This document shows positions 1-60,351 of a stretch of 60,351 bases of DNA, piece by piece. The DNA is taken from the IMG/VR virus record IMGVR_UViG_3300048833_000402, positions 1 through 60,351 of that record; one strand, written 5' to 3'. The translations under genes and the position numbers were made by a program. The notes under the pieces are model-generated. The model was given only the letters and a program-made list of their open reading frames with translations. It had not been told where the DNA came from and searched no databases. Each line of letters starts with the position of its first letter. The stretch's first letter is position 1. This DNA comes from a virus.

Positions 1-447
1 GCGGTCGTCGCCTTCTTCGAGGCGCGGAACGGCCGTCTCCACGGCTTCCGCTTCAAGGACTGGGCCGACTTCAAGTCCTGCCTGCCGTCGCAGACGCCGG
101 GCCCTACCAACCAGCCCATCGGCACCGGCAATGGGGCGGCCACGCTGTTTCAGCTGGCCAAACGCTACACCTCTGGCGCGCAGTCCTGGGCACGGGCCAT
201 CACCAAGCCCGTCGCCGGAACAGTGAACATCGCCCTGAACGGCACGCCGCAGGTTTCAGGCTGGTCGGTTTCCACCGCGACCGGCCTCGTCACCTTCACC
301 ACCGCCCCGGCCGCAGGCGTGGCCATCACCGCAGGCTTCGAATTCGACGTCCCCGTCCGCTTCGACACTGACGCCCTCGACGTAACCCTCGACCTCGAAC
401 GCCTCGGCTCGATCACCTCGATCCCCCTCGTGGAAATCCGCACATGA
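1..447 (+). CDS. DUF2460 tail protein (GTA gp12-like), 5' truncated by window edge
   Basis: The open frame runs from the first base to the stop at 445-447. It encodes the C-terminal 148 residues of a DUF2460/TIGR02217 family protein, the distal-tail or baseplate-hub component that precedes DUF2163 and NlpC/P60 in gene transfer agents and related siphophages. The complete paralogue at 50468-51094 (208 aa) shows that about 60 N-terminal residues are missing here. The visible part starts AVVAFFEARNGRLHGF and ends SITSIPLVEIRT, nearly the same as the paralogue. The stop overlaps the next start by 4 bases, so the two are translationally coupled. Family assignment rests on context and on the recognisable sequence. 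Confidence 0.85.
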   Translation, partial: AVVAFFEARNGRLHGFRFKDWADFKSCLPSQTPGPTNQPIGTGNGAATLFQLAKRYTSGAQSWARAITKPVAGTVNIALNGTPQVSGWSVSTATGLVTFTTAPAAGVAITAGFEFDVPVRFDTDALDVTLDLERLGSITSIPLVEIRT

Positions 448-1328
448 AGACCCTGAACCCGGCGCTGCAGGCGCATCTCGACGACGGTACCACCACCCTG
501 TCCTGGTGCTGGCGGATCACCCGGGCGGACGGCGTGACCTTCGGCTTCACGGACCATGACCGAACGCTGGCGTTCGACGGGACCGAGTTCGAGCCGGAAA
601 GCGGTCTGACGGCCTCCGAGGTGCGGTCTGGGTCCGATTTGTCCGTCGATGCGCAGGATGCCCAAGGCGTGCTGTCCTCCGACCGGATCACCGAGACCGA
701 TATCCTCGACGGCCGCTGGGACAATGCGGCGGTCGAGGTCTGGCGGGTGAACTGGGCCAGCCCCGCGCAGCGCGTGCTCTTGCGCCGCGGTGCCATCGGC
801 CAGATCCGGCGCGGGCGGCTCGCCTTCGTGGCGGAGGTGCGGTCGCTGGCGCACATCCTTGGCCAGACAGTGGGGCGGACGTTTCAGGCGAGTTGCGACG
901 CCGCGCTGGGCGATGCGCGCTGCGGCGTGAACCTCGAGGCCCCGGCCTTCACGGGCAGCGGTGCGATCATCGATGTGCTGCGCGACCGGGCCTTCACGGC
1001 TTCCGGCCTCGGCGCCTTCGCGGCGGGCTGGTTCGGCTTCGGTCTGGTGGAATGGTCGACCGGCGCGAACGCCGGGCGGCGGGTCGAGGTGCTGTCGCAT
1101 GACCTCGTCGACGGGGTCGCGATCCTGACCCTGCTGGAAGCACCGGTGCGCCTGATCATGGCGACAGACACCTTCATCGTCCGGGCGGGCTGCGACAAGC
1201 GGATCGCGACCTGCGGGACCAAGTTCGCCAATGTCGCCAACTTCCGAGGGTTCCCGCACATCCCGGGCCAGGACGCAGTCCTGCGCTATGCGACGAAGGA
1301 TGGTGGCCATGAGGGGGCGGTGCTTTGA
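444..1328 (+). CDS. DUF2163 tail protein (GTA gp13-like)
   Basis: This 294-aa protein belongs to the DUF2163 family, a baseplate/hub component of GTA-like tails. The N-terminus (MKTLNPALQAHLDDG, then LSWCWRITRADG) is typical. Several cysteines sit in the C-terminal half (CDAALGDARCGVNL, RAGCDKRIATCGTKF); in the RcGTA tail structure the homologous hub protein coordinates a metal cluster, so they may be ligands here, but that is inference. The start overlaps the DUF2460 stop (ATGA) and the stop overlaps the following TTG start, making a tightly coupled tail-tip operon. Its close paralogue is at 51091-51975. Confidence 0.85.
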   Translation: MKTLNPALQAHLDDGTTTLSWCWRITRADGVTFGFTDHDRTLAFDGTEFEPESGLTASEVRSGSDLSVDAQDAQGVLSSDRITETDILDGRWDNAAVEVWRVNWASPAQRVLLRRGAIGQIRRGRLAFVAEVRSLAHILGQTVGRTFQASCDAALGDARCGVNLEAPAFTGSGAIIDVLRDRAFTASGLGAFAAGWFGFGLVEWSTGANAGRRVEVLSHDLVDGVAILTLLEAPVRLIMATDTFIVRAGCDKRIATCGTKFANVANFRGFPHIPGQDAVLRYATKDGGHEGAVL

Positions 1329-1759
1329 AGACCGCCGATCTTGCCATCGTCATCGCTGTCGCGCGGTCTTGGCTCGGCACGCCCTATCACGACCAGGCCA
1401 GTTTGCGCGGGGTCGGCTGCGACTGCCTCGGCCTCGCGCGCGGCATCTGGCGCGAGGTGGTGGGGCCGGAACCGTTTCCCATTCCGCCCTACAGCCGAGA
1501 CTGGGGTGAGACGGGGCCGCGCGAGGTGCTGGCCGACGGCGCGAGACGGATGATGCCGGAACTGGATCCATCCGAGGCTGGGCCCGGTGCGCTGATCCTG
1601 TTCCGTATGATGCCCCGCGCCATCGCCAAGCATGTGGGCATTCTCACCGGCCCCGACACCTTCCTTCACGCCTACGAACGCCTCGGCGTGATCGAGGAAC
1701 CGCTGACAACCGCATGGCGGCGGCGCATCGCCTTTGCCTTCCTGTTCCCTGCACGCTGA
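1325..1759 (+). CDS. NlpC/P60 family tail peptidase (GTA gp14-like)
   Basis: This 144-aa NlpC/P60 cysteine peptidase is expected to cut peptidoglycan cross-links from the tail tip during DNA injection. The family signature is visible: the catalytic Cys lies in GVGCDCLGLARG around residue 30-35 and the catalytic His in AIAKHVGIL around residue 108. Length is typical of phage-tail members. The start is a TTG that overlaps the DUF2163 stop (TTGA), and the paralogue at 51972 uses exactly the same arrangement, which supports the choice. The next gene starts 8 bases downstream. Confidence 0.85.
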   Translation: MKTADLAIVIAVARSWLGTPYHDQASLRGVGCDCLGLARGIWREVVGPEPFPIPPYSRDWGETGPREVLADGARRMMPELDPSEAGPGALILFRMMPRAIAKHVGILTGPDTFLHAYERLGVIEEPLTTAWRRRIAFAFLFPAR

Positions 1760-1767
1760 GTTTTCCC

Positions 1768-4700
1768 ATGGCCACGCTAGTCCTCGGCGCTGTCGGTTCC
1801 GCCATCGGCGGGGCGTTCGGCGGCGCGATCCTCGGCTTCTCTGGCGCAGCCATCGGCGGCTTCATCGGATCGACCATCGGGTCGGTGGTTGACAGCTGGA
1901 TCGTGTCTTCGCTGGCCCCGGCGCAGAAGATCGAGGGCCAGCGGCTGGATTCCCTGCGGATCACCTCGGCCACAGAAGGCGCGATCATCCCGCGCCTCTA
2001 CGGCCGCATGCGCATTGGCGGCAACATCATCTGGGCGACCGATTTCCGCGAGGAGACGAAGACTACGACGCAGGGTGGCGGCAAGGGCGGCGGGGGCGGC
2101 AGGGTCCAGACGACCGAGTATCTGTACTATGCGTCCTTCGCTGTCGCCTTGTGTGAAGGCCCAATCACCGGCATCGGCCGTATCTGGGCCGACGGCAAGC
2201 CGGTCGACATGACCGGCATCACCTGGCGCTGGTATCGAGGCGACGAGGCGCAGACAGCCGACCCGTTCATTTCGGCGAAGATGGGGTGGGCCAACACGCC
2301 CGCCTATCGCGGCACGGCCTACGTCGTCTTCGAGGAACTGCCGCTTTCCACCTATGGCAACCGCCTGCCGCAGCTCAGCTTCGAGGTGTTCCGGCCCTTG
2401 GCCGATCCCGACACGGCCGAGGGGCTGGTCAAGGCCGTGACCATGATCCCGGCCTCGGGAGAGTTCACCTATGCGACCGAGGCTGTCCGGAAGACCGTGG
2501 GCGCCACGACCACGGTCTTCGGCCAGACCACCGGCGGCACGACCTCGGCCGAGAACCTCAACGCGCTGCCAGATGAAGCCGACATCGTCGTGGCGCTGGA
2601 CCGCCTGCAGGCCATGGCCCCGGCCGTCGAAAGCGTCAGCCTGGTCGTCGCCTGGTTCGGGAATGAACTGCGCGCGGGCAACTGCACCATCAAGCCCGGC
2701 GTCGAGGTGGCGACAAAGGCCACCAGCCCCAAGGTCTGGACGGTCAACGGGGTTTCCCGCGCTGCAGCCCATTTGGTTAGCCGTGACGCCGAGGATCGTC
2801 CGGTCTACGGCGGCACGCCTGCGGATTTCGCGGTGGCTCAGGCGATCCGCGAAATGAAGGCGCGCGGGTTGCGGGTGACGTTCTATCCCTTCCTGCTCAT
2901 GGACGTCCCGCCCGGCAACACGCTGCCGAACCCCTATTCCAACAACGCAGCCGCTCCGGGCCAGCCGAGTTTCCCGTGGCGGGGCCGGATCACCTGTTCC
3001 CCGGCGGCAGGCTATGCCGGGACGGCCGACAAGACCGCCGCCGCTGCCACGCAGGTCTCGGCCTTCTTCGGCGCAGCCACCCCGGCGCAGTTCGTGATCT
3101 CTGGTGACACTGTCACCTGGACCGGCCCTACGGGCGACTGGGGCCTGCGCCGGATGATCCTGCACTACGCACACCTCTGCGCCGCTGCCGGGGGCGTCGA
3201 TGCCTTCCTGATCGGGACCGAGATGCGCGGGCTGACCACCATCCGCTCCAGCGCCAGTACCTATCCAGCTGTCACCGCCTTCAAGGCTCTGGCGGCGGAT
3301 GTGAAGGCGATCCTCGGGCCGGGGACCAAGGTCGGCTACGCCTCGGACTGGTCGGAGTATTTCGGGCACCAGCCGGGGGACGGCACGGGGGATGTCTATT
3401 TCCACCTCGACTTGCTCTGGTCTGATGCCAACATCGATTTCATCGGCATCGACAACTACATGCCGCTGTCGGACTGGCGCGACGGGTTTGACCACGCCGA
3501 TGCCCTGCAAGGCTGGTCCGCGATCCATGACCGGCGCTATTTGCAGGCAAACATCGCGGGCGGCGAGGGCTTCGACTGGTTCTACGCCAGCGTCGCCGAC
3601 CGGTCGGCACAGATCCGCACGCCGATCACCGACGGCAGCGCGGGCAAGCCTTGGGTCTTCCGCTACAAGGATCTGCGCGCCTGGTGGTCGAACCCGCATT
3701 TCAACCGGCCGGGCGGGATGGAGAGCGGCACGCCGACCGCGTGGGTGCCGCAATCGAAACCCATCTGGTTCACCGAACTCGGCTGTCCCGCCATCGACCG
3801 GGGCACCAACCAGCCCAACGTCTTCTTCGACCCGAAGTCCTCGGAGAGCTTCACCCCGTACTTCTCGCGCGGCTGGCGCGACGACGCGATCCAGCGCGCC
3901 TATCTCGAGGCAAGCTATCTCTGGTGGGGCCAGGGCACGAACAACCCGACGTCCGCGATCTACGGCGGCCGGATGGTCCATGTCCCCGAATGCGCCGCCT
4001 GGACCTGGGATGCACGCCCCTATCCATTCTTCCCCGAACTGACCGGGATCTGGACGGACGGGCCGAACTGGCGGCTGGGGCACTGGCTGACTGGACGGCT
4101 GGGCGCGGTGTCGCTGGCGGCCCTTGTCCGCCATCTCTGCCTGCGTGCTGGGCTCGATGAGGCGTTGATCGATGTGAGCGGCCTCTGGGGCGCGGTCGAA
4201 GGCTATGTCATCGGCGCGCTGGAAAGCCCGCGCGCGTCGATTTCCACGCTGGCCCGCCACTTCGGCTTCGACGCCATCGAGACCGAGGGCGTGCTTCGTT
4301 TCGTCATGCGCGGGCGGGCTTCGGTCGCCACGCTGGCCATCGACGATCTGGTCGGCAGCCGCGAGGGCGAGGCGTTCGAACTGACCCGTGGTCAGGAGAC
4401 CGAACTGCCCCAGGCCCTGAAGTGGCAGGTCGCGCGGGCGGACGAGGATTATGATGCCGCTCTCGTCGAAGCCCGACGCATCACCGTCGACACGACGCGC
4501 ATCGCCTCCGAAGCCTTCCCCATGGCGATCCCGCCCGAGGAGGCCGAACGCCGCTGCCGCCGCGCGCTGATGGAAGCCTGGATCGGCAGGGAAAGCGCAA
4601 CCTTCCGCTTGCCGCCCTCGCGGCTCGCCCTCGACCCGGCAGACGTGATCCGGCTCGCGCATGACGGCCGCGAGGTCGAGTTCCGGCTCGTCTCCGTCGC

Positions 4701-5766
4701 CGATGCCGAGGCGCGCGGGATCGAGGCGGTGCGCCAGGACCGCGCGGCCTACGACCTGCCGCCCGGCGATCCCCGCCCGGCCTCGCTCGCCAGTCCCGTC
4801 GTCTTTGGAACGCCCGAGGTGGTGATGCTGGACCTGCCGCAGATTTCCGAGGACCAGCCCGCCCATCGCCCCCTGATCGCCGCCCATGCCAGCCCCTGGC
4901 CGGGCGAGATCGCAGTGTTCCGCAGCGCCTCCACGGATGGGTTCAACCTCCTGACCACATTCGGCAGTCGGGCGCGGATCGGCACGCTGGCCTTCGACTT
5001 CTTTCCGGGGCCGACCTCGCGCTTCGATCTCGGCAACGCGCTGGTGGTCGATCTGCTGTCGGGGACGCTGGAAAGCGTGACGGATGTCGCGCTGTTCGGC
5101 GGGGCGAATGCGCTGGCCGTGGAGACGGAGGCCGGGGTCTGGGAGATCGTCCAGGCTGGCCAAGCCGAACTGATTGCCGCTGGCCGCTACCGGCTCACCC
5201 GCCTCCTGCGCGGCCTGCGCGGGACGGAACATGCCATGGGCAACCCGGCTCCGGCTGGCGCGCGGGTCGTGGTGCTTGACACGACGCTGGCCTCGCTACC
5301 CATCGCCGAGGCCGATCTCGGACTGCCGTGGAACTGGCGTGTCGGCCCGGCCGCCCGGGCGGTCAGTGACGCGAGCTATGCCGCGCTGGGCTTAACCCCC
5401 ACTGGCCGGGGGCTTGTTCCCTTCGCCACGGTCCATGTCGAGCAGCCATGGCGAACGGCTCGTAGCTCGGGCGATCTGACGATCCGCTGGACGCGGCGAT
5501 CCCGGGCGCTGGTCGCTGATGCCTGGGAACAGGTCGAAGTGCCGCTGGCCGAAGACCTGGAAAGCTATGACGTCCAGATCCTCGACGGGGCATCGATCAA
5601 GCGCACACTGACCAGCAGCACGACATCCGTACTCTACACCGCCGCCCAGCAGACAGCCGATTGGGGCGCACCGCTCGGGCCCGGCCAGACGCTGGCGATC
5701 CGCATCTACCAGCTCTCGAACCGCCTCGGCCGCGGCACGCCCGCGGCCGCCACGCTGCAATTCTGA
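1768..5766 (+). CDS. GTA gp15-like host-specificity / tail-tip protein with TIM-barrel domain
   Basis: This very large protein (1332 aa) forms the tail-tip megatron of GTA-type siphophages. The N-terminus is glycine-rich and hydrophobic (MATLVLGAVGSAIGGAFGG). The middle third (about residues 400-760) holds the GTA TIM-barrel, glycoside-hydrolase-like domain, with DFIGIDNYMPLSDWRDGF and WFTELGCPAIDRG recognisable, followed by a phage-tail_3-type domain and a beta-rich C-terminus. The start at 1768 is preferred over the in-frame 1714 codon because the paralogue at 52438 begins with the same residues and there is no conserved sequence upstream. The protein probably contacts or degrades cell-surface glycans; the enzymatic role is inferred. 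Confidence 0.85.
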   Translation: MATLVLGAVGSAIGGAFGGAILGFSGAAIGGFIGSTIGSVVDSWIVSSLAPAQKIEGQRLDSLRITSATEGAIIPRLYGRMRIGGNIIWATDFREETKTTTQGGGKGGGGGRVQTTEYLYYASFAVALCEGPITGIGRIWADGKPVDMTGITWRWYRGDEAQTADPFISAKMGWANTPAYRGTAYVVFEELPLSTYGNRLPQLSFEVFRPLADPDTAEGLVKAVTMIPASGEFTYATEAVRKTVGATTTVFGQTTGGTTSAENLNALPDEADIVVALDRLQAMAPAVESVSLVVAWFGNELRAGNCTIKPGVEVATKATSPKVWTVNGVSRAAAHLVSRDAEDRPVYGGTPADFAVAQAIREMKARGLRVTFYPFLLMDVPPGNTLPNPYSNNAAAPGQPSFPWRGRITCSPAAGYAGTADKTAAAATQVSAFFGAATPAQFVISGDTVTWTGPTGDWGLRRMILHYAHLCAAAGGVDAFLIGTEMRGLTTIRSSASTYPAVTAFKALAADVKAILGPGTKVGYASDWSEYFGHQPGDGTGDVYFHLDLLWSDANIDFIGIDNYMPLSDWRDGFDHADALQGWSAIHDRRYLQANIAGGEGFDWFYASVADRSAQIRTPITDGSAGKPWVFRYKDLRAWWSNPHFNRPGGMESGTPTAWVPQSKPIWFTELGCPAIDRGTNQPNVFFDPKSSESFTPYFSRGWRDDAIQRAYLEASYLWWGQGTNNPTSAIYGGRMVHVPECAAWTWDARPYPFFPELTGIWTDGPNWRLGHWLTGRLGAVSLAALVRHLCLRAGLDEALIDVSGLWGAVEGYVIGALESPRASISTLARHFGFDAIETEGVLRFVMRGRASVATLAIDDLVGSREGEAFELTRGQETELPQALKWQVARADEDYDAALVEARRITVDTTRIASEAFPMAIPPEEAERRCRRALMEAWIGRESATFRLPPSRLALDPADVIRLAHDGREVEFRLVSVADAEARGIEAVRQDRAAYDLPPGDPRPASLASPVVFGTPEVVMLDLPQISEDQPAHRPLIAAHASPWPGEIAVFRSASTDGFNLLTTFGSRARIGTLAFDFFPGPTSRFDLGNALVVDLLSGTLESVTDVALFGGANALAVETEAGVWEIVQAGQAELIAAGRYRLTRLLRGLRGTEHAMGNPAPAGARVVVLDTTLASLPIAEADLGLPWNWRVGPAARAVSDASYAALGLTPTGRGLVPFATVHVEQPWRTARSSGDLTIRWTRRSRALVADAWEQVEVPLAEDLESYDVQILDGASIKRTLTSSTTSVLYTAAQQTADWGAPLGPGQTLAIRIYQLSNRLGRGTPAAATLQF

Positions 5767-5787
5767 TCCCAACTCGCGGGAACCCCC

Positions 5788-7710
5788 ATGTCCGACACCA
5801 CGACGCACCTTGGGCTGCCGTATCTGCTGGCCGCTCAAGCGCAGAAGCATGTCACCCACAACGAGGCGCTGCGCCTGCTCGATGCTATGGTGCAGCTCTC
5901 GGTCCTCGACCGCACGCGCACCGCGCCCCCGGCCAGCCCCGCGGACGGCAACCGCCATCTGGTCGCCTCGGGCGCCACCGGCCTTTGGGCCGGGTGGGAT
6001 CTGAACATCGCCTTCTGGGTCGACGGCGCGTGGATCCGGCTGGTGCCGCGCATCGGCTGGCTGGCATGGGTCGCAGCCGAGGGCCTGTTCCTCGTCTGGA
6101 CCGGCAGCGCCTGGGAGGTGGTGGGCGAGCCGCGCGACGTGTCGGATGCGGTGTTCAGCCTGGTGAACGACGCCGATCCGACGAAGAAGGCGACCTTTTC
6201 GCTGGCGGGCATCAGCGCAGGCACCACGCGCAGCTTCACGCTGCCGAACACCTCCTCGGAACTGGCGATCCTGGCGGGCACACAGACCTTCACCGGCAAC
6301 AAGACATTTTCCGGGACGCTGACAGCATCCGGAACCGTGACGGTGTCGGCCGCCAGCGCCTCGATCGGCACGGCAACGACGACCGCGACCTACGGGATGG
6401 GCACCGGCGCGACGACCACCGGCGTCACCAAGACCGTGAACATCGGCACAGGCGGCGCTTCCGGGTCGACCACCGTCGTGAACATCGGCTCGGCCACCGC
6501 TGGCGCGGGCGGCACGACGGTGGTGAACACGCCCACGGTCACCTTCGCCAATGCCGTCACGCAGGTCGGCATGCCGCAGGCGAACCTTACCGGGCAGCTG
6601 CTCGGCCTCGGCGGGGCCACGGCCGACAGTTACAACCGAGTGTCGGTGAACACGCCCGCAGTCCTATTGAACAATGCAGGTGCGGGCATCGAAGCGACGG
6701 TGAACAAGGCGGCCCCGGCAAACGACGCCGCATTCGCCTTCAAGACCGGGTTTTCAGCGCGGGCGCTGATCGGCCTCTTAGGCAACGACGATTTCAGCTT
6801 CAAGGTCAGCCCGGACGGGTCAGCCTTCTACGACGCGATCCGGATCGACCGAACCAGCGGTCAGGTGGAACTGCCGCAGCCCACGGTCCTGCCCGGGCTG
6901 TCGGCCGCGCCGTCGCCACCGCCCGTAGGGAAGGCCACTGTTTATGCCCGCAACCGCGCCGGGGCGCCATGGATCGACGTGATGCGCCCCTCTGGCCGGG
7001 ACTTTCCGCTCCAGCCGCATTTCGGTGTGAACAGGATCGCCAACTGGTCGCCTTCGGTCACGACGACGATCACCACCGAAGGGATGCCGATCACTTCGGT
7101 CGGCACCGTCTCGCACCCGACGCTGGCCGCCACGAACCTTGCCGCCTCGATGCGCCGCTGGCGCCTGACCTCCGCAGCCGTCGTGGACTCGGCGGCCGAT
7201 CAGCGTTCGGCTGGCTGGGCCTGCTGGCGCGGCAATGCGGCGGGCTTGGGCGGCTGGACCTTCGTGACGCGGATTTCGCTGACGACGCTGCAGTCGACCG
7301 GGATGGGGTTCTTTGGCCTCTACGGTTCTACCGCCGCGCTGGCCACCACCCTGACGCTGGCGGCCGCCATCAACTGTATCGGCATCGGCTTCCAGCGCGG
7401 GACGCACACCCGCTGGCAAGTGGTCGCGAACGACGGCACCGGGGCGCCGACCCTGACCGACATGGGCGCGTCCTTCGCCATTGCCACGGGCGGGGTGCTG
7501 ACCCTGTTCATCGCGGCACCGCCGAACGGATCGTCCGTCTGGGTGCGCGTCGTCGACGAGGTCTCGGGTGCGATCTTCGAGCAGGAGATCACCGCAGACC
7601 TGCCCGCCGCGACGCAGTTCCTGTCGCCGCGGCTGTTCCTGAACACCGGCGCGACCGCCGCCGCCGTCGCCTACGACTGCGCCGGGGTCTACCTGGAAAC
7701 CGACTTCTGA
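5788..7710 (+). CDS. DUF2793 domain tail fibre/tip protein
   Basis: This 640-aa protein begins with the DUF2793 domain (HLGLPYLLAAQAQKHVTHNE, about residues 5-125), common in Rhodobacterales prophages and GTAs. A Thr/Gly/Val-rich repetitive central region follows (TKTVNIGTGG, STTVVNIGSATAGAGG, about residues 190-260), resembling a fibrous beta-repeat shaft, and then a C-terminal region from about residue 370. The N-terminal two thirds nearly equal the copy at 56448-58373, whereas the C-terminal third has diverged much more, as expected of a receptor-binding tip. It lies 21 bases after the host-specificity gene and just before the lysis cassette. Confidence 0.8.
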   Translation: MSDTTTHLGLPYLLAAQAQKHVTHNEALRLLDAMVQLSVLDRTRTAPPASPADGNRHLVASGATGLWAGWDLNIAFWVDGAWIRLVPRIGWLAWVAAEGLFLVWTGSAWEVVGEPRDVSDAVFSLVNDADPTKKATFSLAGISAGTTRSFTLPNTSSELAILAGTQTFTGNKTFSGTLTASGTVTVSAASASIGTATTTATYGMGTGATTTGVTKTVNIGTGGASGSTTVVNIGSATAGAGGTTVVNTPTVTFANAVTQVGMPQANLTGQLLGLGGATADSYNRVSVNTPAVLLNNAGAGIEATVNKAAPANDAAFAFKTGFSARALIGLLGNDDFSFKVSPDGSAFYDAIRIDRTSGQVELPQPTVLPGLSAAPSPPPVGKATVYARNRAGAPWIDVMRPSGRDFPLQPHFGVNRIANWSPSVTTTITTEGMPITSVGTVSHPTLAATNLAASMRRWRLTSAAVVDSAADQRSAGWACWRGNAAGLGGWTFVTRISLTTLQSTGMGFFGLYGSTAALATTLTLAAAINCIGIGFQRGTHTRWQVVANDGTGAPTLTDMGASFAIATGGVLTLFIAAPPNGSSVWVRVVDEVSGAIFEQEITADLPAATQFLSPRLFLNTGATAAAVAYDCAGVYLETDF

Positions 7711-7743
7711 CCGACCGCAGCTCGCGGCAATGAAAGGACCATC

Positions 7744-8052
7744 ATGAACGACCAGACCACCCTCGCCGACGCGGTCGCGCGGGCCTTTCGGGACCACGGG
7801 ATCACCGCCGCGCTGACCGCCCTGATCGGCGGCACCATGGCCCTGATCGCGGCGATCACCCGCAAGGCCTTCACCAATGAGGCCCTGCTGGATCGCCTTG
7901 ATCGCGAACTCATCACCGAACGCGACCGGACTGACAAGCAGCGCAGCGAAGATCGCAAGGTGGATGGCGACCGCCTCGACCGGATCGAAACCGACATCCG
8001 CTCGATGCGGGACATGCTCTTCGACGCCTTCCAGCGCGGCCGATCCGACTGA
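7744..8052 (+). CDS. Small holin-like membrane protein
   Basis: This 102-aa protein has one clear hydrophobic segment near residues 22-38 (ALTALIGGTMALIAAI) followed by a highly charged helical C-terminus (LDRLDRELITERDRTDKQR) that could form a coiled coil. It sits directly upstream of the M15 endolysin and spanin genes and has a GAAAGGA ribosome-binding site about 6 bases before the ATG. Position and topology suggest a holin or holin-like lysis protein. The family is not one I can name, so the call rests on context. The paralogue at 58407-58715 differs at only a few residues. Confidence 0.6.
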   Translation: MNDQTTLADAVARAFRDHGITAALTALIGGTMALIAAITRKAFTNEALLDRLDRELITERDRTDKQRSEDRKVDGDRLDRIETDIRSMRDMLFDAFQRGRSD

Positions 8053-8082
8053 CTTTCCTGACCCTTGGCAACCGACATCCCT

Positions 8083-8105
8083 CCCGCCCCAGAGGCGGGT
8101 TTTTC
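8083..8105 (+). terminator. Intrinsic terminator between holin-like gene and endolysin
   Basis: The arms CCCGCC and GGCGGG enclose a short loop and are followed by six T residues. The element lies 31 bases after the holin-like stop and just before the endolysin Shine-Dalgarno (TTGGAGGA). It is conserved at 58753-58774 in prophage B, although the surrounding spacer is not, which argues that it is functional, possibly as an attenuator setting endolysin level. Confidence 0.7.
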
Positions 8106-8119
8106 ATTTGGAGGATACC

Positions 8120-8794
8120 ATGCCGACGCTGACCCACCCCCACTGGCGCGATGTTCCCGCGAGCGCCTGGCGCTGGCCGAATTTCTCGGCCGCCGAGATC
8201 GCCTGTCGCGGCACCGGAGCGATCAAGATCAACACCGAAGCGATGGACAAGCTGCAGGCCCTGCGCGACCGGCTGGGCAAGCCGCTGATCATCCGCTCGG
8301 CCTATCGCAGCCCGGAACACAACCGAGCCGTCGGCGGGGCCCCGGCGTCGAAACACATGCAGGGCACCGCCTTCGACATCGCCATGTCGAACCACGATCC
8401 GGTCGCATTCGCCGAAGCCGCCCGTGCCGTCGGCTTCCTCGGCTTCGGCACCTATCCCCGCTCCGGCTTCATGCACATCGATCTTGGTCCCGCCCGATCC
8501 TGGGGCGATCCCTTCCCGGCGTGGCCCGTACCCTTCGCGCCGGAACTGCCGCCCGCGCGCGAGGTCCTTTCGGAAAGCCGCACCCTGCGCGGTGGCGGCG
8601 CGGCTGGCGCGGCCACCGTCGGCGCGGCTGGGGTCGAAGTGCTGCAGGATGTCCTTGCCGAGACCCAGTCCACGATCCAGCCGCTGGTGCCCTACCTCGA
8701 CACCCTGCGGTGGGTGCTGATCGCCATCGCGCTGATCGGCATCGCCGTCACGATCCACGCTCGGCTCGACGACTGGAAACGGGGCCAGCGGTGA
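8120..8794 (+). CDS. M15-family peptidase endolysin with C-terminal membrane segment
   Basis: This 224-aa peptidase resembles the VanY/D-Ala-D-Ala carboxypeptidase-like M15 family used by phages as endolysins. Zinc-site motifs are visible: SKHMQGTAFD (His79, Asp86) and MHIDLG (His about 117), with YRSPEHN before them. The C-terminus carries a hydrophobic stretch (WVLIAIALIGIAV, about residues 196-212) followed by basic residues, which is unusual for a soluble endolysin and suggests membrane tethering. The ATG follows a TTGGAGGA ribosome site by about 5 bases. The stop overlaps the GTG of the i-spanin gene. It is near-identical to 58792-59466. Confidence 0.85.
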   Translation: MPTLTHPHWRDVPASAWRWPNFSAAEIACRGTGAIKINTEAMDKLQALRDRLGKPLIIRSAYRSPEHNRAVGGAPASKHMQGTAFDIAMSNHDPVAFAEAARAVGFLGFGTYPRSGFMHIDLGPARSWGDPFPAWPVPFAPELPPAREVLSESRTLRGGGAAGAATVGAAGVEVLQDVLAETQSTIQPLVPYLDTLRWVLIAIALIGIAVTIHARLDDWKRGQR

Positions 8795-9036
8795 CCCTTT
8801 CGCTCTTCACCCATGGCCCGGCGCGCAAGGCGCTGGGCCTGATCCTGCCCGCCGCAGCGATCCTGCTGTTCCTGCTGAACCTCCGCCGCGCAGGCGAACG
8901 CGCCGGGCGCGCCGCCGAACGCCTTGATGCCAAAGAAAGAAACGATGCGATCCACCGCCAGATGCTCGACGCTGCCGCCCATCGCCCCCCTGATCGCGAT
9001 GCTCTGGCTGACCGGCTGCGCGATGGCAGGTTCTGA
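8791..9036 (+). CDS. Rz-like inner-membrane spanin (i-spanin)
   Basis: This 81-aa protein has an N-terminal transmembrane segment (ALGLILPAAAILLFLLNL, about residues 14-31) followed by an Ala/Arg/Glu-rich helix (AGERAGRAAERLDAKERND). That is the expected topology of an Rz-type inner-membrane spanin. The GTG start overlaps the endolysin stop (GTGA), and the arrangement is conserved at 59463. A lipoprotein gene starts inside its coding sequence in another frame, the classic Rz/Rz1 layout. No sequence similarity to lambda Rz is obvious, so the call depends on topology and gene arrangement. Confidence 0.65.
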   Translation: MTLSLFTHGPARKALGLILPAAAILLFLLNLRRAGERAGRAAERLDAKERNDAIHRQMLDAAAHRPPDRDALADRLRDGRF

Positions 9037-9190
9037 GACCCGCGCGCCATGTCCGCCCGTGGTCGAGTACACCAGCGCTGAGCAGGCGCGCGCGGCAGAC
9101 GAGGTTGAGGCGATGCCGGAAGACGCAGTGATTGTCCGGATGCTGAGCGACTACACTGTTCTACGCGATCGTGCGCGGGCCTGCCGTTGA
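8945..9190 (+). CDS. Rz1-like outer-membrane lipoprotein (o-spanin), nested start
   Basis: This 81-aa lipoprotein has a short basic n-region, a hydrophobic core (APLIAMLWL) and the lipobox LTGC; the mature part begins CAMAGSETRAPCPP. The start lies 92 bases inside the i-spanin frame, so the genes overlap out of phase and the o-spanin extends past the i-spanin stop. The ATG at 8945 is chosen because AAGAAAGA precedes it and it is conserved at 59617; an upstream in-frame ATG at 8927 is possible. With its partner it would fuse inner and outer membranes at lysis. Confidence 0.65.
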   Translation: MRSTARCSTLPPIAPLIAMLWLTGCAMAGSETRAPCPPVVEYTSAEQARAADEVEAMPEDAVIVRMLSDYTVLRDRARACR

Positions 9191-9382
9191 AATCCGGACC
9201 TGGCGATGCCCCACCCTGACCGAGACCGACTGCCTGATAGCAGCTGAGCCTAACGTCACCTCGTCAGCATGGACGTCATCGACTGCATCCAATTCACCCT
9301 TTGGTTGATCGCCGGTGACTCCTCGGCGGAAAGCCGGTATCGTTCGATGTGAACTAGCTCAGAGATCATTGAGGAGCGACTT

Positions 9383-11257
9383 TTGCGAGTATGTCGGATA
9401 AGTATCAATCATTTCCGTGGCATCAAAGGCGCCGTTCTGCACTTGCCCAAGCATGCGGTGCTAATCGGCGACAACAATACTGGCAAAACGACCATTCTTG
9501 AGGCGCTGGACCTCGCTCTTGGTCCTGATCGACTGAATCGTACCCCGCCGATTGATGAGCACGATTTTCATCAGGGGCGGTATTTGGCCAAGTCGGATCC
9601 AGAAGCGGCTGCAATCGAAGATGGCGATGCAGCGGGGAATGCCTTAGGCCCCGATGAACCTGCGGCAGCCGAAGAGTCGGACGCCGAGGCACCGCGTATC
9701 GAGATTGAGGTCACCATTGCCGATCTGAGCGAAGAGCAGCTGGCCCGCTTTGGTGACAACGTCGAGTTTTGGGACTCGAACGCGGACTCTTTCTATGAGG
9801 CGCCGAATCCAGAAGGTATCGACCCAGCCCATGTCGTCGAAGCGCTCCGCGTGACCTTCCACGGCTGGTACGACGTCGAGGAAGATGACTTTGAGGGGCG
9901 AACTTACTTCACGCGAAGCCTCCTGGACGGAGGCACACCAGTCCCTTTCACGAAGAAGGACAAGCAGGCCTGTGGCTTCCTTTACCTTCGATCCCTTCGC
10001 ACTGGCACACGCGCGCTCAGCCTTGAGCGCGGCAGTCTCCTCGACATTATCCTCCGGCTTAAGGAAGTCCGGCCACAAATGTGGGAAGACACGCTCGCGA
10101 CTCTGTCGGGTTTCTCCGTGGCCGCAGATCCGGCCCTTGGCATTACTGGCGTACTCGAAAGCATAAACGCCGCCCTGAAGAAGTACGTGCCGAAGGAATG
10201 GGGCATCGAGCCACACTTAAAGGTTTCAAACCTGACCCGCGATCACCTTCGCAAAGTCATCACGGCCTTCATTGCAACAGGCGAAGGCCAACATGCGGCC
10301 CCTTACTACCGGCAGGGAACGGGCACGATCAACATGCTCGTCCTCGCAATGCTGTCGCAGATTGCAGCCGACAAGCAGAACGTGATTTTCGCGATGGAAG
10401 AACCGGAAACGGCAATCCCGCCTTACGCGCAGAAGCGCATCGTACATGAAATCCGTCAGCTCGCCTCGCAGGCGCTTTTCACTTCGCATTCCCCTTACGT
10501 ACTTGAAGAGTTCGCCATCGAGGAAACTGTCGTACTGGGGCGCGGCTCCGACGGCGTGCTTGCTCGCAAGCCAATCAGCCTGCCTGACAACGTGAAGCTC
10601 AAGCGGTACCGGCAGGAGTTCCGGACAAGGTTCTGCGAAGGGCTTCTTGCCCGCCGCATATTGATCGCGGAAGGCGCAACAGAGGCGTCGGCCTTTCCTG
10701 CTGTTTGCCGACTGCTTAGCGAACTTAAGCCAGACACCTACCGCTCCCTCGAAGCTATGGGCGTTTGCGTGGTTGATGCCGGTAGCGAGACAAACATACC
10801 CGGCATGGCGAAACTCTATCGTGAGCTCGGCAAGCGCACGTTCGCCTTGTGCGACAAGCAGGAAGCTGCGCACCAAGCCCTCATTGAGCAAGAAGTCGAG
10901 TGCCTGCTGATGCACGGCGAAAAGGGATTTGAGGCGATGGTCCTCAAAGGCACGACAGAAAATGCGCTCAAGCGCTTTGCCGCGACCATCGACTGGCCGC
11001 AGGACCTTACGCAAACCTTCCCCGATCCAGTCGCTCAGGCGACCGATGCGCTAGCGGCATACTTCAAAAAGAACAAAGGGAACTGGGGCATTTCCGATTT
11101 CCTTGCACAGTGCTCCGAAGACGAAATACCGGAATGGCTTAGGCAGGCCTGCACGCGACTTAAGGACATCTGCGATCCCCCGCCCCCGCCGCCTGCAGAG
11201 GCGGCCGCACAACCCGAAGCTGGCGAACCGGGGGCGCCTGCGGATGGAGCTGACTGA
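9383..11257 (+). CDS. gajA: Gabija GajA: OLD-family ATPase/TOPRIM nuclease
   Basis: This 624-aa protein has an N-terminal ABC/SMC-like ATPase and a C-terminal TOPRIM domain, the OLD-nuclease architecture of GajA. Walker A is GDNNTGKTT (residues 29-37), the Walker B-like segment is FAMEEPE (about 335-341), and an H-loop follows (LFTSHSP). The TOPRIM glutamate is in IAEGATEA near residue 429, and the later acidic motif appears as LCDKQ. GajA cuts DNA and is held inactive by nucleotides until phage replication depletes them; this is known for Gabija generally. The start is TTG with GAGGAG seven bases upstream. It overlaps the helicase gene by 14 bases. GC content is visibly lower than in the adjoining phage genes, suggesting separate acquisition. 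Confidence 0.85.
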   Translation: MRVCRISINHFRGIKGAVLHLPKHAVLIGDNNTGKTTILEALDLALGPDRLNRTPPIDEHDFHQGRYLAKSDPEAAAIEDGDAAGNALGPDEPAAAEESDAEAPRIEIEVTIADLSEEQLARFGDNVEFWDSNADSFYEAPNPEGIDPAHVVEALRVTFHGWYDVEEDDFEGRTYFTRSLLDGGTPVPFTKKDKQACGFLYLRSLRTGTRALSLERGSLLDIILRLKEVRPQMWEDTLATLSGFSVAADPALGITGVLESINAALKKYVPKEWGIEPHLKVSNLTRDHLRKVITAFIATGEGQHAAPYYRQGTGTINMLVLAMLSQIAADKQNVIFAMEEPETAIPPYAQKRIVHEIRQLASQALFTSHSPYVLEEFAIEETVVLGRGSDGVLARKPISLPDNVKLKRYRQEFRTRFCEGLLARRILIAEGATEASAFPAVCRLLSELKPDTYRSLEAMGVCVVDAGSETNIPGMAKLYRELGKRTFALCDKQEAAHQALIEQEVECLLMHGEKGFEAMVLKGTTENALKRFAATIDWPQDLTQTFPDPVAQATDALAAYFKKNKGNWGISDFLAQCSEDEIPEWLRQACTRLKDICDPPPPPPAEAAAQPEAGEPGAPADGAD

Positions 11258-13064
11258 AAAACAACAAGACGTTCTTGCTGCAGGCGGCCATCTCCTCGTC
11301 ACAGGGGGGCCGGGGTCAGGGAAGACAACGATCTCTATTCACAAAGCGGCCGGAATTGCCGCGAGGGATCTGCGACCAGGTCAGCAGGTCCTGTTTCTCA
11401 GTTTTGCTCGCGCCAGCGTTTCGCGTGTTGTCGAAGCCATCGAATACGAACAGCAGATCCCGCGCCAGTTGAAGAGCCGTATCGAGGTCGAAACCTATCA
11501 TTCGCTGTTCTGGCGCCTCCTTAAGACCCACGGTTACCTTGTCGGTCTGCCCCGGCGGTTGACGATCCTCACGCCACCAAACGAAGCAATTGCTCTGTCG
11601 GCTATTCGCCTTGGCTTCGGGGCTGACAGCGCCCTGTCCGATGCCGAAAGGGCAGCTAAACACGCGGCAGAAAGTACGGAACGGCGGCGCCTAGCCGAAC
11701 AGGAAGGCCGCGTCTGCTTCGATCTGTTCGCGACGTATGTTGGCGACCTTTTCACCGGAAGCGAGCGCCTCCGCCGACTCTTTGCGACCATGTACCCAGT
11801 CGTCATTCTGGACGAGTTCCAGGACACAAATGCTGCCCAATGGCGCATCGTTGAGGCGATCGGCCAATTTTCACGGCTCATCGCGCTTGCCGATCCGGAA
11901 CAGCGTATCTTCGATTTCATCGGCGCTGACCCAGAAAGACTTAACCACTTTCGGCAGAAGTTCGCACCGGTCGAGGTGGATTTCGGAACGACGAACCATC
12001 GAAGTGCTGGAACCGATATTGGCCTATTCGGTAACGATGTCCTGAAAGGCGTCTTCCAGAAAAGCAGCTATGTTGGAATTGATTGCCAAGTATTCGAGCC
12101 ATATGCGGACGCGGCAATGTCCAAGCTGATCACAACGACATATGCAGCGCGGGGGCGCTTGGTCGCAACCGGTAAAGCAGACTGGTCTCTCGCCATTCTC
12201 GTACCGACACGAAAGATGACCCGATTGGTGTCGGATCACTTTCGATCTCCGCCAGCAGGTATGGCCCCTATCGCGCATACCGCAGTTGTCGAAATCGAAG
12301 CCGCCATCTTGGGCGCAGAGATCGTTGCGCACCTCCTTCAGCCAGCTGATGACGTAAAGCATTTTGACCGGTTGATCGAGCTCTTGTGTAGCTATTATCG
12401 AGGAAAGGGCGGCGACAAACCGACGAGCGGCGCGCTGAAACAAGCAGATGCGCTCGCTAAAGCTTATGAGAAGTGGACTTCTGCCCTTGCATCCGGCAAG
12501 GCACCAAATGCCACGAGCGTTATCCAGAAAGTGTCGACTGTCTATCAGTCCGCGCTTGCCGCTGCCCTGACCGGGGACCCCGACCAAGATTGGCGAACCA
12601 TTCGGGCAATTCTTGAAGGCGGTCCTTGCCCTCGCCTGAGCGAGGTCGGATCGGAAGTACGGAACATCCGCATCCTCGAACGTGGCTCTCAGCTTAGACA
12701 GACCCTCGCCCTAGATTGGCGTGACCATGGCGCATACCTGAACGCACTCGAGATCGTTCGCCAAGCCTTTGTACAGGATCACTTTGCCACAGGGATCAAG
12801 CCGGAAACCGGGGTCGTCATCATGAACATGCACAAGGCGAAGGGAAAGCAGTTCGACGAAGTCATCATCTTTGAAGGTTGGCCATTGATCCGGAAGGGAC
12901 AGATCATGGCGAACCCGCATCGCATCGTTCGGGACAACGATAGGAAGCAAATAGCTGACGATGTTCGCCAGAACTTCCGGGTGAGCGTAACGCGGGGTCG
13001 TCAAAGGACGACCATACTGACGCCAGGCGTTGATCCGTGTGTACTTCTGTTGGGGAATTCTTGA
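11244..13064 (+). CDS. gajB: Gabija GajB: UvrD/Rep-like superfamily 1 helicase
   Basis: This 606-aa SF1 helicase has Walker A TGGPGSGKTT (about residues 20-29), motif II ILDEFQDTNA (about 188), motif V NMHKAKGKQFDEVI and motif VI VSVTRGRQRT near the C-terminus. In Gabija, GajB binds DNA termini, hydrolyses ATP and forms a complex with GajA. The ATG lies inside the gajA 3' end (14-base overlap), so the pair is coupled. It is longer than the commonly described GajB (about 500 aa). A plain UvrD-like repair helicase is possible in isolation, but pairing with an OLD nuclease makes Gabija the best call. Confidence 0.85.
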   Translation: MELTEKQQDVLAAGGHLLVTGGPGSGKTTISIHKAAGIAARDLRPGQQVLFLSFARASVSRVVEAIEYEQQIPRQLKSRIEVETYHSLFWRLLKTHGYLVGLPRRLTILTPPNEAIALSAIRLGFGADSALSDAERAAKHAAESTERRRLAEQEGRVCFDLFATYVGDLFTGSERLRRLFATMYPVVILDEFQDTNAAQWRIVEAIGQFSRLIALADPEQRIFDFIGADPERLNHFRQKFAPVEVDFGTTNHRSAGTDIGLFGNDVLKGVFQKSSYVGIDCQVFEPYADAAMSKLITTTYAARGRLVATGKADWSLAILVPTRKMTRLVSDHFRSPPAGMAPIAHTAVVEIEAAILGAEIVAHLLQPADDVKHFDRLIELLCSYYRGKGGDKPTSGALKQADALAKAYEKWTSALASGKAPNATSVIQKVSTVYQSALAAALTGDPDQDWRTIRAILEGGPCPRLSEVGSEVRNIRILERGSQLRQTLALDWRDHGAYLNALEIVRQAFVQDHFATGIKPETGVVIMNMHKAKGKQFDEVIIFEGWPLIRKGQIMANPHRIVRDNDRKQIADDVRQNFRVSVTRGRQRTTILTPGVDPCVLLLGNS

Positions 13065-13160
13065 TCCACCGCCTTCGCTGCCTGCGACTGCGGGCTTATG
13101 CATGGTGTTGCGGTTTTTCTGGTGTGGTGTTGATGTGGCGTTGATGTAAACGGGCGAATG

Positions 13161-13183
13161 CAAAAAGCGCCCCGCGGGGCGCT
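13161..13183 (-). terminator. Intrinsic terminator downstream of tRNA fragment (leftward)
   Basis: The palindrome AGCGCCCCGCGGGGCGCT at 13166-13183 is followed, on the minus strand, by TTTTTG. It lies about 30 bases beyond the CCA end of the leftward tRNA fragment, just where a tRNA terminator would be. It does not have a T-run on the plus strand, so it does not serve gajB. Confidence 0.7.
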
Positions 13184-13212
13184 GCTCAAGTAACTGATAA
13201 CACCAGATTTTT

Positions 13213-13259
13213 TGGTTGCGGGGGCAGGATTTGAACCTGCGGCCTTCAGGTTATGAGCC
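13213..13259 (-). pseudogene. 3' fragment of initiator tRNA-Met gene; probable attachment-site remnant
   Basis: On the minus strand this 47-base stretch has the anticodon loop CTCATAA (CAU anticodon), the 3' anticodon strand CCTG, the T-arm with GGTTCAAATCC, the acceptor 3' strand CCCCCGC and a terminal ACCA. It closely resembles the 3' half of bacterial initiator tRNA-Met. The 5' half (acceptor 5' strand, D arm) is absent beyond 13259, so no complete tRNA is encoded. Such 3' fragments are left when tyrosine-recombinase elements integrate into tRNA genes. The element that used the site cannot be fixed from the window because no intact tRNA partner is present. Confidence 0.75.
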
Positions 13260-13607
13260 GAACCCTTTGGGTTTTATGACTCTTTTTTACTTCAACAACT
13301 TAACGGGCAAGCCTTTGAGATGGCGGACCATTTTGCGACCTCTCGGCGCTTCTCGCAGGATTTGGACGGATCGACGTGCGCTCAGGAACGCATTCGCGGG
13401 TTGACCAGACGTTGACAAGCGATGCTCATTAACCGCGATAGACCATCCCTATATCCCGTGGACCGGCCACGACGCTGGGGGCGGAAAGCGGGCGGTCGCC
13501 ATGTGCGCGAACCGAGTGGTCACGTTACGCCAGAGCAGACATTCAGGCTCCGCGTCGCACTGTCGAAGATGCCCACTGTATCGAGACTGGCTGCTCGCTC
13601 GCGACGG
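13260..13607. other. Intergenic stretch without a supported gene
   Basis: No frame here has a convincing protein. A short plus-strand frame that begins in the tRNA fragment (MRGQDLNLRPSGYEP) is the familiar artefact of translating a tRNA complement. The segment lies between the tRNA remnant and the 3' end of the leftward methyltransferase gene, and would contain the junction of the element that used the tRNA site. Confidence 0.5.
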
Positions 13608-14702
13608 TCAAGCGACCTTGACGAAAGCCTTCCCGTCCAAATAGGCGTCGACGTGGTTCCTTAGGGTCCGGCCGACGTACTCGCCCAGCGGCACCGGTAC
13701 AGCGTTGCCAATAAGCCGCCCGATCCGAGCAAAGCTCGGTCGGTCCTCTGCTGCGAGGAATGAGTAGTCGGCCGGGAAGCCCTGGAGCATCGCCGCCTCG
13801 CGCAGCGTTATGGCCCTGTCCTGCTCAGGGTGTCCGAAGCGACCGTTCCCGTACCCAAAGCACTGGGTCGTGATCGTCGGGCCGGGCTGGTCCCACTCCA
13901 TCCTACCGTAGACGGCGGGGTAGGTGGCGCCGGTCGAGCGCCGGTGGCACTTGGCCCGGAGTTCGTCCGGCCAGTCCCGCCAGGTGCCGCCCGGCTTAGA
14001 GGCGCGGATGCGCTGGAGGTTGGTCGCACTCAGCCTGCTCGCCACGTGCAGGGGGTCCGAGGGGTCCGCCTCTCCCGCCGCGACGGGGCGGAGGGAGCCG
14101 ATGGCCTGGCGCACCGTCGTGGTCCTCCCGGCGTCGGGCGCCGGGAGCTCGATCGGACCCAGCCTCGACGCGACCAGCACCAAGCGCTTGCGGGTCTGCG
14201 GCAGGCCGACGTCGCGGACGTCCACGATCCGGTGGTCGATGCTGTACCCGTCGAGACAGCGCAGGAACTCGGCGAACACCGGCTGGTCTAGCAGCGGGGG
14301 CACGTTCTCCATCGTGACCAAGTCCGGCTGCAGGGCCTTGACCAGCTCGCCGAACCTTCGCACCAGCCTCCAGTCGTCACGGCTCCCCCGTCCCTTGCGC
14401 TTCCCTTCGCCCTGCCGGGCGGCGGAGCGCGAGTAGGTAGAGAATGGCTGGCAGGGTGCGCAGCCTGCGAGGAGCGTGACGCGCCCGCCCTGCAGGGTGT
14501 CTGCGATCGCCGATGCGTCGAGGCAGTCGACGTCGGCGAGGAGGAACGCTGCGTTGTTGTTGGCAGAGAAGGGGTGCTCGCAGCTCGGGTCGACGTCGAC
14601 CCCCAGGCGGACGTCGATGCCAGCAAGCTCAAGCCCGTGTGTCAGGCCGCCCGCCCCGCAGAAGAGGTCGACTGCTACGATGGTCTTGTCGGTGCTAATC
14701 AT
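13608..14702 (-). CDS. DNA C5-cytosine methyltransferase (defence-operon member)
   Basis: This 364-aa protein carries the C5-methyltransferase motifs in order: motif I VDLFCGAGGLTHG, motif IV with the catalytic Cys in GCAPCQPFS, motif VI MENVPP, motif VIII QTRKRLVLV and motif X IGRLIGNAVPVPLG. The AdoMet-binding and catalytic sites look intact. The ATG at 14702 overlaps the stop of the HEPN gene (ATGA), making it the third gene of a leftward operon with DUF262 and HEPN proteins. It probably marks host DNA or regulates the toxin-like partner; the target sequence cannot be read from the protein. It is not closely related to the methyltransferase at 22083-23156. Confidence 0.9.
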   Translation of the reverse strand: MISTDKTIVAVDLFCGAGGLTHGLELAGIDVRLGVDVDPSCEHPFSANNNAAFLLADVDCLDASAIADTLQGGRVTLLAGCAPCQPFSTYSRSAARQGEGKRKGRGSRDDWRLVRRFGELVKALQPDLVTMENVPPLLDQPVFAEFLRCLDGYSIDHRIVDVRDVGLPQTRKRLVLVASRLGPIELPAPDAGRTTTVRQAIGSLRPVAAGEADPSDPLHVASRLSATNLQRIRASKPGGTWRDWPDELRAKCHRRSTGATYPAVYGRMEWDQPGPTITTQCFGYGNGRFGHPEQDRAITLREAAMLQGFPADYSFLAAEDRPSFARIGRLIGNAVPVPLGEYVGRTLRNHVDAYLDGKAFVKVA

Positions 14703-15412
14703 GGGGCCTTCGGGTGGAGGAAGCCCTTCGCCACAATGTATTGATCGAAGGACGTAACTACCTCCAGCATATAGGCTACCACGGGATCGCGCAACTCCGC
14801 AAGTCGGGTCGCCGGAAGGTGTTGAGCCCCCGACAGGAAGGACTCGTTGCCATGCGCGAGGCGGTTGCGCTTGTGCCTGAGGTACTTCATCGGCGGCATC
14901 CCGTCCTCGAAGACGCTCTCGCAGGCCGCGACCCGGACCGGCTCGGCCACCGTCAGCGGGCAGGACAGGGAGGCTGCGAGCTGAACCACCTCCTCGTGCG
15001 ACCAGTTGCCCGACCGGCGCCTGATGCTCAGCTTGGTCATGGCCATGCGGTCGATCGCCTCCTGGACGAGGCCGACGAAGCGCGTCTCCGCGTCGTGGAC
15101 GGACAGATCTCGCGAGAGATTGACCCTTCCGAGGGCCCACTCGCGGATGAGGCCGTCGCACCACTCCTTGGGCGTGTGGACCTTGGCCGCGATCGCAACC
15201 TCCTCCAGCACCTTCTCCATAACCGCCTCGACCACGTTGTAGAGGTGAACGAGGAACCCACTCTTCAGGATGTTGACCGGCTCGGAGTCGACCGGCGCGG
15301 TGCGGACTCCCGTCCCCCGACCCACCGCAGACGCCTCCAGTCCCGAGATGAACCCGAGGTGGGTCTCTATCTCGACGATGCGTTCGCGGAGTATATCGCC
15401 GAATTCGCTCAA
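14699..15412 (-). CDS. HEPN-domain protein (MAE_28990/MAE_18760-like), putative RNase effector
   Basis: This 237-aa, mostly helical protein carries a canonical HEPN catalytic motif R-N-x3-H (RNRLAH, inside KYLRHKRNRLAHGNESF, about residues 179-184). Its N-terminal part (LVHLYNVVEAVMEKVLEEV) resembles the MAE_28990/MAE_18760 group of HEPN proteins. HEPN domains with this motif are usually metal-independent RNases in toxin and anti-phage systems. It overlaps the DUF262 stop and the methyltransferase start by 4 bases each, so the three products are probably made in fixed ratio. The family name is from memory of its pattern; RNase activity is inferred from the intact motif. Confidence 0.7.
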   Translation of the reverse strand: MSEFGDILRERIVEIETHLGFISGLEASAVGRGTGVRTAPVDSEPVNILKSGFLVHLYNVVEAVMEKVLEEVAIAAKVHTPKEWCDGLIREWALGRVNLSRDLSVHDAETRFVGLVQEAIDRMAMTKLSIRRRSGNWSHEEVVQLAASLSCPLTVAEPVRVAACESVFEDGMPPMKYLRHKRNRLAHGNESFLSGAQHLPATRLAELRDPVVAYMLEVVTSFDQYIVAKGFLHPKAP

Positions 15413-16503
15413 GGCGCGAGCCGCTCATACACGAAGCGAACCCTCGCCAGCAGCTTGGACTTGACGTTGGCCGCGTCGGAGGTCGTGACCTCGGCGAAGT
15501 CGGCGTCGTCGGCCCAGGCCGCAACATCGTCCCGCGTCGCCGACAACGGGCCAAAGTCCCGCAAGGCTAGCGCTGTGCCGACCGCGATCGCCTCAAAGCG
15601 CACGCGTGGAATCTGCTTACCCGTCGCGGTCTTCCTAAAGCCGTTGGGGAACAGCCGCTCGACCTCCGCCAGCATGGCGTCGAACTCGGCCCTCAAACGC
15701 GGCAGGTAGTGGGGGTCGTTCGTGGCGCGCTCATTCGCTTCACGGACAAAGTCCCAAATGTAGTCGCGCGGGCGATCCCGCCATCCCGGAAGGTCCATCG
15801 CGCCGTCCGCCAGCGTGAACTTCTCGAGATATGTGAAGAACCGGACGACGAGCTCCTCCCGCTCCCTCTCGCTGACCTGCTTCGCGCCGATCGGGGTCGC
15901 CGTCACGAAACGCTCGTCCTTTGAACATTCGACAACGAGGTCCATGAACGGACCGGGAAGTGAACCACGGCGAATCTCGGCCTCGTTCAGGTGGGTGCCG
16001 CCGGTATTGATGCGGTTGAACATCTCGGTCCGCGTTGCCTCGTCTACCAGGTTGTCGAGGACGATCCCGCGGATCGACCGTGCCGAGATCTTCCGCTGCC
16101 TGCTACGTTCGAGGTCGTCCACGTAGAAGCCGTTCAGCTCCGGGAGCTGCTGCAGCTTTTGCAGCTTGAGGTCGCCGTCGAGGAACCGGACCATCGTCCG
16201 AAGCCGCTGCGATCCGTCCACTATCTCAAGTCGGCCGTCGTCCGCCTGCCAGAGGAAGAGGAAGGGGATCGGGAGGCCCATCAGCAGGGACTCAATGAAC
16301 CGCGACTGCTTGTCGTCGGGCCAGACCAACTCCCGTTGATATGGGGGGACGTAGTATTCATCCTGTCGAACCTTGTCGGCCAGGAACTCGACCGTGTACT
16401 CAGTTACAAGGTACTTTATCGCCATCTCCAGCTTGGCGATCGCTGCCTCTCCTGCCGTTCTCTGAGCCTCAGTTGCTCTCGTGCGTTTGGTCGTCCGCGC
16501 CAT
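15409..16503 (-). CDS. DUF262 (GmrSD/ParB-like nuclease-fold) protein without a DUF1524 domain
   Basis: This 364-aa protein has a DUF262 domain in its N-terminal half: VPPYQRELVWPDDKQSRFIE and EIVDGSQRLRTMVRFLDG (DGQQR-like motif read as DGSQR). DUF262 proteins act as nucleotide-sensing or DNA-targeting modules in modification-dependent restriction such as GmrSD. The HNH-type DUF1524 half of GmrSD is missing, so the effector could instead be the HEPN protein encoded next. The start is the ATG at 16503; an in-frame TTG at 16515 is also possible. It is the first gene of the leftward operon; the sequence upstream (16504-16600) is AT-rich and likely holds the promoter. Confidence 0.75.
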   Translation of the reverse strand: MARTTKRTRATEAQRTAGEAAIAKLEMAIKYLVTEYTVEFLADKVRQDEYYVPPYQRELVWPDDKQSRFIESLLMGLPIPFLFLWQADDGRLEIVDGSQRLRTMVRFLDGDLKLQKLQQLPELNGFYVDDLERSRQRKISARSIRGIVLDNLVDEATRTEMFNRINTGGTHLNEAEIRRGSLPGPFMDLVVECSKDERFVTATPIGAKQVSEREREELVVRFFTYLEKFTLADGAMDLPGWRDRPRDYIWDFVREANERATNDPHYLPRLRAEFDAMLAEVERLFPNGFRKTATGKQIPRVRFEAIAVGTALALRDFGPLSATRDDVAAWADDADFAEVTTSDAANVKSKLLARVRFVYERLAP

Positions 16504-16744
16504 TTGCTTCGCCAATTTGGATTCAACTCAATCAATCATCGATTACTGCCCCATTATCAAACTGTTTTACATGGCACGAATGGCTGTCCGTGATTCTTGG
16601 CGCTCCGTCTGGGTTACCCCGTGGGTGGACCTGATCAAACCATCGGCGCAGATGGACGCGTTCATCCGTCTGTTTGCCACCTTCTGCGCCGGGCCGGTTC
16701 CTCCGATCCTCCTGTCTTCCAGCCCGGAATTGCCCCCCGGCCTT

Positions 16745-16774
16745 CAATTCCACCTTCCGCCTGTATTCCGGTCC
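16745..16774 (+). repeat. 30-bp direct repeat, left copy (28/30 with 19256-19285)
   Basis: The sequence begins CAATTCCACCTTCCGCCTGT and recurs on the same strand at 19256 with two mismatches. Flanking bases on both sides differ, so the repeat is sharply bounded. The two copies bracket the integrase and the leftward HTH gene. It may be a regulator or recombinase binding site. Confidence 0.6.
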
Positions 16775-16843
16775 CTACCCCGTGGTCCGACTTGATAGTG
16801 GCGCGGGGCTACGCCTGTGTCGTCGGGCAAGGAGGCGGGATGG

Positions 16844-18115
16844 ATGGTCAAACGACTGAAACTGAATGAGAAAACCCTGCGCGAGGCGGAACCGAAGCCC
16901 GGCGTCAGCTATCAGATCTTCGACACGGAGGTGATCGGCTTCGCCGCCCGTGTGCAAGCGTCGGGCGCGCGGACCTTCACCATCGACTACCGGCACGCCG
17001 GGCGGCAGCGGCGGATGACCATCGGGCGCTGGCCGGAGTGGAGCGTCACGGCCGCGCGCGAACGCGCCAAGGAACTGCGCCGCGCCATCGACGAGGGACA
17101 GGATCCTCTGGCTGCCAGGGATGAATGGCGCGGGGCTCCGCGCGTCACGGACATGATCGACCGCTACATCGCCGAGCATCTGCCGAAGTTGTCCAAGACC
17201 AATGCGGGCGACCAGGTCTCGATGCTGAAGAAAATGGTCGAACCGGCGTGGGGCAACCGCCTCGTGACGGAGATCACCAAGTCCGACGTCGCGAAGTTCC
17301 TCGATTTCGTGGCCGAGGGGCGTCCCCGCCCCTGCAAGGCGAAGCCCAACAACCGGGCGCGCAAGCTGCAGGGTCACAAGCCCACCCCGATCCGCGCCAA
17401 CCGCATGGGCGAGGTGCTGCGCAAGATGTTCACGCTGGCGATGGAATGGGAATGGCGGACGGACAACCCTGCGCAGGGGTTCCATCGGCGCATCGAACAT
17501 GCCCGCGAGCGCTTTCTGTCGCCCGAAGAGCTGACCCGGCTGGTGGCCGTGCTGGATGCCGCCGAAGACCAGCGTGCCGCGGCGATCATCCGCATGTGCA
17601 TGCTGACCGGCGCTCGGGTGGGCGAGGTCCGCACCGCACGGTTCGAACAGTTCAACCTCGACTATGCCATCTGGTCGAAACCCGCCTCGACCACCAAGCA
17701 GCGCAAGATCCACCGCGTGCCGATCTCGCAGGACGTGGCGGCCATCGTGCGGCTGCGCCAACAGGCGGTGCCGAGCGGCAATCCGTGGCTCTTCCCCGGC
17801 GACACCGTCGGCCAGCCCGTGCGGGAAATCCGCCGATTCTGGGCCAAGGTGCAGAAGGACGCCGGGCTGGCCGACGTCCGCATCCACGACCTGCGCCACA
17901 CCTTCGCCTCGCTCTTGGTCAGCGGCGGCGCATCTCTGGAAATGATCGGCAAGCTCTTGGGCCACAGCCAGATGCAGACCACCCAGCGCTATGCGCACCT
18001 TATGGATTTTCCCCTGCGCGCGGGCGTCGACACGGTGGCAAGCCTCCTGCGCCCTCGGCCACGCCTTGTGCATGACGCGGCGCAGGAGGGGGCCGACCTG
18101 CCGAAATCGGCCTGA
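16844..18115 (+). CDS. int: Tyrosine recombinase / phage integrase
   Basis: This 423-aa integrase has an N-terminal arm-type DNA-binding part (FAARVQASGARTFTIDYRH), a core-binding SAM-like domain and a C-terminal catalytic domain. Catalytic residues are visible: Arg in LTGARVGEVR (about residue 256), HDLRHTFASLL (HxxR), LGHSQMQ (His) and the nucleophile Tyr in TQRYAHL (about residue 382). The ATG at 16844 is chosen because AAGGAGG lies 8 bases upstream; an in-frame GTG at 16817 would sit above that ribosome site. It stands at the left end of prophage B, the usual place beside the attachment site. The neighbouring minus-strand gene ends 3 bases beyond its stop. Confidence 0.9.
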   Translation: MVKRLKLNEKTLREAEPKPGVSYQIFDTEVIGFAARVQASGARTFTIDYRHAGRQRRMTIGRWPEWSVTAARERAKELRRAIDEGQDPLAARDEWRGAPRVTDMIDRYIAEHLPKLSKTNAGDQVSMLKKMVEPAWGNRLVTEITKSDVAKFLDFVAEGRPRPCKAKPNNRARKLQGHKPTPIRANRMGEVLRKMFTLAMEWEWRTDNPAQGFHRRIEHARERFLSPEELTRLVAVLDAAEDQRAAAIIRMCMLTGARVGEVRTARFEQFNLDYAIWSKPASTTKQRKIHRVPISQDVAAIVRLRQQAVPSGNPWLFPGDTVGQPVREIRRFWAKVQKDAGLADVRIHDLRHTFASLLVSGGASLEMIGKLLGHSQMQTTQRYAHLMDFPLRAGVDTVASLLRPRPRLVHDAAQEGADLPKSA

Positions 18116-18118
18116 CCG

Positions 18119-18721
18119 TCACGCCGGGTCCTCGCCGCGCAGCCTGCGCCAGAGCGAAGAAAGCCGTTTGCGGATGGTGCTCTCATCCGGCACCTCCCCC
18201 GACTTCGAGTTCTGCACGAACCAGTCCTGCACCAGCGTGACCAGCGCGGTCTGGGTATCGGGCACGCCCTTCTCGAAAAGGAACCACGTCAGCCACGCAT
18301 ACATCGCGTCCCAATCGTAGCGCGGGCTGGCCCCGATGGTGGAAGCCGGGCGCCGCAGCAGATCGCGTTCCTCCTCGAAGGCTTGCAGCGTTCCGGAATC
18401 CAACAGCAAGTCGGACGACCGGACCAGCACCCCCTCGGCCGGATCGGTGATCGTGAGCCAGGTCTTGCTGCCGAGCGGCATGACCCGCCTGAGCCGCGCC
18501 TGCTCGTCGCTCGGCCCCATCCGCCGGAACATCCCCATCAGTTCCGCCATCGGCACCTGGACCATCCCGGCCACCGTCTCGTCACCGCAGAGGACGGGAG
18601 GAATGCCCGCGACGACATGCAGATGCCCTGCCGCCGCCCAGCCCGCCACATCGGCCGGGTGACAGCCCCAGCGCACGGCGATTTCGTAGATCGAGAAGAA
18701 GGCGACGGGGGGCAGTGGCAT
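18119..18721 (-). CDS. Unknown phage protein with N-terminal helix-turn-helix (possible regulator/excisionase)
   Basis: This 200-aa protein begins MPLPPVAFFSIYEIAVRWG, where residues about 10-35 read as a MerR/excisionase-like helix-turn-helix (YEIAVRWGCHPADVAGWAAAGHLHV). The C-terminus (PDESTIRKRLSSLWRRLRG) is basic and helical. The ATG at 18721 is preferred because AAGGAG lies 8 bases upstream; longer frames exist but lack a ribosome site. It converges on the integrase gene and is the only leftward gene in the integrase-replication interval, so it is a candidate lysogeny regulator. I do not recognise a named family. Confidence 0.55.
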   Translation of the reverse strand: MPLPPVAFFSIYEIAVRWGCHPADVAGWAAAGHLHVVAGIPPVLCGDETVAGMVQVPMAELMGMFRRMGPSDEQARLRRVMPLGSKTWLTITDPAEGVLVRSSDLLLDSGTLQAFEEERDLLRRPASTIGASPRYDWDAMYAWLTWFLFEKGVPDTQTALVTLVQDWFVQNSKSGEVPDESTIRKRLSSLWRRLRGEDPA

Positions 18722-19346
18722 CGGGAAACTCCTTTCAGACATGCAGCATCCTTCGGCCAGGGCCGTCGGCATGCAGGTTACAAATGACCCGCCGTGCCGA
18801 GCACGTGGGCTGACTTAGGGTTCAGAGCACGTCGTCGAGGAAAACCGCCTGTAAGCCAGAGGCACACCGTGACCGGCGTGCGCATCCGACTGCGTTCGTC
18901 TTTTCGATTCTTATGGACTGCTCAACGGCGAATCTACTCAGCCGATAGGCGCGTCTGCAACAGGTATCCCGTGCGCTTCGACCATCGTCGGCAGAGTTTC
19001 GGTGGATATCGTCGAGCGCCTCCGGAACGCGACCGGAACGACCCATTCCGGCAATTCCGGCCCCGACAGAAGCGGCGAATCCGTCCGAACACCGGTCAAT
19101 CGGCCCGCCCCGGAGAGAGTGGTAACGCTGGCGCATGGATCGCCGTCCGGAACCGGCTCGGATGACGGTTCCCGAGAAGCCTTCCAGCGGTGACCCTAGC
19201 GAGCCTAAAGGCGTAAACCTCAATGAAACAAGGGGTGGAACCGGGTGGTTGCGTGCAATTCCACCTTCCGCCTGTCTTCCGGCCCTCGCGCTCTGCTTCG
19301 CTGACCCGGCCCCCGCCAGAGGGGCGAAAGGCCAACGGAGCAGCCC
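18722..19346. promoter_or_regulatory. Divergent control region between leftward HTH gene and early operon
   Basis: This 625-base stretch has no supported gene; its open frames show only random high-GC composition. It separates the leftward gene ending at 18119 from the rightward early operon starting at 19347, so it should hold the divergent early promoters and operators. The second 30-bp repeat copy lies at 19256-19285, about 60 bases before the first early gene. No clear -35/-10 pair can be assigned by eye. Confidence 0.4.
19256..19285 (+). repeat. 30-bp direct repeat, right copy
   Basis: This copy has 28 of 30 bases in common with 16745-16774 and the same orientation. It lies in the leader of the early operon, 61 bases before the ATG at 19347. 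Confidence 0.6.
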
Positions 19347-19595
19347 ATGAAGGACATCCAGACCGATCTCGACGAAGACATCCCCGACCTGCTGGCCGAC
19401 TGGATCAGCCGCGAGCAGCTGGCCCGGGCGCTGGGCCTGACAGCCGACACGCTGTCCCGGTGGGAAGCCCGCCGCCAGGGGCCGCCCTGCACACGCATAG
19501 GTCGAAAGACCTTCTATCGCCGCGCCGCCATCCAGGAATGGATCCGCGCGCAGGAACAGGCCCATCCGGTGCGCAAGACGCGGGGGCGGTCATGA
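19347..19595 (+). CDS. Small helix-turn-helix protein (excisionase/AlpA-like)
   Basis: This 82-aa protein is essentially one DNA-binding domain of the MerR/AlpA/excisionase type: WISREQLARALGLTADTLSRW is a textbook helix-turn-helix, followed by the wing GPPCTRIGRKTFYRRAAIQEW. It is the first gene of the rightward early operon and overlaps the next gene by 4 bases. Likely roles are excisionase or control of early transcription. A GGAG lies about 7 bases before the ATG. Phage excisionases of this size and type are common, but no direct test of role is possible from sequence. Confidence 0.7.
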   Translation: MKDIQTDLDEDIPDLLADWISREQLARALGLTADTLSRWEARRQGPPCTRIGRKTFYRRAAIQEWIRAQEQAHPVRKTRGRS

Positions 19596-19831
19596 CCATC
19601 CTGCCCCACAGTTCCGCTTGGCCCGCCGACCGCGTGGCTGAGGCGCGTGCAGTCATCGCCGATGTCGCGCATCACAGCGATCTCCTCATCCGGCTCGCCT
19701 GCAACGTGCTGGTTCAGCATGGCGAGACCCCGGGCGAGCGTGCCGATGCCCAGCGCCTGCTGGTGGTCGTTGACGCGCGGCGGCCGGTGCGGCGCGCCCA
19801 ACGCGAGGATCAGGGGAGGGCCGCGCGATGA
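19592..19831 (+). CDS. Small phage protein of unknown function
   Basis: This 79-aa protein starts MTILPHSSAWPADRVAEAR and is rich in Arg and Ala, with a central helix (HHSDLLIRLACNVLVQHG) and a basic tail. I do not recognise a family. Support for it being real comes from its position: its ATG overlaps the preceding stop (ATGA) and its stop overlaps the start of the VRR-NUC gene, continuing an unbroken chain of coupled early genes. Other frames over the same bases lack such coupling. Confidence 0.6.
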   Translation: MTILPHSSAWPADRVAEARAVIADVAHHSDLLIRLACNVLVQHGETPGERADAQRLLVVVDARRPVRRAQREDQGRAAR

Positions 19832-20223
19832 TGCGCCGCGGCACCCCCGAGGCCGATCTGCAGCGCGCCGTCGTGCAGGCGCTGCGCATCGCCCTGCCCC
19901 GCAGCGCTATCATCCACCATTGCGCCAACGAGGTGACCGAGGCCGGACCTCGCGGAGCGAAGCGCCAGGCGATCCTTGTCGGCATGGGCGTCCATGCCGG
20001 GTTCGCTGATCTGATGGTGATTTGCGATGCCCGCGTACTGTTCCTCGAACTGAAGGCGCCGAAGGGGCGATTGCGACCGGAACAGGAGGCGTTTCGCGAC
20101 GCGGTGAAGGCACAGGGTTTCGGCTGGGCACTGGTGCGCAGCCTCGACGATGCGCTGGGCGCGCTGGCAGATCACGGCTTCACGACACGGATCGCCCCTG
20201 CCCCACGGAGGCCTGCGCCATGA
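19828..20223 (+). CDS. VRR-NUC domain nuclease
   Basis: This 131-aa protein is a stand-alone VRR-NUC nuclease of the PD-(D/E)xK fold. The signature is intact: GFADLMVICDARVLFLELKA gives the catalytic Asp and the E-x-K pair, preceded by a helix with TPEADLQRAVVQAL (catalytic Glu) and followed by GRLRPEQEAFRDAV. Phage VRR-NUC proteins are thought to process branched DNA during replication or recombination. It is coupled by 4-base overlaps to both neighbours in the early replication operon. Length and motif order are typical of phage members. Confidence 0.85.
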   Translation: MMRRGTPEADLQRAVVQALRIALPRSAIIHHCANEVTEAGPRGAKRQAILVGMGVHAGFADLMVICDARVLFLELKAPKGRLRPEQEAFRDAVKAQGFGWALVRSLDDALGALADHGFTTRIAPAPRRPAP

Positions 20224-21170
20224 GCCACCGTGCGACCGTCTGGGCCATCCAGCAACGCGGGTTGAAACCCGCAACCAAGATCGTGCTGTGGTTCCTGTGC
20301 GACCGGCACAACCCGGACTTCGGCTGCTTCCCGACTCAGGCGCGGCTGGCTGAGGACGCCGAGATGTCGATCTCGGCGCTGAACGAGCATCTCGCCGTGC
20401 TAGAACGGGCTGGCCTCATACGCCGCCTGCGCAGCCATGATCCGCGCACCCACCGCCGTCAGGCCACGCGCTACATCTTGAGGTTCGAAGAAGGCTTTGC
20501 ACAAGAGCCAACTCCGGAAACCGGAGACGGCTTCGAAGGCACGGAAGGTGAACAGGAAGATGACCCAACTCCGGAATCCGGACGCGGAGCCATCTCCGGA
20601 TTTTCGGCCGAGCCATCTCCGGATTTTGCCGAAAGCCATCTCCGGAATCCGGAGACTAACCTTGTAAGAGAACCCCTAAGAGAACCTGTAAAGGAGGAGG
20701 CGGGCGCGCAGGCACGCGCGGCGATTTCCGATGAGGTTTTCGGGGAGCTGCTCACCGCGCTGGGCCTCGACCCCGCCGCCCTGCCCGGTTGGTGGCAGGG
20801 CTGGCCGCCCCGGCTGCACGTCCAGCGCTGGCGCGACGAACTTGGGCTAACCGAGGCGGAAATCATCGCTACGGCCGAGGCCAGCCGCCAGGAGCACCCC
20901 GAACCGCCCGATGGGCCGAAGGCGCTGGACCGGGCGATGCAGCGTGCAGCAGGGCGCAAGGTCGACGATGCGGGCCGAAAGCGCCGGAAACTCAAGGCGC
21001 CCCCTGCCCCGGCTGCGAAGCCGATCACCGACCTCCCCGCCTTCTATGCCGATCTGGTCAACTCCGACCGCTACCTGCCGGTCAGCGCAATCAGCAACAC
21101 GATGCGCGACGCCATGCTGGCGCGGGGATTGGTCACGGCCGAACGCCTGCGCGAGCGAGGTGTTCGATGA
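20220..21170 (+). CDS. Phage replication initiator-like protein with winged helix, gene carries internal iterons
   Basis: This 316-aa protein has an N-terminal winged-helix DNA-binding domain (residues about 1-90: GCFPTQARLAEDAEMSISAL, then LAVLERAGLIRRLRS) like phage O-type or RepA-type initiators. An acidic, low-complexity linker (about 95-150) follows, then a C-terminal helical domain. The coding sequence of the linker contains repeated CTCCGGA elements spaced about 23 bases apart, the pattern of an origin inside an initiator gene as in lambda O. It is coupled by overlap to the VRR-NUC gene before and an unknown gene after. Initiator function is inferred from domain order, position and the iterons. 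Confidence 0.7.
   Translation: MSHRATVWAIQQRGLKPATKIVLWFLCDRHNPDFGCFPTQARLAEDAEMSISALNEHLAVLERAGLIRRLRSHDPRTHRRQATRYILRFEEGFAQEPTPETGDGFEGTEGEQEDDPTPESGRGAISGFSAEPSPDFAESHLRNPETNLVREPLREPVKEEAGAQARAAISDEVFGELLTALGLDPAALPGWWQGWPPRLHVQRWRDELGLTEAEIIATAEASRQEHPEPPDGPKALDRAMQRAAGRKVDDAGRKRRKLKAPPAPAAKPITDLPAFYADLVNSDRYLPVSAISNTMRDAMLARGLVTAERLRERGVR
20505..20654 (+). repeat. Iteron array inside the initiator gene; putative replication origin
   Basis: Five copies of the core CTCCGGA start at 20512, 20569, 20594, 20617 and 20640. The last four are spaced 25, 23 and 23 bases. Copies three to five share the longer unit AGCCATCTCCGGA(A/T)T. Because 23 and 25 are not multiples of three, each copy is read in a different frame (AISGF, PSPDF, HLRNP), so the repetition is selected at DNA level. 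A less GC-rich, AG-rich stretch (20655-20690) follows directly and could be the unwinding region. Confidence 0.7.
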
Positions 21171-21835
21171 CCTTGCAACGACTGATCGGCCGCGCAGGCA
21201 GTCGATCTGCTCGACGCGCGCTGGGTGTGCAGGCGGCCCTCGAATGGGCGTTCCGGATCGAACAGGCGCAGCTGGAACTGCCGCTGCCACCGGACATCAC
21301 CGAGGAAGGGTTCGGCTTCGGCCTGGAATACGTCCTGCTCCAGCGTGCTGTGCTGGGCTGCAAGATCGACGGCGGCCGACACAAGATCGGGGGCTATACC
21401 CACGAGGACGCCGAGGTCATCGCCGCCACCGTCGCCGGGATCCCCGACAGCCTCGGCAGCAAGCGCATGGCAATCCGCGTCGCCGAACTGGCCCGCGCCG
21501 GGCTGACCCCGGACTGGATGCCAGGTGCCGTCCCGCGCTGCGTGCCGACCATCATCAAGCAGAACCAGCATGGCGCGCATGCGGGGGCAATCGTCGTGGG
21601 CACAGAACGCATCCGGGTGCGTGGCGCGGGCGCGCGTGACACGTGGAAAACCGTCGACATCCTCGCCTGCCCGGTCACATTCTCACCCCACCCGCAGCAG
21701 ATCGAAGCCGCTCGGCGCTCCTACGACGACTGGTGGCAGGCGCTGGACTGGGTCCGGGAGGGGCTGATCGCCGGTGCGATGCTGCGAGAGCTCGAGGTGA
21801 CGACTGCGATGCCGAAAATCAGGCCGTGGGCTTGA
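21167..21835 (+). CDS. Phage early protein of unknown function
   Basis: This 222-aa protein begins MTLQRLIGRAGSRSARRALG and continues with a helical segment (ALEWAFRIEQAQLELPLP). The middle contains KIDGGRHKIGGYTHEDAEV and the C-terminus aromatic residues (YDDWWQALDWVREGL). I do not recognise a family. It is the last gene of the overlapping early operon, its ATG overlapping the initiator stop, so a role in replication or its control is plausible. The following 247 bases form the junction to the defence cargo. Confidence 0.6.
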   Translation: MTLQRLIGRAGSRSARRALGVQAALEWAFRIEQAQLELPLPPDITEEGFGFGLEYVLLQRAVLGCKIDGGRHKIGGYTHEDAEVIAATVAGIPDSLGSKRMAIRVAELARAGLTPDWMPGAVPRCVPTIIKQNQHGAHAGAIVVGTERIRVRGAGARDTWKTVDILACPVTFSPHPQQIEAARRSYDDWWQALDWVREGLIAGAMLRELEVTTAMPKIRPWA

Positions 21836-21929
21836 CGGCTTTGCCAAACGATCTGGTGTCTGACCCGGACCCGGGCATGTCTCGGCGGGTCGGGCAACTC
21901 CGAACCGAAGACGAGGTCGTTTTCGAACC

Positions 21930-21956
21930 GTTCTGTTAATGTACCAATGATAGAAC
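21930..21956. promoter_or_regulatory. Imperfect palindrome upstream of the C5-methyltransferase operon
   Basis: The arms GTTCT and AGAAC, with partial symmetry inside (8 of 11 positions pair in each arm), span 27 bases in an AT-rich pocket about 125 bases before the methyltransferase start. R-M operons often have such operators, but no controller gene is seen here, so the role is open. Confidence 0.3.
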
Positions 21957-22082
21957 ATCATGATCGCGGACCTTGCGGCGACGCTCAACCCATCGACAGC
22001 GAAGGCTGCCTAGCATAGCATCAGCTGATGGCTTGATCCCAAGGCCCAGGATATTGTGGCGACAAGCGAGCAGGAAACATTC

Positions 22083-23156
22083 ATGGAACACTCCGAAGCA
22101 CCCTTCAAGTTCATCGATTTGTTCGCTGGAATCGGGGGCCTCCGGCGTGGCTTCGACGCAATTGGTGGACAATGCGTCTTCACCTGCGAGATGAACAAGT
22201 ATTCTCAAGAGACCTATCGCGCCAACTTTGGAAGCGACCATGAAATCGCCGGTGACATCACGCAGGTTGCCGCATCGGACATTCCTGAACATGATCTGCT
22301 TCTAGCCGGATTTCCTTGCCAGCCGTTCTCTTTGGCTGGCGTCAGCAAGAAGAACTCGCTCGGTCGAGCTCATGGGTTCGCGGACGAGACACAGGGGACC
22401 CTGTTCTTCGACGTCGTCCGGATCTTGCGCCATCACCAGCCCCGGGCCTTCTTGCTCGAGAACGTCAAGAACCTGTTGAGCCACGACAAAGGCAACACCA
22501 TGCGGGTCATCCTGCATGCATTGGACGAACTCGGGTACGAGGTCGACTACCGGGTGATCGATGCGCGTTCTTGGGTACCGCAGCATCGTGAACGAATTTT
22601 CATTTCCGGGTTCCGCAGGGACTACAAGACGACCTTCTCCTTCGATGACGTGTTAGTCCCGCCAGGGCCCAACCCCACGCTATCATCGATCCTCCACCCC
22701 GAGGACGGGTCGGAGGCTGCAGACGGGCGTTACACGACCGGCAGCTTCGGCAAGGTCAACGAACGTTACACGCTGACTGATGGCCTCTGGTCGTACCTGC
22801 AGCGGTATGCCGAGAAGCATCGCAGTGCAGGCAACGGGTTCGGATTCGGGCTGGTCGGCCCAGAGAACGTGGCTCGCACTCTCAGCGCACGGTATCACAA
22901 GGATGGGTCTGAAATCTTGGTCAAGCAGTCTGGAAAGAACCCACGCCGTCTGACGCCGCGGGAATGCGCGCGTCTCATGGGCTTCGACCGTCCCGGCTCC
23001 AACGACCCTTGGAAGATCCCGGTAAGTGACACCCAAGCATATCGGCAGTTCGGCAACGCCGTTGCGGCACCCGTTTCGGTTGCGATCGCCGAAGCAATGG
23101 CTCCATGGTTGACCAACACGGTTGCCCTCCGGTCGCGAAGGGAACGCGTTGGCTGA
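22083..23156 (+). CDS. DNA C5-cytosine methyltransferase, Dcm/EcoRII-like, first gene of MORC-type R-M operon
   Basis: This 357-aa methyltransferase has motif I FIDLFAGIGGLRRGF, motif IV with catalytic Cys in GFPCQPFSLAGV, motif VI LLENVKNLL, motif VIII QHRERIFISGF and motif X YRQFGNAVAAPV. The target-recognition region lies between about residues 190 and 290. The ATG at 22083 follows AGGAAA; an upstream in-frame GTG at 22056 is less likely. It overlaps the vsr gene by 8 bases. The pairing with Vsr and with an EcoRII-N protein downstream points to a Dcm-like target such as CCWGG, but this is inference. It heads a six-gene rightward operon. Confidence 0.9.
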   Translation: MEHSEAPFKFIDLFAGIGGLRRGFDAIGGQCVFTCEMNKYSQETYRANFGSDHEIAGDITQVAASDIPEHDLLLAGFPCQPFSLAGVSKKNSLGRAHGFADETQGTLFFDVVRILRHHQPRAFLLENVKNLLSHDKGNTMRVILHALDELGYEVDYRVIDARSWVPQHRERIFISGFRRDYKTTFSFDDVLVPPGPNPTLSSILHPEDGSEAADGRYTTGSFGKVNERYTLTDGLWSYLQRYAEKHRSAGNGFGFGLVGPENVARTLSARYHKDGSEILVKQSGKNPRRLTPRECARLMGFDRPGSNDPWKIPVSDTQAYRQFGNAVAAPVSVAIAEAMAPWLTNTVALRSRRERVG

Positions 23157-23658
23157 CAACAAGGCGCCCCTGACAAGATCACAGATGATGGCGCGTGTCC
23201 GTTCGGCGGATACCAAGCCGGAACTGGTCCTGCGCAAGGCCCTTCACGCCATCGGCTTCCGGTTCAGGTTGCACGTCCGTTCCCTCCCGGGTTGTCCGGA
23301 CATCGTCATGCGGAAGCACAGGTGCGCTATCTTCGTCAACGGCTGCTTTTGGCACGGTCACGCTGACTGCAAGCATTTTCGTATTCCCAAGACCCGGCCA
23401 GAATTCTGGGCCGCAAAGATCGGAGCCAACCGGGAGCGGGACGCACGCGCAATCGAGGCTCTGCTGAGCGGCGGCTGGCGCGTTCTCGTTGTTTGGGAAT
23501 GTGCGACGCGGTCGTTCCAGGTGGACAATTTGATCGGCATCATCGCCGTATGGTTGCAGGGCACTGAAACAAGTGCAGAATTGTCATCGGATGGCCTGTC
23601 GAGCGACAGCCGAGTCAGGCCCGGAATTTCATCCGGCGAGCAGGAAACAGGTAGATGA
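23149..23658 (+). CDS. vsr: Very short patch repair (Vsr) endonuclease
   Basis: This 169-aa protein is a Vsr endonuclease: MMARVRSADTKPELVLRKAL, LPGCPDIVM (catalytic Asp), IFVNGCFWHGH (catalytic histidines and zinc-site residues) and GWRVLVVWECA match the family well. Vsr nicks beside T:G mismatches that arise by deamination of 5-methylcytosine, protecting sites methylated by a linked C5-methyltransferase; in MORC-type operons it may alternatively act as the restriction nuclease. The start is TTG at 23149 after AAGGGAA, overlapping the methyltransferase gene. A C-terminal extension of about 40 residues beyond the Vsr core is poorly conserved in composition. Confidence 0.9.
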   Translation: MADNKAPLTRSQMMARVRSADTKPELVLRKALHAIGFRFRLHVRSLPGCPDIVMRKHRCAIFVNGCFWHGHADCKHFRIPKTRPEFWAAKIGANRERDARAIEALLSGGWRVLVVWECATRSFQVDNLIGIIAVWLQGTETSAELSSDGLSSDSRVRPGISSGEQETGR

Positions 23659-25283
23659 ACGACCTTATCAACGACCCGAACGCCTCGCGGCTGATTTATG
23701 GCCTGCGCGACACCGGCTACAACGTAAAGACCGCGGCTGCGGACATCATCGACAACTCGATCGCGGCGGGCGCAGAGAACATCAACATCGAGATCCAGCT
23801 CCTGCATGACGGACGGAAGGTCGTCTATTTCGGCGACGACGGTCACGGGATGAACCATGAGGAAGTTCGGAACGCCATGCGGTACGGCGCGGACAGGCGC
23901 CCCGACGCAAAGAGCCTTGGAAAATTCGGCCTGGGCCTCAAGACCGCCTCCAGCTCGGTTTGCAAGCGCTACAGCGTGATCTCTCGGCGGTCTGAGGACC
24001 AACCCTTGGCGAAGCTTACATGGGACCTGGAGCACGTCGAACAGCGCAACGTCTGGGAAATGCTGGCCGAGCCGGTGACGGCGGATCAGAACGAGATGTT
24101 CGACGAGTATTGCGGTCCGACCGGCACGCTTGTCATTTGGGAAAATTGCGACCGGTTGCTGTCAAAGGAATACACGCCGGGCACCAAGGAACAGGCAGCT
24201 GTCAAGCGGATGTCCGAGGCCCTGAGCAAGCACCTCTCCCTCGTCTTCCACCGATTCCTTGATGTAAATGACAGCCGGGAACGGAACGTGGTGATCCGGA
24301 TCAACGGAACTCCGGTGAAGCCATGGAACCCGTTCTATCCCGAACGTTCCGAACAAGTGCTTGCTCCGAACAAACAGAAAGTGGTCGTCGAACTCTTCGA
24401 TGGGAGCGAAGAAGTCGCTGAAATGAAGGCGTGGATCCTTCCGCACCGCCGCGACATGACCAAGGAGGAGGAGGCCGAGTTCGCGCGGATTTCGAACAGG
24501 GCGCAAGGCTTCTATGTCTATCGCGAGGGCCGCCTGATCCAGGATGGTGGCTGGATGGATGTGTTCGGTGCACCTGAACCGCACACCTCGCTTCTCAGAA
24601 TCGAGTTCGACTTCGGCCACCAGTTGGACGAGGCTTTCCGGATAGATGTGAAGAAGTCACGGATCCTGTTCCATCCGGATCTTGAGGACGGCCTGCGCAA
24701 ACTGCTTCAACCGGTCTATCGCGAAGCTGGTGCTCGCTATCGCCGCGAAAGCCGAGACGATGCCAACCAAAAGAAGACCGTCGACCACAGCAGCGCGAAC
24801 AAGAATATTGCGGGCACGCCAAATACCACGAAACCCCAAGTAACTGCTGCGGACGTACGCACCCAAACAGCCGAAATCAGCAACAACCGCGGCCCGAAGA
24901 TCAGGATCAAGGCGCCAGTCCAGAATTTCGTCAGCCCTGACAGCATTCACGTCGAAGCGGTGACCACAATCACAAATGGCCATCTGTGGGAACCCGCCTA
25001 CCGCAGCGCGGGCAGCGCCGACCATGTGCCCGGCGTTCAGCTCAACAAGCACCATGACTTCTATCAGAAGATATACCAGCGCGCCGCCGCCAACGGCTAC
25101 GCGGTCGAGGGGATGGACCTTCTGCTCTACGCTTTCGCCATGGCCGAGCAGAACAACACCGATCCCGAACTCGAACCCGTCTTCGAGGATATCCGCGAAG
25201 AAATTTCGGCCAACCTTCGCAAGTTGCTGCGGCACATGCCGGATCCCGAACCCGCAGAACTGACCGAGGACGACGAGGAGTGA
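23655..25283 (+). CDS. MORC/MutL-like GHKL ATPase of a restriction-modification operon
   Basis: This 542-aa protein has an N-terminal GHKL (Hsp90/MutL/MORC) ATPase domain. The N-box is AAADIIDNSI (residues 27-36, with Asn34), the G1 box DDGHGM (61-66) and the G2 box GKFGLGLKTA (89-98). A transducer-like S5 domain follows (about 230-350), then a linker and a C-terminal helical region from about 430. Prokaryotic MORC-like ATPases are known from R-M operons together with C5 methylases, Vsr, SNF2 helicases and EcoRII-N domains, where they probably clamp or remodel DNA. It overlaps vsr by 4 bases; the HNH gene begins 2 bases after its stop. Confidence 0.85.
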   Translation: MNDLINDPNASRLIYGLRDTGYNVKTAAADIIDNSIAAGAENINIEIQLLHDGRKVVYFGDDGHGMNHEEVRNAMRYGADRRPDAKSLGKFGLGLKTASSSVCKRYSVISRRSEDQPLAKLTWDLEHVEQRNVWEMLAEPVTADQNEMFDEYCGPTGTLVIWENCDRLLSKEYTPGTKEQAAVKRMSEALSKHLSLVFHRFLDVNDSRERNVVIRINGTPVKPWNPFYPERSEQVLAPNKQKVVVELFDGSEEVAEMKAWILPHRRDMTKEEEAEFARISNRAQGFYVYREGRLIQDGGWMDVFGAPEPHTSLLRIEFDFGHQLDEAFRIDVKKSRILFHPDLEDGLRKLLQPVYREAGARYRRESRDDANQKKTVDHSSANKNIAGTPNTTKPQVTAADVRTQTAEISNNRGPKIRIKAPVQNFVSPDSIHVEAVTTITNGHLWEPAYRSAGSADHVPGVQLNKHHDFYQKIYQRAAANGYAVEGMDLLLYAFAMAEQNNTDPELEPVFEDIREEISANLRKLLRHMPDPEPAELTEDDEE

Positions 25284-25284
25284 G

Positions 25285-26118
25285 ATGATCTCCGATCGGA
25301 AAGACATCATCCGAATGGAGCTGGAGGCGGGAACCGGGGCCGCGATCGGCATGGCGGTCGACCAAAGCGGGACCAGGACTGGTCTGCGCCTCTGGTTCGC
25401 CGATCTGGACGAGCGCCACGGCCCCGTGGCGGAGCTGCGTCCCTACGGGATCCGGGGATATCGCGTGGCGCTTGGCTTCGGGAAGTTTGCGGGTGAAGTT
25501 GTCCGCCAGATACAGGCCGCAGGCGCAGAAGACGTCGGGTTGGCACGCGCCTTGGTGGCGTCGATCAGCCCAGCGGTGGATCTCCAAGTATCTGGCCACG
25601 GCAGGGATGATTGGTATGTGGATTCCGGAGCTTTCAAGATCACAGCAACAGCCCGAGGATTGCCAGACGATCAGGACGAAGCCGTTGCCAAAATCTGCCG
25701 AGATGTAGTCGTGCCGTTGCTGGCCGCCATGGCGGAACTTATCGGTTATGATGTCATCGAGGAGGAGGACGATGACCGTGCGCACGCCTATGAGGGCGCA
25801 ATCCTAATCTCGACAATCCGGCGACGCGAACGAAACCCGCGAAACCGCCTGCTCTGCATCCGGCTGCATGGCGAGAAATGCGCGTGCTGCGGCATAGAGC
25901 CGAGGTCAGTCTATGGTGAAGCAGGAAGCATCATCGAAGTTCATCATCTCGAGGCCCTGTCCCTTCTGGCCGTGCCCCGCGCATACGATCCGGCGATCGA
26001 TCTGGCACCGCTCTGTCCTAACTGCCACCGCGCCGTGCATACGAGACGCCCGATACCCTTCTCCCTTTCGGAATTGCAGGCGCTCATGTCACCGCACGTA
26101 GACCAGGCGGCCATCTGA
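25285..26118 (+). CDS. HNH endonuclease (likely restriction nuclease)
   Basis: This 277-aa protein has a C-terminal HNH domain with two zinc-type cysteine pairs: CACCGIEPRS, then IIEVHHLEAL (catalytic HH) and LAPLCPNCHRAVHTRRP. The first about 170 residues form a domain I do not recognise with certainty (acidic linker EEEDDDR near 160), resembling MrcB-like N-terminal modules that read DNA modification. The ATG is 2 bases after the ATPase stop and the stop overlaps the helicase start (TGATG). It is the best candidate in the operon for the DNA-cutting subunit. Confidence 0.8.
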   Translation: MISDRKDIIRMELEAGTGAAIGMAVDQSGTRTGLRLWFADLDERHGPVAELRPYGIRGYRVALGFGKFAGEVVRQIQAAGAEDVGLARALVASISPAVDLQVSGHGRDDWYVDSGAFKITATARGLPDDQDEAVAKICRDVVVPLLAAMAELIGYDVIEEEDDDRAHAYEGAILISTIRRRERNPRNRLLCIRLHGEKCACCGIEPRSVYGEAGSIIEVHHLEALSLLAVPRAYDPAIDLAPLCPNCHRAVHTRRPIPFSLSELQALMSPHVDQAAI

Positions 26119-27938
26119 TGAACAACCTTGCCGCCCTGCCTCCAGATTTTGACACTCTGCTCGCAAAGGTTCCTGAAGGATTTTCAGTCTCAGAGCGGGT
26201 TATCGAACCGGTAGCGATCCTCTCCCGAGTATCCGGGAAGATGTCCGTGGCGCTGGGCGGCAAGCGAACGGTTCGGGGAGAAGTTCGGCTGATCGAGGCG
26301 CCATCCATTTCCCATGCTTGGATAGCGGACGGCGCAATCTTGCGTCCCTTGCCCAAGGACGCTCCAGGCTTGGTCGCAAAATGCCTTGGTGACGAAGCCC
26401 CGAACGACATTTCATATGCTACGGCTATCAGACTGCTGCGATCGCCGCCCGAGGGCCTCGAAATCGAGGCTGCACCCGATATCTTGCACTCGGGCAAGAT
26501 AGCCGCTGAGGAATTGCCGCCCGAGATCGACATCCCTGGCCTACAGGCCGACCTCTTCCCCTACCAGGCACGAGGCGTCCGATGGATGTGGGAAACGGTC
26601 AATAAGACTGCCGGTTTGATCCTTGCGGACGAGATGGGCCTCGGCAAAACGCTTCAGATCATCGCACTCCTGCTGATGGATCCACCCGAGAACGCCGCAC
26701 CGGCCCTTATCGTTTGTCCGACCAGCCTCATCGCGAATTGGGTGCGCGAGTTCGGCAAGTTCGCCCCCAGCCTCTCGCTGATGGTTCACAGGGGAGCCCA
26801 TCGTGCCGGAATCTATCGTGACCTGCAGGTCGCATCTGTGGTGATCACCACCTACGAGACGATGGTGAACGACATCTCGATCTTCTCGTCCTTTGAATGG
26901 GCATGGGTGATCTGTGACGAGGCTCAGGCCATCAAGAACCCCCACTCCAACCGTCGGCAGGCAATTGTGACGATCCCTCGCCGCAAGTCGATACCGATGA
27001 CCGGCACCCCGGTCGAGAATACCCTGATGGATCTGTGGTCGTTAGCCGATTTCGCAATCCCGGGCATGCTTGGGGACAGAACCGTCTTCGAAGTCGAGTT
27101 CCCTGACACGCTGGAGGCCGGACAGGCGCTGGGCCGCTTGACCGATCCAATCATCCTGAAAAGGCGAGTGCGTGATGTCGCCGCCGACCTTCCGGATCGC
27201 ATCGACATCGATCTGCCGTTGGAACTCGATGATGGTCTGGCCCGGCATTACGACGACGTCCGCGAAGCTACGCTGGAAAAGTACCCGGTCGCGGGCGCGC
27301 TCGTCGCTACCCTGCAGCTTCAGCTGGTCTGTGCGCATCCTTGGCTCAGGATTCCCGACGCTGCGACGGTCGACTGGGACGAAGCCAAGATCGTTACCCG
27401 TGAGGACATTCCGCTGCTTACGCCGAAGCTCGACCGAACTGTCGAACTTCTACGGGAGGCATTTGCGACCGGCCGGAAAGTCATCGTCTTTGCCCTGTTC
27501 AACCGGATCGGCGACCTGATCCGGACTGCCTGCAGGGATTTCGCCAAAACCTATTGGGGGGCGATCAACGGCTCGACCCCGCAGGAGGACCGCCAGACCA
27601 TCATCGACGAATTCTCCGCCCACGATGGGGCCGCGTGCCTAATCTTGAATCCGAAGGCGGCGGGGGCGGGGCTGAACATCACCGCGGCGACCGTCGTTAT
27701 CCATTTCACACCGGTCTGGAACCCCGCCCTCGAAGCTCAGGCGAGCGCCAGGGCGCATCGGCGTGGCCAAACCGATCCGGTCACTGTCTATCGCCTTTTC
27801 TACAAGGACACGGTGGAGGAGGTGATGATCGAACGCTCCGCCTGGAAGAGCGACCTTGCCAACGAAACCGTCCCGGTTTCCAGCCGGGACGCGGACGACC
27901 TGAGGCGCGCCCTCACCATCAGCCCGGTAAAGCCATGA
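26118..27938 (+). CDS. SNF2-family (SWI2/SNF2) DNA translocase/helicase
   Basis: This 606-aa protein has all the main SF2/SNF2 motifs: I LADEMGLGKTLQII, Ia VCPTSLIANWVREF, II CDEAQAIKN (DEAQ box), III MTGTPVENTL, and in the second RecA domain LNPKAAGAGLNI and QASARAHRRGQTDPVTVYRL. About 150 residues precede the helicase core. It probably translocates on DNA and couples target recognition to cleavage, together with the MORC ATPase and HNH protein. It is linked by overlaps to the HNH gene before and the EcoRII-N gene after. Confidence 0.9.
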   Translation: MNNLAALPPDFDTLLAKVPEGFSVSERVIEPVAILSRVSGKMSVALGGKRTVRGEVRLIEAPSISHAWIADGAILRPLPKDAPGLVAKCLGDEAPNDISYATAIRLLRSPPEGLEIEAAPDILHSGKIAAEELPPEIDIPGLQADLFPYQARGVRWMWETVNKTAGLILADEMGLGKTLQIIALLLMDPPENAAPALIVCPTSLIANWVREFGKFAPSLSLMVHRGAHRAGIYRDLQVASVVITTYETMVNDISIFSSFEWAWVICDEAQAIKNPHSNRRQAIVTIPRRKSIPMTGTPVENTLMDLWSLADFAIPGMLGDRTVFEVEFPDTLEAGQALGRLTDPIILKRRVRDVAADLPDRIDIDLPLELDDGLARHYDDVREATLEKYPVAGALVATLQLQLVCAHPWLRIPDAATVDWDEAKIVTREDIPLLTPKLDRTVELLREAFATGRKVIVFALFNRIGDLIRTACRDFAKTYWGAINGSTPQEDRQTIIDEFSAHDGAACLILNPKAAGAGLNITAATVVIHFTPVWNPALEAQASARAHRRGQTDPVTVYRLFYKDTVEEVMIERSAWKSDLANETVPVSSRDADDLRRALTISPVKP

Positions 27939-28375
27939 CGACCAAAACCTTCATCAAGACTCTCAGCGCCAATGACGTCGGAACGACAGGCGGCCACATG
28001 GGGGGCATTCTCGTTCCGAAGGGCGATGGCGAACTTCTCGCCTTCTTGCCCAAGCTTGATCCGGCAACCTTGAACCCTTCGGCGTGGATCGACTGCGAAA
28101 CGCCAAGCGGTCAAGTTCTGCGCCTTCGCTTCGTGTACTACAACAACCGAATGCATGTGCCAAATGGCACACGAAACGAATATCGGATCACCTATCTGAC
28201 AAAGTTCCTCAGGGAGGAAATGGCCAACGCGGGCGATACATTCGAGATTTCGAAGGCGGACGGGGCGGCGCGTTACAAAATCAGGGTGATCCCGATTGGC
28301 GGCAGTTCCGACGCCTCAGACGATGACGCCCCTGTCAGGATCAGACTGACGACCGGTTGGCGGCGGGTCCACTGA
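27935..28375 (+). CDS. Stand-alone EcoRII N-terminal (effector DNA-binding) domain protein
   Basis: This 146-aa protein matches the pattern of the EcoRII N-terminal domain, a B3-like DNA-binding pseudobarrel: FIKTLSANDVGTTGGHMGGI, LRFVYYNNRMHV and NGTRNEYRITYLTKFLREEM are characteristic. In EcoRII this domain binds CCWGG as an effector site and has no nuclease activity. Here it is free-standing, so the catalytic domain of EcoRII is replaced by other operon members. It overlaps the helicase stop by 4 bases. The last segment (GGSSDASDDDAPVRI) is acidic. Recognition of CCWGG is inferred from the family. Confidence 0.75.
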   Translation: MTTKTFIKTLSANDVGTTGGHMGGILVPKGDGELLAFLPKLDPATLNPSAWIDCETPSGQVLRLRFVYYNNRMHVPNGTRNEYRITYLTKFLREEMANAGDTFEISKADGAARYKIRVIPIGGSSDASDDDAPVRIRLTTGWRRVH

Positions 28376-28508
28376 ATGAAGCGTCCATCGCGGTCATCGT
28401 CGAGAGAAGGTTCCAAGGGCGACCGGGGACGATTGTCAACGCGTCGTCCTTTGTGCACACCGAAGGGCGACGGCGTGTATCACACTACGGTGTCGCTGCA
28501 GCCCCATT

Positions 28509-30680
28509 TCAATGGGACCGCACTTTGCCGGAGATCCTGATTCTGGGCGTCTCCTCATCGTCGACGTAGCCCTCTTCGCGCGCACGGCCGAGGATTTCGA
28601 CTGCGAGTATGCATTGCCGCTCGGACGGCAAGCGGCGCTCCTGCTGGCTGCAGGCCTTCAGAATACCGTCATCCTTCATCGAGAATGAGCGGCTGGAAGC
28701 GGTCCATTCGCGCAGCCTTCCCCAGAAGGCGCTGCCGAGCAAAATCACCTTTGACTGTGCCTCGATCCCGGAAATCATCGCCTCTTCGCGGCGACCATCA
28801 CGTTCGGCCGCTTTGGCTTCCTGAGGCTCTATAAGGAAGTCCTCAAGTCCGCCATCGTAGTCAACCTCGGTTCGTGCGACAGAAGACCAGCATCCCTGTT
28901 TCTTCGCCCACTCTGAAATGTTGCGGATGCCGCTGTCCGTTGCGGTGATCACGTCGGCCGCGGCCTCGCAGGCGATGAGGAAGCATTGCATCAACGCTTC
29001 CGGAACGGACTGCTCATTCCAGACCCGATCAAGATCCAGAACCTTCCCGCCCTCTTCGACGTCATGGACCAGCTTGGCAATACCGTAGGTTACGATGTTG
29101 GCCCGATAACCGCCCGGGTACCACTCTTGTCGAGGGACAGCCTTCTCGAGGGCACGGAAAATGATCACCTTCGCGATGAGGCGTTTGAACCAGGTCTCGT
29201 CATACTTTCTGTCACTGGCCGCCCACGCTTCTCCAATCTCCGATGCGAAGGCTGCGAAATTCTTCTGCGCCCCTTTGCTCACAGTGTCCGGTTTCATCCG
29301 GAACGAAAGCTCGACCTTGGCAAGATCCGTCTTGGCGAATAGCTGCGCCTTCGGATGTTCGGAGTCGAAACGCTTCCGATCGGCCCCTCCCAGCTTCGCC
29401 TGCTCCACTTGGTACTGTCCCCGCGCCCTTTCATAGAACCATTTGGTCTGCCGGTTCATGCCCGGCGCTGGAGGCGCGGAAACACGGCGCGAGTATCCTT
29501 CCATCCGCATGTGGAATGGGTGGTTCGAGAAGAAATCGGCGGCACTGACCTTGTTTTGGCTGTTCGCATACTTCGAGATGTTCGGCACGACTTGCTCGGA
29601 ACTTTCGGAAGGCACCACCGTCAGTTTGATCTGGACATGGACTCGGTCCAGGTTCTCGGGGCTGTGCTTCAATGCGGCATGCAGCGAAGCGGTCGTCTGG
29701 CCACCGTTGACGATCTGTAGGTTTTTCGCCGAAAGGATGCGGACACCTGCCCCGTCCATCTCGATGTCGACAGCGTCTGCGGTCGCGGACAGCCCATTGT
29801 TGTAGCTGAAGAACATCTCGGGTTCGCCCTTGATGGTGTCCCGGATCCCTTCGTTGACCGATTTGCGGCGCGCCTGAATGAAACTGCGGATGTTCGACTC
29901 CAGCAGTCTCGCGCCCCACTTGTCATAAATGTCAGCCAGCTGTTTGCCACGGATGACAGCCAGATAGGATGGCAGTTGCGACTCCGGACCGGAAGCTCGA
30001 AGGGCTGGAAGGCCTCCGCCGAAGTCTTCGGCAAACTTGACGACGATCTTTTCCTTGGAGCCGGTGGTTTCAACCCTGTGCAGACGGGTCAAATCCCAGA
30101 TGTTGTAGGTCACGGGGATATCGGAAATGCTGCCAGCAACGACGGCATCTGTCCGGGCGCTGTAGATCGCGTTCGTGACAAGGATCAGTTTGATCTTGGT
30201 CACGGATGGCCATGACTCTGCGATCATCGTGGCAACGCCGAATTCAGGTGACTCGATGTGCAATTGGTCCCGAAACTCCCGCCGCCGTGCGGCTGCGACG
30301 AAATTGATCAAGTGGCCAAAGTGCTTTTTGGCGTCGGCTGCGTTCAAAGTCGGCGGCTGTTCGTCGTCGAAGACTTCGCAGACTATGACGCTGAGGATGC
30401 CATCTGTTTCTCTAGGGTCACCCCCATGGCCATCGATCCGAAGGGACTTTCCGGAAGCAGACCCTCGAAAAGCACATCTGTCGGACGTCTCGATCTCGCC
30501 TTCGGCTTCCAGAGTTTCGCATAGCCGTTCGAATGCGACGTCCTCGAGCGGCAGATCAGTTTCCGCACACTCTTCCCTCAGTTCGGCAACTAGGTCTTGG
30601 TTGAATTCGACAAGCTGGTTCAAACTGGGCTCCGAAGCGCAAGGCACAGTAAAGGCGGAGGTTCTTCCGCCACACACCAC
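28509..30680 (-). CDS. AIPR (abortive infection phage resistance) family protein
   Basis: This protein of about 723 residues shows AIPR-family hallmarks in its middle: GARLLESNIRSFI, MFFSYNNGLSATAD, KNLQIVNGGQTTASLHAAL and NISKYANSQNKVSAADF. AIPR proteins include lactococcal abortive-infection proteins and occur in MORC-type R-M loci. It is transcribed towards the EcoRII-N gene, leaving a 133-base convergent gap. The GTG start at 30680 gives the longest frame; no internal ATG is near, and a GTG at 30647 is an alternative. The protein could be a nuclease or regulatory partner; activity is not evident from the residues. Confidence 0.8.
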   Translation of the reverse strand: MVCGGRTSAFTVPCASEPSLNQLVEFNQDLVAELREECAETDLPLEDVAFERLCETLEAEGEIETSDRCAFRGSASGKSLRIDGHGGDPRETDGILSVIVCEVFDDEQPPTLNAADAKKHFGHLINFVAAARRREFRDQLHIESPEFGVATMIAESWPSVTKIKLILVTNAIYSARTDAVVAGSISDIPVTYNIWDLTRLHRVETTGSKEKIVVKFAEDFGGGLPALRASGPESQLPSYLAVIRGKQLADIYDKWGARLLESNIRSFIQARRKSVNEGIRDTIKGEPEMFFSYNNGLSATADAVDIEMDGAGVRILSAKNLQIVNGGQTTASLHAALKHSPENLDRVHVQIKLTVVPSESSEQVVPNISKYANSQNKVSAADFFSNHPFHMRMEGYSRRVSAPPAPGMNRQTKWFYERARGQYQVEQAKLGGADRKRFDSEHPKAQLFAKTDLAKVELSFRMKPDTVSKGAQKNFAAFASEIGEAWAASDRKYDETWFKRLIAKVIIFRALEKAVPRQEWYPGGYRANIVTYGIAKLVHDVEEGGKVLDLDRVWNEQSVPEALMQCFLIACEAAADVITATDSGIRNISEWAKKQGCWSSVARTEVDYDGGLEDFLIEPQEAKAAERDGRREEAMISGIEAQSKVILLGSAFWGRLREWTASSRSFSMKDDGILKACSQQERRLPSERQCILAVEILGRAREEGYVDDEETPRIRISGKVRSH

Positions 30681-31081
30681 AGTAGCCTACGCGCGGAGGT
30701 CAAGCCGACGCAATGCTGTTTCCCCTTGGAGCCGTGTCCTTCAGATCGTGCTGATCTTGGGTCTTTTCAGGAACGACAGCGCCCCCTCCTCTGGTTCCTC
30801 CCTGGCCCTCAAAGTATGCGGGGGGGCGCAGCGCGGCGGTTCGCTAGCGTGAGGCATTTTCACCGGGGAAGCCAGGCGGAAGCCACCTTGCGCCTTGATG
30901 CCGGAATTCGTTTTTCAGATCAGCGGCTTACGGAATCACGATCTGGCCAGGGTGGATTCCCCGCGGGAAGCCACCTCCGGGGAAGCCAGGCGGCCAGAAG
31001 CCACCCCATTGAAGCGGTCGGATGGGGCGAGTCGAGCGTGCCCCGGCCGCCCCTTTCGGAAAGCGGCAGGGGCGTGAGGCG
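30681..31081. promoter_or_regulatory. AIPR upstream region with GGAAGCCA repeats, no gene
   Basis: This 401-base interval lies upstream of the leftward AIPR gene and downstream of the leftward WYL gene. A 17-base direct repeat CCGGGGAAGCCAGGCGG occurs at 30864-30880 and 30977-30993; each is followed after 0 or 4 bases by AAGCCACC, and a third GGGAAGCCACC is at 30964-30974. These could be operators or a dispersed genomic repeat. No frame has convincing coding character. Confidence 0.45.
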
Positions 31082-31702
31082 TCAGGCTCGCCCGGTTTCC
31101 TTGTCCAGCAGGCCCTGCAACATCGCGAGGCGATCCGCGCTGAAGTCGCCCGCCTGCGGCGTCAGCCACCGCATGGCGCGTACGAAGAACTGACGGAAGT
31201 CCTCGCGCTCCTCGCACCAGGCCAGCAGCTTCACCCCCTGCGGCGGATGCACTAGCGCAAGCGGCAGGACCGTCCGCGCGGTTTCGTTCCCCGACAGGTC
31301 GGTGTAGCCGAAGGCCACCGGTTGGCTGGTTCGGATCGCCGCGTGCAGCATGGCGAGGTCGGCGGCGGCCGCCTCCGGCATGTCCTCGGGCCAGTATTGC
31401 GCCGGGCGCACGTCGAGAAGCTGGTAGAGCCTGGCGAGGATCGCACCCTCGGGGTCGGTCTGCGACAGCCGCTCGATGGCGGCATCCGCGGCGGCGGCGG
31501 TGACGGGGTCGCCGCGATGGCCCGCGAGCGCCAGGCCACGCAGGGCCGCGTCACGCAGATCGGGGTCGAGGACCGGCGCCGGGTTCGCCATCGTGCTGGC
31601 CGCAGCGCCATTCCCGAAGCCGATCGCAGCGGCGGCACCGGCAATCCGGGTGCCCAGCGCACGGCGTGTCAGGGTCAGGGGCTTGGTGCGACCGGGTCGC
31701 AT
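31082..31702 (-). CDS. WYL-domain protein with Tat-like N-terminus
   Basis: In this 206-aa protein the second half resembles a WYL domain: AIRTSQPVAFGYTDLSGNET, RTVLPLALVHP and LLAWCEEREDFRQFFVRAM fit the pattern of strand-rich WYL modules with the R-x-F ending. WYL domains usually sense nucleic acid or nucleotide ligands and regulate phage or defence genes. The N-terminus is odd: TLTRRALGTRIAGAAAAIGF looks like a twin-arginine signal, and there is no visible DNA-binding domain. The ATG at 31702 is supported by GAGGAGGA about 6 bases upstream; a start at MANPAPVLDPD would remove the signal-like part. It may be a prophage regulator or an exported protein. Confidence 0.6.
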   Translation of the reverse strand: MRPGRTKPLTLTRRALGTRIAGAAAAIGFGNGAAASTMANPAPVLDPDLRDAALRGLALAGHRGDPVTAAAADAAIERLSQTDPEGAILARLYQLLDVRPAQYWPEDMPEAAAADLAMLHAAIRTSQPVAFGYTDLSGNETARTVLPLALVHPPQGVKLLAWCEEREDFRQFFVRAMRWLTPQAGDFSADRLAMLQGLLDKETGRA

Positions 31703-31939
31703 GGCGATTCCTCCTCAAGATGGAAAAGGCGATCTTGGTCGCACGGCGCAGCCATTCCGGTCCAGCAATTTGACGCCCCGCGCGCCATTGCCCATCGGCG
31801 TGTTTCACCTTTGCCATTGCTGTCTACCGCGTCTTCCCTGACCCGTTCATTCATTTGGAGGGGAAGATATTGAATCCGCTTCACTTTTCCGGTTGACAGA
31901 CCTGCCCCCATTGACCTACCCCTTGATCATCGAAGAATT

Positions 31940-31977
31940 GCGCCCGGAGGAACCCCCTCGCGGGCGCTCTTCATTTT
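31940..31977 (+). terminator. Hairpin with T-rich tail before the ParB-methyltransferase operon
   Basis: GCGCCCG at 31940-31946 pairs with CGGGCGC at 31961-31967 and is followed by TCTTCATTTT. It ends 27 bases before the start at 32005. The rest of the 302-base interval 31703-32004 shows no gene. It could be an attenuator in the leader of the methyltransferase genes. Confidence 0.4.
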
Positions 31978-32004
31978 CCTCCCCCATATCCCGAGCCCCG
32001 CCCC

Positions 32005-33267
32005 ATGGACCTCGTCTTCGCGCCGAGCCAGATCGAAACCTGGCCGATTGCCCGGCTGCGCCCCTATGCCCGCAATGCCAAGGTGCATGGCGACGACCAG
32101 GTGGCGAAGATCGCCGCCAGCATGGCCAAGTTCGGCTGGACCGTTCCCTGCATGGTGGCCGACGATGGCGAGTTGATCGCGGGACATGGCCGGGTGCTGG
32201 CTGCGACGATGCTCGGGCTGACCGAAGTGCCGGTGATCCGGCTCAGCCATCTCGACGAGGCGGAGCGCCGCGCCTACCGGATCGCGGACAACAAGCTGAC
32301 GGAACTGGGCGAATGGGACGAAGCCCTGCTGCGCGACGAGATCGCGGGGCTGCTGGCGGAGGATATTGACCTGACCCTGCTCGGCATCAGTGACGATGAC
32401 CTCGACGCGCTGCTGCGGGATCCGGAGGCGCTGGGCGGAGATGGCCCGGTCGAGGGCGAAGACGATGTGCCCGAGTTGCCGGTCACACCGGTGTCGGTGC
32501 CGGGCGATCTGTGGCAGCTGGGTTCCCACCGGCTGATCTGCGGCGACAGCACATCCGCCGATGTCGTCGGGCACCTGCTCGGCGATGTGCGCCCGCTCCT
32601 GATGGTGACCGACCCGCCTTACGGGGTCGAATACGATCCCTCCTGGCGGAACCAGGCTGGGGCAGCGAAGACCAAGCGCACCGGCAAGGTGCTGAACGAC
32701 GACCGTGCCGATTGGCGCGAGGCTTGGGCCCTGTTCCCCGGCGATGTCGCCTATGTCTGGCACGGTGCCCTGCACGCGGGGACGGTGGCCGACGGCCTGC
32801 TCGCCGCGGGTTTCGCCATCCGGTCGCAGATCATCTGGGCCAAGGATCGGCTGGTCCTCAGCCGCGGCGACTATCACTGGCAGCACGAACCCTGCTGGTA
32901 CGCGGTGCGCGCCAAGGGCAAGGGCCACTGGGCGGGCGACCGCAAGCAGACGACGCTGTGGCAGATCGCCAACCGGGATCAGGACGCCGACACAGTCCAC
33001 GGCACCCAGAAGCCGGTCGAATGCATGCGGCGGCCGATCCTGAACAACTCAAGCCCCGGTCAGGCGGTCTACGAGCCCTTCATGGGATCCGGCACGACGT
33101 TGATCGCGGCGGAGACGACGGGGCGGGTCTGCTTCGGGGTCGAGTTGAACCCGACCTATGTCGACGTCGCCATCGAACGTTGGCAGTCGTTCACCGGCGA
33201 AGAGGCCCTGCTGGCGGAAACTGGTGAGACCTTCGCCGCCCTGAAAGCCAAGCGGCTGGCAGCATGA
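32005..33267 (+). CDS. ParB-N / DNA adenine-type methyltransferase fusion
   Basis: In this 420-aa protein the N-terminal 110 residues are a ParB/sulfiredoxin-like domain (IARLRPYARNAKVHGDDQV, ELIAGHGRVLAATMLG, RIADNKLTE). A linker follows, and then a beta-class N6/N4 methyltransferase with catalytic motif DPPYGVEYD (about residue 205) and AdoMet motif FMGSGTTLIAAETTGR (about 360). Such fusions are common in phages and modify phage DNA against host restriction. The DPPY motif suggests adenine N6 methylation. The stop overlaps the start of a paralogue (ATGA), giving a tandem pair. Confidence 0.9.
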   Translation: MDLVFAPSQIETWPIARLRPYARNAKVHGDDQVAKIAASMAKFGWTVPCMVADDGELIAGHGRVLAATMLGLTEVPVIRLSHLDEAERRAYRIADNKLTELGEWDEALLRDEIAGLLAEDIDLTLLGISDDDLDALLRDPEALGGDGPVEGEDDVPELPVTPVSVPGDLWQLGSHRLICGDSTSADVVGHLLGDVRPLLMVTDPPYGVEYDPSWRNQAGAAKTKRTGKVLNDDRADWREAWALFPGDVAYVWHGALHAGTVADGLLAAGFAIRSQIIWAKDRLVLSRGDYHWQHEPCWYAVRAKGKGHWAGDRKQTTLWQIANRDQDADTVHGTQKPVECMRRPILNNSSPGQAVYEPFMGSGTTLIAAETTGRVCFGVELNPTYVDVAIERWQSFTGEEALLAETGETFAALKAKRLAA

Positions 33268-34592
33268 ACGCGCCCCTCCTGCCCGGCCGGATTGAACACT
33301 GGCCCCTCGCCCGCCTCCGCCCCTACGCCCGCAACGCCAAGACCCATGACGCCGACCAGGTAGCGAAGATCGCCGCCAGCATGGCCGAGTTCGGCTGGAC
33401 CGTTCCCTGCCTCGTCGCGGGTGACGGCGAACTGATCGCGGGTCACGGCCGCGTCCTGGCCGCAGCCCAGCTCGGGCTGGCGGAGGCGCCCGTGATCGTG
33501 CTGGGCCATCTGACCGAGGCGCAGCGCCGGGCCTACCGCATCGCCGACAACAAGCTGACCGAACTCGGCGGGTGGAACGAGGCGCTGCTGCTCGAGGAAC
33601 TGCGGGACCTGATGGCCGAGGATTTCGACCTCGGGCTGATCGGGATCCCCGACGACGAGCTGGACGCCCTGCTGCACGATGCCGACAACCGTGCGCCCAT
33701 CGACGATGACGCCGCCGACACCATCCCCGAGGCCCCGGCCGAGCCGATCACCCGTCCCGGCGACATCTGGCGGCTCGGGCATCACCGGCTGATCTGCGGC
33801 GATGCGACCGATCCGGCCGTGGTGGCGCGGCTGATGGGTGGGGCGCAGGCTTCACTGATGTTCACCTCGCCGCCCTACGCCCAGCAGCGCGACTATGGTG
33901 CGGCGAAGGAAAAGGTCGGCGATTGGGATGCGCTGATGCAGGGCGTCTTCGCCGCGGCGCCCCTCACCACCGATGCGCAGCTGCTGGTCAACCTCGGCCT
34001 CGTCCATCGCGACGGCGAGTGGATCCCGTATTGGGAAGGCTGGGTTGACTGGATGCGCGCGCAGGGCTGGCGACGCTTCGGCTGGTATGTCTGGGACCAG
34101 GGGCCCGGCCTGCCCGGCGACTGGAACGGCCGCCTGGCCCCGTCGCACGAGTTCATCTTCCACTTCAACCGCCAGCCCCGCAAACCGAACAAGACGGTCG
34201 AGAGCAAGCACGCAGGCGAGACCCTCGGCGGCGGCGGGTTGCGCGGGGCCGACGGCACGGTCCATCGCAAGACCGGTTACGGCAACGCGATCCAGAGCCA
34301 CCGCATCCCGGATAGCGTCTTCCGCATCATGCGCCACAAGGGCGGGCTGGGCGCCGCCGGATCGCACCCGGCTGTCTTCCCGGTGGCACTGGTCGAGGCT
34401 GTGCTGGAGGCCTTCACCGATCCTGGCGACCTGGTGTTCGAACCCTTCTGCGGCTCCGGTACGCAGCTGATCGCCGCGGAACGCACCGGGCGGCGCTGCT
34501 GCGCTGTGGAACTGGACCCGGTCTACTGCGATGTCGCCGTGCGGCGCTGGCAGATGACTACCGGAAGGAGAGCCTACCCCATCGGGGCTTGA
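33264..34592 (+). CDS. ParB-N / DNA N4-cytosine-type methyltransferase fusion
   Basis: This 442-aa paralogue of the preceding gene shares the ParB-like N-terminus almost word for word (ARLRPYARNAKTHDADQVAK, RIADNKLTELGGWNEALL). The methyltransferase half differs: the catalytic motif is TSPPYAQQRDYG (about residue 200) and motif I is FCGSGTQLIAAERTGRRC. The SPPY form is typical of N4-cytosine enzymes, so the two genes probably modify different bases or sites. Their start/stop overlap implies co-translation. It is followed by an AT-rich moron. Confidence 0.9.
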   Translation: MNAPLLPGRIEHWPLARLRPYARNAKTHDADQVAKIAASMAEFGWTVPCLVAGDGELIAGHGRVLAAAQLGLAEAPVIVLGHLTEAQRRAYRIADNKLTELGGWNEALLLEELRDLMAEDFDLGLIGIPDDELDALLHDADNRAPIDDDAADTIPEAPAEPITRPGDIWRLGHHRLICGDATDPAVVARLMGGAQASLMFTSPPYAQQRDYGAAKEKVGDWDALMQGVFAAAPLTTDAQLLVNLGLVHRDGEWIPYWEGWVDWMRAQGWRRFGWYVWDQGPGLPGDWNGRLAPSHEFIFHFNRQPRKPNKTVESKHAGETLGGGGLRGADGTVHRKTGYGNAIQSHRIPDSVFRIMRHKGGLGAAGSHPAVFPVALVEAVLEAFTDPGDLVFEPFCGSGTQLIAAERTGRRCCAVELDPVYCDVAVRRWQMTTGRRAYPIGA

Positions 34593-34660
34593 CAGGAATG
34601 GCCGTATTCTGGTCACTTGCTCATCAATCGCTCGTGAACTTTCTCGTTGATGGAGCAAGT

Positions 34661-35530
34661 ATGTCAAGAAAAATCTTTGGAATGGTTGTAGCGGGTGCGA
34701 TGGCGATTGCAGCTGCGGTCATAGGCATATTACTTCTCTCGAATAAGACTCCAGCCGAGACTGAAATACGATTGGCACTCTCTGATGCTCTGCCAGCTTC
34801 CGCAGAAATCGACGACCTCGCCTACGAGATTTTTCCTTCTGACAGATCAAGTGGCCGCGTAAGTGTAAAGGGCGTTTACTCAATGCCAGCCGATCTGTTC
34901 TCTGATCCGGCACCACCTGCTCGCCTCTTGAATTACCTTTCGAGTAATCACAAGATTTTTGATCGCGAAGTTGAAGAATGGTGGTCACAGAATAAAGATC
35001 TATTTCCTGGGTACAACGGAAGGCTGGCCGAATTTGAACGCCTATATGAGAAGGGCACGCGGCTGCCGTTCAATGGAGAACTTCCATATATTGCTGTCAT
35101 CGATGGAATCAAGATAGATTCCTCACGGCTTGAGTTTGATCGCTTGGATGGATCGCCTCGCCCTCCATTTGGCTACCTCGTTGAAGATGGAAGAATTGAG
35201 GAAATTGCTTCCATGATCGTTGACTGGAGAGGTCGGAAGCTCGAACAGCAAGCGGTCACTGCGACACCAGTTCAGGATTATGTCTGGATTGATGGTGAAG
35301 AGTACAGCCTTGAGGCAGGTAAGACATACCGAGGCAAGATTTCTAGCAATGGTATTGTTTTTCAGCAGCCGGTAGGCCACTGCACGCATGCTCAGAGTGA
35401 GGACGGGAAACTAGAAGCGGAGTACGTTCCAGCAGGTCCTGAGTCGAACCCTTGGCAGAAAACGCGCGTTAGACTTCCAAATGGAGTCGATCAGAACACT
35501 CGCTTCAATATTTGGGTCCAGGTATGCTAA
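34661..35530 (+). CDS. AT-rich moron: membrane-anchored protein of unknown function
   Basis: This 289-aa protein has an N-terminal signal-anchor (KIFGMVVAGAMAIAAAVIGILLL, residues about 4-26) and a long, presumably periplasmic domain rich in charged and aromatic residues, ending FNIWVQVC. I recognise no family. Base composition is visibly poorer in GC than in all neighbours, and codon use is different, so it was probably acquired separately as a moron. The ATG at 34661 follows GGAG by about 6 bases; longer in-frame starts lack a ribosome site. Membrane morons in prophages often exclude superinfecting phages, which is a guess here. Confidence 0.65.
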   Translation: MSRKIFGMVVAGAMAIAAAVIGILLLSNKTPAETEIRLALSDALPASAEIDDLAYEIFPSDRSSGRVSVKGVYSMPADLFSDPAPPARLLNYLSSNHKIFDREVEEWWSQNKDLFPGYNGRLAEFERLYEKGTRLPFNGELPYIAVIDGIKIDSSRLEFDRLDGSPRPPFGYLVEDGRIEEIASMIVDWRGRKLEQQAVTATPVQDYVWIDGEEYSLEAGKTYRGKISSNGIVFQQPVGHCTHAQSEDGKLEAEYVPAGPESNPWQKTRVRLPNGVDQNTRFNIWVQVC

Positions 35531-35599
35531 AGCTGTACTGAAACAATGGCGCCTGCTTCAGTTGCATGCAGCTGCGTCGGATGAGCAAGATTGAGTTCT

Positions 35600-36205
35600 T
35601 CAGATTTTTTGCGATGTTCGAGGAGTTGACTGGATGCGCTCTTCTTGAATCATTCGGTACACCGTTCCGCTCCCCGCGGCTTTCTCGGCGATGACAGGCA
35701 AGCCCAGTTTCTTCTTCAGGGCGCCAGAGATCGAGCCCCGAACCGTGTGCGCCAGCCATCCGGTGGCCTCGACCATTTCGGCGACCGTCGCGCCCTCGGG
35801 GCGCTGCAGCATGGCGATGATCTGCGCCTGCTTGGTGCCAGCGCGGATGGCGACGGGTTTCGTGGCGGCGGTGTCGTCGGGCGTCTGGTCTGCTGCCTGC
35901 TTCGGCCTCGCCTTCCGCGCGCTGGCAACGGCGCTGGCCGCCAGAGGTTCGATCCCGATGGCCTCCAGACCAGCTTCGGTGGCGATCAGCGTGGTGCCAT
36001 GGCCGTCGCCGGTCTCGCGCCACAGCGGCTCGCCACGGCGCAGGTTGGCCTCGACCTCCTCGAGCCAGCCTCGGGCGATCATCTTGCCGACCACCATCTT
36101 GGCGGCGGCGCCGACCAGCCCCTCGGGCAGCGGCAGGGCGAGGTTCCCCGGCCGGGTCGCGGCGCGAGACAGGATCAGGGACTGGGTATCGGACGGGGTG
36201 GTCAT
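35600..36205 (-). CDS. DUF3489 domain protein
   Basis: This 201-aa protein carries a DUF3489-type winged-helix domain in its C-terminal half: KQAQIIAMLQRPEGATVAEM and WLAHTVRGSISGALKKKLGL are characteristic, followed by GSGTVYRM. The N-terminal half (LSRAATRPGNLALPLPEGL) is also frequently found in alphaproteobacterial phage proteins. Function is unknown; DNA binding is likely from the fold. The ATG at 36205 is chosen because the protein family begins near MTTPSDTQS. It is the last of three leftward genes opposite the structural operon. Confidence 0.75.
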   Translation of the reverse strand: MTTPSDTQSLILSRAATRPGNLALPLPEGLVGAAAKMVVGKMIARGWLEEVEANLRRGEPLWRETGDGHGTTLIATEAGLEAIGIEPLAASAVASARKARPKQAADQTPDDTAATKPVAIRAGTKQAQIIAMLQRPEGATVAEMVEATGWLAHTVRGSISGALKKKLGLPVIAEKAAGSGTVYRMIQEERIQSTPRTSQKI

Positions 36206-36291
36206 CGGGGCCTCCGGGCGCTTGGGCGCGCGCCTTCTACGGAGGCAAGCCCCGTCATCGGACGGGGCAGCCGTCGCGCCGTTTGAGCGCG

Positions 36292-36519
36292 TCAGGCGGC
36301 GTGTTCGCCTGCCTTGAAGGCGCTGTCGGTGATCTGGCGCAGCAGGCCCGCGTAGTGCCTCAGCGTCCCGACATGCCCCCAATGGATCTCGTCGGGGTGG
36401 GTTTCGAAGTGGTCATCGCTGAGGGCCTTCAGGCGCTCCAGCATGGTGTCGATCTCGGCCTTGGCGGCGATGAAAGCGTCGAGGGCTTTGTCGTTCGGCG
36501 CGGCTCGGCGGGTGGTCAT
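36292..36519 (-). CDS. Small phage protein of unknown function
   Basis: This 75-aa protein (MTTRRAAPNDKALDAFIAA) is predicted to be helical, with a conserved-looking core (HFETHPDEIHWGHVGTLRHY). The ATG has a GAAGGATG ribosome-type sequence upstream. It lies between DUF3489 and another small gene, all leftward, with gaps of about 85 to 110 bases. I do not recognise a family; small proteins of this kind recur beside DUF3489 genes in Rhodobacterales phages. Confidence 0.6.
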   Translation of the reverse strand: MTTRRAAPNDKALDAFIAAKAEIDTMLERLKALSDDHFETHPDEIHWGHVGTLRHYAGLLRQITDSAFKAGEHAA

Positions 36520-36631
36520 GGCGGTGGCATCCTTCAGTGAGTTGCATCGTTCTGGTGCCAACACCATCGCTCTGTCGGGCGGATGATCGTAGGCAAATCG
36601 GAGCAATATCAGTGCTTTCTGATCATTCCGG

Positions 36632-36847
36632 TCAGATCAGCTGCATCTCGGCCAGCGTGCGGCTGGCGGCGCCCAGCTGGGCGGTGGGCAGTTCGATCTT
36701 CAGGTGCGAAAGGACGTCGGACGCCTCGGCCGGGATCCCGCTCTCTCGCAGCGCCTGCTCGATGACCTCGGCGATGGCGTCCGGGCGGCTCAGGTCGAAA
36801 CCCTCGGGAAGGGCGGAATAGTCGATGCGGATGGTGGTCGTGGTCAT
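36632..36847 (-). CDS. Small phage protein of unknown function
   Basis: This 71-aa protein starts MTTTTIRIDYSALPEGFDLS and is helical after residue 22 (AIAEVIEQALRESGIPAEA). CAGGAGGG lies just upstream of its ATG, a strong ribosome-binding site. It is the first gene of the leftward trio and stands divergently to the terminase operon, separated by 133 bases that must contain both promoters. Confidence 0.6.
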   Translation of the reverse strand: MTTTTIRIDYSALPEGFDLSRPDAIAEVIEQALRESGIPAEASDVLSHLKIELPTAQLGAASRTLAEMQLI

Positions 36848-36980
36848 GGTGGAGCCCTCCTGGGGTCGGCGCGATGCGGCCTGTTGATGGGACCAGATTC
36901 GCTCTGCAGAGGAAGACAATCAACCGGAACGATTATCTTTTCCTGTTTATTTTCCATATCTTGACGGGCCACACAGCGCC
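36848..36980. promoter_or_regulatory. Divergent promoter region of the late (packaging) operon
   Basis: This 133-base interval is AT-rich at its right end (ATTATCTTTTCCTGTTTATT near 36930) compared with its surroundings. It separates the leftward small genes from the rightward terminase genes, so the late promoter is expected here. I cannot assign the -35 and -10 boxes reliably. Confidence 0.4.
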
Positions 36981-37517
36981 ATGAAAGGCATGAGCGAACG
37001 CGAGTACGCGGCCCATTCAGGCCTGTCTCGCGGCGGGGTGCAGAAGGCGCGCAAGAACGGGCGGCTGGTGGTGCATGACGACGGGTCGATCAACGCCGCG
37101 GCCTCGGATGTGCGGCGGGCGGAGATGACGGACCCCGACCAGCAGCGGCGCAGCTTGGGTAGCGAAACCCTCGCCAGCGGTGCGGGCGAGACCTCGTCCT
37201 ACATCAAGGCCCGGACGCTGCTGACGGTCTATGCCGCGCAGGACAAGCAGATTGCGGTCCAGAAGAAGAAGGGCGCGCTGGTCGACCGTGCGCGGGCGGA
37301 AACGCTGGTGTTCCGCCTGGCGCGGCAGGAACGGGATGTCTGGGTCACCTGGCCCGGACGGGTGGCCGCGCTGATGGCGGCGCAGATCATGGCGGAGGTG
37401 GAACGGCAATCCGGGGCATCGGTGACGATCGAGACCGCGATCATGCAGAGGGTGCTGGAAGCCCATGTCCGCGAACAGCTCGACGCCCTCGCCGACCTCC
37501 GGGTCTCGCTTGCATGA
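36981..37517 (+). CDS. Terminase small subunit-like protein
   Basis: This 178-aa protein begins with a helix-turn-helix (MSEREYAAHSGLSRGGVQKA followed by KNGRLVVHDDGSI) like Nu1-type small terminases that bind cos or pac DNA. The C-terminal half is helical (LVFRLARQERDVWVTWPGRV). It immediately precedes and overlaps (53 bases) the GpA-type large terminase, the normal position. The start at 36981 or the in-frame ATG at 36990 are both possible. Role is from context plus the domain. Confidence 0.75.
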   Translation: MKGMSEREYAAHSGLSRGGVQKARKNGRLVVHDDGSINAAASDVRRAEMTDPDQQRRSLGSETLASGAGETSSYIKARTLLTVYAAQDKQIAVQKKKGALVDRARAETLVFRLARQERDVWVTWPGRVAALMAAQIMAEVERQSGASVTIETAIMQRVLEAHVREQLDALADLRVSLA

Positions 37518-39516
37518 TGAGGACGATGACAACGATCTGACGGCCGACCTCGACCTCGGTTTCGACGGCGCCGAGGATCTGCTGCGGGTCTGGCGGCAGG
37601 GCCTGCGGCCCGATCCGAACCTGACGGTATCGGAATGGGCGGATCAGCATCGCTGGCTGTCGTCGCGGGGCGCGGCCGAGCCGGGGCGGTATCGCACCGC
37701 CCGCGCGCCCTATCTGCGCGAGATCATGGATGTGCTGTCGCCCGGCCATCCGGCGCAGCGCATCACCTTCATGAAGGCGGCGCAGGTCGGGGCAACGGAA
37801 GCGGGCAACAACTGGATCGGCTTCGTCATCCATCACGCGCCAGGCCCGATGCTGGCGGTGCTGCCATCCTTGGAACTGGCGAAGCGGACGTCTCGCGGTC
37901 GTCTTGACCCCCTGATCGCGGATAGCCCCGCCCTGCGCGAACGGGTGAACCCGGCCCGATCCCGCGATGCGGGCAATTCGATGCTGTCGAAGGAATTCCC
38001 CGGCGGCATCCTGGTGCTGACCGGCGCGAACAGCGCCACCGGCCTGCGGTCGATGCCCGCGCGCTATGTCTTCCTCGACGAGGTGGACGCCTACCCGGCC
38101 TCGGCCGACGAGGAGGGCGATCCGGTCACGCTGGCCGAGGCGCGGACGACGACCTTCTCGCACCGGCGCAAGGTGTTCATGGTCTCGACGCCCACGATCC
38201 GGGGGCTGTCACGCATTGAGCGCGAGTTCGAGGCTAGCGACCAGCGGCGTTACTTCGTGCCCTGCCCGCATTGCGGCGCGATGCAGTGGCTGCAATTCGA
38301 CCGCCTGCGCTGGGCGAAGGGAAAGCCGGAAACGGCCGCCTACCATTGCGAAGCATGCGAACGCCCCATCGCCGAGCACCACAAGACCGAGATGCTGGCC
38401 CGCGGCGAATGGCGGGCGACGGCGGTTTCCAAGGATCCGAAGGCCATCGGTTTCCACCTCTCCGCGCTCTATTCGCCCTTGGGCTGGAAAAGCTGGTCCG
38501 ACGTCGCGCGGGAATGGCTGGCGGCGCAAGGGTCGGACGCAACACTCCGTGCGGCGCGCAACACGCTGCTCGGCGAGACATGGGTCGAGAGCGGCGACGC
38601 GCCAGAATGGCAGCGGCTGGCGGATCGGCGCGAGGCGTGGAAGCCGGGCACCGTGCCGATGGCCGGGCTGTTCCTGACCGCGGGCGCTGACGTCCAGAGG
38701 GACCGGATCGAGGTCGATGTCTGGGCCTGGGGCCGGGGCTTGGAAAGCTGGCTCGTCGATCACATCGTCATTCCGGGCGGGCCCGACGATCCCGCTGCAT
38801 GGGACAAGCTGACGGCGCTGTTGGGGAAGAGCTGGCAGCATGCGAACGGTGCCTTCATGACCGTGGCGAGACTTGGCATCGACACCGGTTATGAGGCGGC
38901 GGCCGTCTACGCCTGGTCGCGCAAGGTCGGCTTCGAACAGGTGGCGCCGCTGAAGGGGCTTAAGGGCTTCAACCGGTCGGCGCCAGTTTCTGGCCCGACC
39001 TATGTCGATGCGACCATCGGCGGGAAGCGTCTGCGCCGCGGGGCGCGGCTTTGGTCGGTGGCGACGGCGACGTTCAAAGCGGAGACCTATCGGTTCCTGC
39101 GGATCGAGCGGCCAAGTGATGAGGACCGGGCGCTGGGCGTGCTGGACGCCCCCGGCACGATCCATCTTCCCGGCTGGGCGGACACCGAATGGCTGAAGCA
39201 GCTGGTGGCCGAACAGCTGGTCACGATCCGCAACAAGCGCGGCTATGCCCATCAGGAATGGCAGAAGATGCGCGAGCGGAACGAGGCGCTGGACTGCCGG
39301 GTCTATGCCCGTGCCGCCGCATGGATCCTCGGTGCCGACCGCTGGGACGATGCCAGATGGCGGCGGCTCGAGGCACAGGCGGGCGTGGAAACCCGCCTGC
39401 CAGCAGCTATCCCGACTGACGCCGCACCACCAGATCCGGCCCAGCCCAAGGCCGGAACGCTCACCACGCCGCGCCGGAAACGGCGGGCGTACACCCCGAA
39501 CTTCATGAGGGACTGA
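37465..39516 (+). CDS. Terminase large subunit, GpA family
   Basis: This 683-aa protein is a lambda GpA-type large terminase (PF05876). The ATPase domain shows FMKAAQVGATEAGNNWI (Walker A-like), YVFLDEVDAYP (Walker B) and VSTPTIRGLSRIE. The nuclease half includes a zinc-type motif PCPHCGAMQ with HCEACERPI, and AGADVQRDRIEVDVWAWG and GIDTGYEAA supply the metal-binding acidic residues. It packages DNA into procapsids and cuts it. The ATG at 37465 lies within the small-subunit gene; a TTG at 37510 is the alternative. The stop touches the next start. Confidence 0.92.
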   Translation: MSANSSTPSPTSGSRLHDEDDDNDLTADLDLGFDGAEDLLRVWRQGLRPDPNLTVSEWADQHRWLSSRGAAEPGRYRTARAPYLREIMDVLSPGHPAQRITFMKAAQVGATEAGNNWIGFVIHHAPGPMLAVLPSLELAKRTSRGRLDPLIADSPALRERVNPARSRDAGNSMLSKEFPGGILVLTGANSATGLRSMPARYVFLDEVDAYPASADEEGDPVTLAEARTTTFSHRRKVFMVSTPTIRGLSRIEREFEASDQRRYFVPCPHCGAMQWLQFDRLRWAKGKPETAAYHCEACERPIAEHHKTEMLARGEWRATAVSKDPKAIGFHLSALYSPLGWKSWSDVAREWLAAQGSDATLRAARNTLLGETWVESGDAPEWQRLADRREAWKPGTVPMAGLFLTAGADVQRDRIEVDVWAWGRGLESWLVDHIVIPGGPDDPAAWDKLTALLGKSWQHANGAFMTVARLGIDTGYEAAAVYAWSRKVGFEQVAPLKGLKGFNRSAPVSGPTYVDATIGGKRLRRGARLWSVATATFKAETYRFLRIERPSDEDRALGVLDAPGTIHLPGWADTEWLKQLVAEQLVTIRNKRGYAHQEWQKMRERNEALDCRVYARAAAWILGADRWDDARWRRLEAQAGVETRLPAAIPTDAAPPDPAQPKAGTLTTPRRKRRAYTPNFMRD

Positions 39517-39731
39517 TGGACCTGGAACGCATGCAGGCCCTGCTCACGGCGCTGCAGGAAGCCCGCTTCGCCGGGCTGCGCAGCGTCAGCTATGACGGCA
39601 AGACCGTGACCTATGGCTCGGACGCCGAACTGGCCGCGGCGATCAGGGATCTGGAAGGGCGCATTGCCTCGGCCAGCGGCACCACTACACGCCGCCGTCG
39701 CTGGGGCACCGTCGCGACGAAGGGCCTTTGA
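39516..39731 (+). CDS. gpW-family head-tail joining protein
   Basis: This 71-aa protein has the compact gpW pattern: two helices around SVSYDGKTVTYGSDAEL, then AAIRDLEGRIA and a basic tail. Lambda gpW (68 aa) sits between terminase and portal genes, as here, and connects the portal to the tail. The start overlaps the terminase stop and the stop overlaps the region of the portal start. Confidence 0.85.
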   Translation: MDLERMQALLTALQEARFAGLRSVSYDGKTVTYGSDAELAAAIRDLEGRIASASGTTTRRRRWGTVATKGL

Positions 39732-39733
39732 CC

Positions 39734-41245
39734 ATGGTGTTCGACGCCTTCCGCGCACGGCTCGGCTCGATCATCGGCGGGTTTGACGCGGCGCAGTCCC
39801 ATCGCCGCATGCGCGGATTCCGGGCCACCCGCGCCCATGTGAACACGCTGATCGCAGCCTCGGGCGAGACCATCACCGCGCGGGCGCGCTGGCTCGTGCG
39901 CAACAACGGCTATGCCGCGAACGCCGTCGATGCCTTTGCGAACCATGTGGTCGGTGACGGCATCAAGCCGTCCTCGAAGATCGCCGATGCCGCAAAGAAG
40001 GAGGAGCTGCAGAAGCTGTGGCTCGCCTGGACCGATGAGGCCGATGCAGAGGGACTGACCGACTTCTTCGGGCTCCAGCGCCGGGCGGCGCGGGAGGTGT
40101 TCCTGGCAGGCGAAGTCTTCCTGCGCATCCGCGCCCGGCGACCGGAGGATGGCCTGACCGTGCCGATGCAGCTGCAGATGCTGCCCTCGGAAATGCTGCC
40201 CCAGGACATGACCCGGATCCTGCCCGGCGCGGGATCGATCCGACAGGGCATCGAGTTCGACGGCATCGGCCGCCGCGTTGCCTATCACTTCCTGCGCCGC
40301 CATCCCGGCGACAGTACCGATCCGGGGCTGGCCGGGGAAACGGTGCGCGTGCCCGCATCCGAGGTCATCCACATCCTCGACCCGGTCGAGGCGGGCCAGC
40401 TGCGCGGCGTCTCGCGCTTTGCGGCGGCCATCGTGAAGCTCTTCACCCTCGACCTCTACGACGATGCCGAACTGGAGCGGAAGAAGACCGCGGCAATGTT
40501 CGCGATGTTCATAACCTCCCCCGCCCCGGAAACAGCTCTCGATCCGGCCGAGGACGATCTTGAGGTCGAACCGGGCCAGGTGGTGCGGCTGGACCCCGGC
40601 GAGGACGTGACCACGCCATCCACCCCGGACTCGGGCAGCACCTATGAGCCGTTCCAGTACCGCACCCTCCTGCAGATCGGCGCGGCGCTGGGCGTGCCCT
40701 ATGGCTATCTGACGGGCGATACCGCGAAGGGGAACTTCTCCAACACGCGCATCGCGCTCGTGGATTTCCGCCGCCGTATCTCGGCCTTCCAGCATTCGGT
40801 GATGGTCTATCAGTTGTGCCGGGCGGTCTGGATGCGCTGGATGGACATGGCGGTGCTGGCAGGCGCCATCGACCTGCCGGGGTTTGCCACCGACCGGCGC
40901 GCTTACCTCGCCTGCGACTGGCTTCCGACAAAGTGGGACTGGATCGACCCGGCCAAGGATGCCTCGGCGGAGATCCTCCAGATCGAGGCGGGCCTGAAAT
41001 CCCGCACGCAGGCCATCGCCGAGCGCGGCTACGACGCTGAACAGGTCGACCGGGAAATCGCGGCGGAACGGAAACGCGAGGCCGAGCTGGGTCTGGACTT
41101 CCGGCGGCCGGGGTCCCCGGCGCAGGCTGCCGATGGCGGTGCCGGGCCGGGTGATGCTCGGGGCCAACGGCAGGATCAGCAGGAGGACGGCAATCAGGAA
41201 GAGGATGACGAGGACCGGGACCCTCGGCCCGCGGAGGACGCATGA
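39734..41245 (+). CDS. Portal protein, lambda gpB family
   Basis: This protein of about 503 residues is a lambda-type portal: VRNNGYAANAVDAFANHVVG, EVFLRIRARRPEDGL, LQMLPSEMLP and TGDTAKGNFSNTRIALVDF are typical. It forms the dodecameric DNA entry ring. The C-terminal 60 residues are acidic and low in complexity (GQRQDQQEDGNQEEDDEDRD). The ATG at 39734 is preferred over a TTG at 39728. The stop overlaps the protease start. Confidence 0.92.
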   Translation: MVFDAFRARLGSIIGGFDAAQSHRRMRGFRATRAHVNTLIAASGETITARARWLVRNNGYAANAVDAFANHVVGDGIKPSSKIADAAKKEELQKLWLAWTDEADAEGLTDFFGLQRRAAREVFLAGEVFLRIRARRPEDGLTVPMQLQMLPSEMLPQDMTRILPGAGSIRQGIEFDGIGRRVAYHFLRRHPGDSTDPGLAGETVRVPASEVIHILDPVEAGQLRGVSRFAAAIVKLFTLDLYDDAELERKKTAAMFAMFITSPAPETALDPAEDDLEVEPGQVVRLDPGEDVTTPSTPDSGSTYEPFQYRTLLQIGAALGVPYGYLTGDTAKGNFSNTRIALVDFRRRISAFQHSVMVYQLCRAVWMRWMDMAVLAGAIDLPGFATDRRAYLACDWLPTKWDWIDPAKDASAEILQIEAGLKSRTQAIAERGYDAEQVDREIAAERKREAELGLDFRRPGSPAQAADGGAGPGDARGQRQDQQEDGNQEEDDEDRDPRPAEDA

Positions 41246-42555
41246 TGCACCACACCCAGATCGCCCAGCGCGTCTTCAACACGCCCCTGATGGTCGATCC
41301 CGCCAAGGCGCTGGCCTTCCTGACGGGGCTTGGCCCCCGGATCGCGGGGCGGGAAATCAGCGTCGAGGGGGCGGAAATCGCGGCGGAAGCGCTGGATACC
41401 GCCAGCCTGCCCGCCCGGGCGTCGTTGTTCGGTGATGACCTGACCAACCGCCAGGCGCGCAACGGTAGCCAGCCCTTCGCCGTCGTGGACGGGATCGCCG
41501 TCATCGAGATCGCGGGCACGCTGGTGCACCGCGGGGCGTGGATTGGGCAATCCTCCGGGCTCACCTCCTATGAGGGGATTGCCGCACAACTGCAGGCGGC
41601 GCTGGCCGATCCCGCCATCCGCGGTATCGCCCTCGACATCGACAGCTTCGGTGGCGAGGTCGCGGGGGCCTTTGATCTCGCCGACCGCATCCGGGCCGTC
41701 CGGACGCAAAAGCCGGTCCATGCCTTCGTCGCTGACCACGCCCTGTCCGCCGCCTATGCGCTGGCTTCCCAAGCCGACCGGATCATCCTGCCCCGCACCG
41801 GCTCCGTCGGCAGCATCGGTGTGGTAGCCATGCACAGCGACATGAGCGGGGCGCTGGACCAGAAGGGCATCGCAGTGACGCTGATCCACGCAGGCGCCCG
41901 CAAGGTCGATGCGAACCCCTATCAGCCCCTGCCCGAGGCCATCCGCACCCGGATCGCGGGCGAGTTGGAAGATCTGCGCCAACTCTTCGCCGAAACCGTC
42001 GCCGAAGGTCGCGGGCGCCGCCTCGACACAAGCCAGGCGCTGGGCACCGAGGCGGCCGTCTTCCGCGGCGAGGCGGCGGTCTTTGCCGGTCTCGCCGATG
42101 AGGTGGCCGATCCCGTCACCGCCTTCCGCGCTTTCGCCGCCGCACCCCGCGGCACAACCACCCCCAGAGGAAAGGGCTCGATGATGACCACTGCCCCCGA
42201 AGACCATGCGCAGCTTCCGGCCGCGCCTGCCGCCAGCACCCCGTCGGAGCCGCCCCCGCCCGCGGCAATCGCACCGCCGCAGACGGCGGCGGCCGAGATG
42301 TCGCCCGAAGCAATCCGGGCCGAGGCGGCCGAGGTCGCGCAGGTCTGCGCGCAGGCCGCGCGTCTGGGCATCCAGATCGACGCCGCCGATGCCGTCGCCA
42401 AGGGCGTGAAGCCCGAGGCGTTGCGCGCCAAGGTCCTGGCCGATCTCGCAGCGCGTAGCGACGCGGCGGGCATCATTGCAACCGCCCCGGCGGCAGGGGC
42501 GAAGGAAAGCCCCATCGTGGCTGCCGCCAAGAAATCGGCTGCCGCCTCGCGCTGA
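41242..42555 (+). CDS. S49/SppA-like head maturation protease (lambda gpC-like), scaffold fusion
   Basis: In this 437-aa protein residues about 70-275 form an S49 (ClpP/SppA) serine protease: VIEIAGTLVHRG, IALDIDSFGGEVAGAF, DHALSAAYALAS (Ser nucleophile) and HAGARKVDANPY (catalytic Lys). The C-terminal 140 residues are Ala/Pro-rich and helical, corresponding to the scaffold part of lambda gpC/Nu3; an in-frame ATG at 42181 could give a separate scaffold product as in lambda. It follows the portal with an ATGA overlap. Confidence 0.88.
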   Translation: MMHHTQIAQRVFNTPLMVDPAKALAFLTGLGPRIAGREISVEGAEIAAEALDTASLPARASLFGDDLTNRQARNGSQPFAVVDGIAVIEIAGTLVHRGAWIGQSSGLTSYEGIAAQLQAALADPAIRGIALDIDSFGGEVAGAFDLADRIRAVRTQKPVHAFVADHALSAAYALASQADRIILPRTGSVGSIGVVAMHSDMSGALDQKGIAVTLIHAGARKVDANPYQPLPEAIRTRIAGELEDLRQLFAETVAEGRGRRLDTSQALGTEAAVFRGEAAVFAGLADEVADPVTAFRAFAAAPRGTTTPRGKGSMMTTAPEDHAQLPAAPAASTPSEPPPPAAIAPPQTAAAEMSPEAIRAEAAEVAQVCAQAARLGIQIDAADAVAKGVKPEALRAKVLADLAARSDAAGIIATAPAAGAKESPIVAAAKKSAAASR

Positions 42556-42628
42556 TACCGGCACGGACCACTCCGCGCTGCGTTGTTGCGCGGCGCACCC
42601 CTTCCCCCAACATCGTGGAGACTGAACC

Positions 42629-43009
42629 ATGCCCGTCCTGACGGAACCGCCCAGCAAGGGCGATGTCCTCAAATATGAGGTCAACCCGAACTACACCCGC
42701 GAGGTGGTGACGCTGCTCGCGGGCATGCCCTATCCCGTGGGCGCCGTCCTCGGCCGCATCACCGCCAGCGGCAAATACAAGCTCGCGACCAGCGGCGGCA
42801 CCGATGGCGCGCAGACTGGCACGGCCGTCCTCCTCTATGCCGTCGATGCGACATTGGCCGATGCCGTGGGCATCGTCGTCGCCCGCGGCCCGGCCATCGT
42901 CTCGCGCGCAGCGCTGGCCTACGACGCCACCGTCGATGATGCCGCAAAGATCACCACCAAGATCGGCCAGCTGGCAGCGGTCGGCATCGTCGCCCGCGAC
43001 GGCGTCTGA
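42629..43009 (+). CDS. Head decoration protein (gpD-like)
   Basis: This 126-aa protein resembles the head decoration protein D family: FSUB-like N-terminus aside, the segments YTREVVTLLAGMPYPVGAVL, TDGAQTGTAVLLYAVDAT and AKITTKIGQLAAVGIVARDG are typical. Decoration trimers stabilise the expanded capsid. It sits between protease/scaffold and major capsid genes, exactly as in lambda. The 73-base gap before it carries GTGGAG just ahead of the ATG. Confidence 0.88.
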   Translation: MPVLTEPPSKGDVLKYEVNPNYTREVVTLLAGMPYPVGAVLGRITASGKYKLATSGGTDGAQTGTAVLLYAVDATLADAVGIVVARGPAIVSRAALAYDATVDDAAKITTKIGQLAAVGIVARDGV

Positions 43010-43057
43010 CGCCGCTCACCCGGCCGCGCCAAACCCTTCATCCCCCGGAGCCCCACC

Positions 43058-44083
43058 ATGACCCTCGTCCGCAATCCCTTCGACGCTGGCGGCTATTCGC
43101 TGGCCGAGATGACGCAGGCCATCAACATCCTGCCCAACCTCTACACCCGCCTCGCCCAGATCGGCCTCTTCCGCTTCGAAGGTGTCAGCCAGCGCTCGGT
43201 GATCATCGAGCAGTACGAGGGCGTCTTGAGCCTTCTGCCCTCCGTCCCTCTCGGCGGCCCGGCCACGGTCGGCACCCGCGAGGGACGCTCCATGCGGTCC
43301 TTCGCCCTGCCGTGGATCCCGCATGACGATGTGGTCCTGCCTGCCGACATCCAGGGGCAGCCAGCGCTGGGCGGCGCTTTCGATGCGGCCGATCCTCTCG
43401 TCGAGGTGATGAACCGCAAGCTGCTCCTCATGCGGCGCAAGCATGCCCAGACCCGCGAATACATGGAGATGAACGCACTGCGCGGCATCGTGAAGGACGG
43501 GGCCGGGACCACCCTCTACAACTACTTCACCGAATTCGGCCTGGCGCAGATCTCGGTGGACTTCGTGCTGGGCACGGCTGGCACCAACGTGCAGGGCAAG
43601 GTCCGCGAGGTGCTGCGCGCCATCGAGGACAACCTCTTGGGCGAGGCGATGACTTCGGTCCATGCCCTCGTCAGCCGCGAGTTCTTCGACAAGCTGATCG
43701 CGCACCCGAAGACGGAAGAGGCCTACAAGTTCTACGCCTCGACCGGCGCCCAGCCGCTGCGCGAGGATGTCCGTCGCAACTTCCCCTTCGGCGGGATCCT
43801 GTTCGAGGAGTATTCCGGCACCGTCACCCTCTCGACCAAGGCCACCGAACGGCTGGTCCCGGCGAACGAGGGGATCGCCTTCCCGCTCGGCACCATGGAC
43901 ACTTTCACCACCTATGGCGGCCCGGCCAACCTGCTGGAAACCGCCAACACCATCGGCCTGCCGCTCTATGCCCGGCAGCATCTCGACGAGAAGGGCCGCT
44001 GGATCGACGTGATGACCGAGGCCTCGATCCTGCCGGTGAACAAGCGGCCCCGGCTGGCGATCCGGCTGCACACGTCGAACTGA
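43058..44083 (+). CDS. Major capsid protein, gpE family
   Basis: This 341-aa protein belongs to the lambda gpE major capsid family: FSLAEMTQAINILPNLY-like N-terminus, GVSQRSVIIEQYEGVLSLLP, AQTREYMEMNALRGIVKD and TSVHALVSREFFDKLIAHP are recognisable. It has the HK97 fold. Length agrees with lambda gpE (341 aa). It starts 48 bases after the decoration protein with CCCCGGAG upstream. Confidence 0.92.
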   Translation: MTLVRNPFDAGGYSLAEMTQAINILPNLYTRLAQIGLFRFEGVSQRSVIIEQYEGVLSLLPSVPLGGPATVGTREGRSMRSFALPWIPHDDVVLPADIQGQPALGGAFDAADPLVEVMNRKLLLMRRKHAQTREYMEMNALRGIVKDGAGTTLYNYFTEFGLAQISVDFVLGTAGTNVQGKVREVLRAIEDNLLGEAMTSVHALVSREFFDKLIAHPKTEEAYKFYASTGAQPLREDVRRNFPFGGILFEEYSGTVTLSTKATERLVPANEGIAFPLGTMDTFTTYGGPANLLETANTIGLPLYARQHLDEKGRWIDVMTEASILPVNKRPRLAIRLHTSN

Positions 44084-44094
44084 CGGACCCACCG

Positions 44095-44409
44095 ATGTCC
44101 GTCTTCGTCGCCGCCATGGACCGTATCTTCACCCATGCCTCCATGGCGGCCCCGGCCCTCTGGATCTCGGCCACCACATCCGAGGAACGCCCGATCCGCA
44201 TCATCCGCCGCGCGCCCGACCGCGTCACCGACTTCGGCGCGGGGCGGTTCGTCAGCGACACGACGGTGGTGGATGTGCGCGTCGCCGACCTGCCCGACCC
44301 GCGCCCGGGCGATGTGATCGTCATCGGTGCCGAGAGCCATGTGATCCAGGGGGAACCGCTGCGCGACCGCGAACGGCTGATCTGGACTCTCGACCTGCGC
44401 CCGGCGTGA
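44095..44409 (+). CDS. Head-tail joining protein (gpFII-like)
   Basis: This 104-aa beta-rich protein includes RPIRIIRRAPDRVTDFGAG, VVDVRVADLPDPRPGDVI and HVIQGEPLRDRERLIWTLDL. It resembles ATP-binding sugar transporter-like/FII joining proteins found after the major capsid gene in lambdoid phages. It begins 11 bases after the capsid stop and ends 4 bases before the next start. Confidence 0.75.
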   Translation: MSVFVAAMDRIFTHASMAAPALWISATTSEERPIRIIRRAPDRVTDFGAGRFVSDTTVVDVRVADLPDPRPGDVIVIGAESHVIQGEPLRDRERLIWTLDLRPA

Positions 44410-44413
44410 CACG

Positions 44414-45037
44414 ATGAAACTGAAGCTCACCATCGATCCTGACATCTTCGCGATGATGCAGGCGGAAATCGCTGCGGGCGAGAAGGCCGTCACCACCGCC
44501 ATGCGCGAGGCGGGCGCGGGCCTGAAATCCGCCTGGCGCGGCCAGATCACCGGCGCGGGCCTTGGCACCCGGCTTGGCAACTCGATCCGGCTGGCCACCT
44601 ATCCGAAGGGTGGCAAAAGCCTGAACGCCGCAGCGCTGGTCTGGTCGAATGCCCCGGTGATCGTCGGCGCGCATGACGCTGGGCCGCTCATCCGGTCCAA
44701 GGGTGGGTTCTGGCTGGCCATCCCCACCCCGGCGGCGGGAAAATCCACCCGTGGCGGCCGTATCACCCCCGGCGAATGGGAGCTCCGCACCGGCCTGCGC
44801 CTGCGCTTCATCTACCGGCGCCGGGGGCCGAGCCTGCTGGTGGCCGAGGGGCGCCTGAACAGCAAGGGCCGTGCTGTGGCGTCCCGCGCGAAAACCGGCC
44901 GCGGTCTGACCACTGTGCCGATCTTCCTCCTGGTGCCGCAGGTCAAGCTACGCAAACGACTGGATCTGGCGCGCGATGCCGAGCGGGCTATCGACGCCGT
45001 GCCGGGGCGGATCGTGACAGGGTGGCATCAGGTGTAG
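44414..45037 (+). CDS. Minor tail protein (DUF6441/gpZ-like)
   Basis: This 207-aa protein starts MKLKLTIDPDIFAMMQAEIA; the recognisable segment GGRITPGEWELRTGLRLRFI and a basic C-terminus fit proteins at the lambda gpZ position in alphaproteobacterial prophages. It would connect or regulate tail length at the head-proximal end. Its last 10 bases overlap the 3' end of a convergent moron on the opposite strand, showing that the insertion occurred right at this gene's end without destroying it. Confidence 0.65.
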   Translation: MKLKLTIDPDIFAMMQAEIAAGEKAVTTAMREAGAGLKSAWRGQITGAGLGTRLGNSIRLATYPKGGKSLNAAALVWSNAPVIVGAHDAGPLIRSKGGFWLAIPTPAAGKSTRGGRITPGEWELRTGLRLRFIYRRRGPSLLVAEGRLNSKGRAVASRAKTGRGLTTVPIFLLVPQVKLRKRLDLARDAERAIDAVPGRIVTGWHQV

Positions 45038-45834
45038 GTGCCGTCGCGATCTTCCTGATAGTCTCCAACCACCCAAATGAAACTCTGGATATCGATACGG
45101 TCTCGCGGCTGCAGATCAGATAGTTCGCGACTGGTTCGCTCCACAAGGTCCAGCAGGCTGGCATAGACATCAATGTTCAGGCGCGCCTCGTAGTTGGACG
45201 CGAAGGGATGGCCCACTCGTGCAGCAAAGTCCTTTGTGACCTCGGGCTTGAGAAACATATGTCTATCGGGGCGCCAGAGGTACGGCAGATAGGTCACAAC
45301 CGTCCACTTGGCGCAATCATGGGGCTTGAGGGCCGCTTCGAGTCGGCCAAGGCTATTCTTGTCCGCATTCTCGGTAAATTCAGCGGCCGCCCGAATGACG
45401 GCATCGGAACTTGGGCCTCGAAATACGTCCTGCAACCGCGTCTTTTCAAAAGGTGAAAGCATATTTGTCGCACGAAAAACCGACAAGATCGCTTCGCCGT
45501 ATCCTGATCCGGTTATCGCCATTTCCAGGGGCGCAGTCGCATCCAGCTTGTTCTTTGCGGCCAGCTTGTAGTCCCGCTCCTGCGCGGCATAGCCCTCTGA
45601 ATGAAAACCGTTCGGAAAAAACTTCAGGAAGCGGCTTCGAGCGCCCGAGTAGCCGAAATACTTCGGATCAGATTTGCCAGCTTCGTCGTGCAGTTGCTGC
45701 CAGACGCGATCCGCATCGGTGCCTTCCACGCAGACTTTGCCATCGGCAAGCCCATAGAATTTGCCGTCTTTCTCCGCCAGCCTCAGCGCCCGCTTGCCGA
45801 GATTGCCTTGGCGAATTGTCCTGGCTGCGCCCAT
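45028..45834 (-). CDS. Reverse-strand moron of unknown function inside the tail operon
   Basis: This 268-aa soluble-looking protein starts MGAARTIRQGNLGKRALRLA. Recognisable segments such as KYFGYSGARSRFLKFFPNGF and VVTYLPYLWRPDRHMFLKPE are rich in aromatic and basic residues and look like a conserved enzyme or binding domain, but I know no family name. It is transcribed against the tail genes, has its own ribosome site (GGAG about 8 bases before the ATG) and lower GC than its neighbours. These traits define a moron expressed in the lysogen; defence or fitness roles are plausible but untested. Confidence 0.65.
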   Translation of the reverse strand: MGAARTIRQGNLGKRALRLAEKDGKFYGLADGKVCVEGTDADRVWQQLHDEAGKSDPKYFGYSGARSRFLKFFPNGFHSEGYAAQERDYKLAAKNKLDATAPLEMAITGSGYGEAILSVFRATNMLSPFEKTRLQDVFRGPSSDAVIRAAAEFTENADKNSLGRLEAALKPHDCAKWTVVTYLPYLWRPDRHMFLKPEVTKDFAARVGHPFASNYEARLNIDVYASLLDLVERTSRELSDLQPRDRIDIQSFIWVVGDYQEDRDGTYT

Positions 45835-45894
45835 GCCTGTGCTCCGCTGATCAACCTAAGGGCAAAGCATAGCCGCTGATGCCTTCATAAAGAA

Positions 45895-45910
45895 AGACCT
45901 GCACAGGTCT
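45895..45910. promoter_or_regulatory. Short perfect palindrome upstream of the reverse moron
   Basis: AGACCTGCACAGGTCT is a 16-base perfect inverted repeat in the 114-base gap between the moron start (45834) and the rightward tail gene (45949). Its position fits an operator for the moron promoter. The gap is also more AT-rich than the flanking tail genes. Confidence 0.35.
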
Positions 45911-45948
45911 GGCCTCCAAACACGTCACTGTCTGCCAGCTAAAGAAAA

Positions 45949-46371
45949 ATGCCCACCGCCCGCGAAACCGTCCTCGCCGCACTGCTCGCGCGGCTGCAGC
46001 CACTTGCCGCCCTCACCCTGCGTGACGAGGTGCTGCCCGAGCGGATCCCCGCGGTCGGGCTGATCATCCTGCGCGATGGCCAGCCGGGCGAGCCGGAAGT
46101 GACCCTGTCGCCCCTGCGCTACCACTACCAGCACCGGGCCGAGCTGGAGGTCTTTCTCCAGGCGGGCACCGGCCGGGCCATCGCCTTCGACGACTTGGTC
46201 GCCGCCATCGGCGCGGCGATTGAAGCCGACCCCACCCTTGGCGGCCTCTGTGACTGGGTGGAACCCGAGGCCCCTGCCTCGGTCGATCTGCCTGTCGAGG
46301 GCGCGGCGGCGCTGAAGGCGGCGGTGATCACCGTCGTCCTGCACTACACCACCACCGGCCCTCTGGCCTGA
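45949..46371 (+). CDS. Tail completion/terminator-like protein (gpU position)
   Basis: This 140-aa protein (MPTARETVLAALLARLQPLA) includes HYQHRAELEVFLQAGTGRAI and IGAAIEADPTLGGLCDWVEP. Similar proteins in Rhodobacterales prophages lie just before the tail tube gene, as lambda gpU does; they are often mislabelled acyl-CoA transferase. The pattern of a small alpha/beta tail-terminator is consistent. It is 24 bases upstream of the tube gene. Confidence 0.6.
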   Translation: MPTARETVLAALLARLQPLAALTLRDEVLPERIPAVGLIILRDGQPGEPEVTLSPLRYHYQHRAELEVFLQAGTGRAIAFDDLVAAIGAAIEADPTLGGLCDWVEPEAPASVDLPVEGAAALKAAVITVVLHYTTTGPLA

Positions 46372-46394
46372 CATCCCCCACATAGGAGACCCCC

Positions 46395-47333
46395 ATGGCA
46401 CGCGCACACGGCGCGCGGGCGCAGATGGCGCTTGCGTTCGAAACCGTCTACGGCACCCCGCCCGCCAGCGGCTATCGGCTGATGCCCTTCGCCCGGACCA
46501 CGCTTGGCGCGGAACAGCCCCTGCTGAATTCTGAACTGCTCGGCTACGGCCGCGATCCACTGGCCCCGATCAAGGACGCGGTCACCGCCGATGGCGAGGT
46601 GGTGGTGCCGATCGATGTGGAGGCCTTTGGTTTTTGGCTGAAGGCGGCCTTCGGCGCTCCGACCACGACGGGGACCACGCCCAAGACCCACACCTTTCAA
46701 TCGGGGAACTGGACCTTGCCAAGCATGGCCATCGAAGTGGCCATGCCCGAGGTGCCGCGCTTCGCGATGTATGCGGGCTGCGTGATGGACCAGCTGTCCT
46801 GGCAGATGAACCGGTCGGGCCTGCTGACAGCCACCGCCCGCCTGATCGCACAGGGCGAGGCGATTGCGGCCACCACCGCCGCGGGGACGCCCACCGCGCT
46901 GGGCCTGCAGCGCTTCGGCCATTTCAACGGGGTGGTGAAGCGCAACGGCACGGCCTTGGGCAATGTCGTCTCGGCCGAGATCACCTATGCCAACGGTCTC
47001 GACCGGATCGAGACCATCCGCAACGACGGCAAGATCGAGGGCGCCGATCCCGGCATGGCGGCGCTGACGGGGCGGATCGAGGTGAGGTTCGCGGACTCTG
47101 CGCTGGTAACGCAAGCCATCGATGGCACGCCCTGCGAGTTGGAATTTGCCTACAACCTCGGCGCGAACGCCAGCTTCACCTTCACCGCCCACGCCGTCTA
47201 CCTCCCCGTCCCGCGGATCGAGATTCCCGGGCCGCAGGGCATCCAGGCCAGCTTCGATTGGCAGGCGGCCAAGGCCACCAGCCCCGCCCGCATGTGCACC
47301 GCTGTCCTTGTCAACACCGTCACGGGATACTGA
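46395..47333 (+). CDS. Major tail tube protein (gpV-like)
   Basis: This 312-aa protein includes LAFETVYGTPPASGYRLMPF, WQMNRSGLLTATARLIAQGE and VVSAEITYANGLDRIETI, the pattern of the phage tail tube family common in alphaproteobacterial siphophages. It precedes the chaperone pair and tape measure, as expected of the tube gene. An ATAGGAGA ribosome site lies about 7 bases upstream of the ATG. Length is consistent with a tube plus a C-terminal surface domain. Confidence 0.8.
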   Translation: MARAHGARAQMALAFETVYGTPPASGYRLMPFARTTLGAEQPLLNSELLGYGRDPLAPIKDAVTADGEVVVPIDVEAFGFWLKAAFGAPTTTGTTPKTHTFQSGNWTLPSMAIEVAMPEVPRFAMYAGCVMDQLSWQMNRSGLLTATARLIAQGEAIAATTAAGTPTALGLQRFGHFNGVVKRNGTALGNVVSAEITYANGLDRIETIRNDGKIEGADPGMAALTGRIEVRFADSALVTQAIDGTPCELEFAYNLGANASFTFTAHAVYLPVPRIEIPGPQGIQASFDWQAAKATSPARMCTAVLVNTVTGY

Positions 47334-47335
47334 CC

Positions 47336-47773
47336 ATGATCCGCCTGAACCTCTCGAACCGGCCCGAATGGCTGGACCTGCTCCCCGGCCTTCGCGTGCT
47401 GGTGGCCCCTCTGACCACCGCGCTGATGGTCTCCGCCCGGGCCGATCCCATGATCGACGGCCTGACGGAAACCTCCAGCCAGGAGGACATGGCGCTGGCC
47501 ATGGCCAAGGCGGTCGCCCGCCGGGCGGTGCTGGAATGGGAAGGTGTCGGCGACGAGGCGGGCAACCTCGTCCCCGTCAGCCCGGCCGGGATCGACGCCC
47601 TCCTCGAAATCTGGCCGGTCTTCGAGGCCTTCCAGGCGCAGTACGTCGCCCGCGGCCTGATGCTGGATCAGGAAAAAAACGCCTCCGCGCCCTCGCCGAC
47701 TGGTCCTTCGGCGGGGGCGACGGCTATTGCGCGGCCTGCGCAGGGCCCTGCCCGGACTGCCCCGCAAGACTGA
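47336..47773 (+). CDS. Tail assembly chaperone, upstream frame (gpG-like)
   Basis: This 145-aa protein occupies the lambda gpG position between tail tube and tape measure. It starts MIRLNLSNRPEWLDLLPGLR and is helical in its middle (DMALAMAKAVARRAVLEWEG). Near residue 114 its codons read GAA AAA AAC, forming a -1 slippery heptamer, after which the zero frame continues only about 30 low-complexity residues (SAPSPTGPSAGATAIARPAQ). That behaviour is exactly that of the short product of a frameshifting chaperone gene. Confidence 0.8.
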   Translation: MIRLNLSNRPEWLDLLPGLRVLVAPLTTALMVSARADPMIDGLTETSSQEDMALAMAKAVARRAVLEWEGVGDEAGNLVPVSPAGIDALLEIWPVFEAFQAQYVARGLMLDQEKNASAPSPTGPSAGATAIARPAQGPARTAPQD

Positions 47774-48003
47774 ACCGCCCGCAGACGGTCGAGGGCTGGC
47801 AGGTCTGGGACCTGACCCAGCGCCTCGGCGGCCAGCTGCGCATCGCGCCCGGCGCCGTCATCGGATGGGACATGGGCGCCGCCCTCGCGCTGGCGCAAGC
47901 GCTGGGCGTCAACGCCCTGATCGCCGCCGAACTGCTGCCCGAGATCGAGGCGGCGATGGTGCGCAAACTGAACGAGCAGATGGAAGGACGCCGGAATGGC
48001 TGA
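47336..48003 (+). CDS. Tail assembly chaperone fusion (gpGT-like) by -1 frameshift
   Basis: A -1 shift at 47674-47680 joins the first 115 codons of the upstream frame to a second frame that ends at 48003, giving a product of about 222 residues. The second frame encodes RLRALADWSFGGGDGYCAAC, a CxxC...CxxC cluster, then QVWDLTQRLGGQLRI and a C-terminal helix. It has no start of its own near its beginning. The long form would recruit tail tube subunits to the tape measure, as lambda gpGT does. Its end overlaps the tape measure start by 8 bases. Confidence 0.75.
47674..47680 (+). other. Programmed -1 frameshift slippery site A AAA AAC
   Basis: In the zero frame the codons are GAA AAA AAC (47672-47680), so the heptamer A AAA AAC fits the X XXY YYZ rule exactly. 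The reading frame opened by the slip continues to the tape measure gene. Conserved frameshifting at this point in the G/GT genes is known for many long-tailed phages. Confidence 0.8.
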
Positions 48004-50458
48004 GAAGAAGGTCTCCGTCCGCCTCGTGGCGGAGGGCGGACGGCGCGTGCGCGCGGAGCTGGAGGGGATCGGAGATGCCGGGGCGAAGGGGTTCGGCCGT
48101 CTGTCGCGCGAGATGGAAATGGCCAACACCCGTCTTGCGACCTTCGCGCGCCGGGCCGGGCTTGCCCTTGGGACAGCGGCAGCAGCGGCGACGGCATCCC
48201 TCGGGCTGATCGTCCGTTCCACGGCCGAGAGTGCCGCCCAGATCCGGCAGTTCGCGCAGGTCGCCAACGCGACGCCGGAGGCGCTGCAGCGCTGGTCCGC
48301 CGGGGCGAGGACGGTCGGGATCGAGCAGGAGAAGCTCGCCGATATCCTGAAGGACGTGAACGACCGTGTCGGGGATTTCCTGCAGACCGGCGGCGGGCCG
48401 ATGGCGGATTTCTTCGAGAACGTCGCCCCGCGCGTGGGTGTCACGGCCGACCAGTTTGCGCGCCTTTCCGGCCCCGAGGCATTGCAGCTTTACGTCGACA
48501 CGCTGGAACGCGCCGGGCTCAGCCAGCAGGAGATGACCTTCTATCTCGAGGCCATGGCCTCGGATGCCACCCGCCTCCTGCCGCTTCTGAGGAACGGCGG
48601 GGCGGAGATGGCAAGGCTTGGCGACCAGGCTGCGGGACTTGGTGCGGTGCTGGACAGCGATGCCCTCGAAGCCCTGCGCCGCACGCAACTGGCGCTGGGC
48701 ACGGTCTCGCTGGTCTTCGACGGGTTGCGCAACCGGATCGCGGTCGCCGTGGCGCCGACCATCGAGGCGCTGGCCAATGCCTTCGTGGCCCTTGCGTCCG
48801 ATGGCGGGATCCTGCGCTCCGCTATCGACACGCTGATCGGCAACCTCGGGCGTCTGGCCTCCTATGCTGCGACCTTCGCGGCCGTCATGGCCGGGCGCTG
48901 GGTCGCGGGATTGGCGGCCGCAGCCTTGTCCGTGCGCGGGCTTGCCACCGCGCTGGTGTTGCTGCGCGGCGCCCTGATCCGCACCGGGATCGGCGCGCTG
49001 ATCGTCGGGGCGGGCGAGCTGGTCTATCAGTTCTCGCAGCTGGTGGCCCGGGTCGGCGGTGTGGGCCAGGCGTTTCGCCTCCTCGGCGATCTGGCCCGCG
49101 AAGTCTGGTCGCGCATCGGCATGTCGCTTGACGCGGCGCTTGCGCGGATGGCGGCCGGATGGGAGGGGCTGAAGGCGGCGGGACTATCGGCCCTTGAGGG
49201 CACCATCGCGGGCGTCGTCAGCTTCGGCGACCGGACGGCCGCGATCTTCCAGGGGGCCTACGACGCTGCAGTGGCGATCTGGGGCAGTCTGCCGGGGGCC
49301 ATCGGAGACTTCGCCTTCCAGGCGGCGAACGGGCTGATCTCCGGCGTGGAAGCAATGCTGAACGGCGTCGTCACCCGCATCAACAGCTTCATCGAGACGC
49401 TGAACGCAGCCCTCGCGCTGCTGCCGGAATGGGCCACGGGCGAGGGTGGCGTACGGATCGGGATTCTTAACCCCGTGGAACTGGGGCGCATCGGCAACCC
49501 TTTCGAGGGCGCCGCAACGGCCGCAGGGGCTGCGGCGGCGGATGCCTTCTCGGCCGCGCTGGCTCGCACCTACCTGGAACCGCCTGATCTTGGCCTCGGT
49601 GGCATGGCTAACGATGCTCGCGTCCGGGCCGACGGCTATCGCGAGGCGGCCGGGATGCTCGCCGATGCCGCGGGTCGGCCGCTGGCCAGCTGGCAGGCGC
49701 TGAAGGATGCGGTGACCGGCACGGGGACCGAGGCCGAAACCGCGCTGGCTGATGCGGTCGATTCGGCCGATGCCCTGACCACCGGGCTGAACGACACCGC
49801 CACCGCAGCAGAGGGTGCAGGCCGCGCAGCGCGCGACGCTGGGGCGGCAGCGGCCGAGGGCGCGGACACGGCCCTGACCGGCTGGCAGGCTGTCACCGCG
49901 GCCCTCGTCGACTATGCCGCCAAGGCGCGCGACATCGGTGGGGATATCGGCAGCGCGCTGGTGGGCGCGTTCCAGAGCGCCGAGAACGCAATCGGTGACT
50001 TCGTGAAGACCGGCAAGATCGACTTCCGCGACCTGGTCACCTCGATGATTGCCGATCTCGCAAAGCTGGCGGCGCGGCGCTTCATCTTTGGGCCGATAGC
50101 GAACGCTCTTTCCGGCGCGCTGGGCGGTGCGGGCGGGCTATTCGCGAACATCCTGCATACCGGCGGCGTGGTCGGCGCCCCTGGCCCTGGCCGGATGGTT
50201 CCCGCCTTGGCCTTCGCGGGTGCGCCGCGCATGCACAACGGCGGCTGGGCAGGGCTGCGCCCCGACGAGGTGCCCGCGATCCTGCAGCGGGGCGAGCGGG
50301 TCCTTTCCCGGCGCGAGGCGGCAGGGTTCGGCCAGTCGGGCGCGTCCACCGTCAATGTCACGATCAACGCCCGCGACGCCGAGAGTTTCCGCCAGTCGCG
50401 CACGCAGGTCGCCAGCGACATCGCCCGTGCCGTGTCGCTCGGGCGGCGGGGCATGTGA
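47996..50458 (+). CDS. Tail tape measure protein
   Basis: This 820-aa protein is the longest of the tail-shaft genes. Helical N-terminal half (KKVSVRLVAEGGRRVRAELE, AAQIRQFAQVANATPEALQR), central hydrophobic stretches (about residues 285-345: AAALSVRGLATALVLLRGAL) and an Ala-rich C-terminus are typical of tape measures. It fixes tail length and helps DNA passage. The start overlaps the GT frame end. By the lambda rule of about 1.5 angstrom per residue it predicts a tail of roughly 120 nm, an estimate only. Confidence 0.88.
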   Translation: MAEKKVSVRLVAEGGRRVRAELEGIGDAGAKGFGRLSREMEMANTRLATFARRAGLALGTAAAAATASLGLIVRSTAESAAQIRQFAQVANATPEALQRWSAGARTVGIEQEKLADILKDVNDRVGDFLQTGGGPMADFFENVAPRVGVTADQFARLSGPEALQLYVDTLERAGLSQQEMTFYLEAMASDATRLLPLLRNGGAEMARLGDQAAGLGAVLDSDALEALRRTQLALGTVSLVFDGLRNRIAVAVAPTIEALANAFVALASDGGILRSAIDTLIGNLGRLASYAATFAAVMAGRWVAGLAAAALSVRGLATALVLLRGALIRTGIGALIVGAGELVYQFSQLVARVGGVGQAFRLLGDLAREVWSRIGMSLDAALARMAAGWEGLKAAGLSALEGTIAGVVSFGDRTAAIFQGAYDAAVAIWGSLPGAIGDFAFQAANGLISGVEAMLNGVVTRINSFIETLNAALALLPEWATGEGGVRIGILNPVELGRIGNPFEGAATAAGAAAADAFSAALARTYLEPPDLGLGGMANDARVRADGYREAAGMLADAAGRPLASWQALKDAVTGTGTEAETALADAVDSADALTTGLNDTATAAEGAGRAARDAGAAAAEGADTALTGWQAVTAALVDYAAKARDIGGDIGSALVGAFQSAENAIGDFVKTGKIDFRDLVTSMIADLAKLAARRFIFGPIANALSGALGGAGGLFANILHTGGVVGAPGPGRMVPALAFAGAPRMHNGGWAGLRPDEVPAILQRGERVLSRREAAGFGQSGASTVNVTINARDAESFRQSRTQVASDIARAVSLGRRGM

Positions 50459-50467
50459 GGATCAGCC

Positions 50468-51094
50468 ATGGCATTTCACGAGGTCCGCTTTCCGGACAAC
50501 ATAAGCCGCGGGGCACGCGGCGGCCCCGAACGCCGCACCCAGATCGTCGAACTGGCAAGCGGGGCGGAGGAGCGCAACGCCAGCTGGGCCAACAGCCGTC
50601 GCCGCTACGACGTCGCCTACGGCATCCGCCGCGCCGACGATCTGGCGGCGGTCGTCGCCTTCTTCGAGGCCCGTAATGGCCGACTGCATGGCTTCCGCTT
50701 CAAGGACTGGGCTGATTTCAAGTCTTGCCTGCCGTCGCAGACGCCCGCCGCGACCAACCAGTCGATCGGCACCGGGAATGGGGCGGCCACCCTGTTCCAG
50801 CTGACCAAACGCTACACCTCCGGCGCGCAGTCCTGGACTCGGACCATCACCAAGCCCGTCGCCGGAACCGTGACCATCGCCCTGAACGGGACGCCCCAAG
50901 CTTCCGGATGGTCGGTTTCCACGACCACCGGCTTCATCACCTTCACGACGGCCCCCGCCGCTGGCATCGCCATCACCGCAGGTTTCGAATTCGACGTTCC
51001 CGTCCGCTTCGACACCGATGCCCTCGACGTCACCCTCGATCTCGAACGCCTCGGGTCGATCACCTCGATCCCCCTCGTGGAAATCCGCACATGA
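50468..51094 (+). CDS. DUF2460 distal tail protein (GTA gp12-like), complete
   Basis: This 208-aa DUF2460/TIGR02217 protein starts MAFHEVRFPDNISRGARGGP and contains YDVAYGIRRADDLAAVVAFF, characteristic of the family. It is the complete counterpart of the truncated gene at the left edge of the window. It begins the GTA-like tail-tip cassette, 9 bases after the tape measure stop, and marks the switch from lambda-like shaft genes to GTA-like tip genes. Confidence 0.88.
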   Translation: MAFHEVRFPDNISRGARGGPERRTQIVELASGAEERNASWANSRRRYDVAYGIRRADDLAAVVAFFEARNGRLHGFRFKDWADFKSCLPSQTPAATNQSIGTGNGAATLFQLTKRYTSGAQSWTRTITKPVAGTVTIALNGTPQASGWSVSTTTGFITFTTAPAAGIAITAGFEFDVPVRFDTDALDVTLDLERLGSITSIPLVEIRT

Positions 51095-51975
51095 AGTCCC
51101 TGAACCCCGCGCTGCAGGCCCATCTTGATGATGGCACCACCAACCTGTCCTGGTGCTGGCGCATCACCCGCGCCGATGGCGTCACCTTCGGTTTCACCGA
51201 CCATGACCGCACCCTTACCTTCGACGGGACCGAGTTCGAGCCGGAAAGCGGTCTGACGGCGTCCGAGGTGCGGTCGGGGTCGGACCTGTCGGTGGACGCG
51301 CAGGATGCCCAAGGGGTGCTATCGTCGGACAGGATCACCGAGACCGACATCCTCGATGGCCGATGGGACAATGCGGCAGTCGAGGTCTGGCGGGTGAACT
51401 GGTCGGCCCCGGCGCAGCGCGTTCTCCTTCGGCGCGGGGCCATCGGCCAGATCCGGCGCGGACGTCTGGCCTTCGTGGCGGAGGTTCGGAGCCTCGCCCA
51501 TGTCCTCGGCCAGACGGTCGGACGGACGTTTCAGGCCAGTTGCGATGCCGCGCCGGGCGATAAGCGCTGCGGCGTGAACCTGGAAGCGTCTGCCTTCAGG
51601 GGGCCCGGCGCGGTCATCGATGTGCTGCGCGACCGGGCCTTCACCGCCTCCGGCCTCGGCAGTTTCGCGGCGGGCTGGTTTGCCTTCGGGCTGGTCGAAT
51701 GGTCGACCGGCGCCAATGCCGGGCGGCTGGTCGAGGTGCTGTCGCATGACTTGTTCGACGGCGTGGCGATCCTGACGCTGCTGGAGGCGCCGGTGCGCCC
51801 GATCATGGCGACGGACGCCTTCATCATCCGAGCTGGCTGCGACAAGCGCCTCGCCACCTGCGGGACGAAGTTCGCCAATGTCGCGAACTTCCGAGGCTTT
51901 CCCCATATCCCCGGCCAGGATGCCGTTCTGCGCTACGCGACGAAGGACGGCGGCCACGAGGGGGCGGTGCTTTGA
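51091..51975 (+). CDS. DUF2163 tail protein (GTA gp13-like)
   Basis: This 294-aa paralogue of the gene at 444-1328 has the same length and the same start and stop overlaps with neighbours. Substitutions between copies are scattered and conservative; cysteine positions (CDAAPGDKRCGVNLE, AGCDKRLATCGTKF) are kept, pointing to structural or metal-binding roles. It is a hub component of the tail tip. Confidence 0.87.
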   Translation: MKSLNPALQAHLDDGTTNLSWCWRITRADGVTFGFTDHDRTLTFDGTEFEPESGLTASEVRSGSDLSVDAQDAQGVLSSDRITETDILDGRWDNAAVEVWRVNWSAPAQRVLLRRGAIGQIRRGRLAFVAEVRSLAHVLGQTVGRTFQASCDAAPGDKRCGVNLEASAFRGPGAVIDVLRDRAFTASGLGSFAAGWFAFGLVEWSTGANAGRLVEVLSHDLFDGVAILTLLEAPVRPIMATDAFIIRAGCDKRLATCGTKFANVANFRGFPHIPGQDAVLRYATKDGGHEGAVL

Positions 51976-52406
51976 AGGCCGCCGATCCTGCCCGCGTCAT
52001 CGCCGTCGCGCGATCCTGGCTCGGCACGCCCTATCACGACCAGGCCAGTTTGCGCGGGGTCGGCTGCGACTGCCTCGGCCTTGCGCGCGGCGTCTGGCGC
52101 GCGGTTGTCGGGCCGGAACCGTTTCCGATCCCACCCTACAGCCGGGATTGGGGCGAGACCGGGCCGCGCGAGGCGCTGGCGGAGGGCTCACGCCGCATGA
52201 TGCCGGAGATCGTACCCGCCGATGCGCCACCCGGCGCGCTGATCCTGTTCCGGATGATGCCGCGCGCCATCGCCAAGCATGTCGGGATCCTCACCAGCCC
52301 CGACACCTTCCTCCACGCCTATGAACGTCTGGGCGTGATCGAGGAACCGCTGACGACGGCCTGGCGACGGCGCATCGCCTTCGCCTTCCTGTTCCCGGCA
52401 CGCTGA
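51972..52406 (+). CDS. NlpC/P60 tail peptidase (GTA gp14-like)
   Basis: This 144-aa protein has the catalytic Cys in GVGCDCLGLARG and the catalytic His in AIAKHVGIL, as in the copy at 1325-1759. The TTG start overlaps the DUF2163 stop in both copies. A 31-base gap with unrelated sequence follows before the host-specificity gene, whereas prophage A has only 8 bases there. Confidence 0.87.
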   Translation: MKAADPARVIAVARSWLGTPYHDQASLRGVGCDCLGLARGVWRAVVGPEPFPIPPYSRDWGETGPREALAEGSRRMMPEIVPADAPPGALILFRMMPRAIAKHVGILTSPDTFLHAYERLGVIEEPLTTAWRRRIAFAFLFPAR

Positions 52407-52437
52407 CTGACCAACCCTTCCAACCCTGAGTTTCCGC

Positions 52438-55400
52438 ATGGCCACGCTTGTCCTCGGCGCTGTCGGTTCCGCCATTGGCGGGGCTTTCGGCGGTGCGATC
52501 CTCGGCTTTTCCGGCGCTGCCATCGGCGGTTTCATCGGCTCCACCATTGGCTCGGTGGTCGACAGCTGGATCGTGTCGTCGCTGGCACCTGCGCAGAAGA
52601 TCGAGGGCCAGCGGCTGGATTCCCTGCGGATCACCTCCGCGACGGAAGGCGCGATCATCCCGCGCCTTTACGGGCGCATGCGCATCGGCGGCAACATCAT
52701 CTGGGCCACGGATTTTCGCGAGGAGACGAAGACCACCACTCAAGGCGGCGGCAAGGGCGGTGGCGGTGGCCGGGTCCAGACCACCGAGTATCTGTACTAC
52801 GCCAGCTTCGCGGTCGCCCTTTGCGAGGGCTCGATCACCGGCATCGGCCGCATCTGGGCCGACGGCAAACCGCTCGACATGACGGGGATCACCTGGCGCT
52901 GGTATCCGGGGAACGAGACCCAGACCGCCGACCCGTTCATCGCCGCCAAGATGGGCTCCGCCAATACGCCCGCCTATCGCGGCACCGCCTACGTCGTCTT
53001 CGAGGAACTGCCGCTTTCCACCTATGGCAACCGCCTGCCGCAGTTGTCGTTCGAAGTGTTCCGGCCGCTCGCAGACCCCGACACGGCCGAGGGGCTGGTG
53101 AAGGCGGTCACGATGATCCCGGCCTCGGGCGAGTTCACCTATGCCACCGAAGCCGTGCGCAAGACGGTCGGGGCGACGACGACGGTTTTCGGCCAGACGA
53201 CCGGCGGCACCACCTCGGCCGAAAACCTGAACGCTCTGCCGGATGAGGCCGACATCGTCGTGGCCCTCGACCGGATGCAGGCCATGGCCCCGGCCGTTGA
53301 GAGCGTCAGCCTTGTCGTCGCCTGGTTCGGCAATGACCTGCGGGCGGGCAACTGCACGATCAAGCCGGGTGTGGAGGTGGCGACGAAGGTCACCAGCCCG
53401 AAGGTCTGGTCCGTCAACGGGGTTTCGCGGGCGAACGCGCATCTTGTCAGCCGCGATGCCGAAGATCGCCCGGTCTATGGCGGCACACCTGCGGATTTCG
53501 CGGTGGTTCAGGCGATCCGCGAGATGAAGGCACGCGGGCTGCGGGTGACGTTCTATCCCTTCCTGCTGATGGATGTGCCGCCCGGCAACACCCTGCCGAA
53601 CCCTTACAGCGCGAATGCCGCCACGCCGGGTCAGCCCAGCTTCCCCTGGCGCGGGCGGATCACTTGCTCCCCGGCGGCAGGCTATACGGGGACGGCCGAC
53701 AAGACGGCTGCTGCAGCCACGCAGGTCTCGGCCTTCTTCGGCGCTGCTGCCCCGGCGCAGTTCTCGGTGTCGGGCGACAATGTCAGCTGGACCGGTCCCT
53801 CGGGCGATTGGGGCCTGCGCCGCATGATCCTGCACTATGCCCATCTCTGCGCGGTGGCGGGCGGGGTCGATGCCTTCCTGATCGGGACCGAGATGCGCGG
53901 CCTGACCACCATTCGGTCCAGCGCCAGTGTCTATCCGGCTGTGACGGCCTTCAAGGCGCTGGCCGCCGACGTGAAGGCAATCCTCGGGCCGGGCACCAAG
54001 GTCGGCTACGCCTCGGACTGGTCAGAGTATTTCGGCCACCAGCCGGGAGACGGCAGCGGCGATGTGTTCTTCCATCTCGATCCTCTCTGGTCGGATGCCA
54101 ACATCGACTTCATCGGCATCGACAACTACATGCCGCTCTCGGACTGGCGCGACGGGTTCGACCATGCCGATGCTCAGGAAGGATGGCCCGCAATCCATGA
54201 CCGGGGCTATCTGCAAGCCAACATCGCAGGCGGCGAAGGCTTCGGCTGGTTCTATGCCAGCGCCGCCGATCGCTCGGCGCAGATCCGCACGCCCATCACC
54301 GATGGCAGCGCGGGCAAGCCCTGGGTCTTCCGCTACAAGGATCTGCGGGCCTGGTGGTCGAACCCGCATTTCAACCGGCCGGGCGGGATCGAAAGCGGCA
54401 CGCCCACCGCATGGGTGCCGCAGTCCAAGCCTGTCTGGTTCACCGAACTGGGTTGCCCCGCCATAGATCGGGGCACGAACCAGCCAAACGTGTTCTTCGA
54501 TCCGAAGTCGTCGGAGAGCTTCACCCCGTATTTCTCGCGCGGCTGGCGCGACGACGCGATCCAGCGCGCCTATCTTGAAGCCAGCTATCTCTGGTGGGGT
54601 CATGCCGCAAACAACCCGACCTCGGCGATCTACGGCGGCCGGATGGTCCACGTCCCCGAATGCGCAGCCTGGACCTGGGACGCGCGGCCTTATCCGTTCT
54701 TCCCCGAACTGACCGGCGTCTGGACGGACGGCCCGAACTGGCGGCTCGGCCACTGGCTCACCGGACGGCTGGGTGCGGTATCGCTCGCCGCGCTGGTGCG
54801 GCACCTCTGCCTGCGCGCTGGGCTTGCGGAAAGCCTGATCGACGTCTCCGGTCTCTGGGGCGCCGTCGAGGGCTATGTGATCGGCGCGCTGGAAAGCCCC
54901 CGCGCGTCGATTTCCACTCTGGCGCGGCATTTCGGCTTCGACGCCATCGAGACCGAAGGCCTGATCCGCTTCGTGATGCGCGGTCGCGCCTCGGTCGCCA
55001 CGCTGGCCATCGACGATCTGGTCGCCGCCCGCGAGGGCGAGGCTTTTGAGCTGACGCGCGGCCAGGAGACGGAACTGCCCCAGGCCCTGAAGTGGCAGGT
55101 CGCCCGCGCGGACGAGGATTACGATGCTACCCTCGTGGAAGCGCGGCGCATCACCGTCGACACGACGCGCATCGCCTCCGAGTCCTTCCCCATGGCGATC
55201 CCGCCAGAGGAGGCCGAACGCCGCTGCCGCCGCTCGCTGATGGAAGCCTGGATCGGCCGGGAAAGTGCGACCTTCCGTCTGCCGCCCTCGCGCCTCGCCC
55301 TCGATCCGGCCGACGTGATCCGGCTCGCCCATGATGGCCGCGAGGTCGAGTTCCGCCTCGTCTCTGTCGCCGATGCCGAGGCACGGGGCATCGAGGCGGT

Positions 55401-56436
55401 GCGTCAGGACCGCGCCGCCTATGACCTGCCGCCCGGCGATCCGCGCCCGGCCTCGCTGGCCAGCCCCGTCGTCTTCGGCACGCCCGAGGTGGTGATGCTG
55501 GACCTCCCGCAAATCAGCGAGGACCAGCCCGCCCATCGCCCCTTGATCGCCGCCCACGCCAGCCCCTGGCCCGGCGAGATCGCGGTCTTTCGCAGCGCGT
55601 CCACCGACGGGTTCAATCTGCTGACCACGTTCGGCAGTCGGGCTCGGATCGGGACCCTGGCCTTCGACTTCTTTCCAGGGCCGACCTCGCGCTTCGATCT
55701 GGGCAACCAGCTGGTCGTCGATCTCCTGTCGGGGACGCTGGAGAGCGTCACGGACGTTACACTCTTCGGCGGGGCGAATGCACTGGCCGTGGAGACAGCC
55801 GCCGGGGTCTGGGAGAACGTCCAAGCTGGCCAAGCTGAACTGATCGCCGCTGGCCGCTACCGACTGACCCGCCTCCTGCGCGGCCAGCGCGGAACGGAAC
55901 ATGCCGTGGGCAACCCGGCCCCTGCTGGCGCGCGGGTGGCTGTGCTGGATGCAACGCTGGCGTCGCTGCCCATCGCCGAGGCCGATCTCGGCCTGCCATG
56001 GAACTGGCGGGTCGGCCCGGCCGCGCGTTCTGTCAGCGACGCAAGCTATGCCGCGCTGGGCTTCAACCCAACCGGGCGGGGCCTTGTCCCCTTCGCGCCG
56101 GTCCACGTCGAACAGCCGTGGCGAACTGCGCGCAGCCCGGGCGATCTCACCATTCGCTGGACGCGCCGGTCTCGCGCGCTGGTCGCCGATGCATGGGAAC
56201 AGGTCGAGGTGCCCTTGGCAGAGGACGTCGAAGGCTACGATGTCCAGATCCTCGACGGCGCGGCCGTCAAGCGCACGCTGGCGAGCACCACGTCCTCCGT
56301 CCTCTACCCCGCGGCGCAGCAGACCGCCGATTGGGGCGCGCCGCTCGGCCCCGGCCAGACGCTGGCGCTCCGCATCTATCAGCTTTCGAACCGCCTCGGC
56401 CGCGGCACGCCCGCGTCCGTGACCCTCCAGTTCTGA
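52438..56436 (+). CDS. GTA gp15-like host-specificity / tail-tip protein with TIM-barrel domain
   Basis: This 1332-aa protein has the same length and domain order as the protein at 1768-5766: hydrophobic glycine-rich N-terminus, TIM-barrel (DFIGIDNYMPLSDWRDGF and WFTELGCPAIDRG) and beta-rich C-terminus. Most amino-acid differences between the copies are isolated. Conservation across the presumed cell-contact regions suggests both phages use this protein in the same way, with specificity probably set elsewhere. Confidence 0.87.
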   Translation: MATLVLGAVGSAIGGAFGGAILGFSGAAIGGFIGSTIGSVVDSWIVSSLAPAQKIEGQRLDSLRITSATEGAIIPRLYGRMRIGGNIIWATDFREETKTTTQGGGKGGGGGRVQTTEYLYYASFAVALCEGSITGIGRIWADGKPLDMTGITWRWYPGNETQTADPFIAAKMGSANTPAYRGTAYVVFEELPLSTYGNRLPQLSFEVFRPLADPDTAEGLVKAVTMIPASGEFTYATEAVRKTVGATTTVFGQTTGGTTSAENLNALPDEADIVVALDRMQAMAPAVESVSLVVAWFGNDLRAGNCTIKPGVEVATKVTSPKVWSVNGVSRANAHLVSRDAEDRPVYGGTPADFAVVQAIREMKARGLRVTFYPFLLMDVPPGNTLPNPYSANAATPGQPSFPWRGRITCSPAAGYTGTADKTAAAATQVSAFFGAAAPAQFSVSGDNVSWTGPSGDWGLRRMILHYAHLCAVAGGVDAFLIGTEMRGLTTIRSSASVYPAVTAFKALAADVKAILGPGTKVGYASDWSEYFGHQPGDGSGDVFFHLDPLWSDANIDFIGIDNYMPLSDWRDGFDHADAQEGWPAIHDRGYLQANIAGGEGFGWFYASAADRSAQIRTPITDGSAGKPWVFRYKDLRAWWSNPHFNRPGGIESGTPTAWVPQSKPVWFTELGCPAIDRGTNQPNVFFDPKSSESFTPYFSRGWRDDAIQRAYLEASYLWWGHAANNPTSAIYGGRMVHVPECAAWTWDARPYPFFPELTGVWTDGPNWRLGHWLTGRLGAVSLAALVRHLCLRAGLAESLIDVSGLWGAVEGYVIGALESPRASISTLARHFGFDAIETEGLIRFVMRGRASVATLAIDDLVAAREGEAFELTRGQETELPQALKWQVARADEDYDATLVEARRITVDTTRIASESFPMAIPPEEAERRCRRSLMEAWIGRESATFRLPPSRLALDPADVIRLAHDGREVEFRLVSVADAEARGIEAVRQDRAAYDLPPGDPRPASLASPVVFGTPEVVMLDLPQISEDQPAHRPLIAAHASPWPGEIAVFRSASTDGFNLLTTFGSRARIGTLAFDFFPGPTSRFDLGNQLVVDLLSGTLESVTDVTLFGGANALAVETAAGVWENVQAGQAELIAAGRYRLTRLLRGQRGTEHAVGNPAPAGARVAVLDATLASLPIAEADLGLPWNWRVGPAARSVSDASYAALGFNPTGRGLVPFAPVHVEQPWRTARSPGDLTIRWTRRSRALVADAWEQVEVPLAEDVEGYDVQILDGAAVKRTLASTTSSVLYPAAQQTADWGAPLGPGQTLALRIYQLSNRLGRGTPASVTLQF

Positions 56437-56447
56437 CAGGATTTCCC

Positions 56448-58373
56448 ATGTCCGACACCACGACCCATCTGGGCCTGCCCTACCTCTTGGCGGCGCAGGC
56501 GCAGAAGCATGTCACCCACAACGAGGCCCTACGCCTGCTCGACGCCATGGTGCAACTGTCCGTCCTCGACCGGACGCGCACTGCACCGCCAGCGAGCCCG
56601 GCGGATGGGAACAGGCATCTGGTCGCTTCGGGCGCGACCGGCCTGTGGGCCGGGTGGGACCTGAACATCGCCTTCTGGGTTGATGGCGCATGGATCCGCC
56701 TCGTGCCGCGTACCGGCTGGCTGGTCTGGGTCGCGGCCGAGGGGCTGTTCCTCGTCTGGACCGGCAGCGCCTGGGAGGTGGTGGGCGAGCCCCGGGACGT
56801 CTCGGACACCGTCTTCAGCCTCGTCAACGATGCGGACCCCACGAGGAAGGCCACCTTCTCGCTAGCAGGGATCAGCACGGGCACCACGCGCAGTTACACG
56901 CTGCCGAACACTTCGTCAGAACTGGCGATCCTGGCGGGCACGCAGACCTTCTCCGGCAACAAGACCTTTTCCGGCACGCTGACGGCCTCGGGCACCGTCA
57001 CCGTCTCCGCAGCCTCGGCGAGCATCGGCACGGCCACGACGACCGCGAACTACGGAATGGGCACAGGGGCAACGACGACGGGCGTCACCAAGACCGTGAA
57101 CATCGGCACCGGCGGCGCGTCCGGATCGACGACAGTCGTGAACATCGGCTCGGCCACCGCTGGCGCGGGCGGCACGACGGTGGTGAACACGCCGACCGTC
57201 ACCTTCGCCAATACCGTGACGCAGGTCGGCATGCCGCAAGCGAACCTGACTGCCCAGCTCTTGGGTCTCGGCGGGGCGACGGCCGACAGCTACAATCGGC
57301 TTTCGGTGAACACACCGGCCGTGCTGCTGAACAATGCAGGTGCGGGGATCGAAGCCACCGTGAACAAGGCCGCGGCCGGGAACGACGCCGCCTTTGCCTT
57401 CAAGACCGGCTTCTCCGCCCGCGCCCTGATCGGCCTCTTGGGCAACGACGACTTCAGCTTCAAGGTCAGCCCGGATGGGTCGGCCTTCTTTGAGGCGATC
57501 CGGATCGACCGCACCAGCGGCCGCGTCGAGCTGGCAGAGCCGGTGGTCCTGCCCGCCCATGACGCCGTCCCTTCGCCGCCTCCCGCGGGCAAGCTCGCGC
57601 TCTATGCCCGTGACCGGGCGGGGATGGGATGGCTCGATGTCGAACGCCCCTCGGGCCGCCATTTCCCGCTCCAGCCGCATTTCGGGGTGAACCGGATCGC
57701 GACCTGGGCGCCCTCGACCAGCACGACGATCAACACCAACGGCATGCCGCGCACGGCCGTAGGCACAGCGGCGACGCCGACGCTCGCCACAACCAACCTC
57801 TCCACCTCCATGCGGCGCTGGCGGATGACCTCGGCGGCCACGACCGGAGCAGCGGCCGAGGAGCGATCCGCGGGCTGGGTCTGCTGGCGCGGCAATGCCG
57901 AGGGTCTGGGCGGCTTCACCTATGTGAACCGGCTGTCGCTGGTCACGCTGCAGGCGACCGGCATGGGGTTCTTCGGCCTGATCGGATCGGTCGCGGCGCT
58001 GTCGACCACTCTGACGCTCTCGGCCGTCGTCAACGCGCTGGGCATCGGGTTCGAGCGTGGCACCCATGACAACTGGCAGATCGTCCACAACGACGGCACG
58101 GGCGCGCCGACCGTGATCGACCTTGGCGCGGGCTTCCCGGTAGCCAGCACGACCAATGTCCTGACGCTCTACATCGCGGCGGCTCCGAACGACAGCGCGG
58201 TCGGGATCCGCGTAGTCGAGGAAGTCTCGGGCGCCGTCGCCGAGGCCACGATCACAACAGACATGCCCGCGGCGACCCAGCTTCTGAGCCCCCGCAACTA
58301 CCTCAACAACGGCACCACGGCTGCGGCCGTCGCCTACGACTGCTCGGGTGTCTACGTCGAGACCGATTACTGA
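56448..58373 (+). CDS. DUF2793 domain tail fibre/tip protein
   Basis: This 641-aa counterpart of 5788-7710 has an N-terminal DUF2793 domain and a Val/Thr/Gly repeat shaft that are almost identical to prophage A. From about residue 365 (ELAEPVVLPAHDAVPSPPP) onward the sequences drift strongly while keeping scattered anchors such as FPLQPHFGVNRIA and AVAYDC. This localised divergence is the behaviour of a receptor-binding head. The ATG follows ACAGGA by about 7 bases. Confidence 0.82.
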   Translation: MSDTTTHLGLPYLLAAQAQKHVTHNEALRLLDAMVQLSVLDRTRTAPPASPADGNRHLVASGATGLWAGWDLNIAFWVDGAWIRLVPRTGWLVWVAAEGLFLVWTGSAWEVVGEPRDVSDTVFSLVNDADPTRKATFSLAGISTGTTRSYTLPNTSSELAILAGTQTFSGNKTFSGTLTASGTVTVSAASASIGTATTTANYGMGTGATTTGVTKTVNIGTGGASGSTTVVNIGSATAGAGGTTVVNTPTVTFANTVTQVGMPQANLTAQLLGLGGATADSYNRLSVNTPAVLLNNAGAGIEATVNKAAAGNDAAFAFKTGFSARALIGLLGNDDFSFKVSPDGSAFFEAIRIDRTSGRVELAEPVVLPAHDAVPSPPPAGKLALYARDRAGMGWLDVERPSGRHFPLQPHFGVNRIATWAPSTSTTINTNGMPRTAVGTAATPTLATTNLSTSMRRWRMTSAATTGAAAEERSAGWVCWRGNAEGLGGFTYVNRLSLVTLQATGMGFFGLIGSVAALSTTLTLSAVVNALGIGFERGTHDNWQIVHNDGTGAPTVIDLGAGFPVASTTNVLTLYIAAAPNDSAVGIRVVEEVSGAVAEATITTDMPAATQLLSPRNYLNNGTTAAAVAYDCSGVYVETDY

Positions 58374-58406
58374 CCGGCCGCAGCCCGCGGCAATGAAAGG
58401 ACCATC

Positions 58407-58715
58407 ATGAACGACCAGACCAATCTCGCCGGGGAGGTCGCACGGGCCTTTCGGGACCACGGGATCACCGCCGCGCTGACCGCCCTCATCGGCGGCACCA
58501 TGGCCCTGATCGCGGCGATCACCCGCAAGGCCTTCACCAACGAGGCCCTGCTGGATCGTCTCGACCGGGAGCTCATCGCCGACCGCGACCGGATCGACCG
58601 CCAGCGCAGCGAGGATCGCAAGGCCGATGGCGACCGCCTCGACCGGATCGAGACCGACATCCGCTCGATGCGCGACATGCTCTTCGATGCCTTCCAGCGC
58701 GGCCGATCCGACTGA
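58407..58715 (+). CDS. Small holin-like membrane protein
   Basis: This 102-aa protein differs by only a few residues from 7744-8052. It has a single hydrophobic helix (ALTALIGGTMALIAAI) and a charged C-terminal helix. Preceded by AATGAAAGGACC as in prophage A. The location next to endolysin and spanins supports a holin-type role; the family is unnamed to me. Confidence 0.6.
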   Translation: MNDQTNLAGEVARAFRDHGITAALTALIGGTMALIAAITRKAFTNEALLDRLDRELIADRDRIDRQRSEDRKADGDRLDRIETDIRSMRDMLFDAFQRGRSD

Positions 58716-58752
58716 CTCATCCGAACCTCGCCAACCGACCCCCGACCCCCGA

Positions 58753-58774
58753 CCCGCCCCAGAGGCGGGTTTTT
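58753..58774 (+). terminator. Intrinsic terminator between holin-like gene and endolysin
   Basis: The hairpin CCCGCC/GGCGGG is followed by five T residues, identical to the element at 8083 in prophage A even though the upstream spacer differs. Confidence 0.7.
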
Positions 58775-58791
58775 CATTTGGAGGATCCACC

Positions 58792-59466
58792 ATGCCCACC
58801 CTGACCTACCCCCACTGGCGCGACGTGCCCGCGAATACTTGGCGCTGGCCAGACTTCTCGGCCGCCGAGATCGCCTGCCGCGGCACCGGCGCGATCAAGA
58901 TCAACCCGGAGGCTATGGACAAACTGCAGGCCCTGCGCGACCGGCTGGGCAAGCCGCTGATCGTGCGCTCGGCCTACCGCAGCCCGGAACACAACCGCGC
59001 TGTTGGTGGCGCCCCGGCGTCCAAGCACATGCAGGGCACCGCCTTCGACATTGCCATGGCAAACCATGATCCGGTTGCCTTCGAGGCGGCGGCACGGGCG
59101 GTCGGGTTCCTGGGGTTCGGGTACTATCCCCGCTCCGGTTTCATGCACATCGACCTCGGGCCTGCCCGCTCCTGGGGCGATCCCTTCCCGGTGCGCGCGG
59201 TGCCCTTTGCCCCGGAACTGCCGCCCGCGCGCGAAGTCCTGTCGGAAAGCCGGACCCTGCGCGGTGGCGGGGCGGCCGGTGCCGCCACCGTCGGCGCGGC
59301 CGGGGTGGAGGTGCTGCAAGACGTCCTCGCCGAGACCCGGTCCACCATCCAGCCGCTGGTGCCCTACCTCGACACCCTGCGCTGGGTGCTGGTCGCCATC
59401 GCGCTGATCGGCATCGCCGTCACGATCCACGCGCGGCTGGACGACTGGAAGCGGGGCCAGCGGTGA
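58792..59466 (+). CDS. M15-family peptidase endolysin with C-terminal membrane segment
   Basis: This 224-aa counterpart of 8120-8794 conserves the zinc-site motifs SKHMQGTAFD and MHIDLG. The C-terminal hydrophobic stretch (LVAIALIGIAVTIHARL) is also kept, arguing that membrane association is functional. TTGGAGGA precedes the ATG. The stop overlaps the i-spanin GTG. Confidence 0.86.
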   Translation: MPTLTYPHWRDVPANTWRWPDFSAAEIACRGTGAIKINPEAMDKLQALRDRLGKPLIVRSAYRSPEHNRAVGGAPASKHMQGTAFDIAMANHDPVAFEAAARAVGFLGFGYYPRSGFMHIDLGPARSWGDPFPVRAVPFAPELPPAREVLSESRTLRGGGAAGAATVGAAGVEVLQDVLAETRSTIQPLVPYLDTLRWVLVAIALIGIAVTIHARLDDWKRGQR

Positions 59467-59708
59467 TCGGCTGGCTCCTCACACATGGCCCGGCGCGAAA
59501 GGCGCTGGGCCTGGCCCTCACAGCAGCAGCAATCCTGCTGTTCCTGCTGAACCTGCGCCGTGCCGGTGAACGCGCCGGGCGCGCGGCCGAACGGCTTGAT
59601 GCCCGAGAGAGAAACGATGCCATGCACCGCCAGATGCTCGACGCCGCCGCCCGCCGCCCTCCTGATCGCGATGCTCTGGCTAACCGGCTGCGCGATGGCA
59701 GGTTCTGA
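59463..59708 (+). CDS. Rz-like inner-membrane spanin (i-spanin)
   Basis: This 81-aa protein has a transmembrane segment (LGLALTAAAILLFLLNL) and a charged helical C-terminus. The N-terminus (MIGWLLTHGPARK) differs from prophage A (MTLSLFTHGPARK), but the rest is nearly the same. The GTG start overlaps the endolysin stop. It contains the start of the o-spanin gene in another frame. Confidence 0.65.
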   Translation: MIGWLLTHGPARKALGLALTAAAILLFLLNLRRAGERAGRAAERLDARERNDAMHRQMLDAAARRPPDRDALANRLRDGRF

Positions 59709-59862
59709 CGCCCGCGCGCCCTGCCCGCCCGTCGTCGACTACACCGCTGCCGATCAGGCGCGGGCCGCCGATGAGGTCGAGGCGCTGCCCGAAGGGGCCG
59801 TCGTCGTCCGGATGCTCAGCGACTACGCCGTGTTGCGGGATCAAGCGCGCGCGTGCCGGTGA
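59617..59862 (+). CDS. Rz1-like outer-membrane lipoprotein (o-spanin)
   Basis: This 81-aa lipoprotein has hydrophobic core LLIAMLWL and lipobox LTGC, as in prophage A, and a mature part beginning CAMAGSDARAPCPP. The ATG at 59617 lies 92 bases before the i-spanin stop and follows GAGAGAAA. This is the last gene before similarity between the two prophages ends. Confidence 0.65.
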   Translation: MPCTARCSTPPPAALLIAMLWLTGCAMAGSDARAPCPPVVDYTAADQARAADEVEALPEGAVVVRMLSDYAVLRDQARACR

Positions 59863-59959
59863 AATCTGTTTCAGGCAGCTGAGTGAATGCTACTCCGTCT
59901 GCCTCAGAGGATTCGGGTTCCGGTGGAACGAGAAATTTAGTGGCTTCGCTATGATAAAC

Positions 59960-59999
59960 GGGCGCATTCACCTTCGGCGGCGAATGCGCCCGCTTGTTT
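59960..59999 (+). terminator. Terminator after the lysis cassette of prophage B
   Basis: GGGCGCATTC at 59960-59969 pairs perfectly with GAATGCGCCC at 59982-59991 and is followed by GCTTGTTT. On the minus strand the stem is followed by GTTTATC, so it may work in both directions, separating prophage lysis genes from the leftward gene at 60177. The remaining bases between 59863 and 60176 contain no supported gene. Confidence 0.65.
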
Positions 60000-60176
60000 C
60001 AATGGCCGGACACCGACCATTGGGCCGGTGAAAACTCAAACCAGCCTGGCGGGCTCCGAGCGGGTTCGCCGCCATTCCCGCCGCCGCACTTGATCCGGCC
60101 CTCTGTCCGGCGTCTCCTGCGGTCCCCGCGCTTTCGGGTCCGGGTCCCCATCGTCGAAAGAAGTACAGTTGCCGAA

Positions 60177-60351
60177 CTACTCGGTCTCGCTCCTCCTCGC
60201 TTCCGTCGTAGACGCAGGCTGCAAGAGGCCCGCCACGATCTGGCGAAACTCGCCGAGGATTTCACCGTGGTTCTTGTCGAGGTAGCGGGCGAGACGGTCA
60301 TTCTGCAAAAGCCGCTCGACATAGCGACCGGCCACCACCAGCCGGAGGTGA
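60177..60351 (-). CDS. C-terminal part of a probable RepB/ParB-like partition protein, cut by window edge
   Basis: The minus-strand frame entering from the right edge encodes 57 residues before a stop at 60177-60179. The end of the protein (VVAGRYVERLLQNDRLARYL, then DKNHGEILGEFRQIV) resembles the C-terminus of RepB-family partition proteins of alphaproteobacterial plasmids and chromosomal relatives. The upstream body is outside the window, so domain order and start are unknown. It probably represents flanking replicon DNA rather than prophage. Confidence 0.45.
   Translation of the reverse strand, partial: HLRLVVAGRYVERLLQNDRLARYLDKNHGEILGEFRQIVAGLLQPASTTEARRSETE

Follow-up and report, generated by a model that had tools for sequence, protein, structure and literature searches.

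The segment at positions 20508-20699 of the window, i.e., of the whole 60,351-nucleotide stretch of viral DNA analyzed here, very likely serves as a prophage replication origin that lies inside the gene of its own initiator (Table 1). The preliminary description had placed five CTCCGGA cores in the linker codons of this gene, with the last four spaced 25, 23, and 23 bases, and these positions were confirmed: on the plus strand, the cores start at 20512, 20569, 20594, 20617, and 20640, with start-to-start distances of 57, 25, 23, and 23, and the repeats begin about 290 bases into the gene, from codon 97. The 7-bp core is present five times as described, but the true repeat unit is longer, with inverted repeats of about 15-19 bp at sites 1, 2, and 5 and half-sites with a T/A tail at sites 3 and 4. 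A sixth CTCCGGA copy on the minus strand (20648-20654) turns the last repeat into a perfect dyad, CTCCGGAATCCGGAG. An excess of CTCCGGA over the whole window was sought and not found (10 observed versus 15.6 expected), the copies being clustered, and the full half-site has no further exact copy elsewhere in the window. That each repeat is read in a different frame was overstated: all three frames are used (1, 1, 2, 1, and 0 for the five cores), but three of the five cores share one.

The initiator protein matches the Pfam family HTH_36 (PF13730) at 5e-13, with 49 bits against a curated cut-off of 25. Its residues 1-183, comprising the N-terminal domain and the linker, match PHROG 345, "replication initiation O-like" (1.5e-24), and PHROG 391 and 678 were matched as well. 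Pfam otherwise returned other winged-helix models for this protein and no match to Phage_rep_O (PF04492). The AlphaFold model displays a winged helix, a disordered region at residues 97-165, which holds the repeat codons, and a helical C-terminal domain. A Foldseek search with the complete model found nothing significant, a DnaD N-domain coming closest (E 0.027). VIA-align put residues 1-95 among winged helices in general and did not favor any one family; two of the matched chains bear the titles "Structure of initiator" and "N-terminal domain of DNA binding protein".

Table 1. Features of the initiator gene, its repeats, and the adjoining genes (positions in the window).
Feature	Positions	Strand	Remarks
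VRR-NUC-like nuclease gene	19828..20223	+	directly upstream, 4-base overlap with initiator start; PHROG 824/93/5702
Initiator gene, 316-aa O-like replication initiation protein	20220..21170	+	HTH_36 winged helix, disordered linker, helical C-terminal domain
N-terminal winged-helix domain	20220..20495	+	codons 1-92; Pfam, AlphaFold model, VIA-align
Recognition helix, residues 51-63	20370..20408	+	DSSP of model; mutual information
Codon 51, Ile	20370-20372	+	predictor of repeat base 5
Codon 56, Glu	20385-20387	+	predictor of repeat bases 8-9
Iteron 1, CCAACTCCGGAAACCGGAGAC	20508..20528	+	dyad, near-perfect palindrome
Iteron 2, CCAACTCCGGAATCCGGACG	20565..20584	+	imperfect dyad
Iteron 3, CCATCTCCGGATTTTCG	20590..20606	+	half-site
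Iteron 4, CCATCTCCGGATTTTGC	20613..20629	+	half-site
Iteron 5, CCATCTCCGGAATCCGGAGAC	20636..20656	+	perfect dyad core adjoining AACC tract, near-perfect palindrome
Low-GC, purine-rich tract	20657..20699	+	AACC at 20658, 20671, 20683 (spacing 13, 12); synonymous sites conserved
C-terminal helical domain, about residues 168-316	20721..21167	+	exchangeable between N-terminal types
Downstream gene	21167..21835	+	overlaps initiator stop by ATGA; PHROG 9306

Homologous genes were collected in two scans, which yielded 160 loci, and further scans added many more; the array statistics given here come from 170 distinct genes whose repeat consensus was usable. The array is kept across these 170 genes, with five sites in 105 of them. 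A spacing of 93-37-23-23 was found in 55 genes and that of the window, 57-25-23-23, in 37, while the final two spacings are 23/23 bp in 138/170 and three reading frames are used in 145/170. Across most of the repeat array and the tract behind it, the same-codon fraction amounts to 0.81-0.97, dipping to 0.70 in a single six-codon window of the tract; the values from the region separating sites 1 and 2 are 0.56 and 0.76, and those from the remaining gene are 0.36-0.78. The homologues thus vary in their linker protein but retain the repeats in spacing, frames, and synonymous sites. When the linker protein of the window was kept and its synonymous codons were redrawn from the usage of the family, no 7-mer occurred five times and no 10-mer three times in any of 20,000 trials. 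As had been proposed from the sequence of the window, the repetition is preserved for DNA reasons, and the repeats are under selection as DNA. In the per-site consensus, both main types reveal dyads at sites 1, 2, and 5 and half-sites with T/A tails at sites 3 and 4, where the first arm is nearly invariant and the second arm is missing.

The repeat sequence itself varies among relatives, in step with the recognition helix. Ranked by mutual information, residue 51 predicts repeat base 5 better than any other N-terminal column: Arg51 goes with G in 105/106 genes and Ile, Val, Leu, or Pro51 with C in 64/64, which makes 169/170 in total, and the sole exception, L218, is a mis-called consensus. Residue 56 best predicts bases 8-9, with Asp or Glu accompanied by CG in 130/130 genes, Arg by TC in 7/8, and Thr, Val, or Asn often by CA. 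Half-site base 3 follows residues that are not in the helix, and its variation may therefore reflect ancestry. In 17 test genes fetched after the rule had been written down, the base-5 rule holds in 17/17, all of them with Arg51, the non-Arg side being retested only by plasmid pRA03; among the later-fetched genes, Arg56 occurs with TCTCA in 10/10. Across the homologues, the sequence of the repeats is demonstrably matched to the predicted recognition helix in the winged-helix domain that the same gene encodes.

In a tree built from the C-terminal domain alone (143 genes), helix type and repeat type each need 24 changes, of which at least 8 are supported, and all 8 change pairs on supported branches agree. 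The C-terminal domains of the window and of L010 share 95% identity, and L010 carries the other type of helix and repeats. Since helix and repeats switch together on this tree, the N-terminal domain and the repeats travel as one cassette. An N-terminal tree built without the helix displays only five switches for residue 51, one of them on a supported branch; with so few independent origins behind the residue-level code, cassette co-inheritance is better supported than a single-residue code. The covariation and the joint changes on the tree point to the N-terminal domain as the binder of the repeats, and the initiator gene of the window very probably carries sites bound by its own N-terminal domain.

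The less GC-rich stretch noticed behind the repeats was confirmed, with 46% GC at 20645-20694 versus about 66% for the whole gene; the tract is only moderately A+T-rich, which counts against an origin. In most families, AACC recurs there at 10-13 bp on the coding strand, directly past the last repeat. At least three AACC copies are present in 194/230 distinct genes, with none for the control words GGTT, CCAA, and CAAC. Among 24 family representatives, AACC ranks first of the 256 four-letter words (at least three copies in 13, at least two in 19), and the runner-up is the overlapping word GAAC, with 5 and 14 of 24, respectively. The C-terminal portion of the gene shows no comparable AACC run in any representative (0/24). 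The tract is present whatever the repeat sequence of the family, and the peptide encoded over it differs, being IT-EP-NQ-GT in L250, LT-RT-GT in L353, and NP-EP-KP in L008. Because frame and encoded peptide differ between families, the AACC tract is kept as DNA. Synonymous shuffles alone did not yield a significant AACC run in families encoding EPxxEP; the argument is based on the between-family frame differences and the unbiased 4-mer comparison. AACC tandem units were also seen in L254, L425, and others; in Vibrio 1.061.O, Microbacterium Gingerbug, and a few further families, the runs are weak or missing. The tract is probably the unwinding element and is also a candidate for single-strand recognition.

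If the segment acts as an origin, the N-terminal domain, probably as a dimer, would bind the dyads and half-sites, which lie 23-25 bp or roughly two helical turns apart, and the bound initiator would build an O-some-like complex. This complex would destabilize the adjoining low-GC AACC tract, of which one strand would be captured. The C-terminal domain, presumed to contact helicase or loader, would recruit the replicative helicase, either directly or via a loader. The disordered linker would mainly hold DNA sites, and initiator domain and cognate sites would be inherited and exchanged as a cassette.

Binding by the same domain would yield all the covariation observed if the repeats were operators for transcription of the replication operon, controlled by this protein or a relative, and no origin; winged-helix folds of this kind are indeed common in MarR/SlyA-type regulators. 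We consider this unlikely, as the sites are located well inside the gene and not at a promoter, the full half-site is not found a second time in the window, and the neighboring tract is conserved, too. Moreover, PHROG neighbors and genome context are replication genes, and a plasmid, pPR9, replicates autonomously with an HTH_36 hybrid initiator (PMC5703833). The near-perfect palindromes at sites 1 and 5 could also be read as single-stranded hairpins of RNA or DNA, e.g., as a structure in the transcript or a site for single-strand initiation, and hairpins have been discussed for the lambda iterons (PMC7466680). This reading has only a slight chance, as sites 3 and 4 lack the second arm in both main types and keep a nearly invariant first one, and as the repeat sequence follows the recognition helix, for which a hairpin would have no need. 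That the repeats are a chance result or the by-product of a repetitive protein linker, as the three same-frame copies encoding PTPE, PTPE, and PSPD might suggest, is hardly credible, since the other two copies translate as ISG and HLRN, synonymous-site conservation is highest at the repeats, and both the recoding test and the three-frame usage of the homologues refute it.

An origin inside the initiator gene is an arrangement already known from lambda O, the pSK41 RepA_N protein, and the HTH_36 hybrid of pPR9. The four lambda iterons in gene O, at 39034, 39054, 39078, and 39101, are 19-bp imperfect inverted repeats followed by an A+T-rich tract (PMC5043065, PMC7466680). The likeness to lambda O drawn in the preliminary description was borne out, in that both genes carry iterons past the N-terminal DNA-binding domain (from codon 117 in lambda and codon 97 in the window), followed by a low-GC tract with a purine-rich top strand. 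Both also have inverted-repeat units near 19 bp, a comparable spacing (20/24/23 in lambda versus 57/25/23/23), the use of several frames, and an ATGA overlap with the next gene, which in lambda joins O and P. In contrast, the iteron sequences are unrelated, the window mixes full and half sites, its AACC-repeat tract is missing from lambda, and it has no recognizable P gene. The Rhodobacterales prophage had been called unrelated, which needs qualifying for the initiator proteins: they belong to different Pfam families, HTH_36 versus Phage_rep_O (lambda O matches PF04492 at 5.7e-36), but lambda O also matches PHROG 345 (5e-17), 391, and 678. As these O-like profiles are common to both, lambda O and the protein of the window are probably distant kin. 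The link rests on the common PHROG profiles; the first 110 residues of lambda O, compared as a single sequence with the HTH_36 alignment, revealed nothing (probability 0.5%).

The Rep protein of pPR9 carries an HTH_36 N-terminal domain (pfam13730) on a pSK41-type C-terminal domain; the swapped block of about 500 bp includes both the N-terminal domain and the origin, and the rep region allows autonomous replication (PMC5703833). By its published description, pPR9 Rep shares the HTH_36 domain and the same cassette logic with the window, but it belongs to a staphylococcal plasmid and its C-terminal domain is unrelated. In pSK41, the winged-helix N-terminal domain of the RepA_N protein binds four Rep boxes located centrally in its own gene, in dispensable codons (PMC5703833); this is a family of Firmicutes plasmids, in contrast to the HTH_36 phage initiators of the window type. 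The unwinding elements of oriC and RK2 oriV consist of tandem ~13-mers beside the initiator sites, bound as single strands, with the RK2 consensus TAAACnTTnTTTT (PMC4081077), whereas the repeat of the window is AACC-centered, has a period of 10-13, lies inside a coding region, and is only a putative single-strand binding site. What is new, i.e., not found described in the open papers searched, is the breadth among phage families, the helix-repeat rule, and the AACC tract. Searches of the open papers for Rhodobacter phages with in-gene iterons yielded nothing on the initiator family of the window.

In the genes of more distantly related HTH_36 initiators, this position is occupied by other repeats, particular to each and usually spaced by 22-23 bp: AACCGGA in Rhizobium PPF1 and its kin, GGGGTCAGAATGTGACCCC in cyanophage Pam5, and CCGTGTCTCA in Labrenzia phage V1. 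In-gene repeats were also found in Pseudomonas MD8, LESphi3, and PP9W2, in a Klebsiella prophage, and in Microcystis, Sphingopyxis, Vibrio, and Microbacterium phages; in Salmonella phage SI8, iterons were sought and none were seen. On the 104-kb record of Roseicitreum antarcticum plasmid pRA03, positions 58251-59210 (L433) encode an initiator of the type found in the window, likewise with CTCCGGA repeats and an AACC tract, and this locus could be an integrated prophage or the plasmid replicon.

Several relatives are adjoined by genes for a DnaB helicase, a P-like loader, or a helicase loader, which supports a role in replication. A helicase loader was sought in the element studied here and none was identified, which counts against an origin. 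The gene downstream of the initiator gave no Pfam or NCBIfam match and is not a clear loader candidate, with a homologue downstream in 81/170 relatives at variable positions. The VRR-NUC match of the upstream gene, 1.5e-4, is under the Pfam cut-off.

Further downstream, at 22056-30680, the window encodes a cytosine methylase, a Vsr nickase, an MzaB-like ATPase, a protein at 25285-26118, a SNF2 helicase (ZorD/DpdE-like), and an MzaE-like protein, and this defense-like gene set makes an Mza-like system likely. A GajA-like ATPase (PADLOC, 3e-267) is encoded at 9383-11257. On the minus strand at 13608-16515, a cytosine-methylase-like reading frame, an NsnA-like protein, and a 237-aa protein form a possible second defense or restriction cluster. 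Similar tail-gene modules are located at both ends of the window (1-9600 and 50700-60350), with similar protein pairs at 1325/51972, 1714/52438, and 8924/59560, so that the record probably comprises portions of two related prophages.

It is possible, though we would not quite call it probable, that the HTH_36 O-like initiators of phages from several bacterial phyla constitute one large in-gene-origin class with interchangeable iterons read by a simple helix code, an array of 22-23-bp spacing, and a conserved AACC tract with a period of 10-13 bp that acts as a sequence-specific single-strand element. If so, the AACC tract would be common to phages whose iterons are unrelated and play a part like that of DnaA-trios or 13-mers; as a candidate common unwinding motif, it has no named counterpart for such phage origins in the open papers searched. 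The helix-repeat rule predicts specific swaps: I51R should change a CTCTCC-type into a GTGTCC-type preference, and E56R in an R51 background should shift it towards GTGTCTCA. In-gene origins are legible from sequence alone, and the origin, the specificity of the initiator, and the probable compatibility group may be predictable for many phages of unstudied replication.
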